A DNA stretch of 64,000 bases from Burkholderiaceae bacterium (GTDB lineage: Bacteria; Pseudomonadota; Gammaproteobacteria; Burkholderiales; Burkholderiaceae_C), in NCBI GenBank assembly GCA_023150375.1, contig JAKLLA010000001.1, positions 124,001 to 188,000 on the forward strand, written 5' to 3'. Both the position numbers and the translations under genes were made by a program. Below the pieces are notes generated by a model. The model did no database searches and was not told where the DNA came from. It worked only from the letters and a program-made list of their open reading frames with translations. Below, piece by piece: positions 1-64,000 of the stretch; position 1 is the first letter of the stretch; each line of letters starts with the position of its first letter.

Positions 1-426
1 ATGAGCGCGGCCGGCTACCCGGGAGCCGCAGTGACCTTGCTGGAGAACGCGCTGCAGGCCCGTCCCGGCAAGAACCCCTGGCTGCTCCTGCGCCTGCTGG
101 ACCTGTACCGGACGATGAACCAGCCCTGGAATCACGAGCGCGTCAGTGCCCAGCTGGAGGCGCTCTACAACGTCAGGGTCCCGCCGATGCGCACCGACGG
201 CCGGCCTGGCTCGGAAGGCCGGGATCTGCTGGACTGCCCCGACCTGCTCGAACGCCTCGTGCAGGTCTGGTCACGCCCGGCTTCGGCGCGCGACTGGCTG
301 CACCAGCGACTGCTGCGCGACGCAGGACTGCCCGCGGCGGATCTCGCCACCTTCCGGGACCTGCTGCTCCTGCACGATCTGGCGCGCCTGCGGCAGGAGC
401 AGGACGAGGAGCGACCGGTGCGCTGA
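1..426 (+). CDS. FimV-like TPR-type protein, C-terminal part (5' end probably outside window)
   Basis: The 141 readable residues form helical hairpins of the tetratricopeptide type (residues about 5-60), followed by a region with a leucine-rich helix near the end. The segment ending in LYNVRVPP resembles the repeat unit at the C-terminus of FimV/HubP-type proteins of Burkholderiales, in which each unit ends in a similar LFN-x-R-x-P stretch. FimV proteins are inner-membrane hubs that organise the cell pole and type IV pili. An ATG lies at base 1, but FimV proteins are far longer, so the true start is probably upstream of the window. It could instead be an unrelated TPR protein. It converges with the desaturase gene, whose stop lies 43 bp away. 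Confidence 0.45.
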   Translation: MSAAGYPGAAVTLLENALQARPGKNPWLLLRLLDLYRTMNQPWNHERVSAQLEALYNVRVPPMRTDGRPGSEGRDLLDCPDLLERLVQVWSRPASARDWLHQRLLRDAGLPAADLATFRDLLLLHDLARLRQEQDEERPVR

Positions 427-469
427 AACGCGCAACCGGCCTGCGCCAGGCCCGGCTCGCCGCAACGAC

Positions 470-1693
470 TCAGGCGCGTACGGCGCGCAGGGTGCGCGCG
501 AACTCCTGCAGGCTGGCGATGCCACTGTTCTCCGCGTGGCGACACCAGGCCTGCAGGTCACCGACCAGCTGCTCGGCCGAGACGTTGGTACGCGTCCACA
601 GCGAGCGCAGCTCCTCGCGCATGGCCACCAACTGGGTCAAGGACGCGCTTTCGCTGCAGGCCTTGTGCACCCGTTCACGCAGCGGTGCCGGGATCTTCTC
701 GGCATCGCGGTGCAGCCAACGCAACGCCAGGCGCATGTCGGACCAGCGCTCCGTGTTGCGTGCCCCTTGGGCCTGCAGGCGGCCCAGCTCCTCGGCGCAG
801 ACCTTGCGCAGCTGCCGGGCGTAGGCCGCCATCACCTCGTAGCGGTGCGCGATCAGGGCCTCGAGCGTCTGGCTGTCGGCCAGGGGCTTGACCTCGCCGA
901 GCTTCAGCTGCGGCGGGGTCTTGCGCACCCGCGCCATGCCCAGCCCCTGCAGCACCCGGATGTAAAGCCAGCCGATGTCGAACTCGTGTGGCTTGACCGA
1001 CAGCTTGGCCGAGGTCGGGTAGGTGTGGTGGTTGTTGTGCAGTTCCTCGCCGCCGATCACGATGCCCCAGGGCGAGATGTTGGTGGAGGTGTCGGCCGCC
1101 TCGAAATTGCGGTAGCCCCAGTAGTGCCCGATGCCGTTGATGATGCCGGCGGCGGTGATCGGGATCCAGAGCATCTGCACCGCCCAGACCGTCAGCCCGG
1201 CCGCACCGAAGAGCGCCACATCCAGCAGCAGCGTCAGCGCCACACCGTGCCAGGTGAAGCGGCTGTAGACATGGCGTTCGATCCAGTCGTCCGGGGTGCC
1301 GTGGCCGTACTTGCGCAGCGTCTCCTGGTTCCTGGCCTCGGTGCGGTACAGCTCGCTGCCGGTCAGCAGCACGGTCTTCAGGCCGCGAGTGATCGGGCTG
1401 TGCGGATCCTCGGGCGTCTCGCACTTGGCGTGGTGCTTGCGATGGATGGCCACCCACTCCTTCGTGACCATGCCGGTGGTCAGCCACAGCCAGAGCCGGA
1501 AGAAGTGCGACGGCAGCGGCCCGAGCTCCAGCGCTCGGTGCGCCTGGGCACGGTGCAGGAAGATCGTCACCGCGGCGATGGTGACGTGGGTGGTGACCAG
1601 GGTGAAGACAACGATCTGCCAGAGACTCGCCTCGAGCAGGCCATGAGCCAGCCAGTCGAGCAGGGCGGACCCGTACAGGGACACTTCGGACAT
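470..1693 (-). CDS. membrane fatty-acid (acyl-CoA type) desaturase
   Basis: Integral-membrane di-iron desaturase that puts a cis double bond into an acyl chain, adjusting membrane fluidity. All three histidine boxes are present: H47-RAQA-H52, H84-RKHH-88 and H219-NNHH-223. Hydrophobic segments lie around residues 25-46, 66-82 and 150-190. After the third box a C-terminal extension of about 180 residues, mostly helical, follows; it is common in the betaproteobacterial members. The ATG at 1693 is preferred over one 26 codons upstream because the MSEVSLYG start gives the usual family N-terminus. It is monocistronic as far as visible. Confidence 0.85.
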   Translation of the reverse strand: MSEVSLYGSALLDWLAHGLLEASLWQIVVFTLVTTHVTIAAVTIFLHRAQAHRALELGPLPSHFFRLWLWLTTGMVTKEWVAIHRKHHAKCETPEDPHSPITRGLKTVLLTGSELYRTEARNQETLRKYGHGTPDDWIERHVYSRFTWHGVALTLLLDVALFGAAGLTVWAVQMLWIPITAAGIINGIGHYWGYRNFEAADTSTNISPWGIVIGGEELHNNHHTYPTSAKLSVKPHEFDIGWLYIRVLQGLGMARVRKTPPQLKLGEVKPLADSQTLEALIAHRYEVMAAYARQLRKVCAEELGRLQAQGARNTERWSDMRLALRWLHRDAEKIPAPLRERVHKACSESASLTQLVAMREELRSLWTRTNVSAEQLVGDLQAWCRHAENSGIASLQEFARTLRAVRA

Positions 1694-1847
1694 CGAAAAA
1701 CTCGGGAAATGGGGACCACAGAAACCCGGCCCCTGGATCTCCCAGGACGCCGCGGACACAGCCGGCGCCATGTCCGACCCATTCTATCGATGCCCTTGCC
1801 GATCGGCGACCCCTCCGGCCGATGGCGTTACCCCGTGGCCGGCAGGC

Positions 1848-3248
1848 TCAGCGCCGCTGCCAGACCGCCGCGAAGAATCCGTCGGTACCGTGCACGTGAG
1901 GCCACAGCCGCAGGTGGGAGCCGCCAGCCGCAGGTCCGGCCGGCGCCACGCCAGCGGCTTCGCCGCAGACCGGTTCGCCCCCTTCCGCCGCTTCGGGCGC
2001 AGCGGCCAGCGGCAGCCCGGCGGCTTCGGCAGCGGGCGCAGCCGCCGGCCGCGCGACCAGCGCCTGCGCACCGGCCACACCCTGACGGGTCAGGATCTCG
2101 GCACAGTCCATCGGCTCGAAATCCGCATGCGCGGCCGAGAAGGCCTCGGCCACCGCTTCGTTCTCGGCCCGCAACAGGCTGCAGGTGGCGTAGACCAGTC
2201 GACCGCCGGGCTTGAGCAGGCGGGCGGCGCTGTGCAGGATGGCCTGCTGCTTGGCCACCAGCTCCTCCACCGCGGCCGGGGTCTGGCGCCACTTCAGGTC
2301 GGGATTGCGCCGCAGCGTGCCCAGGCCGGAGCAGGGGGCATCGACCAGCACGCGGTCGACCTTGCCGGCCAGGCGCTTGATGCGCTCGTCGCGCTCGTGG
2401 GCGATGCCCGCGGGATAGACGTTCGACAGCCCGCTGCGCGCCAGCCGCGGCTTCAGCGCCGCGAGCCGGTGCGCCGAGACGTCGAAGGCGTACAGCCGGC
2501 CGGTGTTGCGCATCATCGCGCCCAGCGCCAGGGTCTTGCCCCCCGCGCCGGCGCAGAAGTCCACCACCATCTCGCCGCGCCTCGCCTCGGTGAGCAGCGC
2601 CAGCAGCTGGCTGCCTTCGTCCTGCACCTCGACCTCGCCGCGGGCGAAGACCTCGGTGCGGTTGAGTGTGGGCTTGCCGGCCGCCCGCAGGCCCAGCGGC
2701 GACCAGCGCGTGGGCTGGGTCTCGATGCCCTCGGCCGCCAGCGCCGCCTGCGCCGCCTCGCGCCGGGTCTTCAGGCTGTTGACGCGCAGGTCCAGCCCCG
2801 CCGGCTGCAGCAGCGCCTTGGCCAGCGGCCAGAAGGCATCGCCGAGTTCCTCGCGCAGACGCTGCTCCAGCCAGGTCGGCAGGTTGTGCCGCATGGCGTC
2901 GCGCTGCGCCGGCGGCAGCAGGCCGAAGTCCACCTGGCGCGAATGCTCCAGCCACTGCAGTTCGGCCGGCGTGGCCGCGGCGCGCAGGAAGGCCTCGGTG
3001 CCCTGCCAGGCCAGCAGGGCCAGGCGCCGCTCGATCGAGCCGTTGCCGCTGCGCGCGAGCTGCTGGTACTTGAGCCGCTCGCGCAGCACCGCGTAGGCGG
3101 TCTCGGCCAGGGTCTGGCGCTCGCGCATGCCCAGCGCCCGGTGGGCACGGAAGAAGGCGGACACCACGGTGTCGGCCGGCTGGGTGAAGCGCAGCAGTTC
3201 GTGCAGCAGCTCGTCGCAGAGCTGGAACAGGGCCTTGGGGGTGGTCAT
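1848..3248 (-). CDS. rsmB: RsmB/NOP-family rRNA (cytosine-C5) methyltransferase
   Basis: S-adenosylmethionine-dependent enzyme that methylates C5 of a cytosine in rRNA (C967 of 16S rRNA for RsmB). The class I SAM-binding loop is seen at residues 228-240 (VDFCAGAGGKT), the catalytic motif DAPCSG at 303-308 with Cys306, and the second cysteine motif TCS at 355-357 with Cys356. The 466-residue protein ends in an alanine-rich linker and a short HVHGTDGFFAAVW-type tail typical of the NOP/RsmB group. Its N-terminal 150 residues are helical but not clearly NusB-like, so it may be a sister RsmB-type enzyme. Its ATG overlaps the purN stop by 4 bp (ATGA), so the two are translationally coupled. Confidence 0.85.
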   Translation of the reverse strand: MTTPKALFQLCDELLHELLRFTQPADTVVSAFFRAHRALGMRERQTLAETAYAVLRERLKYQQLARSGNGSIERRLALLAWQGTEAFLRAAATPAELQWLEHSRQVDFGLLPPAQRDAMRHNLPTWLEQRLREELGDAFWPLAKALLQPAGLDLRVNSLKTRREAAQAALAAEGIETQPTRWSPLGLRAAGKPTLNRTEVFARGEVEVQDEGSQLLALLTEARRGEMVVDFCAGAGGKTLALGAMMRNTGRLYAFDVSAHRLAALKPRLARSGLSNVYPAGIAHERDERIKRLAGKVDRVLVDAPCSGLGTLRRNPDLKWRQTPAAVEELVAKQQAILHSAARLLKPGGRLVYATCSLLRAENEAVAEAFSAAHADFEPMDCAEILTRQGVAGAQALVARPAAAPAAEAAGLPLAAAPEAAEGGEPVCGEAAGVAPAGPAAGGSHLRLWPHVHGTDGFFAAVWQRR

Positions 3249-3889
3249 GCGCGATCTCCGGTATAGAACAGCCACTGCGGCGCAGCATCGCGGTGGCGCA
3301 CCTGCCCACCCTCGAGGCGAAGCTCGTCGTGCACGAACCAGCGCACCGCCTGCGGGTAGATCCGGTGCTCGACCGCCAGCACGCGCCGCGCCAGGCGGGC
3401 CTCGTCGTCGTCGCCGTGCACCGGCACCGCCGCCTGCAGCACGATCGGACCATGGTCCAGCGCCGGCGTCACGAAATGCACCGTCGCACCGGCCACCTTG
3501 CAGCCGGCCTCCAGCGCGCGGCGGTGCGTGTGCAGGCCGCCGAAGGCCGGCAGCAGCGAGGGATGGATGTTGAGCAGGCGGCCCGCGAAGCGCTCGACGA
3601 AGCCGGCGGTCAGGATGCGCATGAAGCCCGCCAGCAGCAGCAGGTCGGGCGCGTGGCGTTCGATCTGCGCGGTCAGCGCCGCCTCGAAGGTCGCCCGGTC
3701 CGCATGGGCGCGGTGGTCCACGGTCGCGGTGGACAGGCCCTGGGCCTGCGCCCAGGCCAGGCCCTCGGCGCCGGGCACGTTGGAGATCACCGCGGCGACG
3801 CCGGCGTTCCAGCCTTCGGCCCGGCAGGCCTGCTGGATCGCCTGCATGTTCGAGCCACGGCCGGAAATCAGGATCACGATGCGTTTCAT
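3245..3889 (-). CDS. purN: phosphoribosylglycinamide formyltransferase (GART)
   Basis: Transfers the formyl group of 10-formyltetrahydrofolate to glycinamide ribonucleotide, the third step of de novo purine synthesis. The nucleotide-binding start (ILISGRGSNM, residues 6-15), the catalytic N107-I-H109-PSLLPAF segment and D145 in the TPALDHGP loop are all present. At 214 residues it has the normal family length. It is the first gene of a two-gene unit with rsmB, overlapping it by 4 bp, an arrangement that is common in Burkholderiales. Confidence 0.95.
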   Translation of the reverse strand: MKRIVILISGRGSNMQAIQQACRAEGWNAGVAAVISNVPGAEGLAWAQAQGLSTATVDHRAHADRATFEAALTAQIERHAPDLLLLAGFMRILTAGFVERFAGRLLNIHPSLLPAFGGLHTHRRALEAGCKVAGATVHFVTPALDHGPIVLQAAVPVHGDDDEARLARRVLAVEHRIYPQAVRWFVHDELRLEGGQVRHRDAAPQWLFYTGDRA

Positions 3890-4031
3890 GGGTGCGCGAG
3901 TGTAGCCAGCCGGGCGGACCGCCCCGCTCGCGGTGCGCGCGTCGGCTGTAGGGCACAAGGCCGGGCAGCCGGGCTGCAGCCCGGCGCCGCTGTGACATAG
4001 TGCGCGACTGCATTGACACAAGGAGTTTGCG

Positions 4032-4499
4032 ATGGGTCTGTTCGATTCCGTGATCGGCGCCGTGGGTGGCGCCCTGGCCAACCAGGCGGCCCAGGCGCTG
4101 GGCGGTGCCGGCGGCGGCTCGGCCCGGATGGTCGAGGGTCTGGTGGCCGCGCTGGCCGGCGGCCAGGGCGGCGGCGCGGCGGGGCTGGGCGGTCTGGCCG
4201 GGTTGGTGCAACAGCTCCAGCAGGGCGGGCTGGCCGAGCAGGTGGGCTCCTGGGTGTCCACCGGCCAGAACCTGCCGGTCTCGCCCGAACAGCTGCAGGG
4301 CGCGCTGGGCAACGACCTGCTCGGCCAGCTGGCCGGACGCATGGGCGTGGACGCCGGCCAGGCGGCGGGCCCACTCGCACAGCTGCTGCCGCAGGTGATC
4401 GACGCGCTCACGCCCGACGGTCAGCTGCCCGCCGCCGGTGGCGATCTGGGCAGCCTGCTGCCCCAGGTGCTGGGCAAGCTGATGAATCCTTCCGCCTGA
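4032..4499 (+). CDS. YidB-like DUF937 protein
   Basis: 155-residue protein that begins MGLFDSVIG and is rich in Gly, Ala and Gln, with three to four leucine-spaced helices. This is the pattern of the YidB/DUF937 family, whose biochemical role is unknown. The helix around residues 85-120 (LGNDLLGQLAGRMG...AGPLAQLLPQVIDALTPDGQLP) is the recognisable family core. No signal peptide or membrane span is seen. A strong ribosome-binding site (aaggag) lies 8 bp before the ATG and supports the start. Confidence 0.75.
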   Translation: MGLFDSVIGAVGGALANQAAQALGGAGGGSARMVEGLVAALAGGQGGGAAGLGGLAGLVQQLQQGGLAEQVGSWVSTGQNLPVSPEQLQGALGNDLLGQLAGRMGVDAGQAAGPLAQLLPQVIDALTPDGQLPAAGGDLGSLLPQVLGKLMNPSA

Positions 4500-4629
4500 G
4501 GCGGCGGGCAGCGGAGAAGGAAGCCGGCTCGACCTTCATGGCGGGCCCGCCCGGCCGATACAGCCGGGCAGCGCCCGAAGGCCTCCAACCCGGCGACGGG
4601 CGCTCCTCCAGACTCCCGGGAGCCCCGCC

Positions 4630-5817
4630 ATGTCCTCACCCTCCGCCACGCCCGCCACTGCGGCCGACTCCACACCGCCCCGCCCTGCCTGCGCCTGGCT
4701 CGACCGCCTGCTGGCCGAACTGGGCCTGCAGGCCGATCGCCCGCCGCAGGAGCCCGAACGCTGGCAGGCACTGCTCGCCAGGATCGGGCAGGCCTACGAG
4801 GCGCTGGCAACGCACGCCCACCGCACGGCCGAACCTGCGCTCGACGCCGCCTGGCAGGACACGGTGCGCGATGCCGCGCCCGCGGATGCCGCACAGGCCA
4901 GCAGCGCCTGCTGGAGCTGGCAGCCGGGGGACGAGGCGCTGCGCATCTCGCCCGCACTGGCGCGATTGCTCAGCCTGCCAGCGGAGCGCACCGACTTGCC
5001 GTTGACCGTCTGGCTGGCCTGCCTGGACGACAGCGATCGCGAGCTGCAGTGCGAGTACCTGATGCAGGCCGCGCAGCGCAGCGCGCGCTTCAGCGGCCAG
5101 CTGCGCTACACGCCCGCCCAGGGCAGCGAGCAGCGCTGGCTGCACTACGAACTGCACTCGGAAGGCGACGGCGAGGCCGGCCTGCTGCACTGCGAGGTGC
5201 TGGACATCACGCCACGCATGCGCCGTGATGCGGCCGAAGCCCGCAGCGACGATCAGGACGCGCTCACCGGGCTGGCCAGCCGAGCCCGTTTCTTCGACCT
5301 GATCGCCACCGCCCGGGCACGCGCGGCGCAGCAGGGCAGCCAGCTGGGCTTGCTGCGCCTGGGCGTGGACGGCCTGCGCGAGGTCAACGAGAGCCACGGC
5401 CACGAGGTCGGCGACCGGCTGCTGCGCGGCGTGGCGCGCCGGCTGGCAGGCAGCGTGCGCCTGGGCGACCAGATCGGCCGGCTGGCCGGCGACGAGTTCC
5501 TGCTGCTGGTCGACCCGGTGGACAGCGTGCAGCACCTCGAGGCCATCGCCTACAAGGTGCAGGCGGCCGTGGGCGTGCCGATGGACCTGGGCGGCATCTC
5601 GCTGGGCGTGAGCCTGAGCGTGGGCATCGCGCTGCATCCTCAGGACGCCGCCAGCACGCTGGACCTGGTGCGTGCCGCCGGCCGGGCGCTGCAGGCCGCC
5701 AAGGAGCGCGGCCGCGGGCGCTGCGTGCTGCACGAGCAGCTGCCGCCGCTGCGCCACCCGCTGGCACAGGCGGTGCGGGCCGGCCGTCAGGCGCGCGAAG
5801 CGGCACTGCAGGGCTGA
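4630..5817 (+). CDS. PAS-GGDEF diguanylate cyclase with AGDEF active site
   Basis: Soluble 395-residue signalling protein that should make cyclic di-GMP from two GTP. Residues 90-205 look like a PAS fold (CWSWQPGDEALRISPAL...CEVLDITPRMRRD). Residues 208-375 are a GGDEF domain that starts with DALTGLASRARFF. The active-site signature is AGDEF (286-290), a variant known from active cyclases. An allosteric inhibitory RxxD site (R277-LG-D280) sits exactly five residues before it, so product inhibition is expected. No membrane span is seen, so the input is presumably cytoplasmic. It stands alone between the YidB-like gene and the MATE gene. Confidence 0.88.
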   Translation: MSSPSATPATAADSTPPRPACAWLDRLLAELGLQADRPPQEPERWQALLARIGQAYEALATHAHRTAEPALDAAWQDTVRDAAPADAAQASSACWSWQPGDEALRISPALARLLSLPAERTDLPLTVWLACLDDSDRELQCEYLMQAAQRSARFSGQLRYTPAQGSEQRWLHYELHSEGDGEAGLLHCEVLDITPRMRRDAAEARSDDQDALTGLASRARFFDLIATARARAAQQGSQLGLLRLGVDGLREVNESHGHEVGDRLLRGVARRLAGSVRLGDQIGRLAGDEFLLLVDPVDSVQHLEAIAYKVQAAVGVPMDLGGISLGVSLSVGIALHPQDAASTLDLVRAAGRALQAAKERGRGRCVLHEQLPPLRHPLAQAVRAGRQAREAALQG

Positions 5818-5920
5818 ACGGCCCGACGGCCCCGGCGCCTTGCCGGGGCGCTATGCTCGACCGCTTTGGCCGCGCCCACCCCGACCGCAGGAAGGTCGAG
5901 GGCCGGGCGCCCCACTGGGC

Positions 5921-7432
5921 ATGGCGGGCATCTCTTTCCAGACTTCGAACAGACAGACGCAGGACGGCAGCAGCACGAGCGGCCTGCCCCCCGGCGCCCC
6001 TGCGCCGGCTGCGGCGCCGACGGGCTGGCGCGGCAACGTGCGGCGCATCCTGCCGCTGGCCTGGCCGATGCTGGTCGGGCAGCTGGCGGTGCTGGCCTTC
6101 AGCACCGTCGACACTCTGCTGGTGGCCCGTCACTCGGCCACCGACCTCGCGGCGCTGGCGGTCGGGGCGGCCAGCTACATCACCATCTTCATCGGGCTGA
6201 TGGGCGTCGTGATGGCTCTGGCTCCGATCGTCGGCCAATGCCACGGCGCCGGGCGCGATGCCGAGGCCGGCCACCAGTTGCACCAGGCGGTGTGGATCGC
6301 CGGGGTGCTGTCACTGCTGGGCTGTGCCGCGCTGGCCTTCCCCGGGCCCTTCCTGGCACTGTCGCGGGCCGATGCCGAGCTGGAGCCACGCATCCGCGCC
6401 TACCTGGCAGGGCTGGCCTTCGCCCTGCCAGCCGCGCTGCTGTTCGCCGCCTGGCGCGGCTTCAACGTCGCAGTGTCCAGGCCCAAGCAGGTGATGCGGC
6501 TGCAGCTCGGCGGGCTGGCGGTCAAGCTGCCGCTGTCGCTGCTGCTGGTCTACGGCGCGCAGTGGCACAGCCCGCTCGGCCGGCTGGAACTGCCCGCCCT
6601 GGGCGTGGCCGGCTGCGGCATCGCCACCGCGGTGGCGATGTGGACGCAGGTGCTCGGGGCGGCCTGGCAGCTGCGCCGCGATCCCTTCTACCGGCGCTTC
6701 CAGCTCATCGGCCGCGGCCTGCACCCACCCGACCGGGCCGCGCTGGCCGCGCAGCTGCGCCTGGGCATTCCGGCCGGGCTGTCGATCCTGATCGACGTCA
6801 CCGCCTTCTCCTTCATGGCGATCTTCATCGCCCGCCTGGGCAGCACCGCGGTGGCGGGACACCAGATCGTCGCCAACCTCGCTGCGCTGGTGTTCATGCT
6901 GCCGCTGGCGCTGTCGCAGGCCACCAGCGCCCTGGTGGCGCAGCGGGTGGGCGCCGGCGACCTGGCCGATGCGCGCCGGCTGGGCTGGCACGGCCTGGCC
7001 CTGGCCGGCGCGCTGGCCCTGTTGCTCGGGCTGGCCGTGGTGGCAGCGCGCGCGCCCATCGTCGCGCTGTACACCCGGGATGCCGCCGTTGCGGCGATGG
7101 CCACCGGCCTGCTGGTCTGGCTGGCCGCCTTTCACCTCGGCGACGCCCTGCAGGCGCTGGCTTCGGCGGTGCTGCGCGCCTGGCGCATCGCCCAGGTGCC
7201 GATGCTGATCCACGCCGCCTCGCTGTGGGGCGTGGGGCTGAGCGGCGGCTACCTGCTGGCCTTCGACCCCTGGGGCTGGCGCGAGCGCTGGCCGCTGCTC
7301 GGCCGGATCCAGGGCGCCGACGGCTTCTGGCTGGCCGCCACGGTGGGCCTCGGCCTGGCAGCACTGGCGCTGTGCAGCTTCCTGGCCTGGACGCTGCACC
7401 GGATGCGCCTGCGCGAGCCGGCCGGGCGCTGA
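5921..7432 (+). CDS. MATE-family multidrug exporter
   Basis: 503-residue polytopic membrane protein with about twelve hydrophobic segments and the MATE layout of two six-helix halves. The N-half begins RRILPLAWPMLVGQLAVLAFSTVDTLLVAR, and a matching second-half segment occurs around 280-330 (LGIPAGLSILIDVTAFSFMAIFIARLG). MATE proteins expel cationic drugs and toxic compounds in exchange for Na+ or H+; the substrate cannot be read from the sequence. The ATG at 5921 leaves a Pro/Ala-rich cytoplasmic leader of about 40 residues before the first span. Closely related NorM-type proteins start in the same way. The gene converges on the two-component kinase gene 20 bp downstream. Confidence 0.85.
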   Translation: MAGISFQTSNRQTQDGSSTSGLPPGAPAPAAAPTGWRGNVRRILPLAWPMLVGQLAVLAFSTVDTLLVARHSATDLAALAVGAASYITIFIGLMGVVMALAPIVGQCHGAGRDAEAGHQLHQAVWIAGVLSLLGCAALAFPGPFLALSRADAELEPRIRAYLAGLAFALPAALLFAAWRGFNVAVSRPKQVMRLQLGGLAVKLPLSLLLVYGAQWHSPLGRLELPALGVAGCGIATAVAMWTQVLGAAWQLRRDPFYRRFQLIGRGLHPPDRAALAAQLRLGIPAGLSILIDVTAFSFMAIFIARLGSTAVAGHQIVANLAALVFMLPLALSQATSALVAQRVGAGDLADARRLGWHGLALAGALALLLGLAVVAARAPIVALYTRDAAVAAMATGLLVWLAAFHLGDALQALASAVLRAWRIAQVPMLIHAASLWGVGLSGGYLLAFDPWGWRERWPLLGRIQGADGFWLAATVGLGLAALALCSFLAWTLHRMRLREPAGR

Positions 7433-7452
7433 GCACGGCCGGCCCCCGGGCC

Positions 7453-8904
7453 TCAGCCGGCGCAGCCCCGGATCGGCAGCGTCAGCACGAAGCAGCTGCC
7501 GCCGCCCTCGCGCGCCTCGCAGCGGACCTCGCCACCGTGCTGCCGGGCGATCTGCCGCAGCAGCGCCAGGCCCAGGCCCACCCCGCCCTCGCGCTCGGCA
7601 TGGCCGGGCAGGCGGAAGAAGGGCTCGAAGACCCGCTCGCGGTAGGTCTCGGGCACACCCGGTCCGCGGTCGCAGACCGTCAACTCGGCACGCACCGGCG
7701 CGCTGCGGCGCAGCCGGGCCGAGACTTCTTCGCCGCCATAGCGCCGCGCATTCTCGAGCAGGTTGCGCAGGGCGCGGCGCAGCAGCCGCTCGTCCCCGGT
7801 CACCTCCAGCGGTTCGCCGTCCAGGTCGGCGTCCACCCGGGCCGCCTCCTCGGCCAGCAGGCCCAGCAGGTCGACCGGCTCCTGCGGCAGCGCCGGGCTG
7901 CCTTCGAGCCGGCTGGCCAGCAGCACCTCCTCGACCAGGGCATCGAGCTCGCGGATGTTGCGCTCGATCTCCTGGCGCAGCGGCTGGCGCCGTGCGGCAT
8001 CCTCGCCGGCGGCCTCCTGCATCGCCAGGGCCATCTTCAGGCGCGCCAGCGGCGAACGCAGCTCGTGACTGGCATTGGCCAGCAGCGAGCGATGCGACTG
8101 CACCAGCTTCTCCACCCGCTCGGCCGCGTGGTTGAAGCTGGCCGCCAGTGCCGCCACCTCGTCGCGACCGTCCACCGGGACGCGGTGGCCGAGCTGACCG
8201 CTGCCGAACACCTCGACGCCGCGCTGCAGCGATTCGAGCCGGCGCGTCAGCCGGCGCACCACCGGCCAGGCCCCGGCGGCCACCGCGACGAAAAGCGCGC
8301 CCAGCAGCGCCAGCAGCGTGCCGGCCTCGTCCAGCCAGCGGGGGGCGTTCCAGGGCCGGGGCGGCGGCGGGTCGTTCGGCCCGTCCGGCCCGGCCGGACC
8401 GGGCCGCCCGCCGGCACCCGGCCCTTCGTCGGGACCGGGCGGCCGGCTCCAGGGCCCGCGCAGTCCGATGCCACGCAGCCCGCCCCGGGGCCGCGGCGCC
8501 GGCACCCACAGCGCGCGCCCATCGGCCAGCGGCACGTGCAGCAGGGCGGGCAGTTCGTCCTCGGCATCGGCAGAGGCCGCCGAGGCCGGCGCCGGCAGGC
8601 GCAGGAAGCTGCTGGAAGCGGCGATGCGCTGCCCCTGGGCATCGTCCAGCGCCAGCGGAATGCGCAGGCGCTGCGACCAGTCCTGCAGGGCCGCAGCCTG
8701 CTCGGCCGGCGGTGCATCGGCCGGCGGCAGGCTGTTGGCCAGCAGGCCGGCCCAGGCTGCGGCGCGCTGGCTCAACGCCTGCTCGATGCGACCCCGCTCG
8801 CTGTCGGTGTGGCGGCGCACCAGCAGGCCCGCCACCAGGGCGAAGACCATCAGCACGGCCAGCATCGTCAGGTAGACGCGCAGGTAGAGGTGACGCAGGG
8901 CCAT
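7453..8904 (-). CDS. two-component sensor histidine kinase
   Basis: 483-residue membrane kinase. TM1 covers residues 9-29 and TM2 193-214, enclosing a periplasmic sensor of about 160 residues with a Pro/Gly-rich stretch at 135-185. A HAMP linker follows (215-267). The dimerisation/phosphoacceptor helix has the H-box SHELRSPLARL with His280. The ATP-binding domain shows the N-box (LRNLLENARRYGG), DRGPGV and GVGLGLAL. It resembles the RstB/CpxA/PfeS kinases. It is encoded 9 bp downstream of its response regulator on the same strand, so they form a cognate pair. The signal is unknown. Confidence 0.88.
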   Translation of the reverse strand: MALRHLYLRVYLTMLAVLMVFALVAGLLVRRHTDSERGRIEQALSQRAAAWAGLLANSLPPADAPPAEQAAALQDWSQRLRIPLALDDAQGQRIAASSSFLRLPAPASAASADAEDELPALLHVPLADGRALWVPAPRPRGGLRGIGLRGPWSRPPGPDEGPGAGGRPGPAGPDGPNDPPPPRPWNAPRWLDEAGTLLALLGALFVAVAAGAWPVVRRLTRRLESLQRGVEVFGSGQLGHRVPVDGRDEVAALAASFNHAAERVEKLVQSHRSLLANASHELRSPLARLKMALAMQEAAGEDAARRQPLRQEIERNIRELDALVEEVLLASRLEGSPALPQEPVDLLGLLAEEAARVDADLDGEPLEVTGDERLLRRALRNLLENARRYGGEEVSARLRRSAPVRAELTVCDRGPGVPETYRERVFEPFFRLPGHAEREGGVGLGLALLRQIARQHGGEVRCEAREGGGSCFVLTLPIRGCAG

Positions 8905-8913
8905 GACGCAGGC

Positions 8914-9621
8914 TCAGGCGGCCTCGGCGTCCTGCCGGCGGGCGAAGACATAGCCGGCACCGCGCACGGTCAGGATGCGCCGCGGCGTCTTCGGATCGTC
9001 CTCGATGGCCGCACGGATGCGCGAGACATGCACGTCGATGCTGCGGTCGAAGGCCTCCATCGGATGGCCCTTGAGCGCATCCATGATCTGGTCGCGCGAG
9101 AGCACGCGGCCGGCCCCCTGCGCCAGCACGAGCAGGATGTCGAACTGGTAGCTGGTCAGCTCGCGCACCCGCCCGTCCACCCGCACCTGGCGGGCGTTGA
9201 CGTCGATCTCCAGCCGCCCGAAGCGCAGCAGCGCGTCGTCCTCGTGCGGCACGGCGCGGCGCAGCAGCGCCTTCAGCCGGGCCAGCAGCTCGCGCGGCTC
9301 GAAGGGCTTGGGCAGATAGTCGTCGGCGCCCAGCTCCAGGCCGAGGATACGGTCCATCGGCTCGCCACGTGCAGTCAGCATCAGCAGCGGCAGGGAGCGC
9401 CAGCGCGCATCGGCGCGCAGCTCGCGGGTCAGGTCCAGCCCGTCGCCGTCGGGCAGCATCAGGTCGAGGATCAGCGCATCGAAGCTCTCGCGCAGCAGCG
9501 CGGCGCGCCCCTGGGCCAGATCGGCGGCCACGCTCACCCGGCAGCCGGCGCCCTGCAGGTAGTCGTGCAGCATCGCCGTCAGGCGCGTGTCGTCGTCGAT
9601 CAGCAGGACATGGGCATTCAT
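8914..9621 (-). CDS. OmpR/PhoB-family response regulator
   Basis: 235-residue transcription factor activated by phosphorylation. The receiver domain (1-118) has the acidic pair D10-D11, phosphoacceptor D53 (ILDLMLPDGDG), and the T/K switch residues (LTARG, YLPKPF). The winged-helix DNA-binding domain spans about 130-228 (RELTSYQFDILLVLAQGAG...VHVSRIRAAI...RGAGYVF). It is the partner of the kinase gene that follows it. The pair lies next to a MATE exporter gene transcribed convergently, which may be coincidental. Confidence 0.92.
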   Translation of the reverse strand: MNAHVLLIDDDTRLTAMLHDYLQGAGCRVSVAADLAQGRAALLRESFDALILDLMLPDGDGLDLTRELRADARWRSLPLLMLTARGEPMDRILGLELGADDYLPKPFEPRELLARLKALLRRAVPHEDDALLRFGRLEIDVNARQVRVDGRVRELTSYQFDILLVLAQGAGRVLSRDQIMDALKGHPMEAFDRSIDVHVSRIRAAIEDDPKTPRRILTVRGAGYVFARRQDAEAA

Positions 9622-9756
9622 CGCGGGCTCGGCTGGGGCGGCAGGAATCGGCAGCGGCAGGCCCGATGATCGCAGCCCGCCGTGACCGGGATGTTCGCCG
9701 GCGGTCGTTGAGGCGTGTTGCCGCCTCTGTAAAGATGAATGTCGGCCGCGCCGCCG

Positions 9757-11886
9757 TCAGGACGCCAGGTCGAGCTGCAGCGGTGCCAGGGCCGGCGCCG
9801 CGGGCGCGGCCACCACCGGGAACCACAGCGTGACCGCCGTGCCGCGACCGAATTCGCTGTGCACCTCGATGCGCCCGCCCAGCAGCTCGACGATTTCCTT
9901 GACGATCGTCATGCCCAGACCGGTGCCCGGGATATTGCCGGAGGTGTCGGCCCGGAAGAAGCGCTCGAACAGCCGGGCCTGCTGCTCGGGCGTCATGCCG
10001 ATGCCCTGGTCGAGCACCCGCAGCCCCACCTCCTCGCGCCGCTCGTCGCGCCGGCGCATCAGCAGCAGGCGGATCGGCGTGTCCTTGGCGGAGTATTTGT
10101 AGGCGTTGGAGATGACGTTGGTCAGCGCCAGCGACAGCTTGGCCTCGTCGACCAGCACGTGCACCGGTTCGTCGGGCAGCTCCGCCTGCACCTTGCGCGG
10201 GTCGTTGTGCACCAGGATGCCGGCCAGCGTCGACTCGACGATCGGCGCCAGGGGCTGGGCGCGGCGGTGGAAGTCCTTGCCGCGGCGCGCCTCGATGCGC
10301 GCCAGGTCGAGCAGCTCGTTGACCAGGTTGATCAGCAGCCCGGCCTGGCGATGGATGGTCGACAGCATGTCCTGGCGCCGCCCCTCGTCGAAGCTGCGCC
10401 GCAGCAGCAGCTCGGTGAAGCCGAAGATGCTCGCCATCGGGGTGCGCAGCTCGTGCGCGGCCATCGACAGGAACTCGCTCTTCATTCGGTCGACTTCCAG
10501 CTCGCGGGTGATGTCGCGGAAGTACATCACCGTCTCGTGCCCGGCACCGCGGCTGTGGCGGATGCGCCGCAGCAGCGTGCGCTGCGTCGGCACGGCCAGG
10601 TGCAGCAGCTCGCCGCCCAGGGCGCGCTGCGGTACTGCGCCGCCCTCGACCAGCGGCAGGGTCTCGACGGCCGCGCCACCCGGCTCGGCCGGCTCGCTGC
10701 CTCGGCAGATCGCCGCCAGCCGGTCGGCCAGCGTGCCCTCGGGCTGCCCCACCAGTTCGGCCGCCGTCAGGCCGGTCATGCGTTCGAAGGCCGGGTTGAC
10801 GATGGTCACCACGCCACGCTCGTCCAGGGCGACGAAGCCGTCGGGACTGAGATCGAAGATGGTGTTGAGCCGCTCGGTGCGCTGCTGCAGCTCCTCGTGG
10901 TTGCGGATGCGCTCGCTGATGTCGGTCTGCACGCCCACGTAGTGCGTCACACGGCCGTCCTCGCGCACCACCGGCGACAGCCGCAGCTCGTTCCAGAAGG
11001 CCACGCCGTCCTTGCGCCGGTTGCGCACCACCACGCGGGTCGAGCGCGAATCGGCGAGGGCCCGGCGGATCTCGTCGACCGTCTCGACGCTGGTCTCCTC
11101 GCCCTGCAGGAAACGGCAGTTGCGCCCGATCACTTCGTCGGCACCGTAGCCGGTGATGCGCCGGAAGGCTGCGTTGGCATAGATCACCGGCTGTCCCGGC
11201 AGCTCCATGCTGGCGATGGTGATGCCGTCGGCCGCGGATTCCAGTGCCCGCTCGCGCAGCAGCAGCTCCTGCTCGGCCCACTTGCTGTCGGTGGTGTCGC
11301 GTACCAGGAAGATGTAGCGGCGACCGCCGCCGGGGACGTCGCAGACGCTGGCCGACACCGCGCAGGGAAAGCCGGTGCCGTCCACACGCAGCCCGTCGGT
11401 GGCCAGGCCCACGACACGCCCGGCAATGCCGTTCTGCGCCATCCAGTCGGCGATGCCCTGGGCGGCGAACATCGGCAGCAGGCGCCCCAGTTCGCTGCCC
11501 AGCAGCTCGTCGGGCGAACGGCCGAAGATGCTCGCGCTGGCGCGGTTGGCCCATTCGATGCGGCCGGACTCGGTGCTGGCGACCATCGCGTCGGGCGCAG
11601 CCTCGCTCAGCGCCGCCGCGAACAGGCCACTGCGGCCCATCCCGGTCTCGGTGGCGCCAGCGCGGCCCGCTGCCCCTGCCGCGACGCGGGCGCGCTGCTG
11701 CCAGGCGGCCAGGCCCAGTGCGGCACCCAGCCCGAGGCCGAATCCGCCCAGCCAGGGCAGCCAGCTGCCGAGGGGTGCGCCGGTCGAGCCGGCCCCGGTC
11801 GCAGCGGCCAGCGCCAGCGGCACCATGCCGCCGAGAGTCAGGGCGGCCAGGCAGGTCCGCAGACCCGGTTTCGGCAGGCGGCGCAT
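9757..11886 (-). CDS. multi-PAS sensor histidine kinase
   Basis: 709-residue kinase. The N-terminus has two closely spaced hydrophobic segments (about residues 10-29 and 40-62) that anchor it in the membrane. Three PAS domains follow, at about 90-210, 215-335 and 340-450. The second carries the NCRFLQGEE segment found in LOV-like and other PAS folds, but I see no complete flavin-binding cysteine motif there. The H-box is MAAHELRTPMASIFGF with His478, followed by an HATPase domain with N-box (LTNVISNAYKYSAKD), DQGIGM and GTGLGMTI. It lies 13 bp downstream of a CheY-like regulator gene and is probably part of one operon with it and the two genes upstream. Confidence 0.88.
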   Translation of the reverse strand: MRRLPKPGLRTCLAALTLGGMVPLALAAATGAGSTGAPLGSWLPWLGGFGLGLGAALGLAAWQQRARVAAGAAGRAGATETGMGRSGLFAAALSEAAPDAMVASTESGRIEWANRASASIFGRSPDELLGSELGRLLPMFAAQGIADWMAQNGIAGRVVGLATDGLRVDGTGFPCAVSASVCDVPGGGRRYIFLVRDTTDSKWAEQELLLRERALESAADGITIASMELPGQPVIYANAAFRRITGYGADEVIGRNCRFLQGEETSVETVDEIRRALADSRSTRVVVRNRRKDGVAFWNELRLSPVVREDGRVTHYVGVQTDISERIRNHEELQQRTERLNTIFDLSPDGFVALDERGVVTIVNPAFERMTGLTAAELVGQPEGTLADRLAAICRGSEPAEPGGAAVETLPLVEGGAVPQRALGGELLHLAVPTQRTLLRRIRHSRGAGHETVMYFRDITRELEVDRMKSEFLSMAAHELRTPMASIFGFTELLLRRSFDEGRRQDMLSTIHRQAGLLINLVNELLDLARIEARRGKDFHRRAQPLAPIVESTLAGILVHNDPRKVQAELPDEPVHVLVDEAKLSLALTNVISNAYKYSAKDTPIRLLLMRRRDERREEVGLRVLDQGIGMTPEQQARLFERFFRADTSGNIPGTGLGMTIVKEIVELLGGRIEVHSEFGRGTAVTLWFPVVAAPAAPALAPLQLDLAS

Positions 11887-11899
11887 CGGGCCTCCAGGG

Positions 11900-12283
11900 T
11901 CAGGACGGCGAGGCGGAAGACACCATGGCCTCCACCCGGTCGATCAGCTCCAGCGGGCTGAAGGGCTTGACCAGGTAGGCGTCGGCGCCGGCGTCCTCGC
12001 CGGCCGCCACGTCGGTGGCCTGGCCACGTGCGGTCAGCATGATCACCTGGATGCCCCCGAGCTGCGGATCCTGCTTGATGTGGCGGCAGACCTGGTAGCC
12101 GTCCAGCAGCCCCGGCATCATCACGTCGAGCAGCATCACGTGCGGTCGCACCGCGCGCGCCAGGTTCAGGCCCGACTCGCCGTCGGAGGCCTCGTGCAGT
12201 TCGAAGTCGCCGAACTCCAGCGTCATGCGGATCAGCTTGCGGATGTCGGCCTGGTCTTCGACGATCAGGATGCGGTGGGTCAT
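11900..12283 (-). CDS. single-domain CheY-like response regulator
   Basis: 127-residue stand-alone receiver domain with no output domain. The acidic pair E9-D10, phosphoacceptor D53 (MLLDVMMPG) and the LTARG/YLVKPFSP switch motifs are complete, so it should accept phosphate. The likely donor is the multi-PAS kinase encoded immediately downstream. The ATG at 12283 is chosen because a clear aaggag sequence precedes it by 7 bp. An upstream in-frame start would add 12 residues without a ribosome-binding site. Confidence 0.9.
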   Translation of the reverse strand: MTHRILIVEDQADIRKLIRMTLEFGDFELHEASDGESGLNLARAVRPHVMLLDVMMPGLLDGYQVCRHIKQDPQLGGIQVIMLTARGQATDVAAGEDAGADAYLVKPFSPLELIDRVEAMVSSASPS

Positions 12284-12329
12284 GTCGGGCTCCTTGGCAG
12301 TCGGTTGGCGCGGGCGCACGCGTCGGCGT

Positions 12330-13433
12330 TCAGTCCGCCGTGCCGGTCTTCGGGGGCTCGGCGCGACGTCGGGCGCTGCGCGCCATCAATTGGGCCATGT
12401 CGCGGGCGTAGCGTTGCGCCTGTTCGACCGACATCTGTGCATCCTGCGTCGCCGGCGCCCCGGCCGGGATTTCGATCACGAAGTCCACCGCGTCGAACTC
12501 GTCCTCGATGCGCACCGAGCCGCCGTGCTGCTCGACCACGTAGCGCGCCAGCGCCATGCCGATGCGCTGCTTCGCGTCGCCCGGGCCGTCGCCCACGCCG
12601 AAAGGCACGAAGGCGCTGCGCCGGTCGTGGTTCGAGACGAACAGGCCACGGTTGCGAGTACGCAACAGCACGCGCGTGCCGGTGCCGCTGAGCGACAGCT
12701 CCACGACCGAGCCGCGCCGGGCCTGCTGCACCACGTGCTCGAGGTACTCGATCACCGCGCGAGACAGCCATTCCGGGCTGCCGTAGACGGTGACCTCCTC
12801 GTCGATGTCCGACAGCGTGATCGTCACGTTGCGGTCCTCCAGCAGCTTCGCCACGCCCTGCAGCGCGCTGCGCACCAGTTCGGCCATCAGGATGCGGTCG
12901 TCGCGGCGGATCGCCCCGCTGCCGAAGACCTTCACCAGGTCGCGCAGCTTGCCCAGCTTGCCCGACAGCGCCTGGGCGTTGCCCGCCATGCGGCTGCCCT
13001 GCAGGCCGTGCAGTGCCCCGCCCGGCGCCACCATCGCCGCAAGGTCGGCCACCAGCAGTTCGATGGGCTGGGCCATCTCCGCCTCGATGTAGCGGATCAG
13101 GTTCTCCAGCGCCTGGGTGTACCAGCGTTCCTCTGAGACATTGTTGAGCACCAGCATCAGGTCGTTGCCCACCGGCGCCGGGATGATCACCGCACGCACC
13201 GTGTCGGGGTTGACCTCCTGGGTGCGGATCTCGAACTGGAACGGCAGCTTCAGCAGCCCTTCGGCGGCGGACTTGATCGCCCGGTCGACGACCGGATCCA
13301 TGAAGGGCCGGCCGAGCATGCAGGGCGTGAGCTGCACCGCCGCCTTGTTGGCATAGCGCACGTTGCCGTTGCGCTGCACCCAGACCACGCCACTCTTGAC
13401 CTGGTCGAACAGGAGGCGGAAGGCGTCGTTCAT
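12330..13433 (-). CDS. PAS-containing degenerate histidine-kinase-like protein
   Basis: 367-residue protein. Residues 1-115 look like a PAS domain (FDQVKSGVVWVQRNGNVRYANKAAVQL). Residues 120-330 have the outline of a kinase core, but key residues are missing. The H-box position reads EAEMAQPI, with Ala in place of the phosphorylated His. The N-box reads LEHVVQQA, without the ATP-chelating Asn, and no DxGxG box is seen. The final GMALARYVVEQHGGSVRIED stretch, equivalent to the G2 region, is kept. I infer a pseudo-kinase or sensor scaffold. Its ATG overlaps the stop of the HTH-REC gene by 4 bp, so the two proteins probably act together. Confidence 0.7.
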   Translation of the reverse strand: MNDAFRLLFDQVKSGVVWVQRNGNVRYANKAAVQLTPCMLGRPFMDPVVDRAIKSAAEGLLKLPFQFEIRTQEVNPDTVRAVIIPAPVGNDLMLVLNNVSEERWYTQALENLIRYIEAEMAQPIELLVADLAAMVAPGGALHGLQGSRMAGNAQALSGKLGKLRDLVKVFGSGAIRRDDRILMAELVRSALQGVAKLLEDRNVTITLSDIDEEVTVYGSPEWLSRAVIEYLEHVVQQARRGSVVELSLSGTGTRVLLRTRNRGLFVSNHDRRSAFVPFGVGDGPGDAKQRIGMALARYVVEQHGGSVRIEDEFDAVDFVIEIPAGAPATQDAQMSVEQAQRYARDMAQLMARSARRRAEPPKTGTAD

Positions 13434-14080
13434 GTCACCACACCCAGCGCCAGGGGTCGACCGCTGCGGCCCAGTTCGGCCTCCACCCAGGTGCGCACCG
13501 CCTGCGCCGGCACCGGCTGGTGCAGCACACGCACCCGCTCGGGCAGGCCGCCGCGCTCGGCGATGTACTGGGGCGACTGGGCCGTGATGGCCAGCACGCG
13601 CATCGAGGCGTAGTCGTTCAGGCTGGCCAGGGTCAGCAGCATGGCGTAGCCGTCGATGTCGGGCATCGACAGGTCGGTGACCAGCAGGTCGGGCACCTTG
13701 CGGCCCAGTTGCAGCATGCCGGTGTAGCCGTTGTTGGCGCCGCGCAGCGAGATCTGGGCGCCCAGCGGCTGCAGGGCGTCCTGCCAGGCCTGCAGCTGGT
13801 CGACCGAGGCGGCCACCATCAGCACGTCCGGCGGCGCGCTGCCGGCGCCGCCCGGGGCGGCACCGGGTTCGGCCGCCGCACGCAGACCGCTGCGCTGCGC
13901 CAGCGCCTCGACCGCGGACAGGCGGATGCGCCGATGCCCGCCCGGGGTGCGGCCGGCCGGCAGGGTGCCGGCCTCGACCCAGAGCTGCACGGTGCGCAGG
14001 GACACCCCCAGCCGCATCGCCGCCTCGCGCGTGGTCAGCAGGGGATCGACAGGGTCTTGGGCGAAATGGGGACGAGACAT
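13430..14080 (-). CDS. MerR-like HTH protein with degenerate receiver domain
   Basis: 216-residue protein with a novel-looking order: DNA-binding domain first, receiver second. Residues 13-65 are a MerR/excisionase-type winged helix (LLTTREAAMRLGVSLRTVQLWVEAG, then GGHRRIR). Residues 85-210 fold like a REC domain with a candidate phosphoacceptor in TDLSMPDIDG. However, the N-terminal acidic pair is replaced by AAS and the conserved Lys by Gln (LHQPVPA), so normal phosphorylation is doubtful. An ATG at 14080 is preferred over a TTG 15 codons upstream. It is translationally coupled to the downstream pseudo-kinase gene. Confidence 0.7.
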   Translation of the reverse strand: MSRPHFAQDPVDPLLTTREAAMRLGVSLRTVQLWVEAGTLPAGRTPGGHRRIRLSAVEALAQRSGLRAAAEPGAAPGGAGSAPPDVLMVAASVDQLQAWQDALQPLGAQISLRGANNGYTGMLQLGRKVPDLLVTDLSMPDIDGYAMLLTLASLNDYASMRVLAITAQSPQYIAERGGLPERVRVLHQPVPAQAVRTWVEAELGRSGRPLALGVVT

Positions 14081-14363
14081 GTAGATGGCCCTCAGGGACG
14101 TGATGGGCGAACTCGAATGGGTCAAGATCGCTGCTCTCCGGTGTTGGTTGGCTGAAGTCGACTGGCTGCTTCTTCGGCAGCCATCCCCCCGCGCCTGAGG
14201 GCCCCGCAGCTACATTTTGTGAAGAACTACGCAATCCGAGAGCGAAATCCGCACATCCGGTGCAGCTAAAGCAATTCCGGCAGCGCCGCGGCCGGGTGCG
14301 GCACCGCGGCACAATCGACGCTCCACGCAACGCCCATCCCGACACGCCCCCCACCGCACTGCG
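14081..14363. other. divergent intergenic region between HTH-REC gene and greB
   Basis: 283 bp with no coding potential on either strand. The part around 14210-14280 is noticeably less GC-rich than its surroundings and presumably holds the two divergent promoters, but I cannot point to convincing -35/-10 pairs. Confidence 0.4.
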
Positions 14364-14936
14364 ATGAGCAAGGCCTTCACGCGCGAAAGCGATGCCGCCG
14401 AAGACGACGACGACGCCCCCCCCGGGCTGCCGCCGCTGCCGGCCGGCGCGCGCAACTATCTGACCCCGCAGGGCCACCGCCGCCTGCGCGAGGAGTTGCT
14501 GCGCCTGCTCGACGAGGAACGGCCGAAGGTCGTAGAGACCGTCTCCTGGGCCGCCAAGAACGGCGACCGGTCCGAGAACGGCGACTACCTCTACGGCAAG
14601 AAACGGCTGCGCGAGATCGACCGGCGCATCCGCTTCCTGACCCGGCGGCTGGACATCGCCGAGGTCGCCGACCCTTCGGCGCACCATGGCAAGGACCAGG
14701 TCTTCTTCGGCGCCACCGTCACCTACGCCAACAGCCGCGGCGAGGAGCGGACCCTCACGATCAAGGGCATCGACGAGGCCGACGCCCTGGCCGGCGAGGT
14801 GAGCTGGGTCTCACCGATCGCGCGCGCCCTGCTCAAGGCGCGCGAAGGCGACGAAGTGCAGCTGATGACCCCGGGCGGGCTGGAGAGGATCGAGGTGATC
14901 GAAGTCCGCTACCCGGCCCCCGACCCTGCGGCCTGA
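14364..14936 (+). CDS. greB: transcription elongation factor GreB
   Basis: Binds the secondary channel of RNA polymerase and stimulates cleavage of backtracked RNA. The N-terminal coiled coil covers about residues 30-100 (NYLTPQGHRRLREELLRLL...KKRLREIDRRIRFLTRRLDIAE) with the acidic tip NGDRSENGDY. The FKBP-like C-terminal domain follows at 110-185, including SPIARALLKAREGDEV. At 190 residues it is longer than GreB of E. coli (158) because of an acidic, proline-rich N-terminal leader, which is common in Burkholderiales. It converges with spoT, 77 bp apart. Confidence 0.93.
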   Translation: MSKAFTRESDAAEDDDDAPPGLPPLPAGARNYLTPQGHRRLREELLRLLDEERPKVVETVSWAAKNGDRSENGDYLYGKKRLREIDRRIRFLTRRLDIAEVADPSAHHGKDQVFFGATVTYANSRGEERTLTIKGIDEADALAGEVSWVSPIARALLKAREGDEVQLMTPGGLERIEVIEVRYPAPDPAA

Positions 14937-15013
14937 CGCGGAAAATCGCCGCCGGCGACCGCGGAACCGGTCACGCCGGGGCGCGCCGCATCAGGCGCGG
15001 CGGGCAGCGGTGC

Positions 15014-17362
15014 TCACGGCTTGACCCGGGCAACCTTGACCACCGCCGGGCAGCGGCGCACCGCGCGCAGCACGTCGGCGAGGTGCTGGCGGTCGCGCAC
15101 CGCCAGCAGCAGCTCCAGCTCCGAGGTCTCGCCCTCGCCGGCCGGATCCATGTCGATGTGCGCGATGTCGGCCTCGGCACCGCTGATCGCCTGGGCCACC
15201 TGGGCCAGCACACCCTTGCCGTTGCGCACCAGCACCAGTACGGCAGTCTGGAAGGCCTGCAGCGGATGCTCGCTCCACTCGACGCCGAGCCAGCGCTCCG
15301 GGTCGCGCTCGAACAGGCGCCGGCCCACCGAGCATTCCGCGGTGTGCACCGTCAGGCCCTCGCCGCGGCCCAGGTAGCCGACGATGGCATCGCCCGGGAT
15401 CGGCCGGCAGCAGGTGGCCAGCCGCAGCGTCGCGTTTTCGCTGCCGTCGATGATGACCATGCCCTGGGAGGGCACGTCCGCCTCCGGCGCGTAGCGCCCC
15501 ATCGTCAGGGTCAGCGCGTCGGGACGCTGGCCGCGCTCGACCATCTGCCGCGCCAGCCGCTTGGCGACGATGCTGGCGATCTTGCGGCCCAGGCCGATGT
15601 CGACGAACAGCTCCCGGCGGTGCCGGTTGCCGCTCCAGCGCGCCAGCGACTGCCACAGCGCGGCATCGGCCTCGTCGGACTCCTCCAGCGAGGGCATCTG
15701 CATGCCCTCGGCGCGCAGCGCCTGGGTGAGCAGCTTCTGGCCGAGTTCGTAGGACTCCTCGGCCTCCATGTTCTTCAGGTGATGGCGGATCTTCGAGCGG
15801 GCCCGCCCGGTGCGCGCGAAGTTCAGCCAGGCCGGGTTCGGGCGCGCAGCCGGGGCGGTGATGATCTCCACCACGTCGCCCGAGCGCAGCTCGGTGCGCA
15901 ACGCCACCGGCTCGCCGTTGACCCGCGCGGCCACGCAGTGGTCGCCCACGCCGGAGTGGATGGCGTAGGCGAAGTCCACCGGCGTGGCCCCCTTGGGCAG
16001 CGCCAGGATCTTGCTCTTGGGCGTGAAGACGTAGACCGACTCGGGAAAGAGGTCGATCTTGACGTGCTCGAGGAACTCGGCCGAATCGCGCGTCTCGCTC
16101 TGGATGTCGATGAGCGACTGCAGCCACAGCTTGCCCATGCGCTGGGCATCCTCGCCCTCGCCGCTCTGGCCGGCCTTGTACATCCAGTGCGCCGCGATGC
16201 CCGCCTCGGCCACCGCGTGCATCGCCTCGGTGCGGATCTGGAACTCCACCGCCGTGCCCAGCGGGCTGACCACGGTGGTATGCAGCGACTGGTAGCCGTT
16301 GGCCTTCGGGATCGCGATGTAGTCCTTGAAGCGCCCCGGCACCGGCTTGTAGAGCTGGTGCAGCACCCCGAGGGCCAGGTAGCAGTCGGGCAGCGAGGGC
16401 ACCACCACCCGGAAGCCGAAGATGTCGCTGACCTGCGCGAAGCTCAGGTGCTTCTCGCGCATCTTGCTGTAGATCGAGTGGATCGTCTTCTCGCGCCCGT
16501 AGATGTGCGCCGGCAGCTCGGCCTGGCGGAAGGCCGCGTCCACCTCGCGCTGCAGCCGTTCGACCAGGTCGCGCCGGTTGCCGCGCGCGCGCTGCACCGC
16601 CTTGGCCAGCGCCGCATGCCGCCAGGGCTGCAGGAAGCGGAAGGACAGCTCCTGCAGCTCGCGGTAGCTCTGGTTCAGGCCGAGGCGGTGGGCGATGGGC
16701 GCATAGATCTCCAGCGTCTCGCGCGCGATGCGGGCCCGCTTGTGCGAGGCCATCGCCTCCATCGTGCGCATGTTGTGCATGCGGTCGGCGAGCTTGATCA
16801 GGATGACGCGCACGTCGCGCGCCATCGCCAGCAGCATCTTGCGGAAGGACTCGGCCTGCGACTCCTCCCGGGTCGAGAACTGCAGCTTGTCCAGCTTGGT
16901 CAGCCCGTCCACCAGCTCGGCGGTGGCCACCCCGAAGCGCTCCACCAGCTCGGCCTTGGTGATGCCGCAGTCCTCCATCGCGTCGTGCATCAGCGCGGCC
17001 ATGATGGCCTGGGCATCGAGCTTCCAGTCGGCGCACAGGCCCGCCACCGCGATGGGATGGGTGATGTAGGGCTCGCCGCTGGCGCGGAACTGCCCCAGGT
17101 GGGCCTCGTCGGCAAACCGGTAGGCCTCGCGCACCCGCCGCAGGTCGGCCGCCTCGAGATAGTCCAGCTTGGCACTGAGCTGGGCGAAGCTCACCGTGCT
17201 CTCGCCATGCCCGGCCAGTGCCCCGTTGGCCGCCGGCTGCGGGCGCGCCGGACGCGCCTCCAGCGTGGCCACGTCCGACGCGGGCTCGGCACCGCGCCGA
17301 CCCCGGCCGGCCCAGGGCGGCGTGAACATGCGGCGGAGAACATCGGCAGCGCGGGACACCAT
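15014..17362 (-). CDS. spoT: bifunctional (p)ppGpp synthetase/hydrolase
   Basis: Controls the stringent response by making and degrading (p)ppGpp. The HD hydrolase domain has H102 and the HDAMED motif at 126-131. The synthetase domain includes REKTIHSIYSKM and RFKDYIAIPKANGYQSLH; the RxKD motif marks bifunctional enzymes, whereas synthetase-only RelA carries ExDD. A TGS domain (KSKILALPKGATPVDFAYAIHSGVGD), a helical region and a C-terminal ACT domain (VLVLVRNGKGVLAQVAQAI) follow. The length of 782 residues is slightly above average because of a 60-residue Pro/Ala-rich N-terminus. It is the last gene of the gmk-rpoZ-spoT series. Confidence 0.95.
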   Translation of the reverse strand: MVSRAADVLRRMFTPPWAGRGRRGAEPASDVATLEARPARPQPAANGALAGHGESTVSFAQLSAKLDYLEAADLRRVREAYRFADEAHLGQFRASGEPYITHPIAVAGLCADWKLDAQAIMAALMHDAMEDCGITKAELVERFGVATAELVDGLTKLDKLQFSTREESQAESFRKMLLAMARDVRVILIKLADRMHNMRTMEAMASHKRARIARETLEIYAPIAHRLGLNQSYRELQELSFRFLQPWRHAALAKAVQRARGNRRDLVERLQREVDAAFRQAELPAHIYGREKTIHSIYSKMREKHLSFAQVSDIFGFRVVVPSLPDCYLALGVLHQLYKPVPGRFKDYIAIPKANGYQSLHTTVVSPLGTAVEFQIRTEAMHAVAEAGIAAHWMYKAGQSGEGEDAQRMGKLWLQSLIDIQSETRDSAEFLEHVKIDLFPESVYVFTPKSKILALPKGATPVDFAYAIHSGVGDHCVAARVNGEPVALRTELRSGDVVEIITAPAARPNPAWLNFARTGRARSKIRHHLKNMEAEESYELGQKLLTQALRAEGMQMPSLEESDEADAALWQSLARWSGNRHRRELFVDIGLGRKIASIVAKRLARQMVERGQRPDALTLTMGRYAPEADVPSQGMVIIDGSENATLRLATCCRPIPGDAIVGYLGRGEGLTVHTAECSVGRRLFERDPERWLGVEWSEHPLQAFQTAVLVLVRNGKGVLAQVAQAISGAEADIAHIDMDPAGEGETSELELLLAVRDRQHLADVLRAVRRCPAVVKVARVKP

Positions 17363-17466
17363 ATGCCCACACTCTACCGTGGACGCGGGTGCCCCGACCA
17401 GTTCGGGGCCACCCGGGAGGCCCGGCCGATCACGCCGGCACCCGGGGCGCCGGCCAGAATGGAAAC

Positions 17467-17492
17467 GGGCACGCGGCCGAAGCCGCGTGCCC
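17467..17492 (-). terminator. GC-rich hairpin with UUCG loop between rpoZ and spoT
   Basis: A perfect 11-bp stem (gggcacgcggc / gccgcgtgccc) closes a TTCG tetraloop when read on the minus strand, about 50 bp after the rpoZ stop and 105 bp before spoT. It is followed by GTTTCCATT, only a weak U-tract. It could therefore be a leaky terminator or an RNA-stability hairpin setting the ratio of rpoZ to spoT message. Confidence 0.5.
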
Positions 17493-17540
17493 GATCGGGT
17501 CAGCCTGTCCCGGGCCCGGGCGCCGGGCCCGGCACGTGGG

Positions 17541-17744
17541 TCAGGTCGGGACCTTGCGCAGCATCTCGATGCCCACCTCGCCGGCGGCGATCTCGCGCAG
17601 GGCGGTCACACCGGGCTTGTTCTTGGTCTCGATGCGCGGGGCGTGGCCCTGGCTCAGCATGCGCGCCCGGTAGGTCGCCGCCAGCACCAGCTGGAAGCGG
17701 TTGGGGATCTTGTGCAGGCAGTCTTCGACGGTGATGCGGGCCAT
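17541..17744 (-). CDS. rpoZ: RNA polymerase omega subunit
   Basis: 67-residue subunit that assists assembly of beta' into RNA polymerase. It starts [28 protein letters not shown] and contains the family's conserved [10 protein letters not shown]. Position between gmk and spoT is the standard order in proteobacteria and confirms the call. The gap to gmk is 58 bp. Confidence 0.96.
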
Positions 17745-17802
17745 GGCAGGGTGCTGTGTCTTCGGAGTCGGCCACCGCCCGGCACGACGGCCGCAGCGAG
17801 GG

Positions 17803-18465
17803 TCAGGTCAGCGCCAGCGCATCGAACACGGCAGGTCGGCTGCGACGCTGAGCCGCATATTTTAGCCGCTGCGCGTGCACGATGGTCTTCAGGTCGAACA
17901 GCGCGGTCTCGAACAGGGCGTTCACCACGATGTAGTCGAACTGCCGCGCCTGCGCCACCTCGACGCGGGCGTTGGCCATGCGCTGCTCGATCACCGCCGG
18001 CGCGTCCTCGCCGCGGCGCTGCAGGCGCTGGCGCAGTTCCTCCCACGACGGCGGCAGGATGAAGATCAGCACCGCCTGCGCGAACAGGCGCTTGATCTGC
18101 AGCGCGCCCTGGAAATCGATCTCCAGCACCACGTCCTCGCCGGCGCGCAGGCGCGCCTCGATGGCCTGGCGCGAGGTGCCGTAGCGGTTGCCATGCACCT
18201 GGGCCCATTCGTAGAAGTCGCCGCGCGCGATCATCGCGTCGAAGGTCGGGTTGTCGACGAACCAGTACTCGCGCCCGTGCTGCTCCTGGCCGCGGGGCGC
18301 CCGGGTGGTGTGCGACACCGACACCGCCAGGCGGGCGTCGAGTTCCAGCAGCGCCTTGACCAGGCTGGACTTGCCGGCACCGGAGGGCGCTGCGACGACG
18401 AAGAGGTTGCCGGCGTAGTCCGGCGCCACGGGCTGGGCCGTGCTGGAGGGGGTCTCGGAGGTCAT
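17803..18465 (-). CDS. gmk: guanylate kinase
   Basis: Phosphorylates GMP to GDP with ATP and is essential for guanine nucleotide and (p)ppGpp precursor supply. The P-loop APSGAGKSS lies at residues 26-34, the GMP-binding [17 protein letters not shown] segment at 52-68, and the lid region around [15 protein letters not shown]. The ATG at 18465 gives the normal length (220 residues); the reading frame stays open upstream only because of island DNA. In relatives it follows yicC directly. Here a 23-kb island begins 28 bp before the gmk start codon, so its original promoter arrangement has been broken. Confidence 0.96.
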
Positions 18466-18492
18466 GGAAGACGGCTGCGGGTTTGGATGGCG

Positions 18493-18517
18493 CTCACTCG
18501 ATGTTCTGCACCTGCTC
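18493..18517. repeat. island attachment site, gmk side (25-bp direct repeat, copy 1)
   Basis: Identical over 25 bp to 41681-41705 and different immediately outside on both sides. It encodes, on the minus strand, the residues EQVQNIE plus a stop, that is, the terminal piece of yicC left at the far end of the island. Confidence 0.9.
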
Positions 18518-18575
18518 AGGGAGATCGGCCGGGAAGGCGCATGGATGCTGGGTTTCCGCGTTCGGGCTCTCGGGC

Positions 18576-18595
18576 GGGTACACGTGTGGGTACAC
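18576..18595 (+). repeat. paired gggtacac boxes, left island end (candidate integrase arm sites)
   Basis: Two direct copies of gggtacac (18576-18583 and 18588-18595), starts 12 bp apart, 58 bp inside the left attachment repeat. The same pair with the same 12-bp spacing and orientation, again followed by ggaaat, occurs at 41554-41573 near the right end. Matching repeats at both ends of an integrase element are typical of arm-type integrase binding sites. Confidence 0.6.
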
Positions 18596-18684
18596 AGGAA
18601 ATGGGGGCTGGAGCCGGTGTCTGCTCCGCACAACAGACCGAGCCACGAGTCTAGCCCCGACGACTTGCAAACACGAGCCGCGCA

Positions 18685-19383
18685 TCACGTTTCGGCCTTG
18701 GCCACAGGCGCCATCAGCGGCGGCAAGCAGTCTGCGAATCGCGGCTGAATCTTGCTCATGCGCTTGGCCAGGGCCTCGTCACCCGACAGGATGGCGAGGA
18801 GCATGCCGGCCATCGTGTAGAGCCCGTTGGAGCTGCGCACCACGTTGGCGAGCAGTTCGACCGGGTAGCCCGTCAGGCCGCGCTGGATCGCATGGATGCC
18901 GCCGTGCACGAAGGAGTGCAGGGCCGGTGCGTTCACATCCTTAAAGTGGGTGAGCATTTCGACCGCGCCGTGCGGCGCCTTGCCGACGATCTCGTCAAGC
19001 ATCGTCTTGGCCATCGGCAGCTTGGCGGCGGCCTTCTCTGCAGCGGCATCGAGCGGGGCGACCAGGCGATCGATCTGTTCGTCGGTTGCGGCGTAAAGCA
19101 GCCACGCGGCCCGCGTCAGAGCCTCATGCTGCAGCCGCATCATGCTGATGCCCGCGGTAGGGAGTGGCTGCGCGAGCAGTACCCGAAGTGCGGTTCCATG
19201 CTCCAGCGACGTTTGCGCCGCCGAGAGCGCCACAATCATCCGAGCGCTGTTGTCGAACAGCTGGAGCGTGTCTCCGCCCAGAATGCGGTGCACCTCGGCT
19301 TCCAGATCCCGCGAACGGTCCAGGAGTCGACCGAGTTCGCCAAAGCCGGCGTCCTTCGCCGAGTGCCCATCCAGCCTATTCAT
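18685..19383 (-). CDS. hypothetical helical protein, last gene of the defence operon
   Basis: 232 residues, almost wholly alpha-helical by composition, with many Ala and Leu and no signal peptide or strong membrane span. The pattern (QTSLEHGTALRVLLA... then RLQHEALTRAAWLLYAATDEQID, later VHGGIHAIQRGLTGYP) resembles uncharacterised proteins found scattered in defence islands; I cannot assign a function. A conserved-looking Arg/Glu/Trp helix (residues about 80-105) and the FVHGG motif (about 155) may form an active site. It lies 25 bp downstream of the 447-residue gene on the same strand. Confidence 0.6.
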   Translation of the reverse strand: MNRLDGHSAKDAGFGELGRLLDRSRDLEAEVHRILGGDTLQLFDNSARMIVALSAAQTSLEHGTALRVLLAQPLPTAGISMMRLQHEALTRAAWLLYAATDEQIDRLVAPLDAAAEKAAAKLPMAKTMLDEIVGKAPHGAVEMLTHFKDVNAPALHSFVHGGIHAIQRGLTGYPVELLANVVRSSNGLYTMAGMLLAILSGDEALAKRMSKIQPRFADCLPPLMAPVAKAET

Positions 19384-19408
19384 GGTTAGTCATGGCTTGA
19401 CGATGTTC

Positions 19409-20752
19409 CTAGAGCCCGAGCGAGGCGATGGTCTCCTCGACGTTGACCGCCTGACCGCTTCGCCTCGCCCGAGCAATGACGACCGATCGATTGCCCGCCA
19501 GGCCCTCCTGAACGAGCTGGGCGACTCTCGCCGAGGAGACGGATCGGGTACCTATCCAACCGTCTCTCACGAGGTCAGCGAACAGTGTGTTGCTGAGGTG
19601 CCGACCGCAGTTCTCGAAAGTGATCTGTCGGCCGCCTCGGGGGCCCAACGACGCTGGATCTGCCAAGACGGACTCGATGTGCTCTCGCGACAGGTACATG
19701 CCGGGCAGGAGCGCCTCGGAGAGCACTTCCAGCTGGATCCGCGAGCAGAACTTGAAAAAGAACCCGTCGCCGTGAAGGCGGAATGCCGATACCCCGTCGG
19801 CTGGAGTCCATCGATCGGCAAAGGCTTGGCGAAAGCCCACCATCCGAGCCAGTTCCGCGTCGAAGCGCGCATCCGGTCGGTATACGGCCGTTCGATCGGA
19901 ATCGTCGTCCTCGCGCTCCATGGACTTGTACTGGACCATGGTCCACGCATCGAACTCCTCGTGGTAGTACAGCAGGTCAACGCCGAGCGCATGCTCAACC
20001 GACGAGCGGTTGACGTTGAAGACCTCCAGCTTTCGTCCGCCCGTCGAGAAGACCGCACCCAGCAAAGTCGTGCGTCGTCCGTCCGCCTCTGGGAATGAAG
20101 CAGCATCGCGAGCGATCAACTGATCTTCGATCGTCCGAACGCCTGCCAGACCGTCCAAGAAGGAAGTCAAGTTGTCCCCAGCCGGCGCCGTCCAGCCTTG
20201 CAAGGTCGCTTTGCGCAGCCGTCCGGTTTGGTCGAACACATCGAGCGCCACGCCCGTGGCATCGCGCTCTTGTGCCACGACTTCGGTGCCAGGCCGAGTG
20301 ATGCGCTCGCGGCTCTGCTCGCGAAGGCGCTCCAGCCTTTCGAGGGCTTCCAGGGACGCCGGATCGATCTCGCGCAATGCGCGCTTCAGGCTCTGCCAGG
20401 TCGCACCAGGCACCGGGCCGCCTGATCCCGAGCGGCTGCTGATGATGTTGCGCTGTACACCTTCTCCGATGCGCTGCACAACATCGGCAATCTTGATGTC
20501 GGTCGGGGTGACCTCCGTGAAGTCCACCTTCACCTTGCCGGTGGCAACCCGATGCCCCTTGCGTGCCAACGCCCAGTGTGTGATGGCATCGGGATCGAAC
20601 ATCAAGCCGCAGACCTCCCACTGCCGAACAGACCAGTCGGCGCTGCTGAGCGCGTCCGAGAACCCATCGGCAGGGTCGCGGATGCCGTTCAACAGATAGT
20701 TGCGCCGATCCTCGTCGAAGAGGATCAGGTAGCCGGCGACACGGTCAGGCAT
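19409..20752 (-). CDS. unknown protein with a possible PD-(D/E)xK nuclease core
   Basis: 447 residues, not recognised as a known family. Residues about 255-295 read KLEVFNVN, then GVDLLYYHEEFDAW and TMVQYKSM. The order Glu, Asp, Gln-x-Lys on consecutive strands matches the restriction-endonuclease-like core (E...D...QxK), so a nuclease role is plausible but unproven. The N-terminal 100 residues begin RVAGYLILFDEDRRNYLLNG and may be a separate domain. A helical linker with many Arg and Glu (about 125-160) follows. A strong ggagg ribosome-binding site precedes the ATG. The gene is 57 bp downstream of the RNA ligase gene in the same operon. Confidence 0.6.
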   Translation of the reverse strand: MPDRVAGYLILFDEDRRNYLLNGIRDPADGFSDALSSADWSVRQWEVCGLMFDPDAITHWALARKGHRVATGKVKVDFTEVTPTDIKIADVVQRIGEGVQRNIISSRSGSGGPVPGATWQSLKRALREIDPASLEALERLERLREQSRERITRPGTEVVAQERDATGVALDVFDQTGRLRKATLQGWTAPAGDNLTSFLDGLAGVRTIEDQLIARDAASFPEADGRRTTLLGAVFSTGGRKLEVFNVNRSSVEHALGVDLLYYHEEFDAWTMVQYKSMEREDDDSDRTAVYRPDARFDAELARMVGFRQAFADRWTPADGVSAFRLHGDGFFFKFCSRIQLEVLSEALLPGMYLSREHIESVLADPASLGPRGGRQITFENCGRHLSNTLFADLVRDGWIGTRSVSSARVAQLVQEGLAGNRSVVIARARRSGQAVNVEETIASLGL

Positions 20753-20809
20753 CCTGTCCTCCTTCAGCGCGACGGTGTCTGATGCATGAGCGCAGCACAG
20801 GCGATTGGA

Positions 20810-21514
20810 TCAAGCGGCCAACTCGGTTGACAACCGATTCCACTGAATCTGCCGGTTGCGCCAGTGATCGGTGATCCCCTGCGTGAAGTCGCCGCGGACC
20901 AGCTTCGCTCTTCGCTCGCACCACTCGTCCGACTCTCGCCGCACGACGATGCCCTCGAGCGGGCCGTCGCGAAAACGGCTGGGCCAAACTTGCACCTTCG
21001 TCGACAACTCAGAGAGGGTGAAGCGTCCCTGCGCGAGGCGGGGCGTTGTTGCCAGGCCCAACTGGGTGGCCAGGTTGTCGCGGCGGCGGCTGCTCCAGAA
21101 CTGCCCTGAGCCTCCTTCGAACACATCAAACAGCAAGAACCAGTCGGGCAGCCGTGTGTAGTCCAGCGAGTGGCGAGCGGCGCACCATTCGCCGAACAGC
21201 ATCAGTCCGCGGTCCGCGTGCTCCAGCAGCACGTCGCCGATGCCGCTGCCGTGTGTCGCCAGCCACTGAGGCAGCCGCGCGAACTGCCCGCCATGCGGCT
21301 CGGCCAGATACTGGCCGCGGTTCTGCACACGAAGCTCAGCGTCGGCGCTGAGCGAGAAGCCAAGGTTGGCGCCGTCTACCTTCTCTTCGAGTACGACCTC
21401 GGCCGACAGCAGGGCCGTCGCTTCGGCCACCGACAGCACCTTGTCGTCACGCGGCTCACCGTGCCCCAGCCAGGCCAGGTGCGGAGTGTGCGGAAAGCGA
21501 AAGAAGCCGTTCAT
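20810..21514 (-). CDS. RNA ligase family protein
   Basis: 234-residue ATP-dependent ligase of the covalent nucleotidyltransferase superfamily. All five signature motifs are visible: motif I K45-V-D-G (nucleophile Lys45), motif III FGEWC (107-111, Glu109), motif IIIa FLLFDVFE (126-133), motif IV EGIVVR (187-192) and motif V K204-LVR. It lacks extra domains, so it is close to a minimal RNA ligase of the Rnl2 type. Such enzymes seal nicked RNA, often tRNA cut at the anticodon. Its ATG overlaps the stop of the PIN-domain gene by 4 bp, so a ribonuclease and a ligase are made together. The tail after motif V is short. Confidence 0.85.
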   Translation of the reverse strand: MNGFFRFPHTPHLAWLGHGEPRDDKVLSVAEATALLSAEVVLEEKVDGANLGFSLSADAELRVQNRGQYLAEPHGGQFARLPQWLATHGSGIGDVLLEHADRGLMLFGEWCAARHSLDYTRLPDWFLLFDVFEGGSGQFWSSRRRDNLATQLGLATTPRLAQGRFTLSELSTKVQVWPSRFRDGPLEGIVVRRESDEWCERRAKLVRGDFTQGITDHWRNRQIQWNRLSTELAA

Positions 21515-22044
21515 GGCGGCGGCAGCGAAGGCGCCGGCTTGCTCGGAAATTTCTTTGCGTAGAAGCGGTAGGCGTCGCCCGGACACAAGAAGTCCACCTT
21601 CACGCCTTTGGCCGCGAGTGCGGGCCACCAGTCCAGCCACTTGCAGTCGGCGGCCTGCCAGACCGGGGGCTTCCCGGGGTGCGCGTGCGCCACTGCCGCG
21701 AACTTGCGATCGGGCGCATCGAACTGCGGCTCCAGCGCCGGGTCCGGAAACTCGGCGTAATGGTCCTGCGCCAGTTCGGTGAGCGGCACCGTTTCGACCC
21801 GCTTGGCGTTGGCACTGTTCTGCAGCAACCACTTCAGAAACACGTTGCCGGCCCCTTTCTGCGCGTTCGGCCGGTTCTTGTGCAGGTATTCGCCGACGAT
21901 GCGGAAGCCGTCGTCGATCACTGCAATGCCTCCGGCCTGCATCGCTTGCAGGCGCCGCACGCACTCGTTCACGCAGTCTTCGGAGACGTCCGCATGGTCG
22001 CCATTGGCCACCAGCAGCACGTTGGTGTCGATGACGGCCTTCAT
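21511..22044 (-). CDS. PIN-domain ribonuclease-like protein
   Basis: 177-residue protein with the PIN fold. The four acidic metal ligands expected in PIN nucleases are present: D6 (VIDTN), E52 (IVGEYL), D112 (APDRKFAAVA) and D133 (QAADCKW). Many PIN proteins are single-strand RNA endonucleases. No small antitoxin gene is adjacent. Instead it overlaps the upstream ATPase gene by 4 bp and the downstream RNA ligase gene by 4 bp, suggesting that the ATPase controls its activity. The C-terminal 40 residues are unlike VapC toxins and may contact a partner. Confidence 0.82.
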   Translation of the reverse strand: MKAVIDTNVLLVANGDHADVSEDCVNECVRRLQAMQAGGIAVIDDGFRIVGEYLHKNRPNAQKGAGNVFLKWLLQNSANAKRVETVPLTELAQDHYAEFPDPALEPQFDAPDRKFAAVAHAHPGKPPVWQAADCKWLDWWPALAAKGVKVDFLCPGDAYRFYAKKFPSKPAPSLPPP

Positions 22045-23438
22045 TCGGCCGGCTGCCCTGCCGCTTGCGCCTTCTTGCGGTTCATCGCGGCCAGGGTGCG
22101 CGCGGCAATGTCCGCCATCTCGTCGCCAAAGAAGTTGGGCGGCCAGTTCTCGATGTCGCCGAAGAGATTGAGCTTCAGCGGCTCCAGGTCGGTCCCTGCG
22201 GCCGAGCGGCGGCAGAAGTACACCGCCACGTCGTCAGGCGTCAGCACACCCTCGGCCACGCGGCGCTGCAGTCGGTTGAGGAAGTGCTCGGAGTGGCTCT
22301 CCACGATCAGTTGTACCTGGCGCTCCACGCCGTCCTGGCGTGACTGAATGGCCGAGATGAAAACGTCCGCCAGCTCGGCCTGAACCTGCGGGTGCAGGTG
22401 GATCTCCGGCTGCTCCATCCAAACGGTGGAGTGCGGCGGGCAGTAGAAGGCTTGCACCAGCGCCGGCAGCACTTGCGAGACACCGAAGCCCACGTCGGTG
22501 ATCTTGACCTCCGGAGACTTCGGCCCCGTCTTGACCAGCACCTCGTACTCCTTGCGGCCCACTGCCACCGGCCGCACCGAGAAGTCACTGATCACGCCCA
22601 GGTCCTTGAGCCAGGCGGCGATGAACTCGGCAAACGCCTGCTTTGACCTGCGCGGGCCGCGGTTGAGCTGCCGCGCGTCGCCCTGTGCCGCCAGAATGGC
22701 CGCGATGGTCTGCTCGCCCATCGGCCCCACACTGGCAGGCGTGTCGCCCGACCATTGGTAGATGCGCTGTGGGTGGCTGCGCAGCGGGCCCAGGTACGAC
22801 AGGTTGTCGAGCATGGCCTCGGTGGCGAGTGCGAAGTCGGCCATGAAGCCGGCATTCTTGAATCGAGCGGCGGTCACGTCCGACAGACGGTAGAACTTCT
22901 CGGGCTCTTCCAGCGGCCACTGCCGGCCGTCCGCCTTTCTGAATTCATAGTGCTTCGACTGCAGGTGCAGCTTGCGCTGCGTGTCGCGATGAAAGTCGAC
23001 GTCCAGCACCGTGGCGCCGCTGCCCTGCAGGGCGTAACGCATGGTCTGCACCTCTGGCTGCGCACTCCTGCCAGCAGCAATCTCCACCTCGAGCTTCATG
23101 TCCTGGCCGGTGTAGCGTCGCGTCGGTTGCAGCGGGTCCTTCACGTCCAGTGCCTTGGGCAGTCGCCAGCCAAGCTCGAAGCCCAGCGTCTGCTGCAGGT
23201 CGTGGCCGTGCAGGCAGTCCTCGAAGGTGCCCAGGTCGATGAGCGAGGCCGAGTCACCCAAGTGCAGCGCACGCTTGCGATCCGTGGACCGCGCTGTTTG
23301 CTGCAAGGCCAGAAGCAGGTGGCCCAGGCTGCTCTTGCCCGCGCTGTTGGCCCCGAAGATCACGGTCAATGGCGCCAGCCGGATCGGCCCGGTGTCTTTC
23401 CAGGCCTTGAAGTTCTTGATGCGTAGGTGGGTCAACAT
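22041..23438 (-). CDS. SMC/OLD-like AAA ATPase with DUF3696-type C-terminus
   Basis: 465-residue ABC-type ATPase. The Walker A motif GANSAGKSS is at residues 29-37, after the typical start LTHLRIKNFKAWKDTGPIRLAPLTVIFG. Signature-like VGFGVSQVLP, Walker B VWMEQPEIHLHP and the His switch VESHSEHFLNRL follow. The final segment LNLFGDIENWPPNFFGDEMADIA is characteristic of DUF3696 ATPases. Such ATPases act as sensors or regulators in several phage-defence systems and need a partner effector, here the coupled PIN protein. No TOPRIM nuclease domain is present. It starts 4 bp after the stop of the restriction helicase gene. Confidence 0.85.
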   Translation of the reverse strand: MLTHLRIKNFKAWKDTGPIRLAPLTVIFGANSAGKSSLGHLLLALQQTARSTDRKRALHLGDSASLIDLGTFEDCLHGHDLQQTLGFELGWRLPKALDVKDPLQPTRRYTGQDMKLEVEIAAGRSAQPEVQTMRYALQGSGATVLDVDFHRDTQRKLHLQSKHYEFRKADGRQWPLEEPEKFYRLSDVTAARFKNAGFMADFALATEAMLDNLSYLGPLRSHPQRIYQWSGDTPASVGPMGEQTIAAILAAQGDARQLNRGPRRSKQAFAEFIAAWLKDLGVISDFSVRPVAVGRKEYEVLVKTGPKSPEVKITDVGFGVSQVLPALVQAFYCPPHSTVWMEQPEIHLHPQVQAELADVFISAIQSRQDGVERQVQLIVESHSEHFLNRLQRRVAEGVLTPDDVAVYFCRRSAAGTDLEPLKLNLFGDIENWPPNFFGDEMADIAARTLAAMNRKKAQAAGQPAE

Positions 23439-23442
23439 GGGG

Positions 23443-26400
23443 TCAGTCCTTTGGCGAGGCTTCTGCGGCTGCCGCCAGTGTCAGTACTCGATCGGCATTG
23501 TCGGCCGCGACGTCGTGCCGGCTCAGGATGTCTTGAATCTCCGCCGGCTTGAAGGCGACGTCCCAGCACCAACTGCCGAACCCGCCCTTCGCGTTCACCG
23601 CTTTCACCCACAGCGCCAGCGCATCGCGCTTGGCACTGTTCATGGGCGAGTCTTCGCCCTTGATCTCCAGCACCAGGTTGCGCCCGTTGGCCAGACGCAC
23701 GATGAAATCGGGGATGAATCGTTTGCGCGAGCCGCCCCAAAGGTAGTAGATCTGGAAGCCGAGGTGGTCGTTCTTGGCGTAGGCATGCACCTTGTCGCTG
23801 GCGTCGAACAGGGTGGCGGCGTAGATCTCCCACGAACTGTCACCGACGACGTGGCTGATCTGCGACTTCCGCGTCGGCTGGTTGCCCTTGGTGGTGTACC
23901 AGGTGCGCATCGCCCGCGTGCTGCCGATGGGTTGCTCGGGGTCGAACACCGGCTCGATGCTCGCCACGTTCTGCTGTTCAACGTGTTTCACCACGTGCTG
24001 CACGATGAGGTCCATGTTCAGCGCCACCAGGATGCGGCGCCGCACGCCCTCGGCGTGAAACAGGCTCGGGATCACGAGCTTCGTCGACCCCAGGAATTGC
24101 TCCACCAACCGTATGAGCTGGAACACCAGGTACTCGCGGTTCCCCGTGAATTTGCCGGCAAGCTGGTCGAAGGCCTTGCGCGCCGCCTGGAACACGATGC
24201 GCTGCTCGCGGAACTCCTCGGGCAGCTTGCTCAGATCGATGTTCGTCGTCTTGCTCAGGTCGGTGGCGCCGCCCACCGCCGGTGCCAGCTCGGCCGTGAT
24301 CACGGTCTTGGCCGGGTCCAGCACCAGGTCAGGCACCTTCGACCACTGCACCGACAGCGCCGGCTTCACCACCGTGTCCACCCGCAGCAGGTTGGGCCAG
24401 CGCACCTCGAACTCGTTGCGCGAAGGCAGTGACTCGATCTGGGTGCTCGGTTTCGGCGGGGGCGGCGTCTCGCCGCCTTCTCCCGCGTCCACGAACACCG
24501 ACAACGGCACGCCGAACACATTGACGTACTCGGGCACGAAGAGGCCGTTCTCGTCCTTGTCGTAGCCTACGCGGCGCAAGCCACGGCCGATGACCTGCTC
24601 GCACAGCAACTGGCTGGTGAATGCGCGCAGACCCATGATGTGGGTGACGTTCTTCGCGTCCCAGCCCTCGGACAGCATGGCCACCGAAATCACGCTCTGC
24701 AGCCGCTGGCCGGCCTGCCCGTGCTTGCCGACGTTGTCCACGATGGCGCGCAGCAGGTCTTCCTTGTCCAACGCCAGCAGCCGCTCTTCCCGGTCCTTTG
24801 GCAGCCGGGCTGCCTTCACGATGTCGCGCAGGCGGTTAGCGTATTCGGTGGTGTCGAGCAGGTAGTCGCGCACCGCGGGCTGCAGCGGTGCCATCCGGAT
24901 CAGCACCTCCAACTGCGCATCCACCGCCTCCTTGGCGCGCTCGGCCCAATCTCCCTCGGTCACGCCGAGGTGCCACGCCAGCACCTGCAGGCGGTCGGAG
25001 TCCTTCTTGGCCTCGTCCAGCTTCCTGGCCACCCCTTCGGGCAGCGACAGCGCCTTCACCAGCGACCCCAGCCGCGCCTTGAACACGCTCTCCGAACCGG
25101 CCTTCTCGCCAATCTCGGCCTTCTCCAGCACCTTGGAGTCCACACGCAGGGTCTGCTCCGGTGACTTCAGCTCCGGCCAGTGCGCATCGCCATGGTTGAG
25201 GTAGTGCTCGATGCGCGCCGCAGTCTCCACGCGGTTGCACACGGTCAGCATCACGGGTGGCGAGTGGTGCCCCGCCTTCTGCCAGTCGTGCAGGGCCACG
25301 CGCCAATCAGCGCCCAGCAGCGTGTAGGCGTCCTGCACCAGCTTGGGCAGCGCCTCGTGCGGCTCGGCGCCGCGGCGGTTCAGGTCCTGCTGAACATCGG
25401 GGTCGCGGTACAGGTGGTAGAGCTTGGAGCGGTAGCTCTTCGCATCGGGCAGCGCATCGTCACGGATCACCACGCGCGGCGTCTTCACCAGCCCGGCCTC
25501 GATGGCGTCGGTCAGGCCGAAGTCGCTGACGATCCAGCTGAAGAGGCCCTCTTCGCTGTTGGTCTTGCCGGTGGGCGCGAACGGCGTGGCCGACAGGTCG
25601 AAGCAGCGGCCGATGCGCCGCGTGTGGTGGATGCGGTCCAGCCCCTCGATCCAGCGCGTGGCCTCGTCCAGGTCCAGGCCCAGGCGTTCCGCGTCCGCCT
25701 TGCTGATCTTCACGTCGGCCGGCTTGCGGTAGGCGTGGTGCGCCTCGTCGTTGATCACCACGATGTCGCGGTGCTGCGCCAGCCGGCCCAGCACGCGACG
25801 GGTGTAGACCTCGTCGGTCTCGCGCCCTTTCTTGACCACCGACCGGTCCGGCTCCTTCGCCGGCATCAGGGTGTGCCAGTTCTCCACCAGCACCTCGGCC
25901 TGGTTCAGCTTCTGCCGCAGTGATTCGGACGGACAGGTCGAGAACTCGTCATACGCATTGGCGGGGTTGCCCGGCAGAAGCACCTGCAGGCGCTCCTTCA
26001 CGGTCAGGCCCGGCGCCACGATGAAGATGGCGCGCGAGAAGTCTCGTGGCCGCTTCGGGTAGGTCACCGCATTCAGCACCTGCCAGGTGATGATCATGGC
26101 CATCACCGTGGTCTTGCCCGAGCCGGTGGCCATCTTGCTGCACACTCGCTCCCAAGGCCCGCCATCGCCTTGCAGGAATACGCCCTGGCGGTAGGCGTCG
26201 GCCGCCTCCACCCACCAGATCAGGGTCTCGATGGCCTCCAGCTGGCAGAAGTAGAACGGGTGCTGGCGCGCACCCTGGTCTTGCCAGTGGGCCAGCAGCT
26301 GGCGGGTGACCGCGGTGATGCCCGGGTAGTCGTCAGCGCGCCAGCGCTCGATGCGTTGGCGGATTTCGTTCACCTGGTCCAGCGTCTCCACACGGCGCGT

Positions 26401-26541
26401 GTTGTTGCGCACGTCGTAGATCTCGTAGCTGGCGGGCCGGCGCTCCTGCACCAGCGTCAAGGTGCCATCGCGCTGCGGCTGCCAGTGCCGGCGCGGCGCC
26501 TCGAAGGGCGAGTTGATGATGACGTTGCCAGGGGTCTTCAT
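23443..26541 (-). CDS. type III-like restriction helicase-endonuclease (Res subunit)
   Basis: 1032 residues. The SF2 motor has Walker A ATGSGKT (138-144), DEAH box INDEAHHAY (about 275), motif III SATPF and motif VI CEQVIGRGLRR. The C-terminal PD-(D/E)xK nuclease reads PDFIVRL...LVLEIKG at about 940-962. It resembles the BPTD_3080-type restriction enzymes that pair with a DPPY methyltransferase. In this family ATP-driven translocation from an unmethylated site leads to cleavage. The start overlaps the small membrane-protein gene by 4 bp, and the methyltransferase gene is just upstream, so the pair forms one restriction-modification system. Confidence 0.88.
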   Translation of the reverse strand: MKTPGNVIINSPFEAPRRHWQPQRDGTLTLVQERRPASYEIYDVRNNTRRVETLDQVNEIRQRIERWRADDYPGITAVTRQLLAHWQDQGARQHPFYFCQLEAIETLIWWVEAADAYRQGVFLQGDGGPWERVCSKMATGSGKTTVMAMIITWQVLNAVTYPKRPRDFSRAIFIVAPGLTVKERLQVLLPGNPANAYDEFSTCPSESLRQKLNQAEVLVENWHTLMPAKEPDRSVVKKGRETDEVYTRRVLGRLAQHRDIVVINDEAHHAYRKPADVKISKADAERLGLDLDEATRWIEGLDRIHHTRRIGRCFDLSATPFAPTGKTNSEEGLFSWIVSDFGLTDAIEAGLVKTPRVVIRDDALPDAKSYRSKLYHLYRDPDVQQDLNRRGAEPHEALPKLVQDAYTLLGADWRVALHDWQKAGHHSPPVMLTVCNRVETAARIEHYLNHGDAHWPELKSPEQTLRVDSKVLEKAEIGEKAGSESVFKARLGSLVKALSLPEGVARKLDEAKKDSDRLQVLAWHLGVTEGDWAERAKEAVDAQLEVLIRMAPLQPAVRDYLLDTTEYANRLRDIVKAARLPKDREERLLALDKEDLLRAIVDNVGKHGQAGQRLQSVISVAMLSEGWDAKNVTHIMGLRAFTSQLLCEQVIGRGLRRVGYDKDENGLFVPEYVNVFGVPLSVFVDAGEGGETPPPPKPSTQIESLPSRNEFEVRWPNLLRVDTVVKPALSVQWSKVPDLVLDPAKTVITAELAPAVGGATDLSKTTNIDLSKLPEEFREQRIVFQAARKAFDQLAGKFTGNREYLVFQLIRLVEQFLGSTKLVIPSLFHAEGVRRRILVALNMDLIVQHVVKHVEQQNVASIEPVFDPEQPIGSTRAMRTWYTTKGNQPTRKSQISHVVGDSSWEIYAATLFDASDKVHAYAKNDHLGFQIYYLWGGSRKRFIPDFIVRLANGRNLVLEIKGEDSPMNSAKRDALALWVKAVNAKGGFGSWCWDVAFKPAEIQDILSRHDVAADNADRVLTLAAAAEASPKD

Positions 26542-26993
26542 GCCGGCACCTCTGGCTGGGTGGCCGGCTGCGGCGGGCAGACCCGCCGCAGCTCCGCGAA
26601 GTCCCCATTGGCCCGCGCCGCGATCTCGCTCCAGGCGCGGGCAAAGGCGGGGCGCTTCAGGTTCGTGCGGATGCCTTGTTCCCAGAACGCCCAGGTGGCG
26701 TCACTGATCCGCCCCTGGTCATGCAGGAAGACCTGGCTGTTGCACAGGTCGAAGTAGCGATAGAACTCGTCGAGCTTCTCGCGGTGCAGCTCGTCGCTGA
26801 TGGGTTCGCCCAGCAGTGCAGGCAGCGGCAGCGTCGAAGCCAGCTCACGGTATTCGCGCACCAGGGCGTCTTCGAACGTGGTCGTGCCCTGCTTGTGCAT
26901 GTGCCACAGCTGCCACGCCGCCACCACGGCGGCCACGGCCGTGAACACACCGCCCACGCCGCCCCCCAGCGTGGCCCAGTCCTGCCACGTCAT
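26538..26993 (-). CDS. small single-TM protein between mod and res
   Basis: 151 residues, of unknown family. One hydrophobic segment at residues 8-27 (GGGVGGVFTAVAAVVAAWQLW) is followed by a positively charged boundary (HMHKQ) and a soluble, mostly helical domain rich in Glu and Arg, so the bulk probably lies in the cytoplasm. It overlaps the mod stop and the res start by 4 bp each. This placement means that it is made in step with the restriction enzyme. It may tether or regulate the complex at the membrane. Classical type III systems have no such gene. Confidence 0.7.
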   Translation of the reverse strand: MTWQDWATLGGGVGGVFTAVAAVVAAWQLWHMHKQGTTTFEDALVREYRELASTLPLPALLGEPISDELHREKLDEFYRYFDLCNSQVFLHDQGRISDATWAFWEQGIRTNLKRPAFARAWSEIAARANGDFAELRRVCPPQPATQPEVPA

Positions 26994-29900
26994 GCCGTGG
27001 CCCCCGAAGGAGATTCGACAAGCGGCAGGATCTTCAGCGACTCGATGCCCCGGTCATCGACGATCTTCACCGCCGCCTTGCCGTTCTTGCCCGCCTCGAA
27101 GGGCAGCGACACCGTGCCGTGGAACTGCTCCAGCAGCGCCTCGTCCAGCTCGGCGCGGATGCTCTTCTTCAGCTTGCGCCAGCCTTCGTCCTTGCCGGCC
27201 ATGGGAAAGAACACCTGGTGCGGGAAGAGGCTGCGGCCGTCGTAGTCGGTGTCCAGGCTCCACATCGCGATCTTGGCCTTGCCGCCCGAGATGAGTTCGC
27301 CCTTCACGGTGTCGAAGTAGTCGAAGCCCATCACCTCCACTTGCCAGCGGCCGTCGGGCCGCTGCGTGGCCTGCACCTCGGGCTGGCCCATCAGCCAAAA
27401 GCTCTGGTTGCTGGAGCGGGCCTTTTTCAAGTCTTCGGTCAGCAGGTCGGTGTTCATCTGCGCCTTCAGCGCGGTGATTCCCTTGAAGGCGTCGATATCT
27501 TTCGCGGCCTCGGGGTCGAAGGTGAAGGCGCAGAACACGATCATCTTCGGCCGCGGGAACAGCTCGCCCGCCTCGCCGATGGCGTGTTCCACCTGCCGCT
27601 GTTCCAGCGCGCCGTGCTCGGGGCCGAAGCTCACCACCACGCGCTCGCCGCTTTCCGCCAAGGTGCCGGTAGCGTGCAGGCAGGTGGTGCCGGCCATCAC
27701 CTCTAGCTCGGCAAACTTCAGCATCTGCCCGCCCTTGCCGCGGATGCCCGTCTTCAGCAGCTCGTCTCGCCACTGCTGCTGGCGGCTGGTTTCGCCGCTG
27801 CGGGCGATGCTGGTCTGGTACGACTGGTCTTCCGACGGCGTGGCGGCAGCGCCGCCTTCGGCCGCCTCCAGGCTCAGCACGGTGGGGAAGGGCACCGCCT
27901 CCACCGTGAACGGGCCGGTGATGCGCAGCTTGGTCTTGCTGGGCTCGGGCTTGTCGTAGAGCGTTTCGCTTTCGGCGTTGGCGGCGATGGAACGGTCCAT
28001 CTCGGCCTGCATGCGCTGGCGGGCGGCGTGAAAGGCGTTGAAGGGCTCGCGCAGGGCGTCGGGCCAGCCGGTGGGTGGGGAGCCGTCGTCGTTGGGGAAT
28101 GGCACTTCCCACTCGTGAAGCTCGGCGCCCTTCTTGCCCAGCGCCAGCTTCTGGCCTTTGCGCACGCCTTCGGAGACGGTCAATGACTCGGCCGGAGGGT
28201 GCTGCGCCAGCGCAACGTTCAGCGCCGCGAGCGCCGTCTCGATGGCCGGGTGCAGCCGGTCGTAGATGGCGTCGATGTCCGCGTTGTTGGCGATGGACTT
28301 CAGCGTGACGTGCGGCACCGTCTTGTAGATGAAGCCGCCCTTCAGGCCCTCGTGCGGGTAGGCCAGTTCGTAGTAGTCGTAGCTGGCCGTCATCAGCCGC
28401 TGCTTGGCCAGCGTGACGGCCACGCGTGAGGTGTCGCAGGTGATCCAGCGGCGGCCCCACTTCTCGGCGACGAAAGCAGTGGTGCCGGAGCCGCAAGTGG
28501 GGTCGAAGACAAGGTCTCCTGGGTCGGTGGTCATGAGCACACATCGCTCAATAACCTTTGTGGTGGTCTGAACTACATAGACCTTTTCATCATTGAAGCC
28601 ACCGGATTGCGTATCGAGCCAAACGTTGTTTAGAGACTTGGCCGGATTGAAGTCCCAGAAGAGCTTGAACGCGACATCGTTGCCAAGTTCAAAGATGTGA
28701 CCAGATTTTGCTACCCGAACCATGTCGCGGTCGGGTTCAACTGTCCAATGGCGATTCGGATTGCAGGGAAACTCCCTCCCGTTGAAGCGAAAGGTTTTTG
28801 GCGTGCTGGAAGGACCGTCTGAGTTCAGTGGGCCATGGCGAAAGATTCGGCCCAATCCAGCGGTCTTGGATCGATCGTCAGCCTCTTCTTTCGACAGCCA
28901 TCGCCAGCGTCCGTCGGGGAGTTGCAGCCTTCTGTAGTACGTGTCGTCCGAAGGCGGATGTTCGTCGAACTCACGAAGATCTCGGTATTTGGCCTTTCCT
29001 GGTGCCTTTGAGTACCAGACGACATAGTCCTCGATTGCCGACAGGGTGCTCTTCGTGAAGCCTCCGGACTTCTGGATCACGATCTGCGCGACGAAGCACT
29101 CAGGAGCGAAGATGTCATCAAGCAGCTCGCGGACATGATGGACATTGATGTCCGAGATTTGGACGAACACGCTGCCCGTCTCCGAGAGCAGCTGTTCTGC
29201 CAAAACGAGACGGTCGCGCAAGTAGCTCAGGTACGAGTGAACGCCAAGCTCCCAGGTGTCTCGAAACGCTTTGACCATTTCGGGCTCTTGTGTCAGGTCT
29301 GCGTCACTTCGATCCTTGACCTCTCGCTTCCCGACAAACGGCTGGAAGTTGCTCTTGTATGTGATCCCGTACGGCGGGTCGATGTAGATCATCTGCACCT
29401 GCCCGGCCATGCCCTCCTTGACCAGCAGGCTGTTCATCACCAGAAGGCTGTCGCCGGCGATCAGCCGGTTGGCCCAGCCCTTGTCGTGGCGGTAGAAGTC
29501 CACCGCGCTGCGTAGCGGCAGGTTCTCGAACGGTGCTTCGAACAGGCTGGCCTGGCGCGCCAGCGGTGAGGGTTCCTCGGCCTTCAACCGGGCCGTTGAC
29601 TTGTTCGTGGCTTCTTCCAAGCGCTTGCGCACGGCCGACAGGATGCTCATCGGGTCGATGCGCTCGTGCACGTGCAGGCTGACCGTGTCCACCTCGAAGC
29701 TGGTGCGCTCGGCCTTGCCGGCCCATTGCAGGTAAGGCGCGCCGCGGCGCTTGATCTCCTCCAGCGCGCCGCGTTCGGGTGGCGCCTGCATCTTGGCCGT
29801 CAGGCGTTGGCGCAGGTTGCCGACCACCTCACGCACGGCTGCCTCGCCGCTGCCGGCCAGCGCATGGTCGAGCCAGGCCACGATCTCGCCGATCTGCTGC

Positions 29901-30475
29901 TGCACATGGCTGCTGCCTTCGGCCAGGGCGTCGTCGATCAGGGTCTCCAGCTCGGCCCGCGCGCTGTCGAAGTTCAGCACCGGGTCCAGATGCGGGTTGT
30001 AGGCCCAGGTCTGCTTGGGTTGCTGCGGGTCGCTGGCTTCGCTGACCAGGCCCACTTCGGGGTTGTTCTTGCGCCGGTCGTTGTGGCGGTAGCTCAACAC
30101 CTGGGCCGGTTCGTCCGCATCGGCGGCGCGCAGCTTCTGGGGCTTGGGCTGGGTGGCCTTGGGTCGTGCAGCGGCATCGGCCGCATCCACGGGCGTGGGG
30201 GCTTCGCCCTGCAAGGCGAAGCTATCGCTGCCCGCTGCAGCACCGGCGGCACGGCCCGTGGAGCCGCCGCGGCCCTTGCCCTTGACCACCAGGCCGCGTG
30301 CCACCAGGTCTTCGCGCAGGGTTGTGAAGTCTTCAGCCGTCGCGGTGAGCCCCGCTGCCAGCGCAGCTTGGGTCCACTGCGCCAGCAGGCTGCCATTGCC
30401 CACCATGCTGCCGTTGGCGGGCAGCAGGTCCAGCAGGCATTGCTGCAGGCGTTGTCGTGCTTCTTGTTCTGTCAC
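26990..30475 (-). CDS. type III-like DNA (adenine-N6) methyltransferase (Mod subunit)
   Basis: 1161 residues. The catalytic motif DPPYG is at about 363-367 and the SAM-binding motif DPTCGSGTT at 658-666. This order (IV before I) marks a beta-class methyltransferase, and the 290 residues between them form the target-recognition domain. That middle stretch (about 28540-29350) is visibly less GC-rich than the rest. A GTG start at 30475 is chosen because it overlaps the vapC stop as GTGA; the open frame continues upstream but there reads antisense to vapBC. The long N-terminal region (1-300) is helical with an Ala/Pro/Lys-rich linker near 80-120. Modification protects host DNA from the Res enzyme. 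Confidence 0.88.
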   Translation of the reverse strand: MTEQEARQRLQQCLLDLLPANGSMVGNGSLLAQWTQAALAAGLTATAEDFTTLREDLVARGLVVKGKGRGGSTGRAAGAAAGSDSFALQGEAPTPVDAADAAARPKATQPKPQKLRAADADEPAQVLSYRHNDRRKNNPEVGLVSEASDPQQPKQTWAYNPHLDPVLNFDSARAELETLIDDALAEGSSHVQQQIGEIVAWLDHALAGSGEAAVREVVGNLRQRLTAKMQAPPERGALEEIKRRGAPYLQWAGKAERTSFEVDTVSLHVHERIDPMSILSAVRKRLEEATNKSTARLKAEEPSPLARQASLFEAPFENLPLRSAVDFYRHDKGWANRLIAGDSLLVMNSLLVKEGMAGQVQMIYIDPPYGITYKSNFQPFVGKREVKDRSDADLTQEPEMVKAFRDTWELGVHSYLSYLRDRLVLAEQLLSETGSVFVQISDINVHHVRELLDDIFAPECFVAQIVIQKSGGFTKSTLSAIEDYVVWYSKAPGKAKYRDLREFDEHPPSDDTYYRRLQLPDGRWRWLSKEEADDRSKTAGLGRIFRHGPLNSDGPSSTPKTFRFNGREFPCNPNRHWTVEPDRDMVRVAKSGHIFELGNDVAFKLFWDFNPAKSLNNVWLDTQSGGFNDEKVYVVQTTTKVIERCVLMTTDPGDLVFDPTCGSGTTAFVAEKWGRRWITCDTSRVAVTLAKQRLMTASYDYYELAYPHEGLKGGFIYKTVPHVTLKSIANNADIDAIYDRLHPAIETALAALNVALAQHPPAESLTVSEGVRKGQKLALGKKGAELHEWEVPFPNDDGSPPTGWPDALREPFNAFHAARQRMQAEMDRSIAANAESETLYDKPEPSKTKLRITGPFTVEAVPFPTVLSLEAAEGGAAATPSEDQSYQTSIARSGETSRQQQWRDELLKTGIRGKGGQMLKFAELEVMAGTTCLHATGTLAESGERVVVSFGPEHGALEQRQVEHAIGEAGELFPRPKMIVFCAFTFDPEAAKDIDAFKGITALKAQMNTDLLTEDLKKARSSNQSFWLMGQPEVQATQRPDGRWQVEVMGFDYFDTVKGELISGGKAKIAMWSLDTDYDGRSLFPHQVFFPMAGKDEGWRKLKKSIRAELDEALLEQFHGTVSLPFEAGKNGKAAVKIVDDRGIESLKILPLVESPSGATA

Positions 30476-30960
30476 TTGATCTCCCGTTTCTTCTGGGTGG
30501 CCGCTCTGCGCTTCGTCTGCGGCGGCTTGGCATTGGCCGGCTCGCTCGGCCAATCCTCGACGGTGAGGCCCGGCACCCGCTGGAACTCGCGCAGGTTGCG
30601 CGTGAGCAGCGTCATGCCGCGCGAGCGTGCATGGGCGGCGATGAACAGGTCGTGGCTGCCGACGGGGGTGCCGCTTCGCTCCAGCGTGGCGCGGATGTCG
30701 GCATAGTGCTCGTCGGCCGGCGTGTCCAGCGGCAGCACCGTCAGCGCCTGCAGCAGTTGCTCCACCCGCTGTGTGAGCGGTGCCGAGCCCTTGCGCTGTG
30801 CGCCAAAGCGAAGCTCGCACGCCGCGACGATGCTGGTGCACACCGTGTCGGGCTCGAGGGCATTCAGTCGCTGGGCGAGGATGCCTTGAGGGTTGCGAAT
30901 CAACTCGGAGAGCGCGTTCGTGTCCAGCATGCAGGGCGAGGCAGTTTGCGACGTCGCCAT
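30472..30960 (-). CDS. vapC: VapC-type PIN toxin
   Basis: 162 residues. PIN-domain ligands are D13 (MLDTN), E49 (ACELRFGA) and D104 (SHDLFIAAHA), with N122 in LLTRNLREF, the full VapC set. VapC toxins cleave tRNA or rRNA when freed from antitoxin. The ATG is preceded by the vapB stop in a TGATG overlap. The C-terminus has an unusual 25-residue Lys/Arg-rich tail (KPPQTKRRAATQKKREIK). The stop overlaps the GTG start of the methyltransferase gene by 4 bp, so the toxin gene is coupled to restriction-modification. Confidence 0.9.
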   Translation of the reverse strand: MATSQTASPCMLDTNALSELIRNPQGILAQRLNALEPDTVCTSIVAACELRFGAQRKGSAPLTQRVEQLLQALTVLPLDTPADEHYADIRATLERSGTPVGSHDLFIAAHARSRGMTLLTRNLREFQRVPGLTVEDWPSEPANAKPPQTKRRAATQKKREIK

Positions 30961-31220
30961 CACAGGGCATCCCGCGGCTGGAGCGGCAGGTCTTCCACCT
31001 CGGGCAGGGCGTCGTCCATCGGGGCCCACGACGCCAACAGGTCACGCAGCTTGTGCTTGCGGATGGGCGTCAGGATGAGGCTGTCGCCCTCCTTGCGAAT
31101 CAGCACCTCGGACCCTTCCATCTCCAGTTCACGAGGAATCCGGACCGCCTGGTTGCGGCCGTTGCGGAACAACGCGGCATGGCGCTCAGTCACCTGGGCC
31201 TCCGAGGGTGGGTGTGGCAT
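30960..31220 (-). CDS. vapB: VapB-type AbrB-fold antitoxin
   Basis: 86-residue antitoxin of the swapped-hairpin (AbrB/SpoVT) class: RHAALFRNGRNQAVRIPRELEMEGSEVLIRKEGDSLILTP covers the DNA-binding part and the acidic tail (DDALPEVEDLPLQP) the toxin-binding part. Two ATG codons, 31220 and 31232, are possible; each lies within a catatg box of an inverted repeat. I use 31220. It heads the ten-gene defence operon, so VapB autorepression may control everything downstream. Confidence 0.85.
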   Translation of the reverse strand: MPHPPSEAQVTERHAALFRNGRNQAVRIPRELEMEGSEVLIRKEGDSLILTPIRKHKLRDLLASWAPMDDALPEVEDLPLQPRDAL

Positions 31221-31235
31221 ATGGCGCAGCATATG
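31218..31235. promoter_or_regulatory. catatg-N6-catatg inverted repeat at vapB start (candidate operator)
   Basis: Two catatg hexamers (31218-31223, 31230-31235) separated by 6 bp form an exact dyad overlapping the vapB start codons. VapB/VapC complexes commonly bind such dyads at their own promoter. The distance between centres (12 bp) is about one helix turn. The call rests on symmetry and position only. Confidence 0.45.
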
Positions 31236-31594
31236 TCGAAACCTGCTACTGGACAAGTCGTTGGTCGGCTGCGGCGGGCTGGGCCGAGGTCGGAGGTGGG
31301 CTGAGCTGGCACGCCGGCGGCCTGCTTCGGCTGCGCCGGCCACGTCAAGAGGTAGGCGCGATGGAGCGCTGCTCGACTACACCCGAAGCGTAGAAGCGTC
31401 GCTGTTATGAACGCTTCTACTCTTGGCTTGTAGTGGCGCTGAACTCGCCGAGGCGAGGCATGCATCCTGCTGCTGTGGCAGCGGGGCGTCGGGTTAAGGT
31501 TCGCCGGCAGCGCTTAACTGAACCGCTACCGAAATCGCCTGCGCCGACAGGCACTTGGCGTGTCGCGGTTGCGACCGGACCAACGAAGTCCCGG
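31221..31594. other. non-coding stretch upstream of vapB with a perfect hairpin
   Basis: 374 bp without a credible gene. It should contain the promoter of the defence operon. The main structure is a perfect 10-bp inverted repeat, gtagaagcgt at 31390-31399 and acgcttctac at 31411-31420, with an 11-nt loop. There is no U-tract on either side, so it is more likely an operator or an RNA leader than a terminator. Confidence 0.5.
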
Positions 31595-32125
31595 CTACTT
31601 CACGCGGCGCAGGACGGGGTGACCCAGCCTCGGCTGTCGCGCCTGGCGCAGCGCCTCGATCAGCGCGTGGTCGATGGCGCGCCTTGCCAGTGCTTGCCGC
31701 AGCAAACGCAGGCCGACCGCCCCGGGCGCACCGATCAACGTGGTCGCGACCAGCCCCAGCGGCACGACACCGCCGACCACTGCAAACGCCGCAGTGCCGC
31801 CCACCCCGGCCAGCACCGCGGCCACCATCTCGCACCGCCGCCACAGCAGCGGCGGGTCGCTGCGCAGGTAGTTCACCGACTCCCCGGTCTGCAGGTTGTG
31901 CAGCGCCACCAGATCGCGGCCCATCAGCAGCGCCAGCACGCGGTGGCCGCGCCGCGCGGGCATTAGCGAGGTATGGACGACGAACTTGAACTCCGGACCC
32001 TGGTCGGCTGCGATCCACAGCTCGCGGCGTTCGCGGGCGGGATACTGCTCGTACCAGCGCCGCGGCACGTTGATGAAGCGCTGAACCTCGGCCACCTGGC
32101 CGCAGACCCATCGGAAGTCGCGCAT
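31595..32125 (-). CDS. hypothetical membrane protein
   Basis: 176 residues with two hydrophobic segments at about 97-118 (MVAAVLAGVGGTAAFAVVGGVV) and 120-140, after a soluble N-terminal part of about 95 residues. The N-terminal part has aromatic and basic residues (FRWVCGQVAEVQRFINVPRRWYEQYP). The C-terminus is basic. I do not recognise the family. Upstream it faces the 1.2-kb gene-free stretch; downstream is the vapB leader, 374 bp away, so it is probably transcribed alone. The coding pattern is convincing, but expression is not certain. Confidence 0.55.
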   Translation of the reverse strand: MRDFRWVCGQVAEVQRFINVPRRWYEQYPARERRELWIAADQGPEFKFVVHTSLMPARRGHRVLALLMGRDLVALHNLQTGESVNYLRSDPPLLWRRCEMVAAVLAGVGGTAAFAVVGGVVPLGLVATTLIGAPGAVGLRLLRQALARRAIDHALIEALRQARQPRLGHPVLRRVK

Positions 32126-33352
32126 GGCCGGCTCCTCGTTTTGGACGGGTCACGGTGGCATGGCGATGGGCTGGATCAACCCCGTCAGGGCCGGGCCGCA
32201 GTCGGGTCTGCCCGGCCGTTGTGTCACTCGGAGTTCACTCGGGTGATTGCCGGCAGTCACTCCAATGACACCGTTTCGGCGTTTTCAGGGCAGTTTTCTG
32301 CAGTGACAGCCGGGTGTCACTGCAGTCGAACTTCGTGGGGTCGAAGGGCCTGCATTGGGCGGTTCGAAGGCACGCTCCGTGAGCCGCCGCCACCTGTTCA
32401 TCCGAACCAGAGGCCAAGCCCCCGCATGTCAACCCCTGGCGTCGCAACGTTGCCGACGCCGAGCTGGACATAGAGCCGCCTCACCTGGCACATCAACGCC
32501 CACGCAAGCGCACGCTTTCGGCGGCGCTTGGTGGTGGCAGTGCCCGCAAGGCCGTTGACGCTGCCGACGTGCCCGGTGTCCACTGCAGGCTCCCGAAGGG
32601 CTCTTGGCCCTTGCTCATCGCGAGCGAACAGGCGTCGCAGTCGTTACCTGCCCTTGAAGCCCTGGTCCTTGAACCGGGCGTGCCGCAGGCCTTGAGCCTG
32701 CGGTCCCGATGAAACCACTCGCGGAGCTGATGTCTCCGGCCTGCCGGCGTTGATCGCCGGGCGCTCCTGAAGCGCGCCGCTGACTGACCCATGGGGCGCT
32801 GGCACCCGATGCCTTGCGCCCGTGCACGCCATCCGTTCGAGCTTCTGCCGCGCCTTGGGGTTTTGTCCTGGGGCCGGCGCAGTGCCTGGTCGCCCTGGCC
32901 CCATTGGGGGCCGCGGCCGGCGCTGGCTGCTCGTGCACCTGACTCCGCCCCGGCATTTCGGTAAGGGGCGGCTCCAGCAGGTGGATGGCGACGCGAAAGC
33001 CATAGACCTGATCCATCGCAGCCAGCCAGGCCCGACCTGGCTGACGGCAGCGCCATGCCCTTGGAGGCCGGCGTTGCCAACCGCTCGCGCGTCGCGGAAA
33101 CCCGTGCGCGGGCCGGATCAACCCCGTTTCCATTTTGAAGACCGACCGAGCTGGCGCCGCTGCCTTCAACAGGCGACGGCGCCGGCGAACCCGGAGTAGG
33201 CGCAGCAGGCCGTGGCCAGCCTGCTGCGCGACATCACCAGGCCACGCCAGGCCGGCGCGACGGAATCCGCGCCGGCCGGCGGCACAGCGATTCCACCTTC
33301 AACCCGGTGCGTGCCCCTCGGGAGGGCGCGGGCCACTGTCCACGGAGGGCGT
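32126..33352. other. 1.2-kb region with no convincing gene
   Basis: All open frames here have atypical composition (Arg/Pro/Ala-rich products without family likeness), overlap one another on both strands and lack ribosome-binding sites. The first 220 bp carry repeated gtcact/tgac words and an exact dyad at 32301-32322. The rest shows no tRNA-like, CRISPR-like or rRNA-like structure. It may be decayed mobile DNA, a replication or attachment region of the neighbouring recombinase gene, or a non-coding RNA. Confidence 0.5.
32301..32322. repeat. perfect inverted repeat cagtgaca-N6-tgtcactg
   Basis: Eight-base arms, exact, with a 6-bp gccggg centre. Further partial copies of the half-site (gtcact or tgaca) lie at 32223, 32256 and 32266. 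The cluster looks like a protein-binding region, 176 bp upstream of the hypothetical membrane protein gene and about 1 kb before the second recombinase gene. Confidence 0.5.
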
Positions 33353-34549
33353 ATGCCTTCGCAACCCAACCGTCTGCTGATCCCTTCATTCCCTTCATCC
33401 ACCCCCCGCCCGCTGCCGCTGGGCGGCAAGGCCACGCCGAAGGCGCTGCGTCCGCGCGAGTGGACCGGCTTGTCCAACGACGAGATCCTGTCGCGCTTCG
33501 TGCCCGGCAAGACCAGCCCGCACACCGTGCTGGAGGTGCTGCTGAAGCTCCACAACATGGAGCACACGGCGCGTGCCAAGAGCGTGTCGTTCAAGACGCG
33601 GTACGAGCGGGCCAACTTCCTGCGCCACTTCTTCCGCGAGCTGGAGAGCCGCGGCGGCTTCAAGGTGGCACCCGACCCGCGCAATCTGGGCCAGCGCCAC
33701 ATCCAGGCAGCGGTCGACCTGTGGCGCAAGGACGGGCTGAAGCCGTCCACCATCCAGACCTACCTCAGCTTCCTGCGCGGCCTGGCCGGCTGGCTGGGCA
33801 AGCCGGGCTTCATCCGGCGGCCGGCGTACTACGGGCTGGAGCTGGGCGAGTACCAGCGCAGCGGCATCAATGAACGCGACAAGAGCTGGTCGGCGCAGGG
33901 CGTGGATGTCGATGGCTTGATCGACAAGGTGGCGGCCTTCGACCCCTACGTGGGCGGCATGCTGCGGCTGATCCGTGCCTTCGGCCTGCGCAAGCGCGAG
34001 GCGATCATGTTCCGGCCCAACGAGTGCCTGGTGAACTTCGCCGACACCGGCCTGCCGCTGGCCGAGAAGCAGGGCGAGGACTACGTGTGGATCCGCCAGG
34101 GCGCCAAGGGCGGTCGGCCGCGCTTCGTGCCGATGAACACGCCACGCCGCCGACAGGCCGTGGCCAGCGCGCAGCGGATCGCCTTCTGGGACAGCCATGC
34201 CCACACGGGCGACCCTGACCGCGACCTGAAGCAGAACATGGTCCGCTTCGGCTACGTGCTTCGGAAGTTCGGCATCACGTCGCGCGGCCTGGGCATCACC
34301 GCCCACGGCTTGCGGCACGAGGCGCTGATCGAGGAGTACATCGCGATCACCGGCCAGGAACCGCCGCTGCGGGGCGGTGGGGAGGGGCTGACGCGGGAGC
34401 AGGAGGATGCGGCGCGGTTAGCGGTGAGCCGACTGGCTGGCCACAACAGGGGGCGCGCCTCGGCAGCATATTTAGGCGCCGTGCTGCACAAGAAGACGGG
34501 CGGGGCTAAGGGCTGCGGCAGTGCCTCGGATGCCGACCCTGCGGACTGA
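33353..34549 (+). CDS. divergent tyrosine recombinase (integrase domain-containing protein)
   Basis: 398 residues with the catalytic set of tyrosine recombinases: R213 (AFGLRKREAIMF), H318-GL-R321, H364 (LAGHNRGRA) and Tyr373 (AAYLG). The N-terminal part (50-160) contains the SAM-like core-binding domain (TRYERANFLRHFFREL...PSTIQTYLSFLRGLAGWL). The ATG at 33353 has a ggagg box 5 bp upstream and is preferred over an open-frame start 47 codons earlier. It resembles the short integrase-like proteins found inside Burkholderiales islands rather than the P4-type integrase of this element. It may belong to an older element nested in the island or act as an accessory recombinase. Confidence 0.82.
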   Translation: MPSQPNRLLIPSFPSSTPRPLPLGGKATPKALRPREWTGLSNDEILSRFVPGKTSPHTVLEVLLKLHNMEHTARAKSVSFKTRYERANFLRHFFRELESRGGFKVAPDPRNLGQRHIQAAVDLWRKDGLKPSTIQTYLSFLRGLAGWLGKPGFIRRPAYYGLELGEYQRSGINERDKSWSAQGVDVDGLIDKVAAFDPYVGGMLRLIRAFGLRKREAIMFRPNECLVNFADTGLPLAEKQGEDYVWIRQGAKGGRPRFVPMNTPRRRQAVASAQRIAFWDSHAHTGDPDRDLKQNMVRFGYVLRKFGITSRGLGITAHGLRHEALIEEYIAITGQEPPLRGGGEGLTREQEDAARLAVSRLAGHNRGRASAAYLGAVLHKKTGGAKGCGSASDADPAD

Positions 34550-34588
34550 TGCGGCACAGTGGCCGGTGACAGGGCCGGCTGCCGGCCT

Positions 34589-35512
34589 TCAGCTTGCCTT
34601 GGGCTCCTGCGCGTACAGCGGCGTCACGGTTCGGCACCGCTGTTCGACCTGGTGCGCGATGCGCTGAACGTCCTGCGCTGTCAGCGCTTGCGCCCCTCGC
34701 GACTTCAACAGGCCGGCCAGCTCCTTGCCGCTGAACACCCGAACCCGGCCGCGCCCGGTGCGCTCCACGAACCAGCCGGGCAGCGCGATCACGGGCAGCA
34801 CCGAGACCGGTGACCCGACGGCACTCGACAGCCACTTGGCCAACCAGGCAGCCTGGCGCTCGGCCTGCTCCAGCGGCTCCTTGGTCGTCCAGGTCGGAAA
34901 CTTGAAGGTGTCGCCGTCGTAGACCACCGTGGCGTCGGCCTTGCCGCGGCCCTGATTCGGCTTGGTGAAGCCCTTGGTCTCGATGGCAAAGACACCCTCG
35001 GCGGCAACAACGACATGGTCGATGTTGAACTGATCCGCCGGCAGATCGTGGAAGGTGGCGGCCCCCTGGCGCATCAGTTGATCGAGTTCCTGGCCGACCG
35101 CCACTTCGGCGTCGTAGCCCGCCTTCAGGTGGTCGAGCCGGGTGCCGGCCTTCAGCAGCTTGCGCAGCATGTAGGCGATGAACGCGATCGCGGCCACGGC
35201 GTAGACCGGCGCCAGGTGCGCCATTTGCGGCAGGCCGCGCAGGTGGCTCTGTGCCAGGAACAGCGCCAGCGCCAGCAGCGGCACCACCATCAACAGAACG
35301 AGGTCCCAGGTCAGATCGTTGTGGGCCTCGTCGAGCTGCTCGCGCAGCGAGTGGCCTGGACCGCGCAGCAGCGCGATGCCGATGGGAGAACGGCGGTTCT
35401 GCCGCGCCGTCGCCTTCCTGCGGATCAGGACGAAGAGGGCTGCGGCAGGCCCGGCGAAGCAGGCGGCGAGCACGCCCAGGACGATGGCAATCTGGTTGGT
35501 GACCTCTCCCAT
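34589..35512 (-). CDS. NERD-domain membrane protein
   Basis: 307 residues. Hydrophobic segments lie at 8-30, 70-89 and 100-117, followed by a NERD (nuclease-related) domain at about 128-240. The nuclease-like core AGYDAEVAVGQEL ... FNIDHVVVAAEGVFAIETKGF holds the Asp and the Glu-x-Lys expected for this PD-(D/E)xK relative, so activity is possible. The family is linked to DNA processing, with few members tested. It is 25 bp downstream of hipA on the same strand and is probably cotranscribed with hipBA. Confidence 0.82.
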   Translation of the reverse strand: MGEVTNQIAIVLGVLAACFAGPAAALFVLIRRKATARQNRRSPIGIALLRGPGHSLREQLDEAHNDLTWDLVLLMVVPLLALALFLAQSHLRGLPQMAHLAPVYAVAAIAFIAYMLRKLLKAGTRLDHLKAGYDAEVAVGQELDQLMRQGAATFHDLPADQFNIDHVVVAAEGVFAIETKGFTKPNQGRGKADATVVYDGDTFKFPTWTTKEPLEQAERQAAWLAKWLSSAVGSPVSVLPVIALPGWFVERTGRGRVRVFSGKELAGLLKSRGAQALTAQDVQRIAHQVEQRCRTVTPLYAQEPKAS

Positions 35513-35537
35513 GGATACGTCTTCCCTGCGGCTGCCG

Positions 35538-36794
35538 TTACGTGGTCAGGCGCGACGCCAGCTTCTTGGTGGTGGACGACACGAAGCGCTCGAGCCGCTC
35601 GGCCAGCGTGCGCGCCGATGGTGTGAGTGCCGGCGCGATCTCGTGCGCGGCCTGTTCGATGGCGGCTGGCACGCGGTCGGCCATGTCCCGCGCCTGCTGG
35701 GCCAGGAAGCGCGTTTGCATGCCGAGCTGCCGGGCCATCAGCGCCATGTGCTCGGCGCCCATCTCGCCCGGCCGGACTTCGCCGCCGATGGCGAAGGCGA
35801 ACTCGGTCGACAGGCCAGGGTACAGCCGCGTGCACATCAGGTCGTAGAACGGCGTCAGCGTCACGCCCCGTCCGGGCACGCTGTAGATCGACAGGTTCTT
35901 GGCGTGGCTGTCGTTGTTGCCGACGTAGAGGTTGAAGAACACCCAGCGCACCAGGTGGCGCAGGTCGACGGCGGGCTGCGCGCTGTAGCGGCGGATCAGT
36001 TCGGCGCAAGCGGCCAGGCCCGGGCCGCCTTCCTTCTCGTACTTCCGGTCCGACACCGTGCCGGCCAGCTGGCACAGGTCGTACTGCACCAGCCGGGCCA
36101 GCGTGCCATCGGCGCGAAGCTGGCGGTCGAAGCGGCGCACGACGCAGGCTTCGGTGTGCGGTTCGTAGAAGACTTCGGCGGTCGGTAGGCCAGCCAACGC
36201 CGCGGCTCGCATCACGATGGTCTCGTTCGCGGCCGAGTGCCACACCTTGGCCAGGCGGCGGATGTTGGGTTTGAGGATGTGCGTGGACGGCGAGGTGCCT
36301 TTGGGCAGCTGCGGCACGCCGTCGTCGAAGATCGCCAGACTGGTCTTATCCTGGGCCCCGGCCAGCGAGATCCGCGCGCCTTGCTCGTGGATGTCGATCG
36401 CCGAGGCCGAACGCTTGGCCAGGACGGCTGCAATGGCCTCCCACGTCGTGGCCTCGTAGCGCGGCGGCTCCGGCGTCTGCCCCGGCGCGACCAGCACGAA
36501 GGCTCCCGCAGTGTCGCCCGCCACCTCCAGCAGCAGCGAGAAGAGGGTGGACGCCTTGCGCTGCGCGGCCAGGTAGTCGCGCAGTTCGCCCTCGGGCAGC
36601 AGGTTCTCGAAGAAGGCCTGCACCTCGGGCGTGGTCTGCCGGCCGGGCTGCAGCGGGATGGCCGCCAGCGACATGCGTTGGGTACCGGTCAGCCAGCCAG
36701 GCGCGTACTCGAAGGCCAGCGGCGCGCTGTCATACACAGCGCCGACCAGGTCGCTGCCGTAGTACACGTCCAGCCGGTCGGGCCGTGGCTGCAT
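35538..36794 (-). CDS. hipA: HipA-family serine/threonine kinase toxin
   Basis: 418 residues. HipA kinases phosphorylate aminoacyl-tRNA synthetases (GltX for E. coli HipA), halting translation and causing persistence. The N-terminal subdomain (LDVYYGSDLVGAVYD...) is complete, the central P-loop-like segment is ARISLAGAQDKTSLAIF, and the catalytic loop is VGNNDSHAKNLS. The metal-binding motif appears as PFYDLMCTRLYP. The protein therefore looks full-length and active. An ATG at 36794 follows a GTG codon at 36797; either may be used. The gene lies 10 bp after hipB. Confidence 0.92.
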   Translation of the reverse strand: MQPRPDRLDVYYGSDLVGAVYDSAPLAFEYAPGWLTGTQRMSLAAIPLQPGRQTTPEVQAFFENLLPEGELRDYLAAQRKASTLFSLLLEVAGDTAGAFVLVAPGQTPEPPRYEATTWEAIAAVLAKRSASAIDIHEQGARISLAGAQDKTSLAIFDDGVPQLPKGTSPSTHILKPNIRRLAKVWHSAANETIVMRAAALAGLPTAEVFYEPHTEACVVRRFDRQLRADGTLARLVQYDLCQLAGTVSDRKYEKEGGPGLAACAELIRRYSAQPAVDLRHLVRWVFFNLYVGNNDSHAKNLSIYSVPGRGVTLTPFYDLMCTRLYPGLSTEFAFAIGGEVRPGEMGAEHMALMARQLGMQTRFLAQQARDMADRVPAAIEQAAHEIAPALTPSARTLAERLERFVSSTTKKLASRLTT

Positions 36795-36804
36795 CACGTG
36801 CCCC

Positions 36805-37089
36805 TCAGAGCGCCGAGGTCGAACGAGAGGCCTTGGTGCGCACCACCACCTCCAGGCCCAGCAGGTCCATCAGGTCCAGCACCTTCTGCAACTGCACCGT
36901 CGGCTTCCCGTTCTCCAGGTCCACGATGAAGCGGTTGCCGGTGTTGCCCAGGCCCGCCAGGTCGAGCTGCTTCAGGTCCAGCCGCTTGCGCTGCTCGCGG
37001 ATGACGGCGCCCAGCTCGACGGAGGAGCGGATGGGCGTCTCTGCATCATTGAGGTGACCGAGCGGTAAGTCTTGGACCGAGGGCGGCAT
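36805..37089 (-). CDS. hipB: HipB-family antitoxin (HTH XRE)
   Basis: 94-residue XRE-type DNA-binding antitoxin. The HTH lies at about 27-75 (LGAVIREQRKRLDLKQLDLAGLGNTGNRFIVDLENGKPTVQLQKVLDLMDLLG). It should neutralise HipA and repress its own operon. Three matching boxes, one inside its first codons and two upstream, are the likely operators. The N-terminus before the HTH is longer than usual (about 25 residues), so a later non-ATG start cannot be ruled out; that would place the first box outside the coding region. Confidence 0.88.
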   Translation of the reverse strand: MPPSVQDLPLGHLNDAETPIRSSVELGAVIREQRKRLDLKQLDLAGLGNTGNRFIVDLENGKPTVQLQKVLDLMDLLGLEVVVRTKASRSTSAL

Positions 37090-37168
37090 GGCAGGCGCTC
37101 GAAGTTACCTTTCGGTCATTTTCGGTGTCGATCTGCTGGAGGTCAAGCGCAAAGTGACTGATCGGTAA
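37055..37168 (-). promoter_or_regulatory. three HipB operator-like boxes at exact 50-bp spacing
   Basis: A 14-bp dyad of the form TKACC-N4-GGTMA occurs at 37055-37068 (tgaccgagcggtaa), 37105-37118 (ttacctttcggtca, inverted) and 37155-37168 (tgactgatcggtaa, one half-site base changed). Starts are precisely 50 bp apart. They straddle the hipB start, the natural place for autoregulation by a HipB dimer. The middle box is the best placed to overlap the core promoter. Confidence 0.65.
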
Positions 37169-37194
37169 TCCGTGGTGTGGACTTCACAGGCGCG

Positions 37195-39582
37195 TCAATC
37201 GTCCGGATCGAAGAGGCCCGACGCCGATGGGATCACCCGATACCCCATGGCCTGATACCCGCGCTGGCGCCGTTCCCACATCCGAAGCAGGGCGGGATGC
37301 CCCTCGTCGACGAAGTCGACGATTCGGACGCTGCTCTTGCTGGCGTGCTCACGGTGCAAGCGGCCGGCGTACTGCGCAAGCGTGCCCTTCCAGGAGATGG
37401 GCATCGCCAGTACCAGGGTGTCGAGGGGCGCATGGTCGAAGCCTTCGCCGACCAGCCTGCCCGTCGAAAGCAGCACCCGCGGAGCATCGGCAGGCAGCGC
37501 TTCCAGTTCCTGAAGCAGCGTGGCTCGCTGCTTCGCCGACATCCGGCCGTGCAGCACGAGCAGCTGTGACACCCGAGTGCCCAGCGCCTGGCGCAGGGCC
37601 TCCAGGTGCTCCGTCCGCTCGGTCAGAACCAGGACCTTGGCTCCAGCGGTGAATGCAGCCGTCACCTCGTCGGCCACCAGGGCAGTGCGCGCGGCATCCG
37701 AAGCGATGACCTGGAACACCTGCTGGATCGGCGCATCGTCGGCTGCTGCCACGCGAGCGCTCAGGTATTGCGGAACGATCTCCAGAGTCTGAGGCGCCCC
37801 TGCAGGCTTCTCCGCGGTGTGCCGCGTCGGGCCGCACTGCATGAAGATGATGGGCTGCCGGCCGTCGCGGCGGATCGGCGTGGCCGTCAACCCGAGGACG
37901 TACTTCGCCTTGGCCCGCTTCAGGATCGCCTCGAAGGAGAACGCCGAGAGATGGTGGCACTCGTCCACCACGATGTGCCCATAGTCCTCCACCAGCGCGT
38001 TGACCTCGCCCTGGCGGCAAAGCGACTGCATCAAGGCGATATCGATCTGCCCGGTGGGCTTCGACTTGCCGCCGCCGATCGCGCCGATGTTGGGTCGGCC
38101 CTGACTTCCATCGCTGGCTTCCGCCAGGAAGGACTGCAGCCGCTCGCGCCACTGCCGCAACAGCTCGGCCCGGTGGACCAGGATCAAGGTGTTCACGCCC
38201 CGTGCGGCGATCAGCGCTGCTGCGGTCACCGTCTTGCCGAAGGCGGTCGGCGCGCAAAGGACGCCCGCATCGTGCGCCAGCATGGCGTCGACCGCCTGCT
38301 GCTGGTCGGGCCGGAGCGCACCGCGAAACTCCACCCGGAGCGCCGTCCCGGCCGATCGCTCGTCCTGCAGCTCGGGCCGGATGCCGTTCTCGCGCAGCAA
38401 GGTGAGCGTTGCTTCGAGGCATCCGCGCGGCAGGGCAATGTGCTGGGGAAAGTTCTCGGCGCAGCCAATGACCCGGGGCTCGTCCCACACCGGAAGGCGC
38501 ATGGCCTGCGCCTTGTAGAACTCGGGGTTCTGAAACGCGGCCAGGCGGATCAGGCGGTTGGCCAGCGGCTGCGGCAGAGCGGCCTTCTCGAAGTACACCA
38601 GGTTGGCCAGCGTGATCTTCAACGAGGCTGGCATTGGGCCGGGCAGGCGGCTGGACGCCGGCTCCTGCCGGCGCCACGGCGCGGCCTGGTCTTCGCTGTC
38701 GATGAAGGTCACGTCGAGCGGATGGCTGCCACCGGTGGCGCGCAGGATCGTGGGCTCGATGTCTGCGGACTGCATCTTCGGTAGGCCGGCCAGGAAAGCC
38801 CACTGGTCGTCGTAGGGCTGCAAGTCACGGTCGACGAAGACGCTGCCTCCGCTTTCGCGGGGCGCCTTCTGTAGCGGCAAGGCGATGAGGTTGCCGAAGC
38901 CTCCCTTCGGCATCGTGTCCTGGTTCGGGAACAGGCGGTCGTAAGAGCTGAGTTTCAGCTGGCGGGTGCGGGCGCAGGTGTGGCTGATGAGGGCGGTGCC
39001 CAGCCGGCGGGCATCGCGCGCGGACACTCGGCTGGCGAAGAAGATCCATGCATGTGCGCCATTGCCTGAGCGGGAAACTTCGAGCGCGACAGGCACGCCC
39101 AGCGCATCGCAGGAGCCGGCGAAGGCGCGGGCATCCTCGCGCCACTCGGCATCGTCAAAGTCGACGGCCAGGAAGTGGCAGGTGTCATCGGTCAGAAGCG
39201 GATACACCCCTACGGTGTGCCGGCCGGCGAGGTGGTCGAAGACCGTCTGGCCCGTGACCGGAATCAGTGCGCGGTGCTCGCAGTCGCCGCACTTGATGCG
39301 CGGCTTCTCGCAGATGCCGGCCCGCCACTCGTTCGCGCATGCCGGTGAGTAGCCCGACTTGCCGGCCTTGCTCTCCCAGCGGACCGGGTACACGTCCTCC
39401 CGGCCGCGGAACAGGCTCGCGAACAGCTTCACCTTCTCATCGGTCCCGAGTCGTGCCTGCCGTTCGGTGGTCGTCGCGGGATCGGGTGGCTGCCATGCGA
39501 TGCCGTGCTCGGCGAGCAATTCGCGCAGCCGTCGGTTCTCAGCCAACAGCCGGTTCAGCTCCTCGCGCTCGTCGTCCGTCAT
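37195..39582 (-). CDS. TOTE-type archaeo-eukaryotic primase fused to SF2 helicase
   Basis: 795 residues. A short N-terminal coiled coil (EREELNRLLAENRRLRELLAEHG) leads into a primase-like domain: four-Cys cluster C82, C91, C98, C101, metal ligands D141 and D143 (FLAVDFDD), and SGNGAHAWIFF with H177. The C-terminal half is a superfamily 2 helicase with Walker A APTAFGKT (about 443-450), DECHH (about 537) and TATPIRR. This primase-plus-helicase order is that of the TOTE conflict systems, proposed to act against foreign nucleic acid. Its TOTE partner genes are not evident. It is located between parDE and hipBA on the same strand. Confidence 0.85.
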   Translation of the reverse strand: MTDDEREELNRLLAENRRLRELLAEHGIAWQPPDPATTTERQARLGTDEKVKLFASLFRGREDVYPVRWESKAGKSGYSPACANEWRAGICEKPRIKCGDCEHRALIPVTGQTVFDHLAGRHTVGVYPLLTDDTCHFLAVDFDDAEWREDARAFAGSCDALGVPVALEVSRSGNGAHAWIFFASRVSARDARRLGTALISHTCARTRQLKLSSYDRLFPNQDTMPKGGFGNLIALPLQKAPRESGGSVFVDRDLQPYDDQWAFLAGLPKMQSADIEPTILRATGGSHPLDVTFIDSEDQAAPWRRQEPASSRLPGPMPASLKITLANLVYFEKAALPQPLANRLIRLAAFQNPEFYKAQAMRLPVWDEPRVIGCAENFPQHIALPRGCLEATLTLLRENGIRPELQDERSAGTALRVEFRGALRPDQQQAVDAMLAHDAGVLCAPTAFGKTVTAAALIAARGVNTLILVHRAELLRQWRERLQSFLAEASDGSQGRPNIGAIGGGKSKPTGQIDIALMQSLCRQGEVNALVEDYGHIVVDECHHLSAFSFEAILKRAKAKYVLGLTATPIRRDGRQPIIFMQCGPTRHTAEKPAGAPQTLEIVPQYLSARVAAADDAPIQQVFQVIASDAARTALVADEVTAAFTAGAKVLVLTERTEHLEALRQALGTRVSQLLVLHGRMSAKQRATLLQELEALPADAPRVLLSTGRLVGEGFDHAPLDTLVLAMPISWKGTLAQYAGRLHREHASKSSVRIVDFVDEGHPALLRMWERRQRGYQAMGYRVIPSASGLFDPDD

Positions 39583-39630
39583 CGGGCGCCTTGCATCGGC
39601 CGCAGGATCGGGCGGCCACGGAGCGAGTCT

Positions 39631-39948
39631 TCAGTCGACATCCTGGAGGATCGCGAGGATGTCTTGTCGGTCGCCGACAAGGCGAACGACATCGAGATGA
39701 TCGGGTGCCTCGAAGTAGAGCCACTGCATCGGGAACCCAGCGACTCGCCAGGATCGCAAACCTGGGATGTCGCACAACTGGCCCAGCCGGGGAGAGCCCA
39801 TGGAGGGCATGCGTTCGATCGGCTCGAGCGCAGCGATGGCGGCGTCGAACATTCGCTCGCCCAGAGCCAGTCCACCTTCCTGGGCGTAGTAGCGCGCCGC
39901 CTCGACCAAGTCCGCTTCGGCGCAGGGCCGAAGGTGAGCGGGCTTCAA
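39631..39948 (-). CDS. parE: ParE/RelE-family toxin
   Basis: 105 residues with the compact ParE fold: helix AEADLVEAARYYAQEGGLALGERMFDAAIAALE, then strands LRSWRVAGFPMQWLYFEAPDHLDVVRLVGDRQDI. ParE toxins inhibit DNA gyrase; related RelE toxins cut mRNA, and sequence alone does not separate the two with certainty. The start codon is TTG, overlapping the parD stop by 4 bp (TTGA). Confidence 0.85.
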   Translation of the reverse strand: MKPAHLRPCAEADLVEAARYYAQEGGLALGERMFDAAIAALEPIERMPSMGSPRLGQLCDIPGLRSWRVAGFPMQWLYFEAPDHLDVVRLVGDRQDILAILQDVD

Positions 39949-40196
39949 CGCAGGTCGCCCAAGGCCTGCTTCTTTAGCTGCGCCGTCCGCCTCGGTGTCA
40001 GGGCACGGCTGGGTCCCGAACTCAGCCCTTCTTCGATCAACTCGCGCAGCCTCTTCTTGGCCTGTTCTTCCTGGTCTCGGCGGATCAGCTCACGCAGGTA
40101 CTCGCTGGTGTTGCCGTACTGACCGGACCGTACTCGCTGGTCGACGTACTCGCGCAAGGCCTCGGGCAGGGCAAAGCTCATCGTGTTGCTGCTCAT
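39945..40196 (-). CDS. parD: ParD-family antitoxin
   Basis: 83-residue ribbon-helix-helix antitoxin: MSFALPEALREYVDQRVRSGQYGNTSEYLRELIRRDQEEQ is the standard CopG/ParD DNA-binding half, and the C-terminal helix binds the toxin. The ATG at 40196 is preferred; the reading frame stays open nine codons further upstream. It starts 39 bp after the integrase stop and should autoregulate parDE. Confidence 0.88.
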   Translation of the reverse strand: MSSNTMSFALPEALREYVDQRVRSGQYGNTSEYLRELIRRDQEEQAKKRLRELIEEGLSSGPSRALTPRRTAQLKKQALGDLR

Positions 40197-40235
40197 GGCG
40201 TACATGATCCTGTCGACTATCAATAGTTGTCAAGC

Positions 40236-41510
40236 TTACTCGGCTGTCGGTGCCTGCTGGCGCGCTGCCGCCGATTGCTTTGTCGGTGGCTGTTGACGTT
40301 CCAGCTTCAGCAGCAACTGCCCCCACGCCTCCAGCGCTCGCCGCCGCTCCTCGAAGTAGTCGTGCCGGTTGTAGACGCCTTCCACACCCTTGAGCTTGTG
40401 GTTCAGGCAGCGTTCGGCCACGTGCGGCTCCACGCCCAGCGCGGCCAGATGCGTGCGGGCGGTGCGGCGGAAGTCGTGCACCGTGAAATGGGGCAGGCCG
40501 TGCTTCACCTTGCCCATCGCCACGCCCAGCGTCGACTCGCAGACGTGCGGCACCATCCGGGTTTGGAGCTTGCGCGCCGGCAGCACGTACGGGGCGTTGC
40601 AGGCCAGTTCCTTCAGCTTCTGGAGCCACTCCACTGCCATCGTCGGCAGCGGGATGTCCAGCGGCTGGCCCGTCTTGGTTCGGATGCCGGGCAGGTGCCA
40701 CACCGGCGGGTCGGCTTCCAGCGCGAACTCGTCCCAGCGTGCGGCGATCAGCTCGCCCTTGCGGACGGCCAGCAGCAACAGCAGCTTCACCGTCAGTTCG
40801 TTCTGCACGCTGAAGCCCTTGGCCTGGCGCATGGCATCGAAGAGCGTCACCAGTTCTTCGCGTGACAGCGCCCGTTCCCGAGCCAGTTCCTTGCCGCCTG
40901 CGTCTGCCACGTCGAAAGCTGCTGCCGGATTGAAGCGCACCAGGTGGCGCTTGATGGCGTAGTCGAACATCCGCCGCACCCAGCGCAGAACGTCGTTGGC
41001 GATGGTCGGCGCGCCGCGCTTCACGACAGCGCGCAGCATCGCGTCGATGTGTCTTGGCTCCACCGCATCCAGGGCCAGCTTGCCCAGGTGCGGCTTGATG
41101 TCCTTCTCGATGCGGCTGCGCACGATGTTCGGGTGCTTCCAGCGGCCATTGATCATGCGCTCGAAGTACTCGTCGGCGAGCTGGCCGACCGTGGTGACGC
41201 TGCGTGCGGCCTCGATGCGGGCCAGGGCTGTGGACTTTCGCTCCTGCTTCTCGCCGGCCACGTCGTGGCCGAGGGCGATCTTGGCGCGTAGTTCCTTGGC
41301 TGACTGACGGGCTGCGGCCAGGGGCAGGTCGGTGTAGCTGCCCAGGTTCATCACGCGCGACTTGCCGGCGAAGCGGTAGCGCAACTTCCAGCTCGGCGCA
41401 CTGCGTTCGGGTCGCCACGTCAGCACAAGCCCGTCGCCGTCGGATCGACCTTCGAAGCGCTCGCCGGACCTGATCCAGGCCCGAATGGCTACATCGGACA
41501 GCTTGCCCAT
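40236..41510 (-). CDS. int: P4-type tyrosine integrase of the island
   Basis: 424 residues. The N-terminal DUF4102-like arm-binding region (14-100), core-binding domain (105-200) and catalytic domain (215-390) are complete, with R250, H345-xx-R348, H371 and the nucleophile Tyr380. This protein should catalyse integration and excision at the 25-bp repeat. The ATG at 41510 (MGKLSDVAIRAW) is preferred; an upstream start at 41606 would add 32 residues over the candidate arm sites. It reads in the same direction as yicC, its target gene, starting 171 bp beyond the repeat. Confidence 0.92.
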   Translation of the reverse strand: MGKLSDVAIRAWIRSGERFEGRSDGDGLVLTWRPERSAPSWKLRYRFAGKSRVMNLGSYTDLPLAAARQSAKELRAKIALGHDVAGEKQERKSTALARIEAARSVTTVGQLADEYFERMINGRWKHPNIVRSRIEKDIKPHLGKLALDAVEPRHIDAMLRAVVKRGAPTIANDVLRWVRRMFDYAIKRHLVRFNPAAAFDVADAGGKELARERALSREELVTLFDAMRQAKGFSVQNELTVKLLLLLAVRKGELIAARWDEFALEADPPVWHLPGIRTKTGQPLDIPLPTMAVEWLQKLKELACNAPYVLPARKLQTRMVPHVCESTLGVAMGKVKHGLPHFTVHDFRRTARTHLAALGVEPHVAERCLNHKLKGVEGVYNRHDYFEERRRALEAWGQLLLKLERQQPPTKQSAAARQQAPTAE

Positions 41511-41524
41511 CGTCCGCCCCAGGT

Positions 41525-41573
41525 GTGTACCCAAAACTGCGCCGGACGGTTCCGGGTACACGCTCGGGTACAC
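41525..41573. repeat. gggtacac boxes at right island end (candidate integrase arm sites)
   Basis: Direct copies at 41554-41561 and 41566-41573 (12 bp apart, as on the left end) and one inverted copy, gtgtaccc, at 41525-41532. They lie between the integrase start and the attachment repeat. The same region may also hold the integrase promoter, in which case integrase would repress its own gene. Confidence 0.6.
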
Positions 41574-41680
41574 GGAAATTCTGGGATGGGGTGGGCCGCT
41601 GTTCAACCTCCTGAAACGCCAAGCCCGCGTAAACGCTGGACATTCCGGCCGCTTGGGGGTGTCAAGAGACCCCGTGAAAC

Positions 41681-41705
41681 CTCACTCGATGTTCTGCACC
41701 TGCTC
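41681..41705. repeat. island attachment site, yicC side (25-bp direct repeat, copy 2)
   Basis: Overlaps the last seven codons and stop of yicC on the minus strand and is identical to 18493-18517. Because the repeat restores the coding end, yicC stays intact after integration. Confidence 0.9.
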
Positions 41706-42602
41706 GCGCAGCTGCTCGATGGCCACCTTCATCTCGACGGAGATCTGGGTCAGCTCCAGCGCGGCGGACTTGCTGCCCAGGGTGTTGGCCTCGCGGTGCA
41801 GCTCCTGGATCAGGAAGTCCAGGCGCTTGCCCAGCTCGCCGCCGGCACGCAGCAGGCGGGTGATCTCGTCGAGGTGGGCCCCCAGGCGGGAGAGCTCTTC
41901 GGCCACGTCGATGCGCAGCGCGAAGGCAGCCGCCTCGGACATTGCCCGCTCGGCCAGCGCCTGCGGCGGCAGGGTCTGGGCGGCGCCGGCGCTGGACAGG
42001 GCCTCCTGCCAGCGCTCCAGGAAACGCTGCTGCTGGCGCGCCACCACCTGCGGCAGCAGCGGCTGGGCCTGCGCAGCCAGGGCACGCAGGCGCTCGACGC
42101 GCTCCATCAGGATGGCTACCAGGCGCTCGCCTTCTCGCGCGCGCGCCTCGCGCAGCTGGGCCAGACAGCGGCGCGCCGCCTCCATCACCGCCTCGTCGGG
42201 CGCCGGGGTGGGCGCCGTGCTGCGGCAGATCTGCAGCGCCTCGTGAACGCTCAGCCCGACGGCCCGGGGCAGCCACTGCTGGACCTGCGACTCGAGGCGC
42301 GCCAGCGTCTGCAGCTGCTCGGGCTGGGGCGACAGACCCTCGGCGGCGTCACCGCGCTCGGGCGCCAGGCGCAACTCCACCTTGCCGCGGCGCAGACCGG
42401 CCGAGAGCAGCTCGCGCAGGGCCGGCTCGAGGCTGCGGAACTCGTCGGGCAGGCGCAGCACCAGGTCGAGGAAGCGGCTGTTCACCGAGCGGATCTCGAT
42501 CGTGACCCCGCCCGGACGCGCGGCCGCGCCACCGTCGCCCGGCCTCGCCGTGAGCGCCCCCGTTCCGGCACTGGCGTAGCCGGTCATGCTGTAAACTGCC
42601 AT
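41682..42602 (-). CDS. yicC: YicC-family endoribonuclease
   Basis: 306 residues, normal length. YicC proteins are metal-dependent endoribonucleases implicated in small-RNA turnover. The N-terminal motif MTGYASAG and the C-terminal domain (MSEAAAFALRIDVAEELSRLGAHLDEITRLL...GKRLDFLIQELHREANTLGSK...VEMKVAIEQLREQVQNIE) are conserved. An insertion of about 15 residues with Ala, Arg, Pro and Gly sits at 15-32. Its 3' end is the target of the island. Normally gmk follows it directly. Confidence 0.92.
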   Translation of the reverse strand: MAVYSMTGYASAGTGALTARPGDGGAAARPGGVTIEIRSVNSRFLDLVLRLPDEFRSLEPALRELLSAGLRRGKVELRLAPERGDAAEGLSPQPEQLQTLARLESQVQQWLPRAVGLSVHEALQICRSTAPTPAPDEAVMEAARRCLAQLREARAREGERLVAILMERVERLRALAAQAQPLLPQVVARQQQRFLERWQEALSSAGAAQTLPPQALAERAMSEAAAFALRIDVAEELSRLGAHLDEITRLLRAGGELGKRLDFLIQELHREANTLGSKSAALELTQISVEMKVAIEQLREQVQNIE

Positions 42603-42631
42603 CGCGCAAATCGCCCAAGCAAAATACGATT

Positions 42632-43600
42632 ATGTCAAAGCCAAAACCTGCCCCGTTGCCCCCCGGCACCGTGGTAGGCGGCTATCAGGTGGTGCGCAAG
42701 CTGGCTGCGGGAGGCTTCGGCGTGGTCTACCTTGCCGAGGACAGCGAGCGTCGCCTGGTGGCCCTGAAGGAATACCTGCCCTCCTCGCTGGCCGAACGCG
42801 CCCCGGGCGAGCTGATCCCCCGCGTCAAGCCGGAGAAGCAGCCGCTGTACCGCCTGGGCCTGAAGAGCTTCTTCGAGGAAGGTCGCTCGCTCGCGCAGAT
42901 CAGCCACCCCAGCGTGGTCTCGGTGCTGAACTTCTTCCGCGAGAACGAGACGGTCTACATGGTGATGAACTACCTGCAGGGCGACACGCTGCAGGACTTC
43001 ATCGTCACCGCACGCGACCTCAAGCGCGACAAGGTCTTCCGCGAATCCACCATCCGCAGCCTGTTCGACGAGGTGCTGCGCGGACTGCGCATCGTGCACC
43101 AGCACAAGATGCTGCACCTGGACATCAAGCCGGCCAACGTCTTCATCACGAACGACAACAAGGCGGTGATGCTGGACTTCGGTGCCGCGCGCGAGGTGCT
43201 GAGCAAGGAAGGCAACTTCATCCGGCCGATGTACACGCCCGGCTTCGCCGCGCCGGAGATGTACCGCCGCGACGGCAGCCTGGGTCCCTGGACCGACATC
43301 TACGCGATCGGCGCCTGCATCTACGCCTGCATGCAGGGCTATCCGCCCAACGATGCGCCGCAGCGCATCGAGAAGGATCGCCTGAGCCTGTCGCTGTCGC
43401 GCCTGCGCAGCGTCTACTCGGACAACCTGATCGAGGTCACCGAGTGGTGCATGGCGCTGGACCCGCTGGCGCGCCCGCAGAGCGTCTTCGCGCTGCAGAA
43501 GGAACTGGCCCGCGAGACCGAGCGCCGCTACACCAAGCTCAGCTTCAGCGAGCGGTTGAAGCTGCAGCTCGAGAACATGAAGGCCGGCACCAAGACCTGA
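42632..43600 (+). CDS. serine/threonine protein kinase
   Basis: 322 residues with a complete Hanks-type kinase domain: Gly-rich loop LAAGGFGVVY, K46 in VALKEY, catalytic LHLDIKPAN with D164 (Leu replaces Arg of the HRD motif), DFG at 182-184 and APEMY. The C-terminus after about 300 is a short basic helix; no membrane span or sensor domain is seen. A PP2C phosphatase gene begins 7 bp after its stop, a typical reversible phosphorylation pair. In Burkholderiales this pair regularly sits next to yicC and rph. Start codons of this gene and yicC are only 29 bp apart, divergent. Confidence 0.9.
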   Translation: MSKPKPAPLPPGTVVGGYQVVRKLAAGGFGVVYLAEDSERRLVALKEYLPSSLAERAPGELIPRVKPEKQPLYRLGLKSFFEEGRSLAQISHPSVVSVLNFFRENETVYMVMNYLQGDTLQDFIVTARDLKRDKVFRESTIRSLFDEVLRGLRIVHQHKMLHLDIKPANVFITNDNKAVMLDFGAAREVLSKEGNFIRPMYTPGFAAPEMYRRDGSLGPWTDIYAIGACIYACMQGYPPNDAPQRIEKDRLSLSLSRLRSVYSDNLIEVTEWCMALDPLARPQSVFALQKELARETERRYTKLSFSERLKLQLENMKAGTKT

Positions 43601-43607
43601 CCCCACG

Positions 43608-44522
43608 ATGCGCTTCTCCGTCTACCAGATCAGCCGCCGCGGCGGCCGCGAGAAGAACGAGGACCGCATGGGCTACTGCTACACGCGGGACTCGGGCCTG
43701 TTCGCGCTGGCCGACGGCATGGGCGGGCACCCGGAGGGCGAGGTGGCCTCGCAGATGTCGCTGCAGGTCATGGCCGCGATGTTCCAGCACGAGGCCAAGC
43801 CTGTGCTCGAGAACGTGCGCCGCTTCCTGAACGAGGCCGTGCTGGCCGGTCACCACGCGCTGATCCGCTACGCCACCGAACGGGCGCTGCTGGACACCCC
43901 GCGCACCACGCTGGTGGCCTGCGTGCTGCAGGGCCGCGAGGCCTGGTGGGCACACTGCGGCGACTCGCGGCTGTACTTCGTGCGCGGCGGCAGGCTGCTG
44001 GCGCGCACCCGCGACCATTCCTACTCGGAGCTGCAGGAGAGCCTGGCCGGCGTGGTGCCGCTGGGCGAGCGGGTCAACCGCAACGTGCTCTTCACCTGCC
44101 TGGGCAGCCCGGGCAAGCCGGTGGTGGACATCGTCGGCCCGCTCACCCTGCAGGCCGGCGACAAGGTGCTGCTCTGCTCCGACGGCCTGTGGGGCAGCGT
44201 CGACGACGACGAGATCACCCGCCAGATGGCCGCCCTGCCGATCACCGAGGCCGCGCCCGAACTGGTCGAGCAGGCCCTGCGCGTGGCCGGCGAGAAAAGC
44301 GACAACGTCACCGTGGTGGCGGTGGAGTGGGAGTCGGCCGAGGACGAGGACAGCGCGCTGGACATCCGCACCGAGGAGCTCGGCGACGAGGTCTTCGCCT
44401 CCACGATCCAGTCCAGCGTCGGCCCGGGCAACCCCGACGACCTGCTCGACGACGAGGAGATCGAGCGCTCGATCCGCGAGATCAACGAGGCCATCAAGCG
44501 CAGCGCACAGAAGCGCGGCTGA
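43608..44522 (+). CDS. PP2C-family protein phosphatase
   Basis: 304 residues, partner of the kinase upstream. Metal-binding motifs of PP2C are present: REKNEDR (N-terminal Asp), [44 protein letters not shown] and SDNVTVVAV. The final 60 residues form an acidic tail ([21 protein letters not shown]) beyond the catalytic domain. It dephosphorylates Ser/Thr residues; targets are unknown. It is cotranscribed with the kinase gene. Confidence 0.92.
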
Positions 44523-44585
44523 GCGCGCCGTCGCCGTCCCGGCCCCCTTCTTGTCCGTCGCTCCCGGCCCTGTTCCTCGCCCCCA

Positions 44586-44613
44586 CCCACTCTCCGGCCG
44601 GCCGGAGAGTGGG
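44586..44613. repeat. perfect 28-bp palindrome between phosphatase gene and rph
   Basis: A 14-bp arm (cccactctccggcc) is followed directly by its exact complement with no loop base. It has no U-tract, so it is weak evidence for a terminator. It could be a cruciform or a dimeric protein site, or a short dispersed GC-rich repeat. Confidence 0.55.
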
Positions 44614-44676
44614 ACACTCGCCTGTTCCGCCGCTGCCAGCGTGCAGCGTCCGCCCCCATCCGCACCGCGCCCCCCG

Positions 44677-45426
44677 ATGACATCCTCCCGCCCCCAAGGC
44701 CGCGCCCCCGATGCGCTGCGCCCCATCCGCATCACCCGCGGCTACACCAAGCACGCCGAAGGCTCGGTGCTGATCGAGTTCGGCGACACCAAGGTGCTCT
44801 GCACCGCCTCGGTCGAGGAGCGCGTGCCGCCGCACCAGAAGGGCAGCGGCGAGGGCTGGGTGACCGCCGAGTACGGCATGCTGCCGCGCTCGACGCACAC
44901 CCGCAGCGCCCGCGAGGCCGCCAAGGGCAAGCAGAGCGGGCGCACGCAGGAGATCCAGCGCCTGATCGGCCGCTCGCTGCGCTGCGTCTTCGACCTGAAG
45001 GCCCTGGGTGAGCGCACCCTCACGCTGGATTGCGATGTCCTGCAGGCCGACGGCGGCACCCGCACCGCCTCGATCACCGGCGCCTTCGTCGCCGCCGCGG
45101 ACGCGGTGAACCGCCTGCTGGCCGAGGGCCGCATCGCCGCCAGCCCGATCCGCGACCATGTCGCCGCCGTGTCGGTGGGCATCCTGGCGGGCACGCCGCT
45201 GCTGGACCTCGAGTACGTCGAGGACTCGGCCTGCGACACCGACATGAACGTGGTGATGACCGGCGCGGGCGGCTTCGTCGAGCTGCAGGGCACCGCCGAG
45301 GGCGCGGCCTTCAGCCACGCCGAGATGCTCAGCCTGGTCGGTCTGGCCGAGGCCGGCATCCGCCGCCTGGTGGCACTGCAGAAGGCCGCGCTGGCCGGCA
45401 CCCCCGGCCAGGCGGTGGAAGGCTGA
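44677..45426 (+). CDS. rph: ribonuclease PH
   Basis: 249 residues. Phosphorolytic 3' exoribonuclease that trims tRNA precursors. Recognisable segments are [22 protein letters not shown], the RNA-binding [13 protein letters not shown], and [19 protein letters not shown], with the catalytic-domain [19 protein letters not shown]. The ATG at 44677 gives the standard N-terminus; the open frame extends 42 codons upstream into Pro-rich sequence without family likeness. The rdgB gene starts 2 bp after its stop. Confidence 0.95.
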
Positions 45427-45428
45427 CC

Positions 45429-46082
45429 ATGGCCGGCCCCCACCCCGCGCACCGGCTGGTGCTGGCCTCCCACAATGCCAAGAAGCTGAAGGAACTGCAG
45501 GCCCTGCTCGGCGCCACCGGGGTGACGCTGGTGACGCAGGGCGAGCTGGGCATCGCGGAGGCCGAGGAGCCGCACGCCACCTTCGTCGAGAACGCGCTGG
45601 CCAAGGCCCGCCACGCCGCCGCCGCCAGCGGCCTGCCGGCCATCGCCGACGACTCCGGCCTGTGCGTCGATGCGCTGGGCGGCCACCCCGGCGTGCAGTC
45701 GGCCCACTTCGCGCCGATCGAACGGGACCCGGCCGAGGACCGCGAGACCCATCGCGCCCGGCAGGACGCCGCCAACAATGCCAGGCTGCTGACCGAACTC
45801 GCCGGCGCCGACAGCCGGCGCGCGCGGTTCGTCTGCACGCTGGTGGCGCTGCGCTCGGCCGACGACCCCGAGCCGCTGATCGCCTTCGGCCGCTGGGAGG
45901 GCGAGATCCTGACGGCCCGCCAGGGCGACGGCGGCTTCGGCTACGACCCGCTGATGTACATCCCGTCGCAGGGCTGCAGCGCCGCCGGGATGGCCGCCGA
46001 GGTGAAGAACCGCCTGAGCCACCGCGCGCTGGCGGCGGCCCAGATGGTGACCCTGATGCGCGAGGTCTGGCGCCTTGGCTGA
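45429..46082 (+). CDS. rdgB: XTP/dITP diphosphatase (non-canonical purine NTPase)
   Basis: 217 residues. Removes deaminated purine nucleotides by splitting (d)ITP and XTP to the monophosphate and pyrophosphate. Typical motifs: LASHNAKKLKEL (substrate loop), FVENALAKARHAA, ADDSGLCVDALGG, GGFGYDPLM and MAAEVKNRLSHRALA. The stop overlaps the hemW start codon region by 8 bp. Confidence 0.95.
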   Translation: MAGPHPAHRLVLASHNAKKLKELQALLGATGVTLVTQGELGIAEAEEPHATFVENALAKARHAAAASGLPAIADDSGLCVDALGGHPGVQSAHFAPIERDPAEDRETHRARQDAANNARLLTELAGADSRRARFVCTLVALRSADDPEPLIAFGRWEGEILTARQGDGGFGYDPLMYIPSQGCSAAGMAAEVKNRLSHRALAAAQMVTLMREVWRLG

Positions 46083-47349
46083 CGATACGATCGCGCGCTA
46101 CCTGCGCCCCGGCACCCTGCAGCTCGGCGCGGTGCCGCCGCTGAGCCTGTACGTGCACCTGCCCTGGTGCCTGCGCAAGTGCCCGTACTGCGACTTCAAC
46201 AGCCATGAACCGCAGGCCCCCAGGCTCCCGGTGGTCGCCACCCCCCGAGGGGGCTCGACCCGGACCGGGGAACCCGGATCCGGGTCGGGACGAACCTTGG
46301 ATCCGCAGCTGGAAGCCCGCTACCTCGAGGCCCTGCGCGCCGACCTGGAGGCCGCGCTGCCGCTGGTCTGGGGGCGCAGCGTGCACAGCGTCTTCATCGG
46401 CGGTGGTACACCCAGCCTGTTCTCGCCCGAGGCCATTGCGCGGCTGCTCGACGATGTGCGCGCCCGCCTGCCGCTGCTGCCCGGCGCCGAGGTGACGCTG
46501 GAGGCCAACCCCGGCACCTTCGAGCGCGAGCGCTTCCGCGCCTTCCGCGCCGCGGGCGTCACACGCCTGTCGATCGGGGTGCAGAGCTTCGACGACGCGG
46601 CGCTGGCGGCGCTGGGCCGGGTGCACGACCGCGCCCAGGCCATCGCCGCGGCCGAGGAGGCCGCCGAGGCCTTCGAGACCTTCAACCTCGACCTGATGTA
46701 CGCCCTGCCCGGCCAGGATCTGGCGCGGGCGGCCCAGGACCTGCGCACCGCGCTGGCGCTGCAGCCGGCACACCTGTCGGTCTACCACCTCACGATCGAG
46801 CCCAATACCCGCTTCGCCAACGCGCCGCCGGCCGGCCTGCCGGACGACGACCTGTGCGCCGAAATGCTGGACCAGATCACCGCACTGACCGAGGCGGAGG
46901 GCCTGCAGCGCTACGAGGTGTCGGCCTACGCGAAGCCGGGCCACCGCTGCCGCCACAACCTGAACTACTGGCAGTTCGGCGACTACCTCGGCATCGGCGC
47001 GGGCGCGCACAGCAAGCTGAGCTTTCCGCACCGCGTCGTGCGCCAGGTGCGCTGGCGCGAACCGGCCGCCTACATGGACCGTGCCCTGGCCGGCCAGGCG
47101 GTGTCCAACGACGAGGAAGTGGGCCGCCGGGCCCTGCCCTTCGAGTTCATGCTCAACGCGCTGCGGCTGAAGGAGGGTTTCGACCTCGCCCTCTTTCCCG
47201 AACGCACCGGCCTGCCGATGTCGGCGCTGCGCGCCCGGCTCGACGAGGCCGAGCGGCGCGGCCTGCTCACCCAGTCCGACGGACGGATCGTGCCGACCCC
47301 GCGCGGCTTCGACTTCCTCAGCGACCTGCAGGCCCTGTTCCTGGATTGA
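46075..47349 (+). CDS. hemW: HemW-type radical SAM protein (haem chaperone)
   Basis: 424 residues. The radical SAM cluster motif is C32-LRK-C36-PY-C39-D. The segments FIGGGTPSLF, LEANPGTFE, RLSIGVQSF and NLDLMYALPGQ follow, typical of the HemN-like family. HemW binds haem and delivers it to proteins, but is not a coproporphyrinogen dehydrogenase. A TTG start at 46075 overlaps rdgB. Residues about 46-75 are an unusual Pro/Gly/Arg/Thr-rich insert between the cluster motif and LDPQLEARYLEAL, encoded by strongly structured DNA; homologues normally lack it. Confidence 0.9.
   Translation: MADDTIARYLRPGTLQLGAVPPLSLYVHLPWCLRKCPYCDFNSHEPQAPRLPVVATPRGGSTRTGEPGSGSGRTLDPQLEARYLEALRADLEAALPLVWGRSVHSVFIGGGTPSLFSPEAIARLLDDVRARLPLLPGAEVTLEANPGTFERERFRAFRAAGVTRLSIGVQSFDDAALAALGRVHDRAQAIAAAEEAAEAFETFNLDLMYALPGQDLARAAQDLRTALALQPAHLSVYHLTIEPNTRFANAPPAGLPDDDLCAEMLDQITALTEAEGLQRYEVSAYAKPGHRCRHNLNYWQFGDYLGIGAGAHSKLSFPHRVVRQVRWREPAAYMDRALAGQAVSNDEEVGRRALPFEFMLNALRLKEGFDLALFPERTGLPMSALRARLDEAERRGLLTQSDGRIVPTPRGFDFLSDLQALFLD
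46241..46286. repeat. inverted-repeat insert inside hemW
   Basis: Contains ccccc-ga-ggggg (46242-46253) and gacccgga (46257-46264) paired with tccgggtc (46279-46286), with further small palindromes between. It is in frame and coincides with the non-conserved insert. Similar ccccc-ga-ggggg units are familiar as short dispersed repeats in Comamonadaceae-like genomes (from general knowledge). Confidence 0.55.
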
Positions 47350-47358
47350 GGAGAGGCG

Positions 47359-48486
47359 TCAGACCCGGTGCAGCGTCGCGCCGGCGTGCTCGCGCAGGTG
47401 CTGCATCAGGTGCTCGGCGATGCGCTTGAGCGGCAGCACCTCGTGCACCGCGCCGGCGGCGATGGCCTCGCGGGGCATGCCGAAGACCACGCAGCTGGCC
47501 TCGTCCTGCGCCACGTTGTAGGCGCCGGCGTCGCGCATGGCCCGCATGGCCTGCGCACCGTCGCCGCCCATGCCGGTGAGCATCAGGCCGATCGCGTTGC
47601 GGCCCGCCACCCGCGCGGCCGACTGGAACAGCACCTCGACGCTGGGCTTGTGGCGGTTCACCGGCTCGCCGTCGCGCACCCGGGCGATGTAGTTGGCGCC
47701 CGAGCGCTCCACCGACAGGTGCATGCCGCCCGGCGCGATGTAGGCGTGGCCGGGCAGCACGCGCTCGCCGTCGCTCGCCTCCTTGACCGCGATGCGGCAC
47801 AGGCCGTTCAGGCGCGCGGCGTAGCTGCGCGTGAAGCCCGGCGGCATGTGCTGGGTGATCAGCACGCCCGGCGCATCGGCGGGCAGGCCGGCGAGCACCT
47901 CGCGGGTGGCCTCGGTGCCCCCGGTGGAGGCGCCGATGAAGATCAGCTTCTCGGTGGACAGCCGCCCCAGCGGCGCCGACGCCTCGCCCGGGCCTGCGGC
48001 CGGCACGGTGGCGCCCGGGCGTGGCACCGCCGCGGGGCTGCCCGCCCCGGCCGGGGCCGGCGGCGCAGCGGCCAGACGGCGCACCCGGGCCTGCGCGGCA
48101 ATGCGCACCTTGTCGGTGATCTCCTGGGCCAGGCGGCGCATGCCGTCGGCCACGCCGATGCGCGGCTTGGCCACGAAGTCCACCGCGCCCAGCTCGAGGG
48201 CCTTCAGGGTCACCTCCGCCCCCCTCTCGGTCAGCGTGGAGACCATCACCACCGGCATCGGGCGCAGGCGCATCAGGCGCGACAGGAAGTCGATGCCGTC
48301 CATGCGCGGCATCTCCACGTCCAGCGTGATCACGTCCGGATCGAGGTTGCGGATCATCTCGCGCGCGACCAGGGGGTCGGCGGCGGTACCCACGCACTGC
48401 ATGTCGCTCTGCCGATCGATGATCTCGGCGAGCAGACTGCGCACCAGGGCGGAATCGTCCACCACCACCACGCGCGTCTTGGCCAT
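47359..48486 (-). CDS. cheB: chemotaxis protein-glutamate methylesterase
   Basis: 375 residues. The receiver domain (1-120) has D10-D11 and phosphoacceptor D56 ([11 protein letters not shown]). After a 40-residue Ala/Pro-rich linker, the catalytic domain (180-370) shows FIGASTGG with Ser187, TQHMPPGFT and LTGMGGDGA with the Ser-His-Asp triad. CheB demethylates and deamidates chemoreceptors, resetting sensitivity. It is the third gene in a cheR-cheD-cheB run. Confidence 0.96.
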
Positions 48487-48533
48487 CGCTTGCTCCTAGC
48501 TGAAAGTTGTCGTCGACGGGTCCGGTCCGTCGG

Positions 48534-49199
48534 TCAGAACAGGTCCACCGAGCCGCCCACGCTGCTGCTGCTCTTGCGCACCTTCTGGGCCGCCTCGCGC
48601 TCGATCGCGGCCACCGCGTCCTGGTTGGTCGGCGCCAGCCGCTTGACCATGGCCTTGCCGCTGGCCGGCAGGAAGCAGACCTTGCGCGGGTAGATCTCCA
48701 GCACGTCCTTGGAGACCACCGGAATGCGCTCGGTGGCCAGGTAGTCGAGCACGAACTTCGTGTTGCGCTCGCCCACGTTGAGGCTGCTCATGCCGCTGAT
48801 GACCGCCGCACCGCCGAAGACCTTGGCTTCCAGCGTCGAGCGGCTGGCGCCGCGCTTGAGCAGCTCGTTGATCAGCAGTTCCATCGCGAAGGAGCCGTAG
48901 CGCCCGCCGTCGGCCATGCCCGCGCCGACGTCGGGCAGCATGAAGTGGTTCATGCCGCCGATGCGGGCCGAGCGGTCCCACAGGCAGGCGGCGATGCACG
49001 AACCGAGCGTGGTCATGATCAGCATGTCCTCGTCGTGCACGAAGTACTCGCCTGGCAGCACCTTCACCGCATCGCAGCGGAAGAAGGCGTCGTAGAAGAA
49101 GAAGGAGGCCTCACCCGGCCGGCGCGTGGCCGCACGCAGGCGCTCGAGACGCGGCGAGCGCGCCGCCGTGACAGGGGTGGGAACGGAAGCAGCGTTCAT
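48534..49199 (-). CDS. cheD: chemoreceptor glutamine deamidase CheD
   Basis: 221 residues. Deamidates specific glutamines of chemoreceptors to glutamate. The catalytic Cys is in TTLGSCIAACLWD, the His in GGMNHFMLP, and the Thr in NTKFVLDYL. The family core ends near VCFLPASGKAMVKRL. It carries a C-terminal extension ending in VDLF. An ATG at 49199 is chosen because the upstream frame is Cys-rich and unlike the family. It lies 28 bp after cheR. Confidence 0.93.
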   Translation of the reverse strand: MNAASVPTPVTAARSPRLERLRAATRRPGEASFFFYDAFFRCDAVKVLPGEYFVHDEDMLIMTTLGSCIAACLWDRSARIGGMNHFMLPDVGAGMADGGRYGSFAMELLINELLKRGASRSTLEAKVFGGAAVISGMSSLNVGERNTKFVLDYLATERIPVVSKDVLEIYPRKVCFLPASGKAMVKRLAPTNQDAVAAIEREAAQKVRKSSSSVGGSVDLF

Positions 49200-49227
49200 G
49201 GGGGCGTTCGCTCCAGGGGGACAGCAC

Positions 49228-50106
49228 TCAGACGCGCTGGTACACCGTCTTGCCGCGCAGCTGGAACAGGTCACGCGACTCGGTGAAGTTCTCCGAGTGG
49301 CCGACGAACAGCAACGCGCCGGGACGCATCACCGCATGCATGCGTTCGAGCACACGGCGCTGCGTGGGGGCATCGAAATAGATCATCACGTTGCGGCAGA
49401 ACACGATGTCGAAGGGCTCGCCCAGCGACCACTGCGGCCCCACCAGGTTGAAGGTGCGGAACTCGATCAGCCGCGCCAGCTCCGGACGCACGCGGATATA
49501 GCCGGCGTTGGCGCCGGTGCCGCGCAGGAAGTGGCGCTTGAGCCGCTCGGGACTCAGCCCGCGCGCATCGGCGGGGTAGACGCCGCGCTGCGCGGTGGCC
49601 AGCACCTGGGTGTCGATGTCGCTGGCGACGATGCGTACCGCCGCGCCGGTCCCCAGCGTCTCGGCCGCGCACATCGCCAGCGAGTAGGGCTCCTCGCCGG
49701 TGGAGGCAGCGTTGCACCACAGCCGCAGGCTGCGGCCGGCACCGCCGCGCTCGCGCAGCGCGTCGGCCAGCAGCGGGAAGTGGTGCTCCTCGCGGAAGAA
49801 GGCCGTGAGGTTGGTGGTCAGACAGTTGACGAACTCCTGCCACTCGCGCTCGGCGGCATCGCCCGAGGCGGTCTCGAGCCACTGCAGGTAGCTGCCGAAG
49901 GAGCGGTACCCGGTCTCGCGCAGGCGCCGCGCCAGGCGGCTGTACACCATCGCGTGCTTGTGCTCGTGCAGGCTGATGCCGGCGCGCTGGTGGATCAGCT
50001 GGCGCACCCGGGCGAAGTCGCGGGCGTCGAAGCTGAACTCGCGCGTGGCGGCGTCCGCGCCGAAGGCATCGGCAGGTCGGTCGTCGAGAAGGCGTTGTGT
50101 GGCCAT
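49228..50106 (-). CDS. cheR: chemotaxis protein methyltransferase
   Basis: 292 residues. Methylates receptor glutamates with SAM. The N-terminal helical domain (FARVRQLIHQRAGISLHEHKHAMVYSRLARRLRETG) and the SAM-binding LWCNAASTGEEPYSLAM are typical, as are FDIVFCRNVMIYFD and LFVGHSENF at the C-terminal end. With cheD and cheB it forms the receptor-adaptation set. Other che genes are absent from this window. It is divergent from a diguanylate cyclase gene. Confidence 0.96.
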   Translation of the reverse strand: MATQRLLDDRPADAFGADAATREFSFDARDFARVRQLIHQRAGISLHEHKHAMVYSRLARRLRETGYRSFGSYLQWLETASGDAAEREWQEFVNCLTTNLTAFFREEHHFPLLADALRERGGAGRSLRLWCNAASTGEEPYSLAMCAAETLGTGAAVRIVASDIDTQVLATAQRGVYPADARGLSPERLKRHFLRGTGANAGYIRVRPELARLIEFRTFNLVGPQWSLGEPFDIVFCRNVMIYFDAPTQRRVLERMHAVMRPGALLFVGHSENFTESRDLFQLRGKTVYQRV

Positions 50107-50337
50107 GCGCAGCGGAGGCAGTCGTCGGTTGGGAGACGCAGTTCGAGGGCGACTCGCCCGGCCGGCCGGACAGCGGCAGCGGGTCGATTCGACGAGTTCG
50201 AGTGTCCGAGGCGGTGCGGCCTGACAAAGGCCGGAGTAGGACGGCCGAAGCGGCCATTTCCGCGTCTGCACCCGCGCCGGCTCGGTTAGACTGGATTCAC
50301 GGTTCTTGCAGATCCGGCGCGGCCTGCCCGCTCGCCT

Positions 50338-51225
50338 GTGCTGCACGACCGCCCGCAGCGTGTCCGTCGGCCCGATCCGGTCGCCGGTGTGTCCCGTCGT
50401 TTCGAGCCCCTCGATCGCCCCGTGAGCCCCGGCCTCGTTCGCGCCCAGCCCGATGCCCGACCCGCCGACGGCGAGCTGCCGGTGGAACGCGCCCGCGTAC
50501 TCGTGCAGCCCGGCGAAATCCAGGTCGCGCAGGCGCTGCAGCTGCTCGCCCGCTCCGGACAGGTCTGGCCAGCCGATGCGCCGCCGGGTTCGCCGGCCTG
50601 GATGCAGGCCCTGCTCGACGGGCTGTGCGAACTCTCCAGCCGCGACCCCCTCACCGGGCTGGCGAACCGCCGCCAGTTCGAGGCGGCGCTGGACCGCGAG
50701 GTCGACCGCGTGGCCCGCTCCGGCGAGCCGGCCCTGCTGCTGCTGGCCGACATCGACCACTTCAAGCCGGTCAACGACCGCCACGGCCACGCCGCCGGCG
50801 ACCTGGTGATCCGCGAGGTGGCGCGCTGCCTGCAGGACTGCGTGCGGCCGATGGACACCGTGGCGCGCATCGGCGGCGAGGAGTTCGCCGTGGTCCTGCC
50901 GAACTGCCCGCCCGCCTTCGGGCAGGCGGTGGCCGAGCGGGTGCGCCGTCGCATCGAGCAGCAGCCCATTCCGATCGGCGGCGGGATCTCGCTGCAGCTG
51001 ACCATCAGCATCGGCGGCGCCTTCGCGCCGGCCTGGGTGCGCACCTCGCCCGCGCTCTGGCTCGAGCGGGCCGATCAGCATCTCTACCGCGCCAAGGCCG
51101 GCGGGCGCAACTGCACTCGCCTGGAAACGCCGCCACTGTCGGAGGTCTCGGCCGAAGAGCGTGGGCTGCTCTTCGCCACCCCGACGCTGCCCCCCTCTCC
51201 CGACGCTGCCCCGGACCTGCCATGA
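50338..51225 (+). CDS. GGDEF diguanylate cyclase
   Basis: 295 residues. The C-terminal GGDEF domain (100-265) has DPLTGLANRRQFE, DIDHFKPVNDRHGH and the active-site GGEEF at 179-183. The inhibitory RxxD site R170-PM-D173 lies five residues before it, so feedback by cyclic di-GMP is expected. The N-terminal 95 residues are Pro/Arg-rich with no known sensor. The GTG start at 50338 is uncertain; a later GTG or ATG would shorten this part. Its stop overlaps the next gene's ATG by 4 bp. Confidence 0.82.
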   Translation: MLHDRPQRVRRPDPVAGVSRRFEPLDRPVSPGLVRAQPDARPADGELPVERARVLVQPGEIQVAQALQLLARSGQVWPADAPPGSPAWMQALLDGLCELSSRDPLTGLANRRQFEAALDREVDRVARSGEPALLLLADIDHFKPVNDRHGHAAGDLVIREVARCLQDCVRPMDTVARIGGEEFAVVLPNCPPAFGQAVAERVRRRIEQQPIPIGGGISLQLTISIGGAFAPAWVRTSPALWLERADQHLYRAKAGGRNCTRLETPPLSEVSAEERGLLFATPTLPPSPDAAPDLP

Positions 51226-52043
51226 ACGCCCCGCCCTCCTCCCCTGCGCCCCGCGCGGCCGCCCTGGCGACGTCGGCGGGAGCCCGCATCCTGGCGGTCA
51301 CCAGCGGCAAGGGTGGCGTCGGCAAGACCATGGTGGCCGCGAACCTGGCCGCCGCGATGGCCCGCCAGGGACGGCGCGTGCTGGTCATCGATGCCGACCT
51401 CGGCCTGGCCAACCTCGACGTGGTGCTGAACCTGCAGCCCAGCACCACGCTGCACGACGTGTTCACAGGCCGCGCCACGCTGGAACAGGCCACACTGGAC
51501 GCCCCCGGCGGCTTCCAGGTGCTGCTGGCCGGTTCTGGGCTGGTGGAGTACTCGCGCCTGACGCCCGAGGTGCGCGAGCAGTTCGAACAGCTGCTGCACA
51601 GCGTACGCCCCCGCTACGACGACGTGCTGCTCGACACCGGCGCGGGCATCTCCGACGTGGTGCTGTACGCCGTCTCGCTGGCCGACGAGGTGCTGGTCGT
51701 CGCCACCCCCGAGCCCACCTCGCTGACCGACGCCTACGCGACCATCAAGGTGCTGGCCATGCAGCAGGGCCGTGCCGGCACCCTGCTGGCGGTGAACCAG
51801 AGCAGCCGCACTGGCGAAGGCCGTGGCGTGGCACAGCAGCTGCAATCGGTGATCGAGCGCTTCGTGCGCCTGCCCGCCGGCCAGGCCGTGCAGCTGACCT
51901 ACCTCGGCGAGATTCCCAGCGACCCCTCGGTGCGCGACGCGGTGCAGCGCCGCCAGCTGCTCACGCTGACGTATCCGGGCAGCCAGGCCGCCCAGGCCCT
52001 GCAGCAGATCGCCACGCGGCTGATCCAGCGCCGCCGCGGCTGA
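51222..52043 (+). CDS. MinD/ParA-family ATPase, FlhG-like
   Basis: 273 residues. The deviant Walker A is SGKGGVGKTMVAANLA; the family segments VLVIDADLGLANLDVVL and DDVLLDTGAGISDVVL follow. This matches FlhG/FleN/YlxH, membrane-associated ATPases that set flagellar number and position. The C-terminus is basic. It is coupled to the diguanylate cyclase by a 4-bp overlap, joining c-di-GMP synthesis to a putative motility regulator, near the che genes. No flhF is visible, so the FlhG role is probable but not proven. Confidence 0.85.
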   Translation: MNAPPSSPAPRAAALATSAGARILAVTSGKGGVGKTMVAANLAAAMARQGRRVLVIDADLGLANLDVVLNLQPSTTLHDVFTGRATLEQATLDAPGGFQVLLAGSGLVEYSRLTPEVREQFEQLLHSVRPRYDDVLLDTGAGISDVVLYAVSLADEVLVVATPEPTSLTDAYATIKVLAMQQGRAGTLLAVNQSSRTGEGRGVAQQLQSVIERFVRLPAGQAVQLTYLGEIPSDPSVRDAVQRRQLLTLTYPGSQAAQALQQIATRLIQRRRG

Positions 52044-52054
52044 TCGGCCCGGCC

Positions 52055-52090
52055 ATCGGCGCGGTGATCCGCGCGGTGATCGGCGCGGTG
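52055..52090. repeat. three tandem 12-bp repeats (atcsgcgcggtg)
   Basis: Two copies of atcggcgcggtg flank one copy differing by one base (atccgcgcggtg). They lie just after the FlhG-like stop and upstream of the haemoglobin gene. They could reflect slippage or a regulatory cluster. Confidence 0.6.
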
Positions 52091-52222
52091 ATCGACCCGG
52101 AACGCGGGCCCGTGCACCCGGAGCGCGGCATCGGGACAGCCCGCAGGGCCATGGCCGCCGGCCTACACTGCGCTCCCGGCTCTGCGCGGTCCCGCGCGGC
52201 CCTGTCGACTGCCCGATCTGCC

Positions 52223-52633
52223 TTGACCGCCTCCGACGCTTCCGCCCCCATCTCCCCCCCGGCCACGCCCTTCGACTGGGTCGGCGGCGAAGCCGCCGTG
52301 CGCGCCCTGGTCGACCGCTTCTACGACCTGATGGACCTCGAGCCGGCCTACCGCGAACTGCGCGCGGTGCACGGCAGCACGCTCGACGACGCGCGCGACA
52401 AGCTGTTCTGGTTCCTCTGCGGCTGGCTGGGCGGCCCGCCCCACTACGAGCAGCGCTTCGGCCACCCCCGGCTGCGGGCGCGCCACCTGCCCTTCGTGAT
52501 CGGGGTGCGCGAGCGCGACCAGTGGCTGGCCTGCATGCACCAGGCGATGCAGGAATGCGCCCTGGACCCCGCCCTGGTCGAGCGGCTGGACGCCAGTTTC
52601 TTCAAGACCGCCGACTGGATGCGCAACATTTAG
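52223..52633 (+). CDS. group II truncated haemoglobin
   Basis: 136 residues. The two-on-two globin fold can be traced: FDWVGGEAAVRALVDRFYDLMD (helices A-B), LFWFLCGWLGGPPHYEQRFGHPRLRARHLPF with the proximal His, and RDQWLACMHQAMQECALDP (helix G). These proteins bind oxygen and often handle NO or peroxide. The first ATG in frame is 52151, but a TTG at 52223 gives the normal family length; the latter is preferred with reservation. Confidence 0.85.
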   Translation: MTASDASAPISPPATPFDWVGGEAAVRALVDRFYDLMDLEPAYRELRAVHGSTLDDARDKLFWFLCGWLGGPPHYEQRFGHPRLRARHLPFVIGVRERDQWLACMHQAMQECALDPALVERLDASFFKTADWMRNI

Positions 52634-52756
52634 ACCCCCGTCGCGGCTGACGCCGCTCCCGCTCCAGGGGACACGACCCGCGGCCCGGCAGCGCCAGATC
52701 CGCGCTTGCCACCGGGCAGGATCCCTGCGTGCGTCGGCCTGGTCGCGGCACAGCTT

Positions 52757-53434
52757 TCAGTCGTGCTCGCCCAGCCAGCGGCGCAGATGGCGCTGACGGG
52801 GCACGCGCCCTTCCAGCAGCACGATCAGCGCCCCGGCGCCGCCGTCCGGGCCGCGCGCCTGGGTGTAGGCCAGCACCTCGCGGCACTGCGCCAGCCAGCG
52901 GGCCACCTTGACCTTCAGCACCGGCTGGCGCCCGGGCGAGCCCAGCCCTTTGCCGTGCACCACGCGCAGGCAGCGCCAGCCCTGCTGGCCAGCCTCGAGC
53001 AGGAACTGCGTCAGCGCCTCCCGGGCGGCGTCGCGGCGCAGGCCGTGCAGGTCCAGGTGCGCCTGCACGGTCCAGCGGCCCTGGCGCAGGTCGCGCAGCA
53101 CTTCGGGCCCGACGCCCACGCGGTGCCAGCTGAGCTGCTCGTCGGTCTCCAGCAGCGTGACCGGGTCGAAGGCATCGGACAGCGAGGCGCGCAGCACCTG
53201 CTGTTCGTCGCGCTCGCGCTGGCGCGGCAGCGGCGCCGGGCGCGGCCGGGCCGGCAGCGCCAGGCCGTGCGGCGCCAGCGGCGTCACCGGCCCCACGCTG
53301 CGGGCGAAGAGCTCCTGCTCCAGGCGCTGCGCCGCACGCTCGGCGGCCAGGCGGGCCTCCTGCGCCGCCTCGGCGCGGCGGCGCTCGCGCAGCTCGCGGC
53401 CGATCGCCGCCAGTTCGTCCCAGGAGGCCTTCAC
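52757..53434 (-). CDS. Smr-domain protein
   Basis: 225 residues. The C-terminal Smr (MutS-related) domain contains [15 protein letters not shown] and VVHGKGLGS, typical of nicking endonuclease-like or nucleic-acid-binding Smr proteins. The N-terminal 120 residues are a charged helix with many Glu, Arg and Ala. The GTG at 53434 overlaps the radC stop by 4 bp (GTGA), which decides the start. The function in betaproteobacteria is unsettled. Confidence 0.88.
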
Positions 53435-54099
53435 AGCAGCCCCCGCTCGGCGAAGGAGACGATCTGCCCCTGCCCGACGACGAAGTGGTCCAGCACCCGG
53501 ACATCCACCAGCGCCAGGGCGTTCTTCAGCGTCTGCGTCAGGTACTCGTCGGCGCGCGAGGGCTCGGCCACCCCGGAGGGATGGTTGTGCGCCAGCAGCA
53601 GCGCCGCGGCGTTGCACTGCAGCGCGCGCTTGACCACCTCGCGCGGGTAGACGCTGGTCTGCGTGAGCGTGCCGCGAAACAAGGGCTCGTAGGCGATCAG
53701 CCGATGCTGCGCGTCCAGGAAAAGCACCGCGAACACCTCGTGCGCCAGGTCGGCCAGCTGCAGCTTCAGGTAGTCGCGCACCGCCTGGGGGCTGTCGAAC
53801 ACCGGGCGCTGCGCCAGCTCGGCCGCCAGCGCCCGGCGGGCCAGTTCCAGCACCGCCTGCAGCTCGGCCCGCTTGGCCGGACCGAGCCCCTTGATGCGCG
53901 CCAGACGCTGCGGCTCGGCCCGCAGCAACCCGCCGATGCCGCCGTGCTGGTCGAGCAGCTGCTCGGCCATCTGCAGCACGCCCAGGCCCTTCAGGCCGGT
54001 GCGCAGCAGCAGCGCCAGCAGCTCGGCATCGGCCAGCGCCGCCGGGCCCTGGGCCAGGAGCTTCTCGCGCGGTCGCAGCGCGGCAGGCAGGTCTTTCAT
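53431..54099 (-). CDS. radC: RadC-family JAB-domain protein
   Basis: 222 residues. The N-terminal helix-hairpin-helix part ([25 protein letters not shown]) and the C-terminal JAB1/MPN domain with [14 protein letters not shown] are clear; the zinc-binding His-x-His and Asp are all kept. The role is not established; the original link to DNA repair was withdrawn. It is translationally coupled to the Smr gene. The ATG at 54099 gives the usual start [15 protein letters not shown]. Confidence 0.92.
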
Positions 54100-54202
54100 C
54101 GGCGTCGTGCGGAGATGGGCAGGGGCACCGGGCCGGCGCCGCGGGCGGGCACCTAGAATCCCGCCCAGTCTACCCACAGCCCAGAAACCACAGGATCCAG
54201 CC

Positions 54203-57101
<2,899 letters not shown>

Positions 57102-57246
57102 GGATCCGGGCTCCCGCGCGCCACCCGGCACTGCAGCGCCCAGGCCACAGCCCTGCGGTCCGACCTGGACCCACGCGCCGACTCGGCTATACTCCCGGTC
57201 TTCGCCGGCTCGACCCGCCGGCGCCGTCCCCGGACGGAAGGCATCT

Positions 57247-57337
57247 GGAAAGGTGGCAGAGTGGTCGAATGCGCCGGACTCGAAATCCGGTATACAGTTT
57301 CACTGTATCGAGGGTTCGAATCCCTCCCTTTCCGCCA
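57247..57337 (+). tRNA. tRNA-Ser(CGA)
   Basis: 91 nt. Acceptor stem ggaaagg/cctttcc, discriminator G and encoded CCA (57335-57337). The anticodon loop reads ctcgaaa, so the anticodon is CGA (serine UCG codons). The long variable arm is typical of tRNA-Ser, and the T-loop is ggttcgaatcc. The gene is followed by a strong terminator. tRNA genes are frequent island targets, and accessory DNA begins just beyond. Confidence 0.97.
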
Positions 57338-57342
57338 GGATG

Positions 57343-57376
57343 AAGCCCAAGTGATCGATTCGCTTGGGCTTTTTTC
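57343..57376 (+). terminator. intrinsic terminator after tRNA-Ser
   Basis: Stem aagcccaag (57343-57351) and cttgggctt (57363-57371) with an 11-nt loop, followed by a run of six T from 57370. A classical rho-independent terminator. Confidence 0.9.
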
Positions 57377-57442
57377 CTTGGTACGGCTCACACCCATCAT
57401 CCAACCCATCGACCTAGAAATGAGGGGGGGCTGTTGGCGTGG

Positions 57443-57676
57443 CTACCGAGCTGGTGACCTCACTCGGTCAGCTGGTTTCCCGGGGGAGGCATCTTCGGCA
57501 TCGAGCCGCGCGGCCAGCCGAGCCAGCGACAGCTCGTTTTGAGCGGCGGCAGACGCCATCGGGTCATCAGCCGGGATCACCAGACCCACGCGATCCTCGA
57601 GCATCTGGAGACCACGCATCGTCTCGTCGTTCAGGTCATTCGGATTGGACACAGGACCATCTCCTTCGATCGTCAT
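57443..57676 (-). CDS. small protein of unknown function downstream of hsdR
   Basis: 77 residues, acidic, no membrane span ([23 protein letters not shown]...). The ATG overlaps the hsdR stop by 4 bp (ATGA), supporting a true coupled gene. The centre ([16 protein letters not shown]) may form a helix and strand. I do not recognise a family. Confidence 0.55.
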
Positions 57677-60600
57677 TCGGACCAGCTGGTCGACAGCGAC
57701 TCAGCCTGCCTCAACACCGTCTCCGTCGCCTCTTCCTGCCTATCCGGCGGGTACTTGTAGCGCTTGAGCAGCGTCTTCACCATGACCCGCAGCCGCGCCC
57801 GCACGGTCTCGCGCACCGACCAGTCCACGGTCACCGAGGCCCGCAGCTTCTGCGTCAGTTCCACGGCAATCTTCTTGAGCGTCTCGTCGCCCAGCTCCCG
57901 CACCGCCGCCTCGTTGGTCGCCAGCGCGTCGTAGAAGGCCATCTCGTCGCCGTTCAGTCCCAGGCGCTCGCCGTGCAACGCGGCCTCGTGAAACTTCCTG
58001 GCCATCTCGATGAGCTCTTCGATGACCTGGGCCGTCTCGATGGCGCGGTTGCGGTAGCGCTGCAGGCTCAGCTGCAGCAGCTCCGAGAACCTGGCCTGCT
58101 GGACCACGTTGGTCCTGAAGCGCGCCTTGATGTCGTCCTTCAGCAGCCGCTCCAGCAGCTCGACGGCGAGGTTGCGCTCCTTCATGTGGCGCACTTCTTC
58201 GAGGAACTCCTCGGACAGGATGCCGATGTCCGGCCGGTTCAGGCCGGCGGCCTTGAAGATGTCGACGACCTCGGCACTGACCACCGCCTTGCTGATGATT
58301 TGCCGCAGCGCGTGCTCCTTCTGTTCGTCGCCGAGCTTCTTGCCCGAGCTGCCGAACTTGGTCAGCGCGGCCTTGACCGCCTGCAGGAAGGCCAGTTCAT
58401 CCCGGTGGATGAGTGCCTCGTCCAGTGTGCAGCAGAGCGCGAAGGCCTTGCTGGCCGACAGCACCGTGTCGGCGAAGCGCTTCTTGCCGTCCTCCAGGCC
58501 CAGCACGTGGTTGGCCACGCCAGGCAGCAGCTGCCACGACTGGGTTCGGAACGCCGTGTAGTCGAAGCCGTGCAGCATGCCGTGCAGCACCTCCATCTTC
58601 TCCAGCAGCACCGCCAGGGCATCTTCGGCCGCGATGGTCGGTTTGCCCTTGCCCTTGGCCTGCGTGTAGTCCTTCAGCGCCGCCTTCAGTTCATTGGCGA
58701 TGCCGATGTAGTCCACCACCAGGCCGCCGGGCTTGTCCTTGAACACCCGGTTTACCCGGGCGATGGCCTGCATCAGGTTGTGCCCCTTCATGGGCTTGTC
58801 GACGTACATCGTGTGCATGCACGGCGCATCGAAGCCGGTGAGCCACATGTCGCGCACGATGACCAGCTTGAAGGGGTCTGCAGGGTCCTTGTACCGGCGC
58901 TCCAGGCGCTTCTTGATGTCCTTGCTGTGGATGTGCGGCTTGAGCAGGGCCTTGTCCGACGCCGATCCGGTCATGACGATCTTGATGGCGCCCTTCTCGG
59001 GGTCGGGGTCGTGCCAGCTCGGGCGCAGGGCGACGATGGCGTCGTAGAGGTGCACGCAGATTTCGCGGCTCATCGCCACCACCATGGCCTTGCCGTCCAG
59101 GCTGGCCAGGCGGTTCTCGAAGTGTTCCACCAGGTCGGCGGCCACCTTCTGGATGCGCGGCGGCGCGCCCACCAGTTTTTCCAGCGCGGCCCAGCGGCGC
59201 AGCTGCGCCGCCTTGGCGGTGTCGTCCTCTTCGTCCTCGGTCAGCTCCTCGACCTCGTCGTCGAGCAGCGTCGTCTCGGCCTCCTGCAGCTCCAGCCGGG
59301 CCAGCCGGCTCTCGTAGTAGATGGGCACTGTGGCGCCATCCTTGACCGCCTGCTCGACGTCGTAGATGTGGACGTAGTCGCCGAACACGGCCCGGGTATC
59401 GCGGTCTTCCAGTGACACGGGCGTGCCGGTGAACGCGACGAAGGTGGCGTTGGGCAGACCGTCGCGCAGGTGCTGGGCATAGCCGTAGCGGACGTTGCGC
59501 AGCGCGCTGTAGTCGGCAGCAGGTTCGGCCACCTTCAGCGCCATGGGTTCGTTGGCGGCTGATGCCTTACGGGCGTCCTTCAACTGCTTCTGCAGCTTGG
59601 GCAGGCTGGCCTGGAAGCCGTACTGGCTGCGGTGGGCCTCGTCGCAGATGACGACGATGTTGTGCCGGTCGGAGAGCACCGGGAAGCTGTCTTCGTCCTC
59701 GCCGGGCGTGAACTTCTGGATGGTCGTGAAGATGATGCCGCCCGAGGGCCGATTGGCCAGCAGCTCGCGCAGCCTGGGCCGGGTGTCGGCCTGCACCGGG
59801 GTCTCGCGCAGCAGCTCGGCCGCACCGGCGAACACGCCGAAGAGCTGGTTGTCCAGGTCGTTGCGGTCGGTCACCACCACCAGGGTCGGATTGCCCATGG
59901 CCGGGTGCTGCATCAGCTTGCCACCCAGGCAGGTCATCTCGATGCTCTTGCCGGCGCCCTGCGTGTGCCACACCACGCCGCCCTTGCCGCGGCGAGTGGC
60001 ATCGGCCTTCGGGTTGGATGCCACCAGCACGCTTTCGACCACGGCCCGTACGGCGTGGAACTGGTGGTAGCCGGCCACCTTCTTGACCAGCTTGCCGTCG
60101 TCCTCGAACAGGATGAAGTGCCGCAGATAGTCCAGCAGCAGGTCGCGCTGGAACAGGCCGTGCACCAGGGTCTCCAGCTCCTTCATGGCGCCCAGCGGGT
60201 CGACGGTCTCGCCGTCGATGGTGCGCCAGGCCATGAAGCGTTCGGGGTCGGCCGTGAGCGAGCCCACGCGCGCCTCGATGCCATCGCTGATGACCAGCAG
60301 CGCGTTGCTCAGGAACAGGTCGGGGATGTCTTCCTTGTAGGCCTGCAGCTGGTTGAAGGCGGCCCACAGGTCGGCGTTCTCGTCGCCCGGGTTCTTGAGC
60401 TCGGCCACCACCACGGGCAGGCCGTTGAGGAACAGCACCACGTCCGGGCGGCGCGTCTGCTTCGGCCCCTGGACGCTGAACTGGTTCAGCGCGAGCCAGT
60501 CGTTGCGGGCAGCGTCCGACCAATCCACCAGCCGCACCCGGTCGCCGCGGGTCTCGCCGGCCTTCTGGTACTCGACGGGCACCCCCTCCACCAGCCAGCG

Positions 60601-60882
60601 GTGCATCTGGCGATTCGCCTGCACCTGGCCGGGGATGTTCGGGTTCAACACCATGCGGCAGGCTTCGTCCTGCGCGCCGGGCGGGATGTGCGGGTTCAGG
60701 CGCCGGATGGCATCGCGCAGGCGGTGCTTGAGCGCGACTTCGCGGTAGGAGTCGCGCTCGCTGCCGGGCGTCTTCGCGTCCGGCGGCGACACGTCCGGCC
60801 CGTGGCCGACCTCCCAGCCCAGCGCCGCCAGCCATTCGAGGGTGGCTTGTTCGACGTGGTCTTCCAGAATCGCGGGCTTCAT
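57673..60882 (-). CDS. hsdR: type I restriction enzyme R subunit
   Basis: 1069 residues. Nuclease domain: [23 protein letters not shown], with the Asp and Glu-x-Lys of a PD-(D/E)xK active site. Helicase: Walker [16 protein letters not shown] box [12 protein letters not shown], and motif-III-like [13 protein letters not shown]-terminal helical part binds the methyltransferase core. The ATG at 60882 ([12 protein letters not shown]) is preferred. Partner hsdS is 1.8 kb upstream; hsdM must lie beyond the window. Confidence 0.94.
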
Positions 60883-60925
60883 GGGTGGCGTACTCCCTGT
60901 CCTTGCGACGGTCGGCGGTCTCAAC

Positions 60926-61010
60926 GCTAAACGGCGCAACCTCTTGATTTCATGTTGTTTTCGCCGTTTGTTTAGCAGTAGCTAAACACCTTGTTTAGCG
61001 TGCTAAACAA
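60926..61010. promoter_or_regulatory. cluster of gctaaac/gtttagc palindromes upstream of hsdR
   Basis: Two perfect dyads: tgtttagc-agta-gctaaaca (60969-60988) and ttgtttagc-gt-gctaaacaa (60991-61010). A half-site gctaaac lies at 60926-60932, and aaacggcg (60929-60936) pairs with cgccgttt (60962-60969). They fill the space between the AlbA_2 gene's stop and hsdR and are AT-rich against the background. A repressor or activator with a dyad site probably controls hsdR separately from hsdM/hsdS. Confidence 0.65.
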
Positions 61011-62733
61011 CATCCCTGTTGCGCAGGGTGTAGCAAGGCCGATTGTCCGGTCCCTGCTTCATCAGGAAGCCGTCTGGCCCGCTCCACTTGGTCAAGAGGC
61101 GTGAAGCCTCCACGGACGCCGATGCCGATGACCCCAGCCCCAACAGCTGCCTGAGTTCGGCGTTCCTGATCTCCCGGTGATCCTTGAGGTACTCGCGGAC
61201 CATTTCGGCGTAGCGCACCGGGTTCAAGCCACGTGTGCGCGTATAGGCCACCTTGCCCTTGAGCGCCGTGGCCGTCCCCTTGCTGAGGTGATAGGTCGCC
61301 GTCTGCGTGTGGCCGCGCCGTTCCAGCAGCCCCCGGGCCGGGGCCGCCATGGCCTCCAGGACCGCGCGGGCCTCGTCGCGCGGCAGCTGCAGCGCCGCCG
61401 CGGCCTGCGCCGTGTCGATGTGGTCGGCGTCCTGAAGCGCGTCGAGCACCAGCAGATGGTCCAGGGAAACCGGTGCACCCCGCTCACCCAGCTCGGACAC
61501 CAGGCGCGCCAGGCGCGGGTTGGCGCCGCGATTGAAGATGCGCAGGGTCACCGCATCGGCCGATGCGCTGTACACGGGGCGGCGCTTTCCGAAGGTCAGC
61601 GCGGACCGGTAGATGCGCCTGCGCCCGATGCCGGAGGACTCCACCAGCCGCAGCTTCACGAAGGCGTTGGCCAGGGTCCGGTTGCGCGCCCGCGGCTCGT
61701 GACGCAGGATGTTCTCGGGGGAGATGCCACCGATGAAGCCGCCAGGGCTGGTGATGACGAGCTCGTCCACCGAGTGGCGGACCAGCACCTCCCCGGGGTC
61801 GGTGTAGTCCCGGTGGGTCAGCGCGTTCAGGATGCCCTCGCGCACCGCCTCCAACGGGAACTGCGGGATCCGCAGCTTGAACAGGCCCAGGGCGACTTCC
61901 TCCTCCGGGTTGAGGGGCCCCTGGAAGACCTGTTCCATGCGCTCGACCACCTCCAGCAGCGGCAGCCGGTCGATGTCGTTGCGCGCGACGGTCGTCTCGT
62001 CGCGCAACAGCACATAGTGGAACTGCGCCTGGGGGCATCGGGCGGCCAGCACATCGCGCCGAGCGAACAGGAGCAGCCCGGTGTGCGTGACCTGGCCGTC
62101 GCGCACGGCCTCCAGGCCGGCCAGGAAGTCGACGTCGCCCAGATCCAGCAGGCCTGAGGCCGGGTCCTTGGAGCGCAACACATTCCGAGCGCGCGCGAGC
62201 TGCACCGGGTCCAGATCTGCCAGCGTCACCCCGTTGGCGGGCGCGCCGCTCCAGTCCACCTGCCCGGTGCTGACCTTGCTGCGCGCGAAGCCGCGTGGGT
62301 CGAGCGGCATGCAGTTCTTGCCCTCGCGCTGCTTGAACAGACCCGCCGAGGTGCCATAAGGGCCGGCGTCGCCGCGCGCCACACGTACAACCAGCAGTTG
62401 TCCGGTCCCCTCCGGCACCGGCAGGAGGACGGCCTCGACACTCAAGGCCGGGCGCGTCCCCTCGTAGATGTTCCGTCGCACGAGGTCGAGGTCCACCCCC
62501 TTGACGCCGTGGATGGCCTGGGCGCGCCCCACCGTCTTGTCGCTCACGCCAAAGACGATGACGCCACCCTCTGCGTTGGCGAAGCAGGCGGCGTACTCGC
62601 AGGCCACCTTCAGGTCGGCCTTGGCGTCCTGCCAGGGCTTGAAGTCCAGCCACTGCGACTCCAGCGCGTCGGCCGGCTCGACATCGAGCCGGGGCAGCAT
62701 CGCGAGCAGCTCTTCGTTGGACGGAACGCTCAC
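61003..62733 (-). CDS. AlbA_2-domain ATP-binding protein in type I restriction locus
   Basis: 576 residues. The N-terminal AlbA_2 (Schlafen-type) domain reads ESQWLDFKPWQDAKADL...CAACFANAEGGVIVFGVSD. A HATPase-like region follows (EAVREGILNALTHRDYTDPGEVLVRHSVDELVITSPGGF), and a winged-helix C-terminal part (about 420-560). These proteins often sit between hsdS and hsdR and are thought to bind nucleic acid or regulate. The ATG overlaps the hsdS stop by 4 bp. Confidence 0.82.
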   Translation of the reverse strand: MSVPSNEELLAMLPRLDVEPADALESQWLDFKPWQDAKADLKVACEYAACFANAEGGVIVFGVSDKTVGRAQAIHGVKGVDLDLVRRNIYEGTRPALSVEAVLLPVPEGTGQLLVVRVARGDAGPYGTSAGLFKQREGKNCMPLDPRGFARSKVSTGQVDWSGAPANGVTLADLDPVQLARARNVLRSKDPASGLLDLGDVDFLAGLEAVRDGQVTHTGLLLFARRDVLAARCPQAQFHYVLLRDETTVARNDIDRLPLLEVVERMEQVFQGPLNPEEEVALGLFKLRIPQFPLEAVREGILNALTHRDYTDPGEVLVRHSVDELVITSPGGFIGGISPENILRHEPRARNRTLANAFVKLRLVESSGIGRRRIYRSALTFGKRRPVYSASADAVTLRIFNRGANPRLARLVSELGERGAPVSLDHLLVLDALQDADHIDTAQAAAALQLPRDEARAVLEAMAAPARGLLERRGHTQTATYHLSKGTATALKGKVAYTRTRGLNPVRYAEMVREYLKDHREIRNAELRQLLGLGSSASASVEASRLLTKWSGPDGFLMKQGPDNRPCYTLRNRDVV

Positions 62734-64000
62734 GCCAGGACCTCCTCCACCTGCGCCCGGGCCTCGGGCAGACGGAGCTTGCCGGAGATGAGGCGGGGGA
62801 GGAGGGTGTCGCGAAGCTCCACAAGCGACTTTGCTTGCTCCGAGTTGGCGCGAACCTTGTCGTAAAAGGCGCGAACCGCAATGCCGAAGGCACGTGAAAC
62901 CATCTCCGTTGGCATCAAGAGAGGGATTCGGAAGAGGTTGCCCTGGTTTAGCTTTGCTTGAACGGCGCCGGTGACGTATGGCGTGAAGTCAATTCCGCGC
63001 AGCGCAAGCATCAAGTGCTCTGTGCATATGCCGTTCGCACCCTGGAGAACGTGCGCGTGATTGTTGACCCAAAATTTTCCCCAGACGTATTGCGTGATGG
63101 GGGTGCCATCTGCATTGGTCACAGACCCGTCTTCTCCGAGCAGCAGGTAGACACCGTCGAATATGAATTCGTCAACGTAGTCCATCAGCGCAGCAGCGCC
63201 GTAGTACGGGTATATCCCCTTTTTTTCCGTGCGCTGCTTGCCGGAGAGCGGAATCCGCCTGGAATCGAAGATGCTGCAAGCGTCCCGCACCGTACCCAGC
63301 CGCCACCCCTTCGGAATCAACCCCAGCGCCGACTCCTCGAACTCCGCCGGAAACAGCGCCGCCGTGGCCGCGTCCATGCCCTCGGGCTCGCGGCCTTCGG
63401 CCTTGGCGCGCACCGGGTCGAAGTCGATGAACCAGCTCTTGAACAGGGCTTGGGCGATGGATTCGAGGGTGGCGTTGGTTTGGCGTAGGAGGTCGATTCG
63501 GCGATCCAGCTGCCAGAGGAAATCAGCTACCACCGATTGTTCAGAGCGACGCGGATACGGGAGAACGAACTGCTTGATCTGCGCACCGCTAAGGTTCTGT
63601 TGGGCAGCGCCTGTCGACAGCGACTTTATTTGTCGCCGACAAGCCAAGAGTTGGTAGTACAAGAATCGATGGTCCACCTTCGACTCGTCCACCACCATGG
63701 CCGCGCAGGCCTGGTTGCAGGTCATTGGGCGAGCAAGCACACCCAACTGGCCAACTGTGGCGCCGTACATCGCCATCAGGATGGTGTTTGTGGGGAGCAT
63801 TTTCGCCGACGAGTTGGCAATCGCATCCTCAGTTATGTGCTCTTCCGAGTCCCGAAGGACACAGTCAGTGAGTTCCTGGGTCTTGACCCAGGGGACAGAG
63901 CCAGCGAAGTATTCGGGCAATTTGCGGCTTGGCGTGCCGCCACTTGTGAAGCGCTGGCACACGTGGGATATGGCCAGACGGGCCCAGTCGCTTGGTGCCG
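62730..64000 (-). CDS. hsdS: type I restriction enzyme specificity subunit, 5' end outside window
   Basis: 423 residues seen; the frame runs through the window edge and reads DWARLAISHVCQRFTSGGTPSRK, the typical first residues of TRD1, so only a short N-terminus is missing. Two target-recognition domains (about 10-145 and 220-360) flank a central coiled conserved region (SVVADFLWQLDRRIDLLRQTNATLESIAQALFKSWFIDFDPV), with a second conserved helix at the end (LRDTLLPRLISGKL). It sets the DNA site of HsdM/HsdR. Both TRDs are less GC-rich than the central part. Confidence 0.92.
   Translation of the reverse strand, partial: APSDWARLAISHVCQRFTSGGTPSRKLPEYFAGSVPWVKTQELTDCVLRDSEEHITEDAIANSSAKMLPTNTILMAMYGATVGQLGVLARPMTCNQACAAMVVDESKVDHRFLYYQLLACRRQIKSLSTGAAQQNLSGAQIKQFVLPYPRRSEQSVVADFLWQLDRRIDLLRQTNATLESIAQALFKSWFIDFDPVRAKAEGREPEGMDAATAALFPAEFEESALGLIPKGWRLGTVRDACSIFDSRRIPLSGKQRTEKKGIYPYYGAAALMDYVDEFIFDGVYLLLGEDGSVTNADGTPITQYVWGKFWVNNHAHVLQGANGICTEHLMLALRGIDFTPYVTGAVQAKLNQGNLFRIPLLMPTEMVSRAFGIAVRAFYDKVRANSEQAKSLVELRDTLLPRLISGKLRLPEARAQVEEVLA

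Follow-up and report, generated by a model that had tools for sequence, protein, structure and literature searches.

PrrC, a single protein chain in which an ABC ATPase is joined to an anticodon nuclease domain, is embedded in and silenced by the restriction system EcoprrI, and the damage that it inflicts is repaired by the enzymes of T4 itself (excerpts of PMC2610378 and PMC3874165). In PARIS, an ABC ATPase of the OLD group, AriA, stands beside the TOPRIM nuclease AriB, an RNase that leaves 3′-OH and, as expected, 5′-phosphate ends (excerpts of PMC12409363). OLD-ABC ATPases paired with PIN endoRNases have been described as backup effectors of BREX (excerpts of PMC12839542), and neither “RNA ligase” nor “ligase” occurs in the main text of that paper. 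A host-encoded RNA ligase is tied to immunity in the Pnkp1-Rnl-Hen1 complex (excerpts of PMC4411300), which comprises further repair proteins and no cutter. Among the described systems that come closest to the locus reported here is HEC-03 (Hma-embedded candidate 03 of PADLOC-DB v2), with a PIN protein, HEC-03A, and an ATPase, HEC-03B. It reportedly stems from a 2024 preprint by Payne et al. An ATPase, a PIN protein and an RNA ligase as a unit were not found in the parts of the literature searched, to which the HEC preprint and the ABC-ATPase survey did not belong.

The locus lies in a 64,000-nucleotide stretch of DNA from a Burkholderiaceae bacterium (contig JAKLLA010000001.1), referred to here as the window. 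An open reading frame check confirmed ten genes on the minus strand between 18685 and 31220, with the coordinates and junctions of the original prediction and in agreement with its family assignments for VapB/VapC, Mod, Res, the ATPase and the RNA ligase. The run begins with a VapB-type antitoxin (vapB, 30960-31220; PF04014 at 7.7e-9, and NF040493 at 9.1e-15, under the cut-off of that model) and a VapC-type PIN toxin (vapC, 30472-30960; PF01850 at 2.3e-18, and NCBIfam VapC models, under their cut-offs), which is the second PIN RNase of the operon. These are followed by a type III-like DNA methyltransferase with a GTG start (mod, 26990-30475; N6_N4_Mtase 9.1e-29, PADLOC MTase_III 1.6e-151), a 151-aa protein with a single hydrophobic N-terminal stretch, as judged by eye (TM protein, 26538-26993), and a restriction helicase-nuclease of the BPTD_3080 family (res, 23443-26541; NF046055 with E 0 and 1115 bits against a cut-off of 800, ResIII 3.4e-9). 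By their family matches, Mod and Res are predicted to be a type III-like restriction pair of the BPTD_3080 branch. The next three genes, referred to here as the cassette, encode an OLD/AriA-like ABC ATPase with a DUF3696 tail (22041-23438; AAA_15, AAA_21 and DUF3696), the proposed sensor or switch; a PIN-domain RNase (21511-22044), the proposed effector; and a minimal Rnl2-like ATP-dependent RNA ligase (20810-21514; PF09414 at 1.8e-32), the proposed resealer. Two separable neighbours close the run: p447 (19409-20752), without a family match at E 0.01, and the DUF6988/PADLOC PDC-S52 protein p232 (18685-19383; PF22491 5.4e-64, PDC-S52 6.9e-77). The vapB and vapC genes overlap by 1 bp, and 4-bp overlaps join vapC/mod, mod/TM, TM/res, ATPase/PIN and PIN/ligase; res and the ATPase gene are 4 bp apart, and only p447 and p232 are preceded by wider gaps, of 57 and 25 bp. 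A consensus scan of the operon returned no sigma-70-like promoter (shuffle mean 0.8) and seven terminator-like sites (shuffle mean 8.4) and, judged by these shuffle means, is uninformative on internal breaks.

The ATPase, PIN and RNA ligase genes form a conserved unit. The loci compared were the best 80 of 137 found, ranked by similarity to the ATPase of the window, and the sample therefore leans to close kin. A PIN match lies downstream of the ATPase in 79 of them, and the contig of the eightieth stops 112 bp past the ATPase; seven of the 79 PIN matches are shorter than 165 aa, some of them at contig ends. The ligase follows in 70 of the 80 loci. The 4-bp overlaps of the window recur between ATPase and PIN (52/79) and between PIN and ligase (42/70). 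Among the same 80 loci, five with at least 1.3 kb of sequence past the ATPase are missing the ligase (L034, L064, L067, L068 and L069), and it is probably missing from L060 as well, where the 570 bp past PIN hold no match. An HNH gene occupies the ligase position in L172, and the middle gene of L151 matches no PADLOC or Pfam model. In five loci (L008, L009, L147, L151 and L153), ligase identity is 54-67% against 31-35% for the partner ATPase, and ligase and ATPase distances are weakly correlated overall (Spearman 0.34, with a permuted maximum of 0.31). Contexts were fetched for two of six weaker ligase relatives (36-40% identity). One viral relative of the ATPase was seen (L177).

The active sites of all three proteins are invariant among full-length aligned rows. 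For the ATPase this applies to Walker A, Q47, E342-x-P-E-x-H-L-H-P and E380/H382-S-E-H (87/87 rows), and for PIN to D6, D44, E52, D109 and D112 (81/81), the acidic active-site set of PIN nucleases. The ligase retains K45-x-D-G, R66, E109, F129, E187 and K204 in 76/76 rows; we take K45-x-D-G, E109, F129, E187 and K204 to be motifs I, III, IIIa, IV and V, respectively, of the nucleotidyltransferase set that characterizes Rnl2-like RNA ligases. The PIN protein has no Pfam match, and its confident structural model (pLDDT 96) finds weak matches in the PDB (best E 0.023), those of highest probability being VapC toxins at E 0.16, such as VapC21 (probability 0.85, TM 0.49/0.61, a weak E of 0.16). The ligase model (pLDDT 92) has NgrRnl, trypanosome REL1 and T4 Rnl2 as its closest folds and resembles nick-sealing RNA ligases. 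At 234 aa, the ligase contains little beyond the nucleotidyltransferase domain, whereas full-length T4 Rnl2 and NgrRnl chains measure 317-340 aa (317 for the T4 Rnl2 chain 2hvq), and no Rnl2-type accessory domain was found beside its catalytic domain. The chains of its top 18 PDB matches range from 233 to 340 aa; the lower end is set by 1s68 (233 aa), a part of T4 Rnl2. Searched against PDB sequences, the ligase matched an antibody chain (E 0.0011), and the ATPase aligned over 38 residues with an OLD protein (4.3e-4).

How does this cassette compare with the described systems? The ATPase corresponds to HEC-03B (3.3e-130 over residues 1-458 of 465) and PIN to HEC-03A (1.4e-21 over residues 1-159 of 177), but the RNA ligase is matched by no PADLOC model. 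Nor is an Hma model among the matches listed for the window genes (best 25 for the ATPase and Mod); embedding among Hma genes is found in the relatives L082 and L086, not in the window. The original prediction that no named system has this gene set holds, as far as the PADLOC matches and the literature searched go, for the ligase as a third member and fails for the ATPase and PIN, which constitute the candidate HEC-03. With PARIS, the cassette shares the pairing of an RNase with an ABC ATPase broadly of the OLD type; the match of this ATPase to the AriA model (2.7e-23, the best stretch covering part of the protein) is far below that to HEC-03B, the nuclease is by models and residues a PIN and not an AriB-type TOPRIM protein, and an RNA ligase is added. 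A resemblance to PrrC/EcoprrI, an RNase switch in a type I operon that the restriction enzyme silences and a phage restriction inhibitor releases, is seen in three relatives in which the cassette sits between hsdS and hsdR; in the window, however, the restriction partner is type III-like, the ATPase and the nuclease are two proteins, the nuclease is of the PIN type, and the cassette brings its own ligase. An OLD-ABC ATPase with a PIN endoRNase also recalls the alternative nucleases of BREX (excerpts of PMC12839542), although no BREX protein is among the matches listed for the window genes. Mod and Res share one operon, as in type III restriction-modification, with a Res of the BPTD_3080 branch and the 151-aa gene between them, but this pair is a separable neighbour of the cassette. 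In contrast to Pnkp1-Rnl-Hen1, the cassette holds cutter and ligase in one operon. The MADS ATPase model MAD3 scores 25.8 bits against a cut-off of 420.

By analogy with these systems, we give an even chance to the notion that the cassette works next to DNA restriction as an RNase alarm of the PARIS/PrrC kind, which would be able both to cut and to reseal RNA. The ATPase would keep the PIN RNase inactive and would sense restriction blocked by a phage, or disturbed DNA, as PARIS and PrrC do. Once freed, PIN may cut an essential RNA, with tRNA as the first candidate, and so stop translation. Such cuts are expected to leave a 5′-phosphate and a 3′-OH, ends that the ligase could join directly without the end-healing enzymes required for PrrC damage; family searches recognised no end-healing enzyme among the ten window genes. 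If PIN-type ends are directly joinable by the ligase, it would undo leaky or finished cutting, rendering the shutdown reversible. More tentatively, and at somewhat less than an even chance, the cassette may be a self-reversing immune switch: a portable unit that watches many restriction types, cuts a host RNA once restriction has been overcome, and reseals that cut with its own ligase.

A tie to restriction is suggested by the placement of the cassette, which recurs in runs of restriction and methylase genes of several types. Such genes are found in the same-strand run of the cassette in 25/80 loci, or in 23/58 when loci with less than 3 kb of upstream DNA are set aside, and the partners are type I, type III, Hma and Druantia/DISARM-like. 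In the other 55/80 loci (35/58 under the same upstream limit), no restriction gene was recognised in the run, and the cassette therefore does not require such a partner. These loci would suit a free-standing anti-phage cassette that travels as a passenger of defence islands and shares transcripts with restriction genes for common regulation only, with no physical or signalling link. So would L013, the nearest relative of the window cassette outside L010-L012, which is free-standing, and the plasmid records viewed (6 of the 12 with the ATPase), five of which show no gene annotated as a methylase or restriction enzyme immediately next to the cassette (in L168, a short helicase gene lies upstream). 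We nevertheless regard a mere passenger as unlikely, since methylase-motif genes concentrate in the run of the cassette itself and not elsewhere in the same loci: among genes of at least 300 aa, with differing lengths mixed, 23/126 in cassette runs carry the motif against 1/234 in other runs, and 6/126 against 0/234 carry a stricter version. Because this excess extends across several unrelated restriction types, the joining of cassette and restriction is unlikely to be mere chance. An earlier enrichment of flanking genes (59/237 in cassette runs, 3/601 elsewhere) was rejected as a fair control because its reference proteins had been chosen from cassette neighbourhoods, and the motif count was used instead.

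Also at odds with a passenger, the gene immediately upstream of the cassette is a restriction gene no more than 100 bp away in 18/72 loci (junctions of -7 to 93 bp), and in three loci that belong to one clade (L014, L015 and L017) the cassette is placed between hsdS, with which it overlaps by 7 bp, and hsdR, from which a 16-bp gap separates it. The prrC gene likewise lies between hsdS and hsdR. The cassette also adjoins type I genes in L030 and L074. The 14 loci of sibling type I systems that were fetched all lack it, and in two of these the distance between the hsdS and hsdR matches is 56 bp (L193) and 20 bp (L194). In L082, of which L086 is a homologue, the cassette lies inside a run matching HmaC (1.1e-64), HmaB (2.7e-62) and a helicase (PLD_Helicase 7.8e-66, HmaA 2.6e-54). 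A quick search counted 20 changes of context label on the ATPase tree, a number inflated to some degree because the labels partly hang on how far contigs reach. Some “no partner” labels stem from short contigs; the nearly identical L020 and L022 differ in label because the contig of L022 begins 3.6 kb upstream. The commonest embedded label, Druantia/DISARM-like, does not cluster on the tree beyond shuffled labels (13 changes versus 13.6).

The ligase has been taken above as part of an alarm that both cuts and reseals. It might instead guard against the toxin as a functional antitoxin, constantly resealing background cuts by PIN and, in the window, perhaps by VapC. The frequent 4-bp overlap of the PIN and ligase genes, the expected match of the two proteins in end chemistry, and the presence of VapC in the window operon are consistent with such a role. 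As an obligatory antitoxin, however, the ligase was rejected, given its absence from five loci with room for it, four of which keep a full-length PIN with its acidic residues; VapB/VapC matches, moreover, occur in only 3/80 loci (L010-L012). A constant guard is therefore doubtful. Less probable still is a ligase that acts as an effector or against counter-defence, for example by misjoining PIN-cut halves or by adenylating RNA 5′ ends against phage repair. Its reduction to little more than a nucleotidyltransferase domain would fit, as would the proposal that multiple RNA cuts serve to get round phage RNA ligases (excerpts of PMC3710099), whereas the conservation of every ligase motif residue checked argues against it.

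The original prediction went further and read all the genes as one composite system, of ten genes or an eight-gene core, pairing DNA restriction with an RNA-level response. The association of the two is upheld in another form, by the methylase-motif enrichment, but not as one system. Mod/Res without the other genes, and the other genes in unrelated contexts with promoters of their own, had been named as the mark of a chance assembly, and this was largely found: the Mod/Res family occurs without the cassette in all eight relatives fetched (at least 52% identity), none of which has a match to the TM protein; a further 13 relatives of Res are weaker (35-39% identity). Conversely, only 3/80 loci with the cassette also have a Res match (3/58 among those whose upstream DNA reaches 3 kb or more). 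Homologues of p447 (26-36% identity) stand without mod/res or cassette in 7/7 contexts viewed, with no p447 relative in the viral_contigs scan, and of the 80 loci only L010 and L011 combine p232 with the cassette. Despite the tight overlaps all along the operon and an identical full set of ten genes, in the same order, in L010 and L011, a single integrated system is most improbable and was rejected, because the full set is confined among the 80 loci beyond the window to these close relatives, L012 has seven of the ten genes without matches to TM, p447 and p232 (ATPase identity 97-98% for all three), and each block, mod/res, cassette and p447, occurs alone elsewhere. The operon is better read as a combination of two or more independent units, among them a type III-like Mod-Res pair and a mobile three-gene cassette.

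Translation is what the known RNA-cutting alarms that are tied to restriction, PrrC and PARIS, shut down, and it is the phage that brings the repair described for PrrC damage. A cutter and a chemically matched ligase in one cassette would make reversible translation shutdown in defence testable with three small genes. If the switch is indeed self-reversing, the cell could leave dormancy rather than die. The cassette is also a case of one putative guard module that stands next to systems of several types (type I, type III, Hma and Druantia/DISARM-like), and with such a module shared among them, the slots between hsdS and hsdR and next to methylase genes could be searched for further cargo.

The ten minus-strand genes at 18685-31220 (vapB, vapC, mod, a TM-protein gene, res, and the genes for an ATPase, a PIN nuclease, an RNA ligase and the proteins p447 and p232) were all found with the junctions first described, and the family assignments agree with profile matches. 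Beyond these, the ATPase (22041-23438) is the PADLOC candidate HEC-03B, the small nuclease (21511-22044) is candidate HEC-03A, and Res is a member of the NCBIfam BPTD_3080 restriction family. The original prediction had read the ten genes as one composite system, joining DNA restriction to an RNA-level response. A scan for the ATPase across 84,980 genomes, one per species, gave 137 relatives. The best 80 were retained with as much as 10 kb of flanking DNA per side and searched with each of the ten proteins; many of these contigs are short, the DNA upstream of the ATPase reaching 3 kb or more in 58 of the 80, including L010, L011 and L012. Among the 80 loci, Res, VapB and VapC matches alongside the ATPase occur in these three only (ATPase 97-98% and Mod 78-81% identical to the window), Mod has further weak matches (32-34%) in L042 and L078, and matches to p447 (19409-20752) and p232 (18685-19383, DUF6988) are restricted to L010 and L011. 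A Res search of 399 genomes of the order gave 22 matches at 1e-60, the window's own counted; of the 21 others, the eight sharing at least 52% identity had their neighbourhoods examined, the other 13 being more distant. Mod adjoins Res or is close to it in seven of these eight loci, the remaining one, L140, beginning near a contig edge, and no match to the ATPase, PIN, ligase or other window genes was found in any of these eight loci. Homologues of p447 occur in 4 of 249 other genomes and on nine plasmids, with no cassette (ATPase, PIN and ligase) or Mod/Res match in the seven contexts examined. Because Mod/Res and p447 occur elsewhere without the cassette, and the full set is confined, among the 80 loci, to the close kin L010 and L011, these comparisons argue against a single ten-gene system and for separable blocks that were brought together locally and recently.

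An integrase (PF12835 with PF12834; 33212-34549, plus strand) lies about 2 kb from the 5' end of the operon, consistent with a mobile island, and directly downstream of p232 (14991-18633, minus strand) are what we take, from their translations, to be core genes resembling spoT/relA, rpoZ and guanylate kinase. Elsewhere, a homologue of p447 shares 4 bp with a DUF6119 gene (L176:6989-9981), and another follows a HipA-family toxin gene (L175:5569-8383).

The conserved unit is the ATPase, the PIN protein and the RNA ligase (20810-21514). A PIN match follows the ATPase in 79 of the 80 loci, the contig of the exception, L030, stopping 112 bp past the ATPase. Among the 79 PIN frames, seven are shorter than 165 residues (L025, L026, L054, L055, L061, L066, L067), and in two cases the contig end truncates the frame. 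The ligase follows in 70/80 loci. Four contigs end too early to hold it (L026, L030, L055, L066), L060 has no ligase match in the 570 bp past PIN and probably lacks the gene, and five loci (L034, L064, L067, L068, L069) have no ligase match despite at least 1.3 kb past the ATPase; three of these five are Acidobacteriota of one clade, and the PIN frame of L067 has merely 42 residues. Overlaps of 4 bp join ATPase and PIN in 52/79 loci and PIN and ligase in 42/70. The record labels name nine phyla, with Pseudomonadota at 64/80, some labels possibly being binning errors (L010, 98% identical, is labelled Chloroflexota). A search from the ligase side matched 17 of 399 genomes; at ten other ligase loci of at least 42% identity the ATPase is adjacent in nine, the contig of L148 stopping at the ligase, with about five of the ten being new, as L146, L149, L150 and L154 apparently repeat loci of the 80. 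Six weaker ligase matches (36-40%) sit in longer frames, and the two examined, L156 and L157, have no ATPase match beside them. Twelve plasmid records carry the ATPase, and in five of the six examined the third gene is annotated as an RNA ligase. The sixth, the A. soli plasmid L172, has its ATPase annotated as two pieces and an HNH nuclease gene in the ligase position (10900-11658); the same PADLOC model also matches an HNH protein that comes after the ligase in L031. In L007 the ligase position (11368-12102) holds a 244-aa gene with neither a Pfam nor a PADLOC match; it shares 4 bp with a 1048-aa gene, itself a match to the helicase reference.

After short rows were dropped from the alignments (PIN below 165, ligase below 220, ATPase below 420 aa), the residues that we assign to the named motifs of each family are invariant: D6, D44, E52, D109 and D112 of PIN (81/81 rows); K45-x-D47-G48, R66, E109, F129, E187 and K204 of the ligase (76/76); and, in the ATPase (87/87), Walker A G29, N31 and G34-K35-S36, Q47, E342-x-P-E-x-H-L-H-P, E380 and H382-S-E-H. 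The PIN structure model (pLDDT 96) has no PDB match in Foldseek passing E 0.001, its matches of top probability being VapC toxins and that of best E-value an exosome chain. The ligase model (pLDDT 92) matches a Naegleria RNA ligase (E 5.6e-9), the trypanosome editing ligase REL1 (8.6e-8) and T4 RNA ligase 2 (4.5e-7); the PDB title of the Naegleria entry 5cot calls it a nick-sealing RNA ligase, and that of T4 Rnl2 places the enzyme on a nicked duplex.

The three-gene arrangement extends to divergent loci (L008, L009, L147, L151, L153), in which the ligase is 54-67% and the ATPase 31-35% identical and PIN lies beyond the reach of tblastn; the gene between ATPase and ligase keeps the five acidic residues of PIN, that of L151 having no hit in PADLOC or Pfam. 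Three divergent ATPases (L151, L153, L155) were compared with PADLOC, and HEC-03B scored best for each. Across 73 loci, distance matrices correlate (Spearman) at 0.62 for ATPase/PIN (permuted maximum 0.29), 0.52 for PIN/ligase (0.26) and, weakly, 0.34 for ATPase/ligase (0.31). This last agreement being weak, the ligase has probably been exchanged at times.

The HEC systems reportedly stem from a 2024 preprint by Payne et al. In the literature searched, the scope of which did not include that preprint, no description of the three-gene unit was found. The survey PMC12839542 names OLD-ABC plus PIN endoRNases as BREX backup effectors, and a term search of its main text gave zero occurrences of 'ligase'. 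The ATPase and PIN are already known as the candidate system HEC-03, and the ligase as third member is undescribed in the literature searched, the HEC preprint aside.

With a run defined as same-strand genes with gaps below 400 bp, and reference proteins typed by PADLOC and Pfam, restriction or methylase genes share the run of the cassette in 25/80 loci, or 23/58 where at least 3 kb is present upstream; L058 and L063 (fragments below 250 bp) were left out. A DrmMI/type IIG-like methylase is found in 13 loci, nine of which have a Dpd/DISARM-like helicase as well, some being fragments (e.g., L045, L077), type I genes in five (L014, L015, L017, L030, L074), the window's type III-like pair in three (L010-L012), Hma genes in two (L082, L086), and a classical type III system (L042) and another methylase-helicase pair (L065) in one each; L007 and L009, from the genome search outside the 80, are two more of the DrmMI/type IIG-like kind. 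In 18/72 loci a restriction gene lies immediately upstream, within 100 bp. As the reference proteins were drawn from cassette neighbourhoods, the count was repeated with a plain methylase motif, found in 23/126 genes of at least 300 aa in cassette runs and 1/234 in the remaining runs of these loci (23/105 and 1/129 at 400 aa or more; 6/126 and 0/234 with a stricter motif). Context labels need a minimum of 20 changes on a quickly built tree of 82 ATPases, 67 of which are labelled (shuffled mean 26.0), a count inflated by labels that depend on contig extent; the type I label by itself needs three. In one clade (L014, L015, L017) the cassette sits within the hsd genes, overlapping hsdS by 7 bp on one side and lying 16 bp from hsdR on the other, much as prrC is described as 'embedded in this operon' of type I, with the type I complex sequestering its product up to infection by T4. 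None of 14 sibling loci found via the L014 HsdR (35-82% identity) has a cassette match. The hsdS and hsdR matches are 56 bp apart in L193 (HsdR 77-78%) and 20 bp in L194, and L192 shows 898 bp upstream of hsdR. In seven siblings (L197, L198, L200, L201, L203, L204, L205) the matches are 1.1-2.1 kb apart, and this interval, which hsdS itself may partly fill, is a possible cargo slot; a possible second one is found in L141-L143, with mod and res matches about 1.9-2.0 kb apart where the window has its 151-aa TM protein. Two Endozoicomonas loci carry, some 100 bp before the start of the cassette on its upstream side, a 630-aa GyrB-like protein (L054:4669-6561, with gyrase B and Toprim domains; L039:1341-3266, in the same cluster).

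PIN enzymes are metal-dependent hydrolases whose expected ends are 3'-OH and 5'-phosphate, and nick-sealing RNA ligases of the 5cot/T4 Rnl2 type need a 3'-OH and a 5'-phosphate. For AriB of PARIS, a 3'-OH end is reported as demonstrated and a 5'-phosphate as expected. Taken with these precedents, the cassette would work as an ABC ATPase switch adjoining an RNase, as in AriA/AriB, with disarmed restriction as the trigger. The ends made would be direct substrates for an Rnl2-type ligase, so that the cassette may pair a cutter with a chemically matched sealer; PrrC damage, as described, differs in requiring healing before sealing. The window operon encodes two different PIN RNases, VapC (30472-30960) and the HEC-03A protein (21511-22044), and the ligase could in principle reseal the cuts of both. 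A reversible RNA cut would be the simplest reading of the cassette; against it stand the five, probably six, loci without a ligase and the lack of a recognised restriction partner at most loci.
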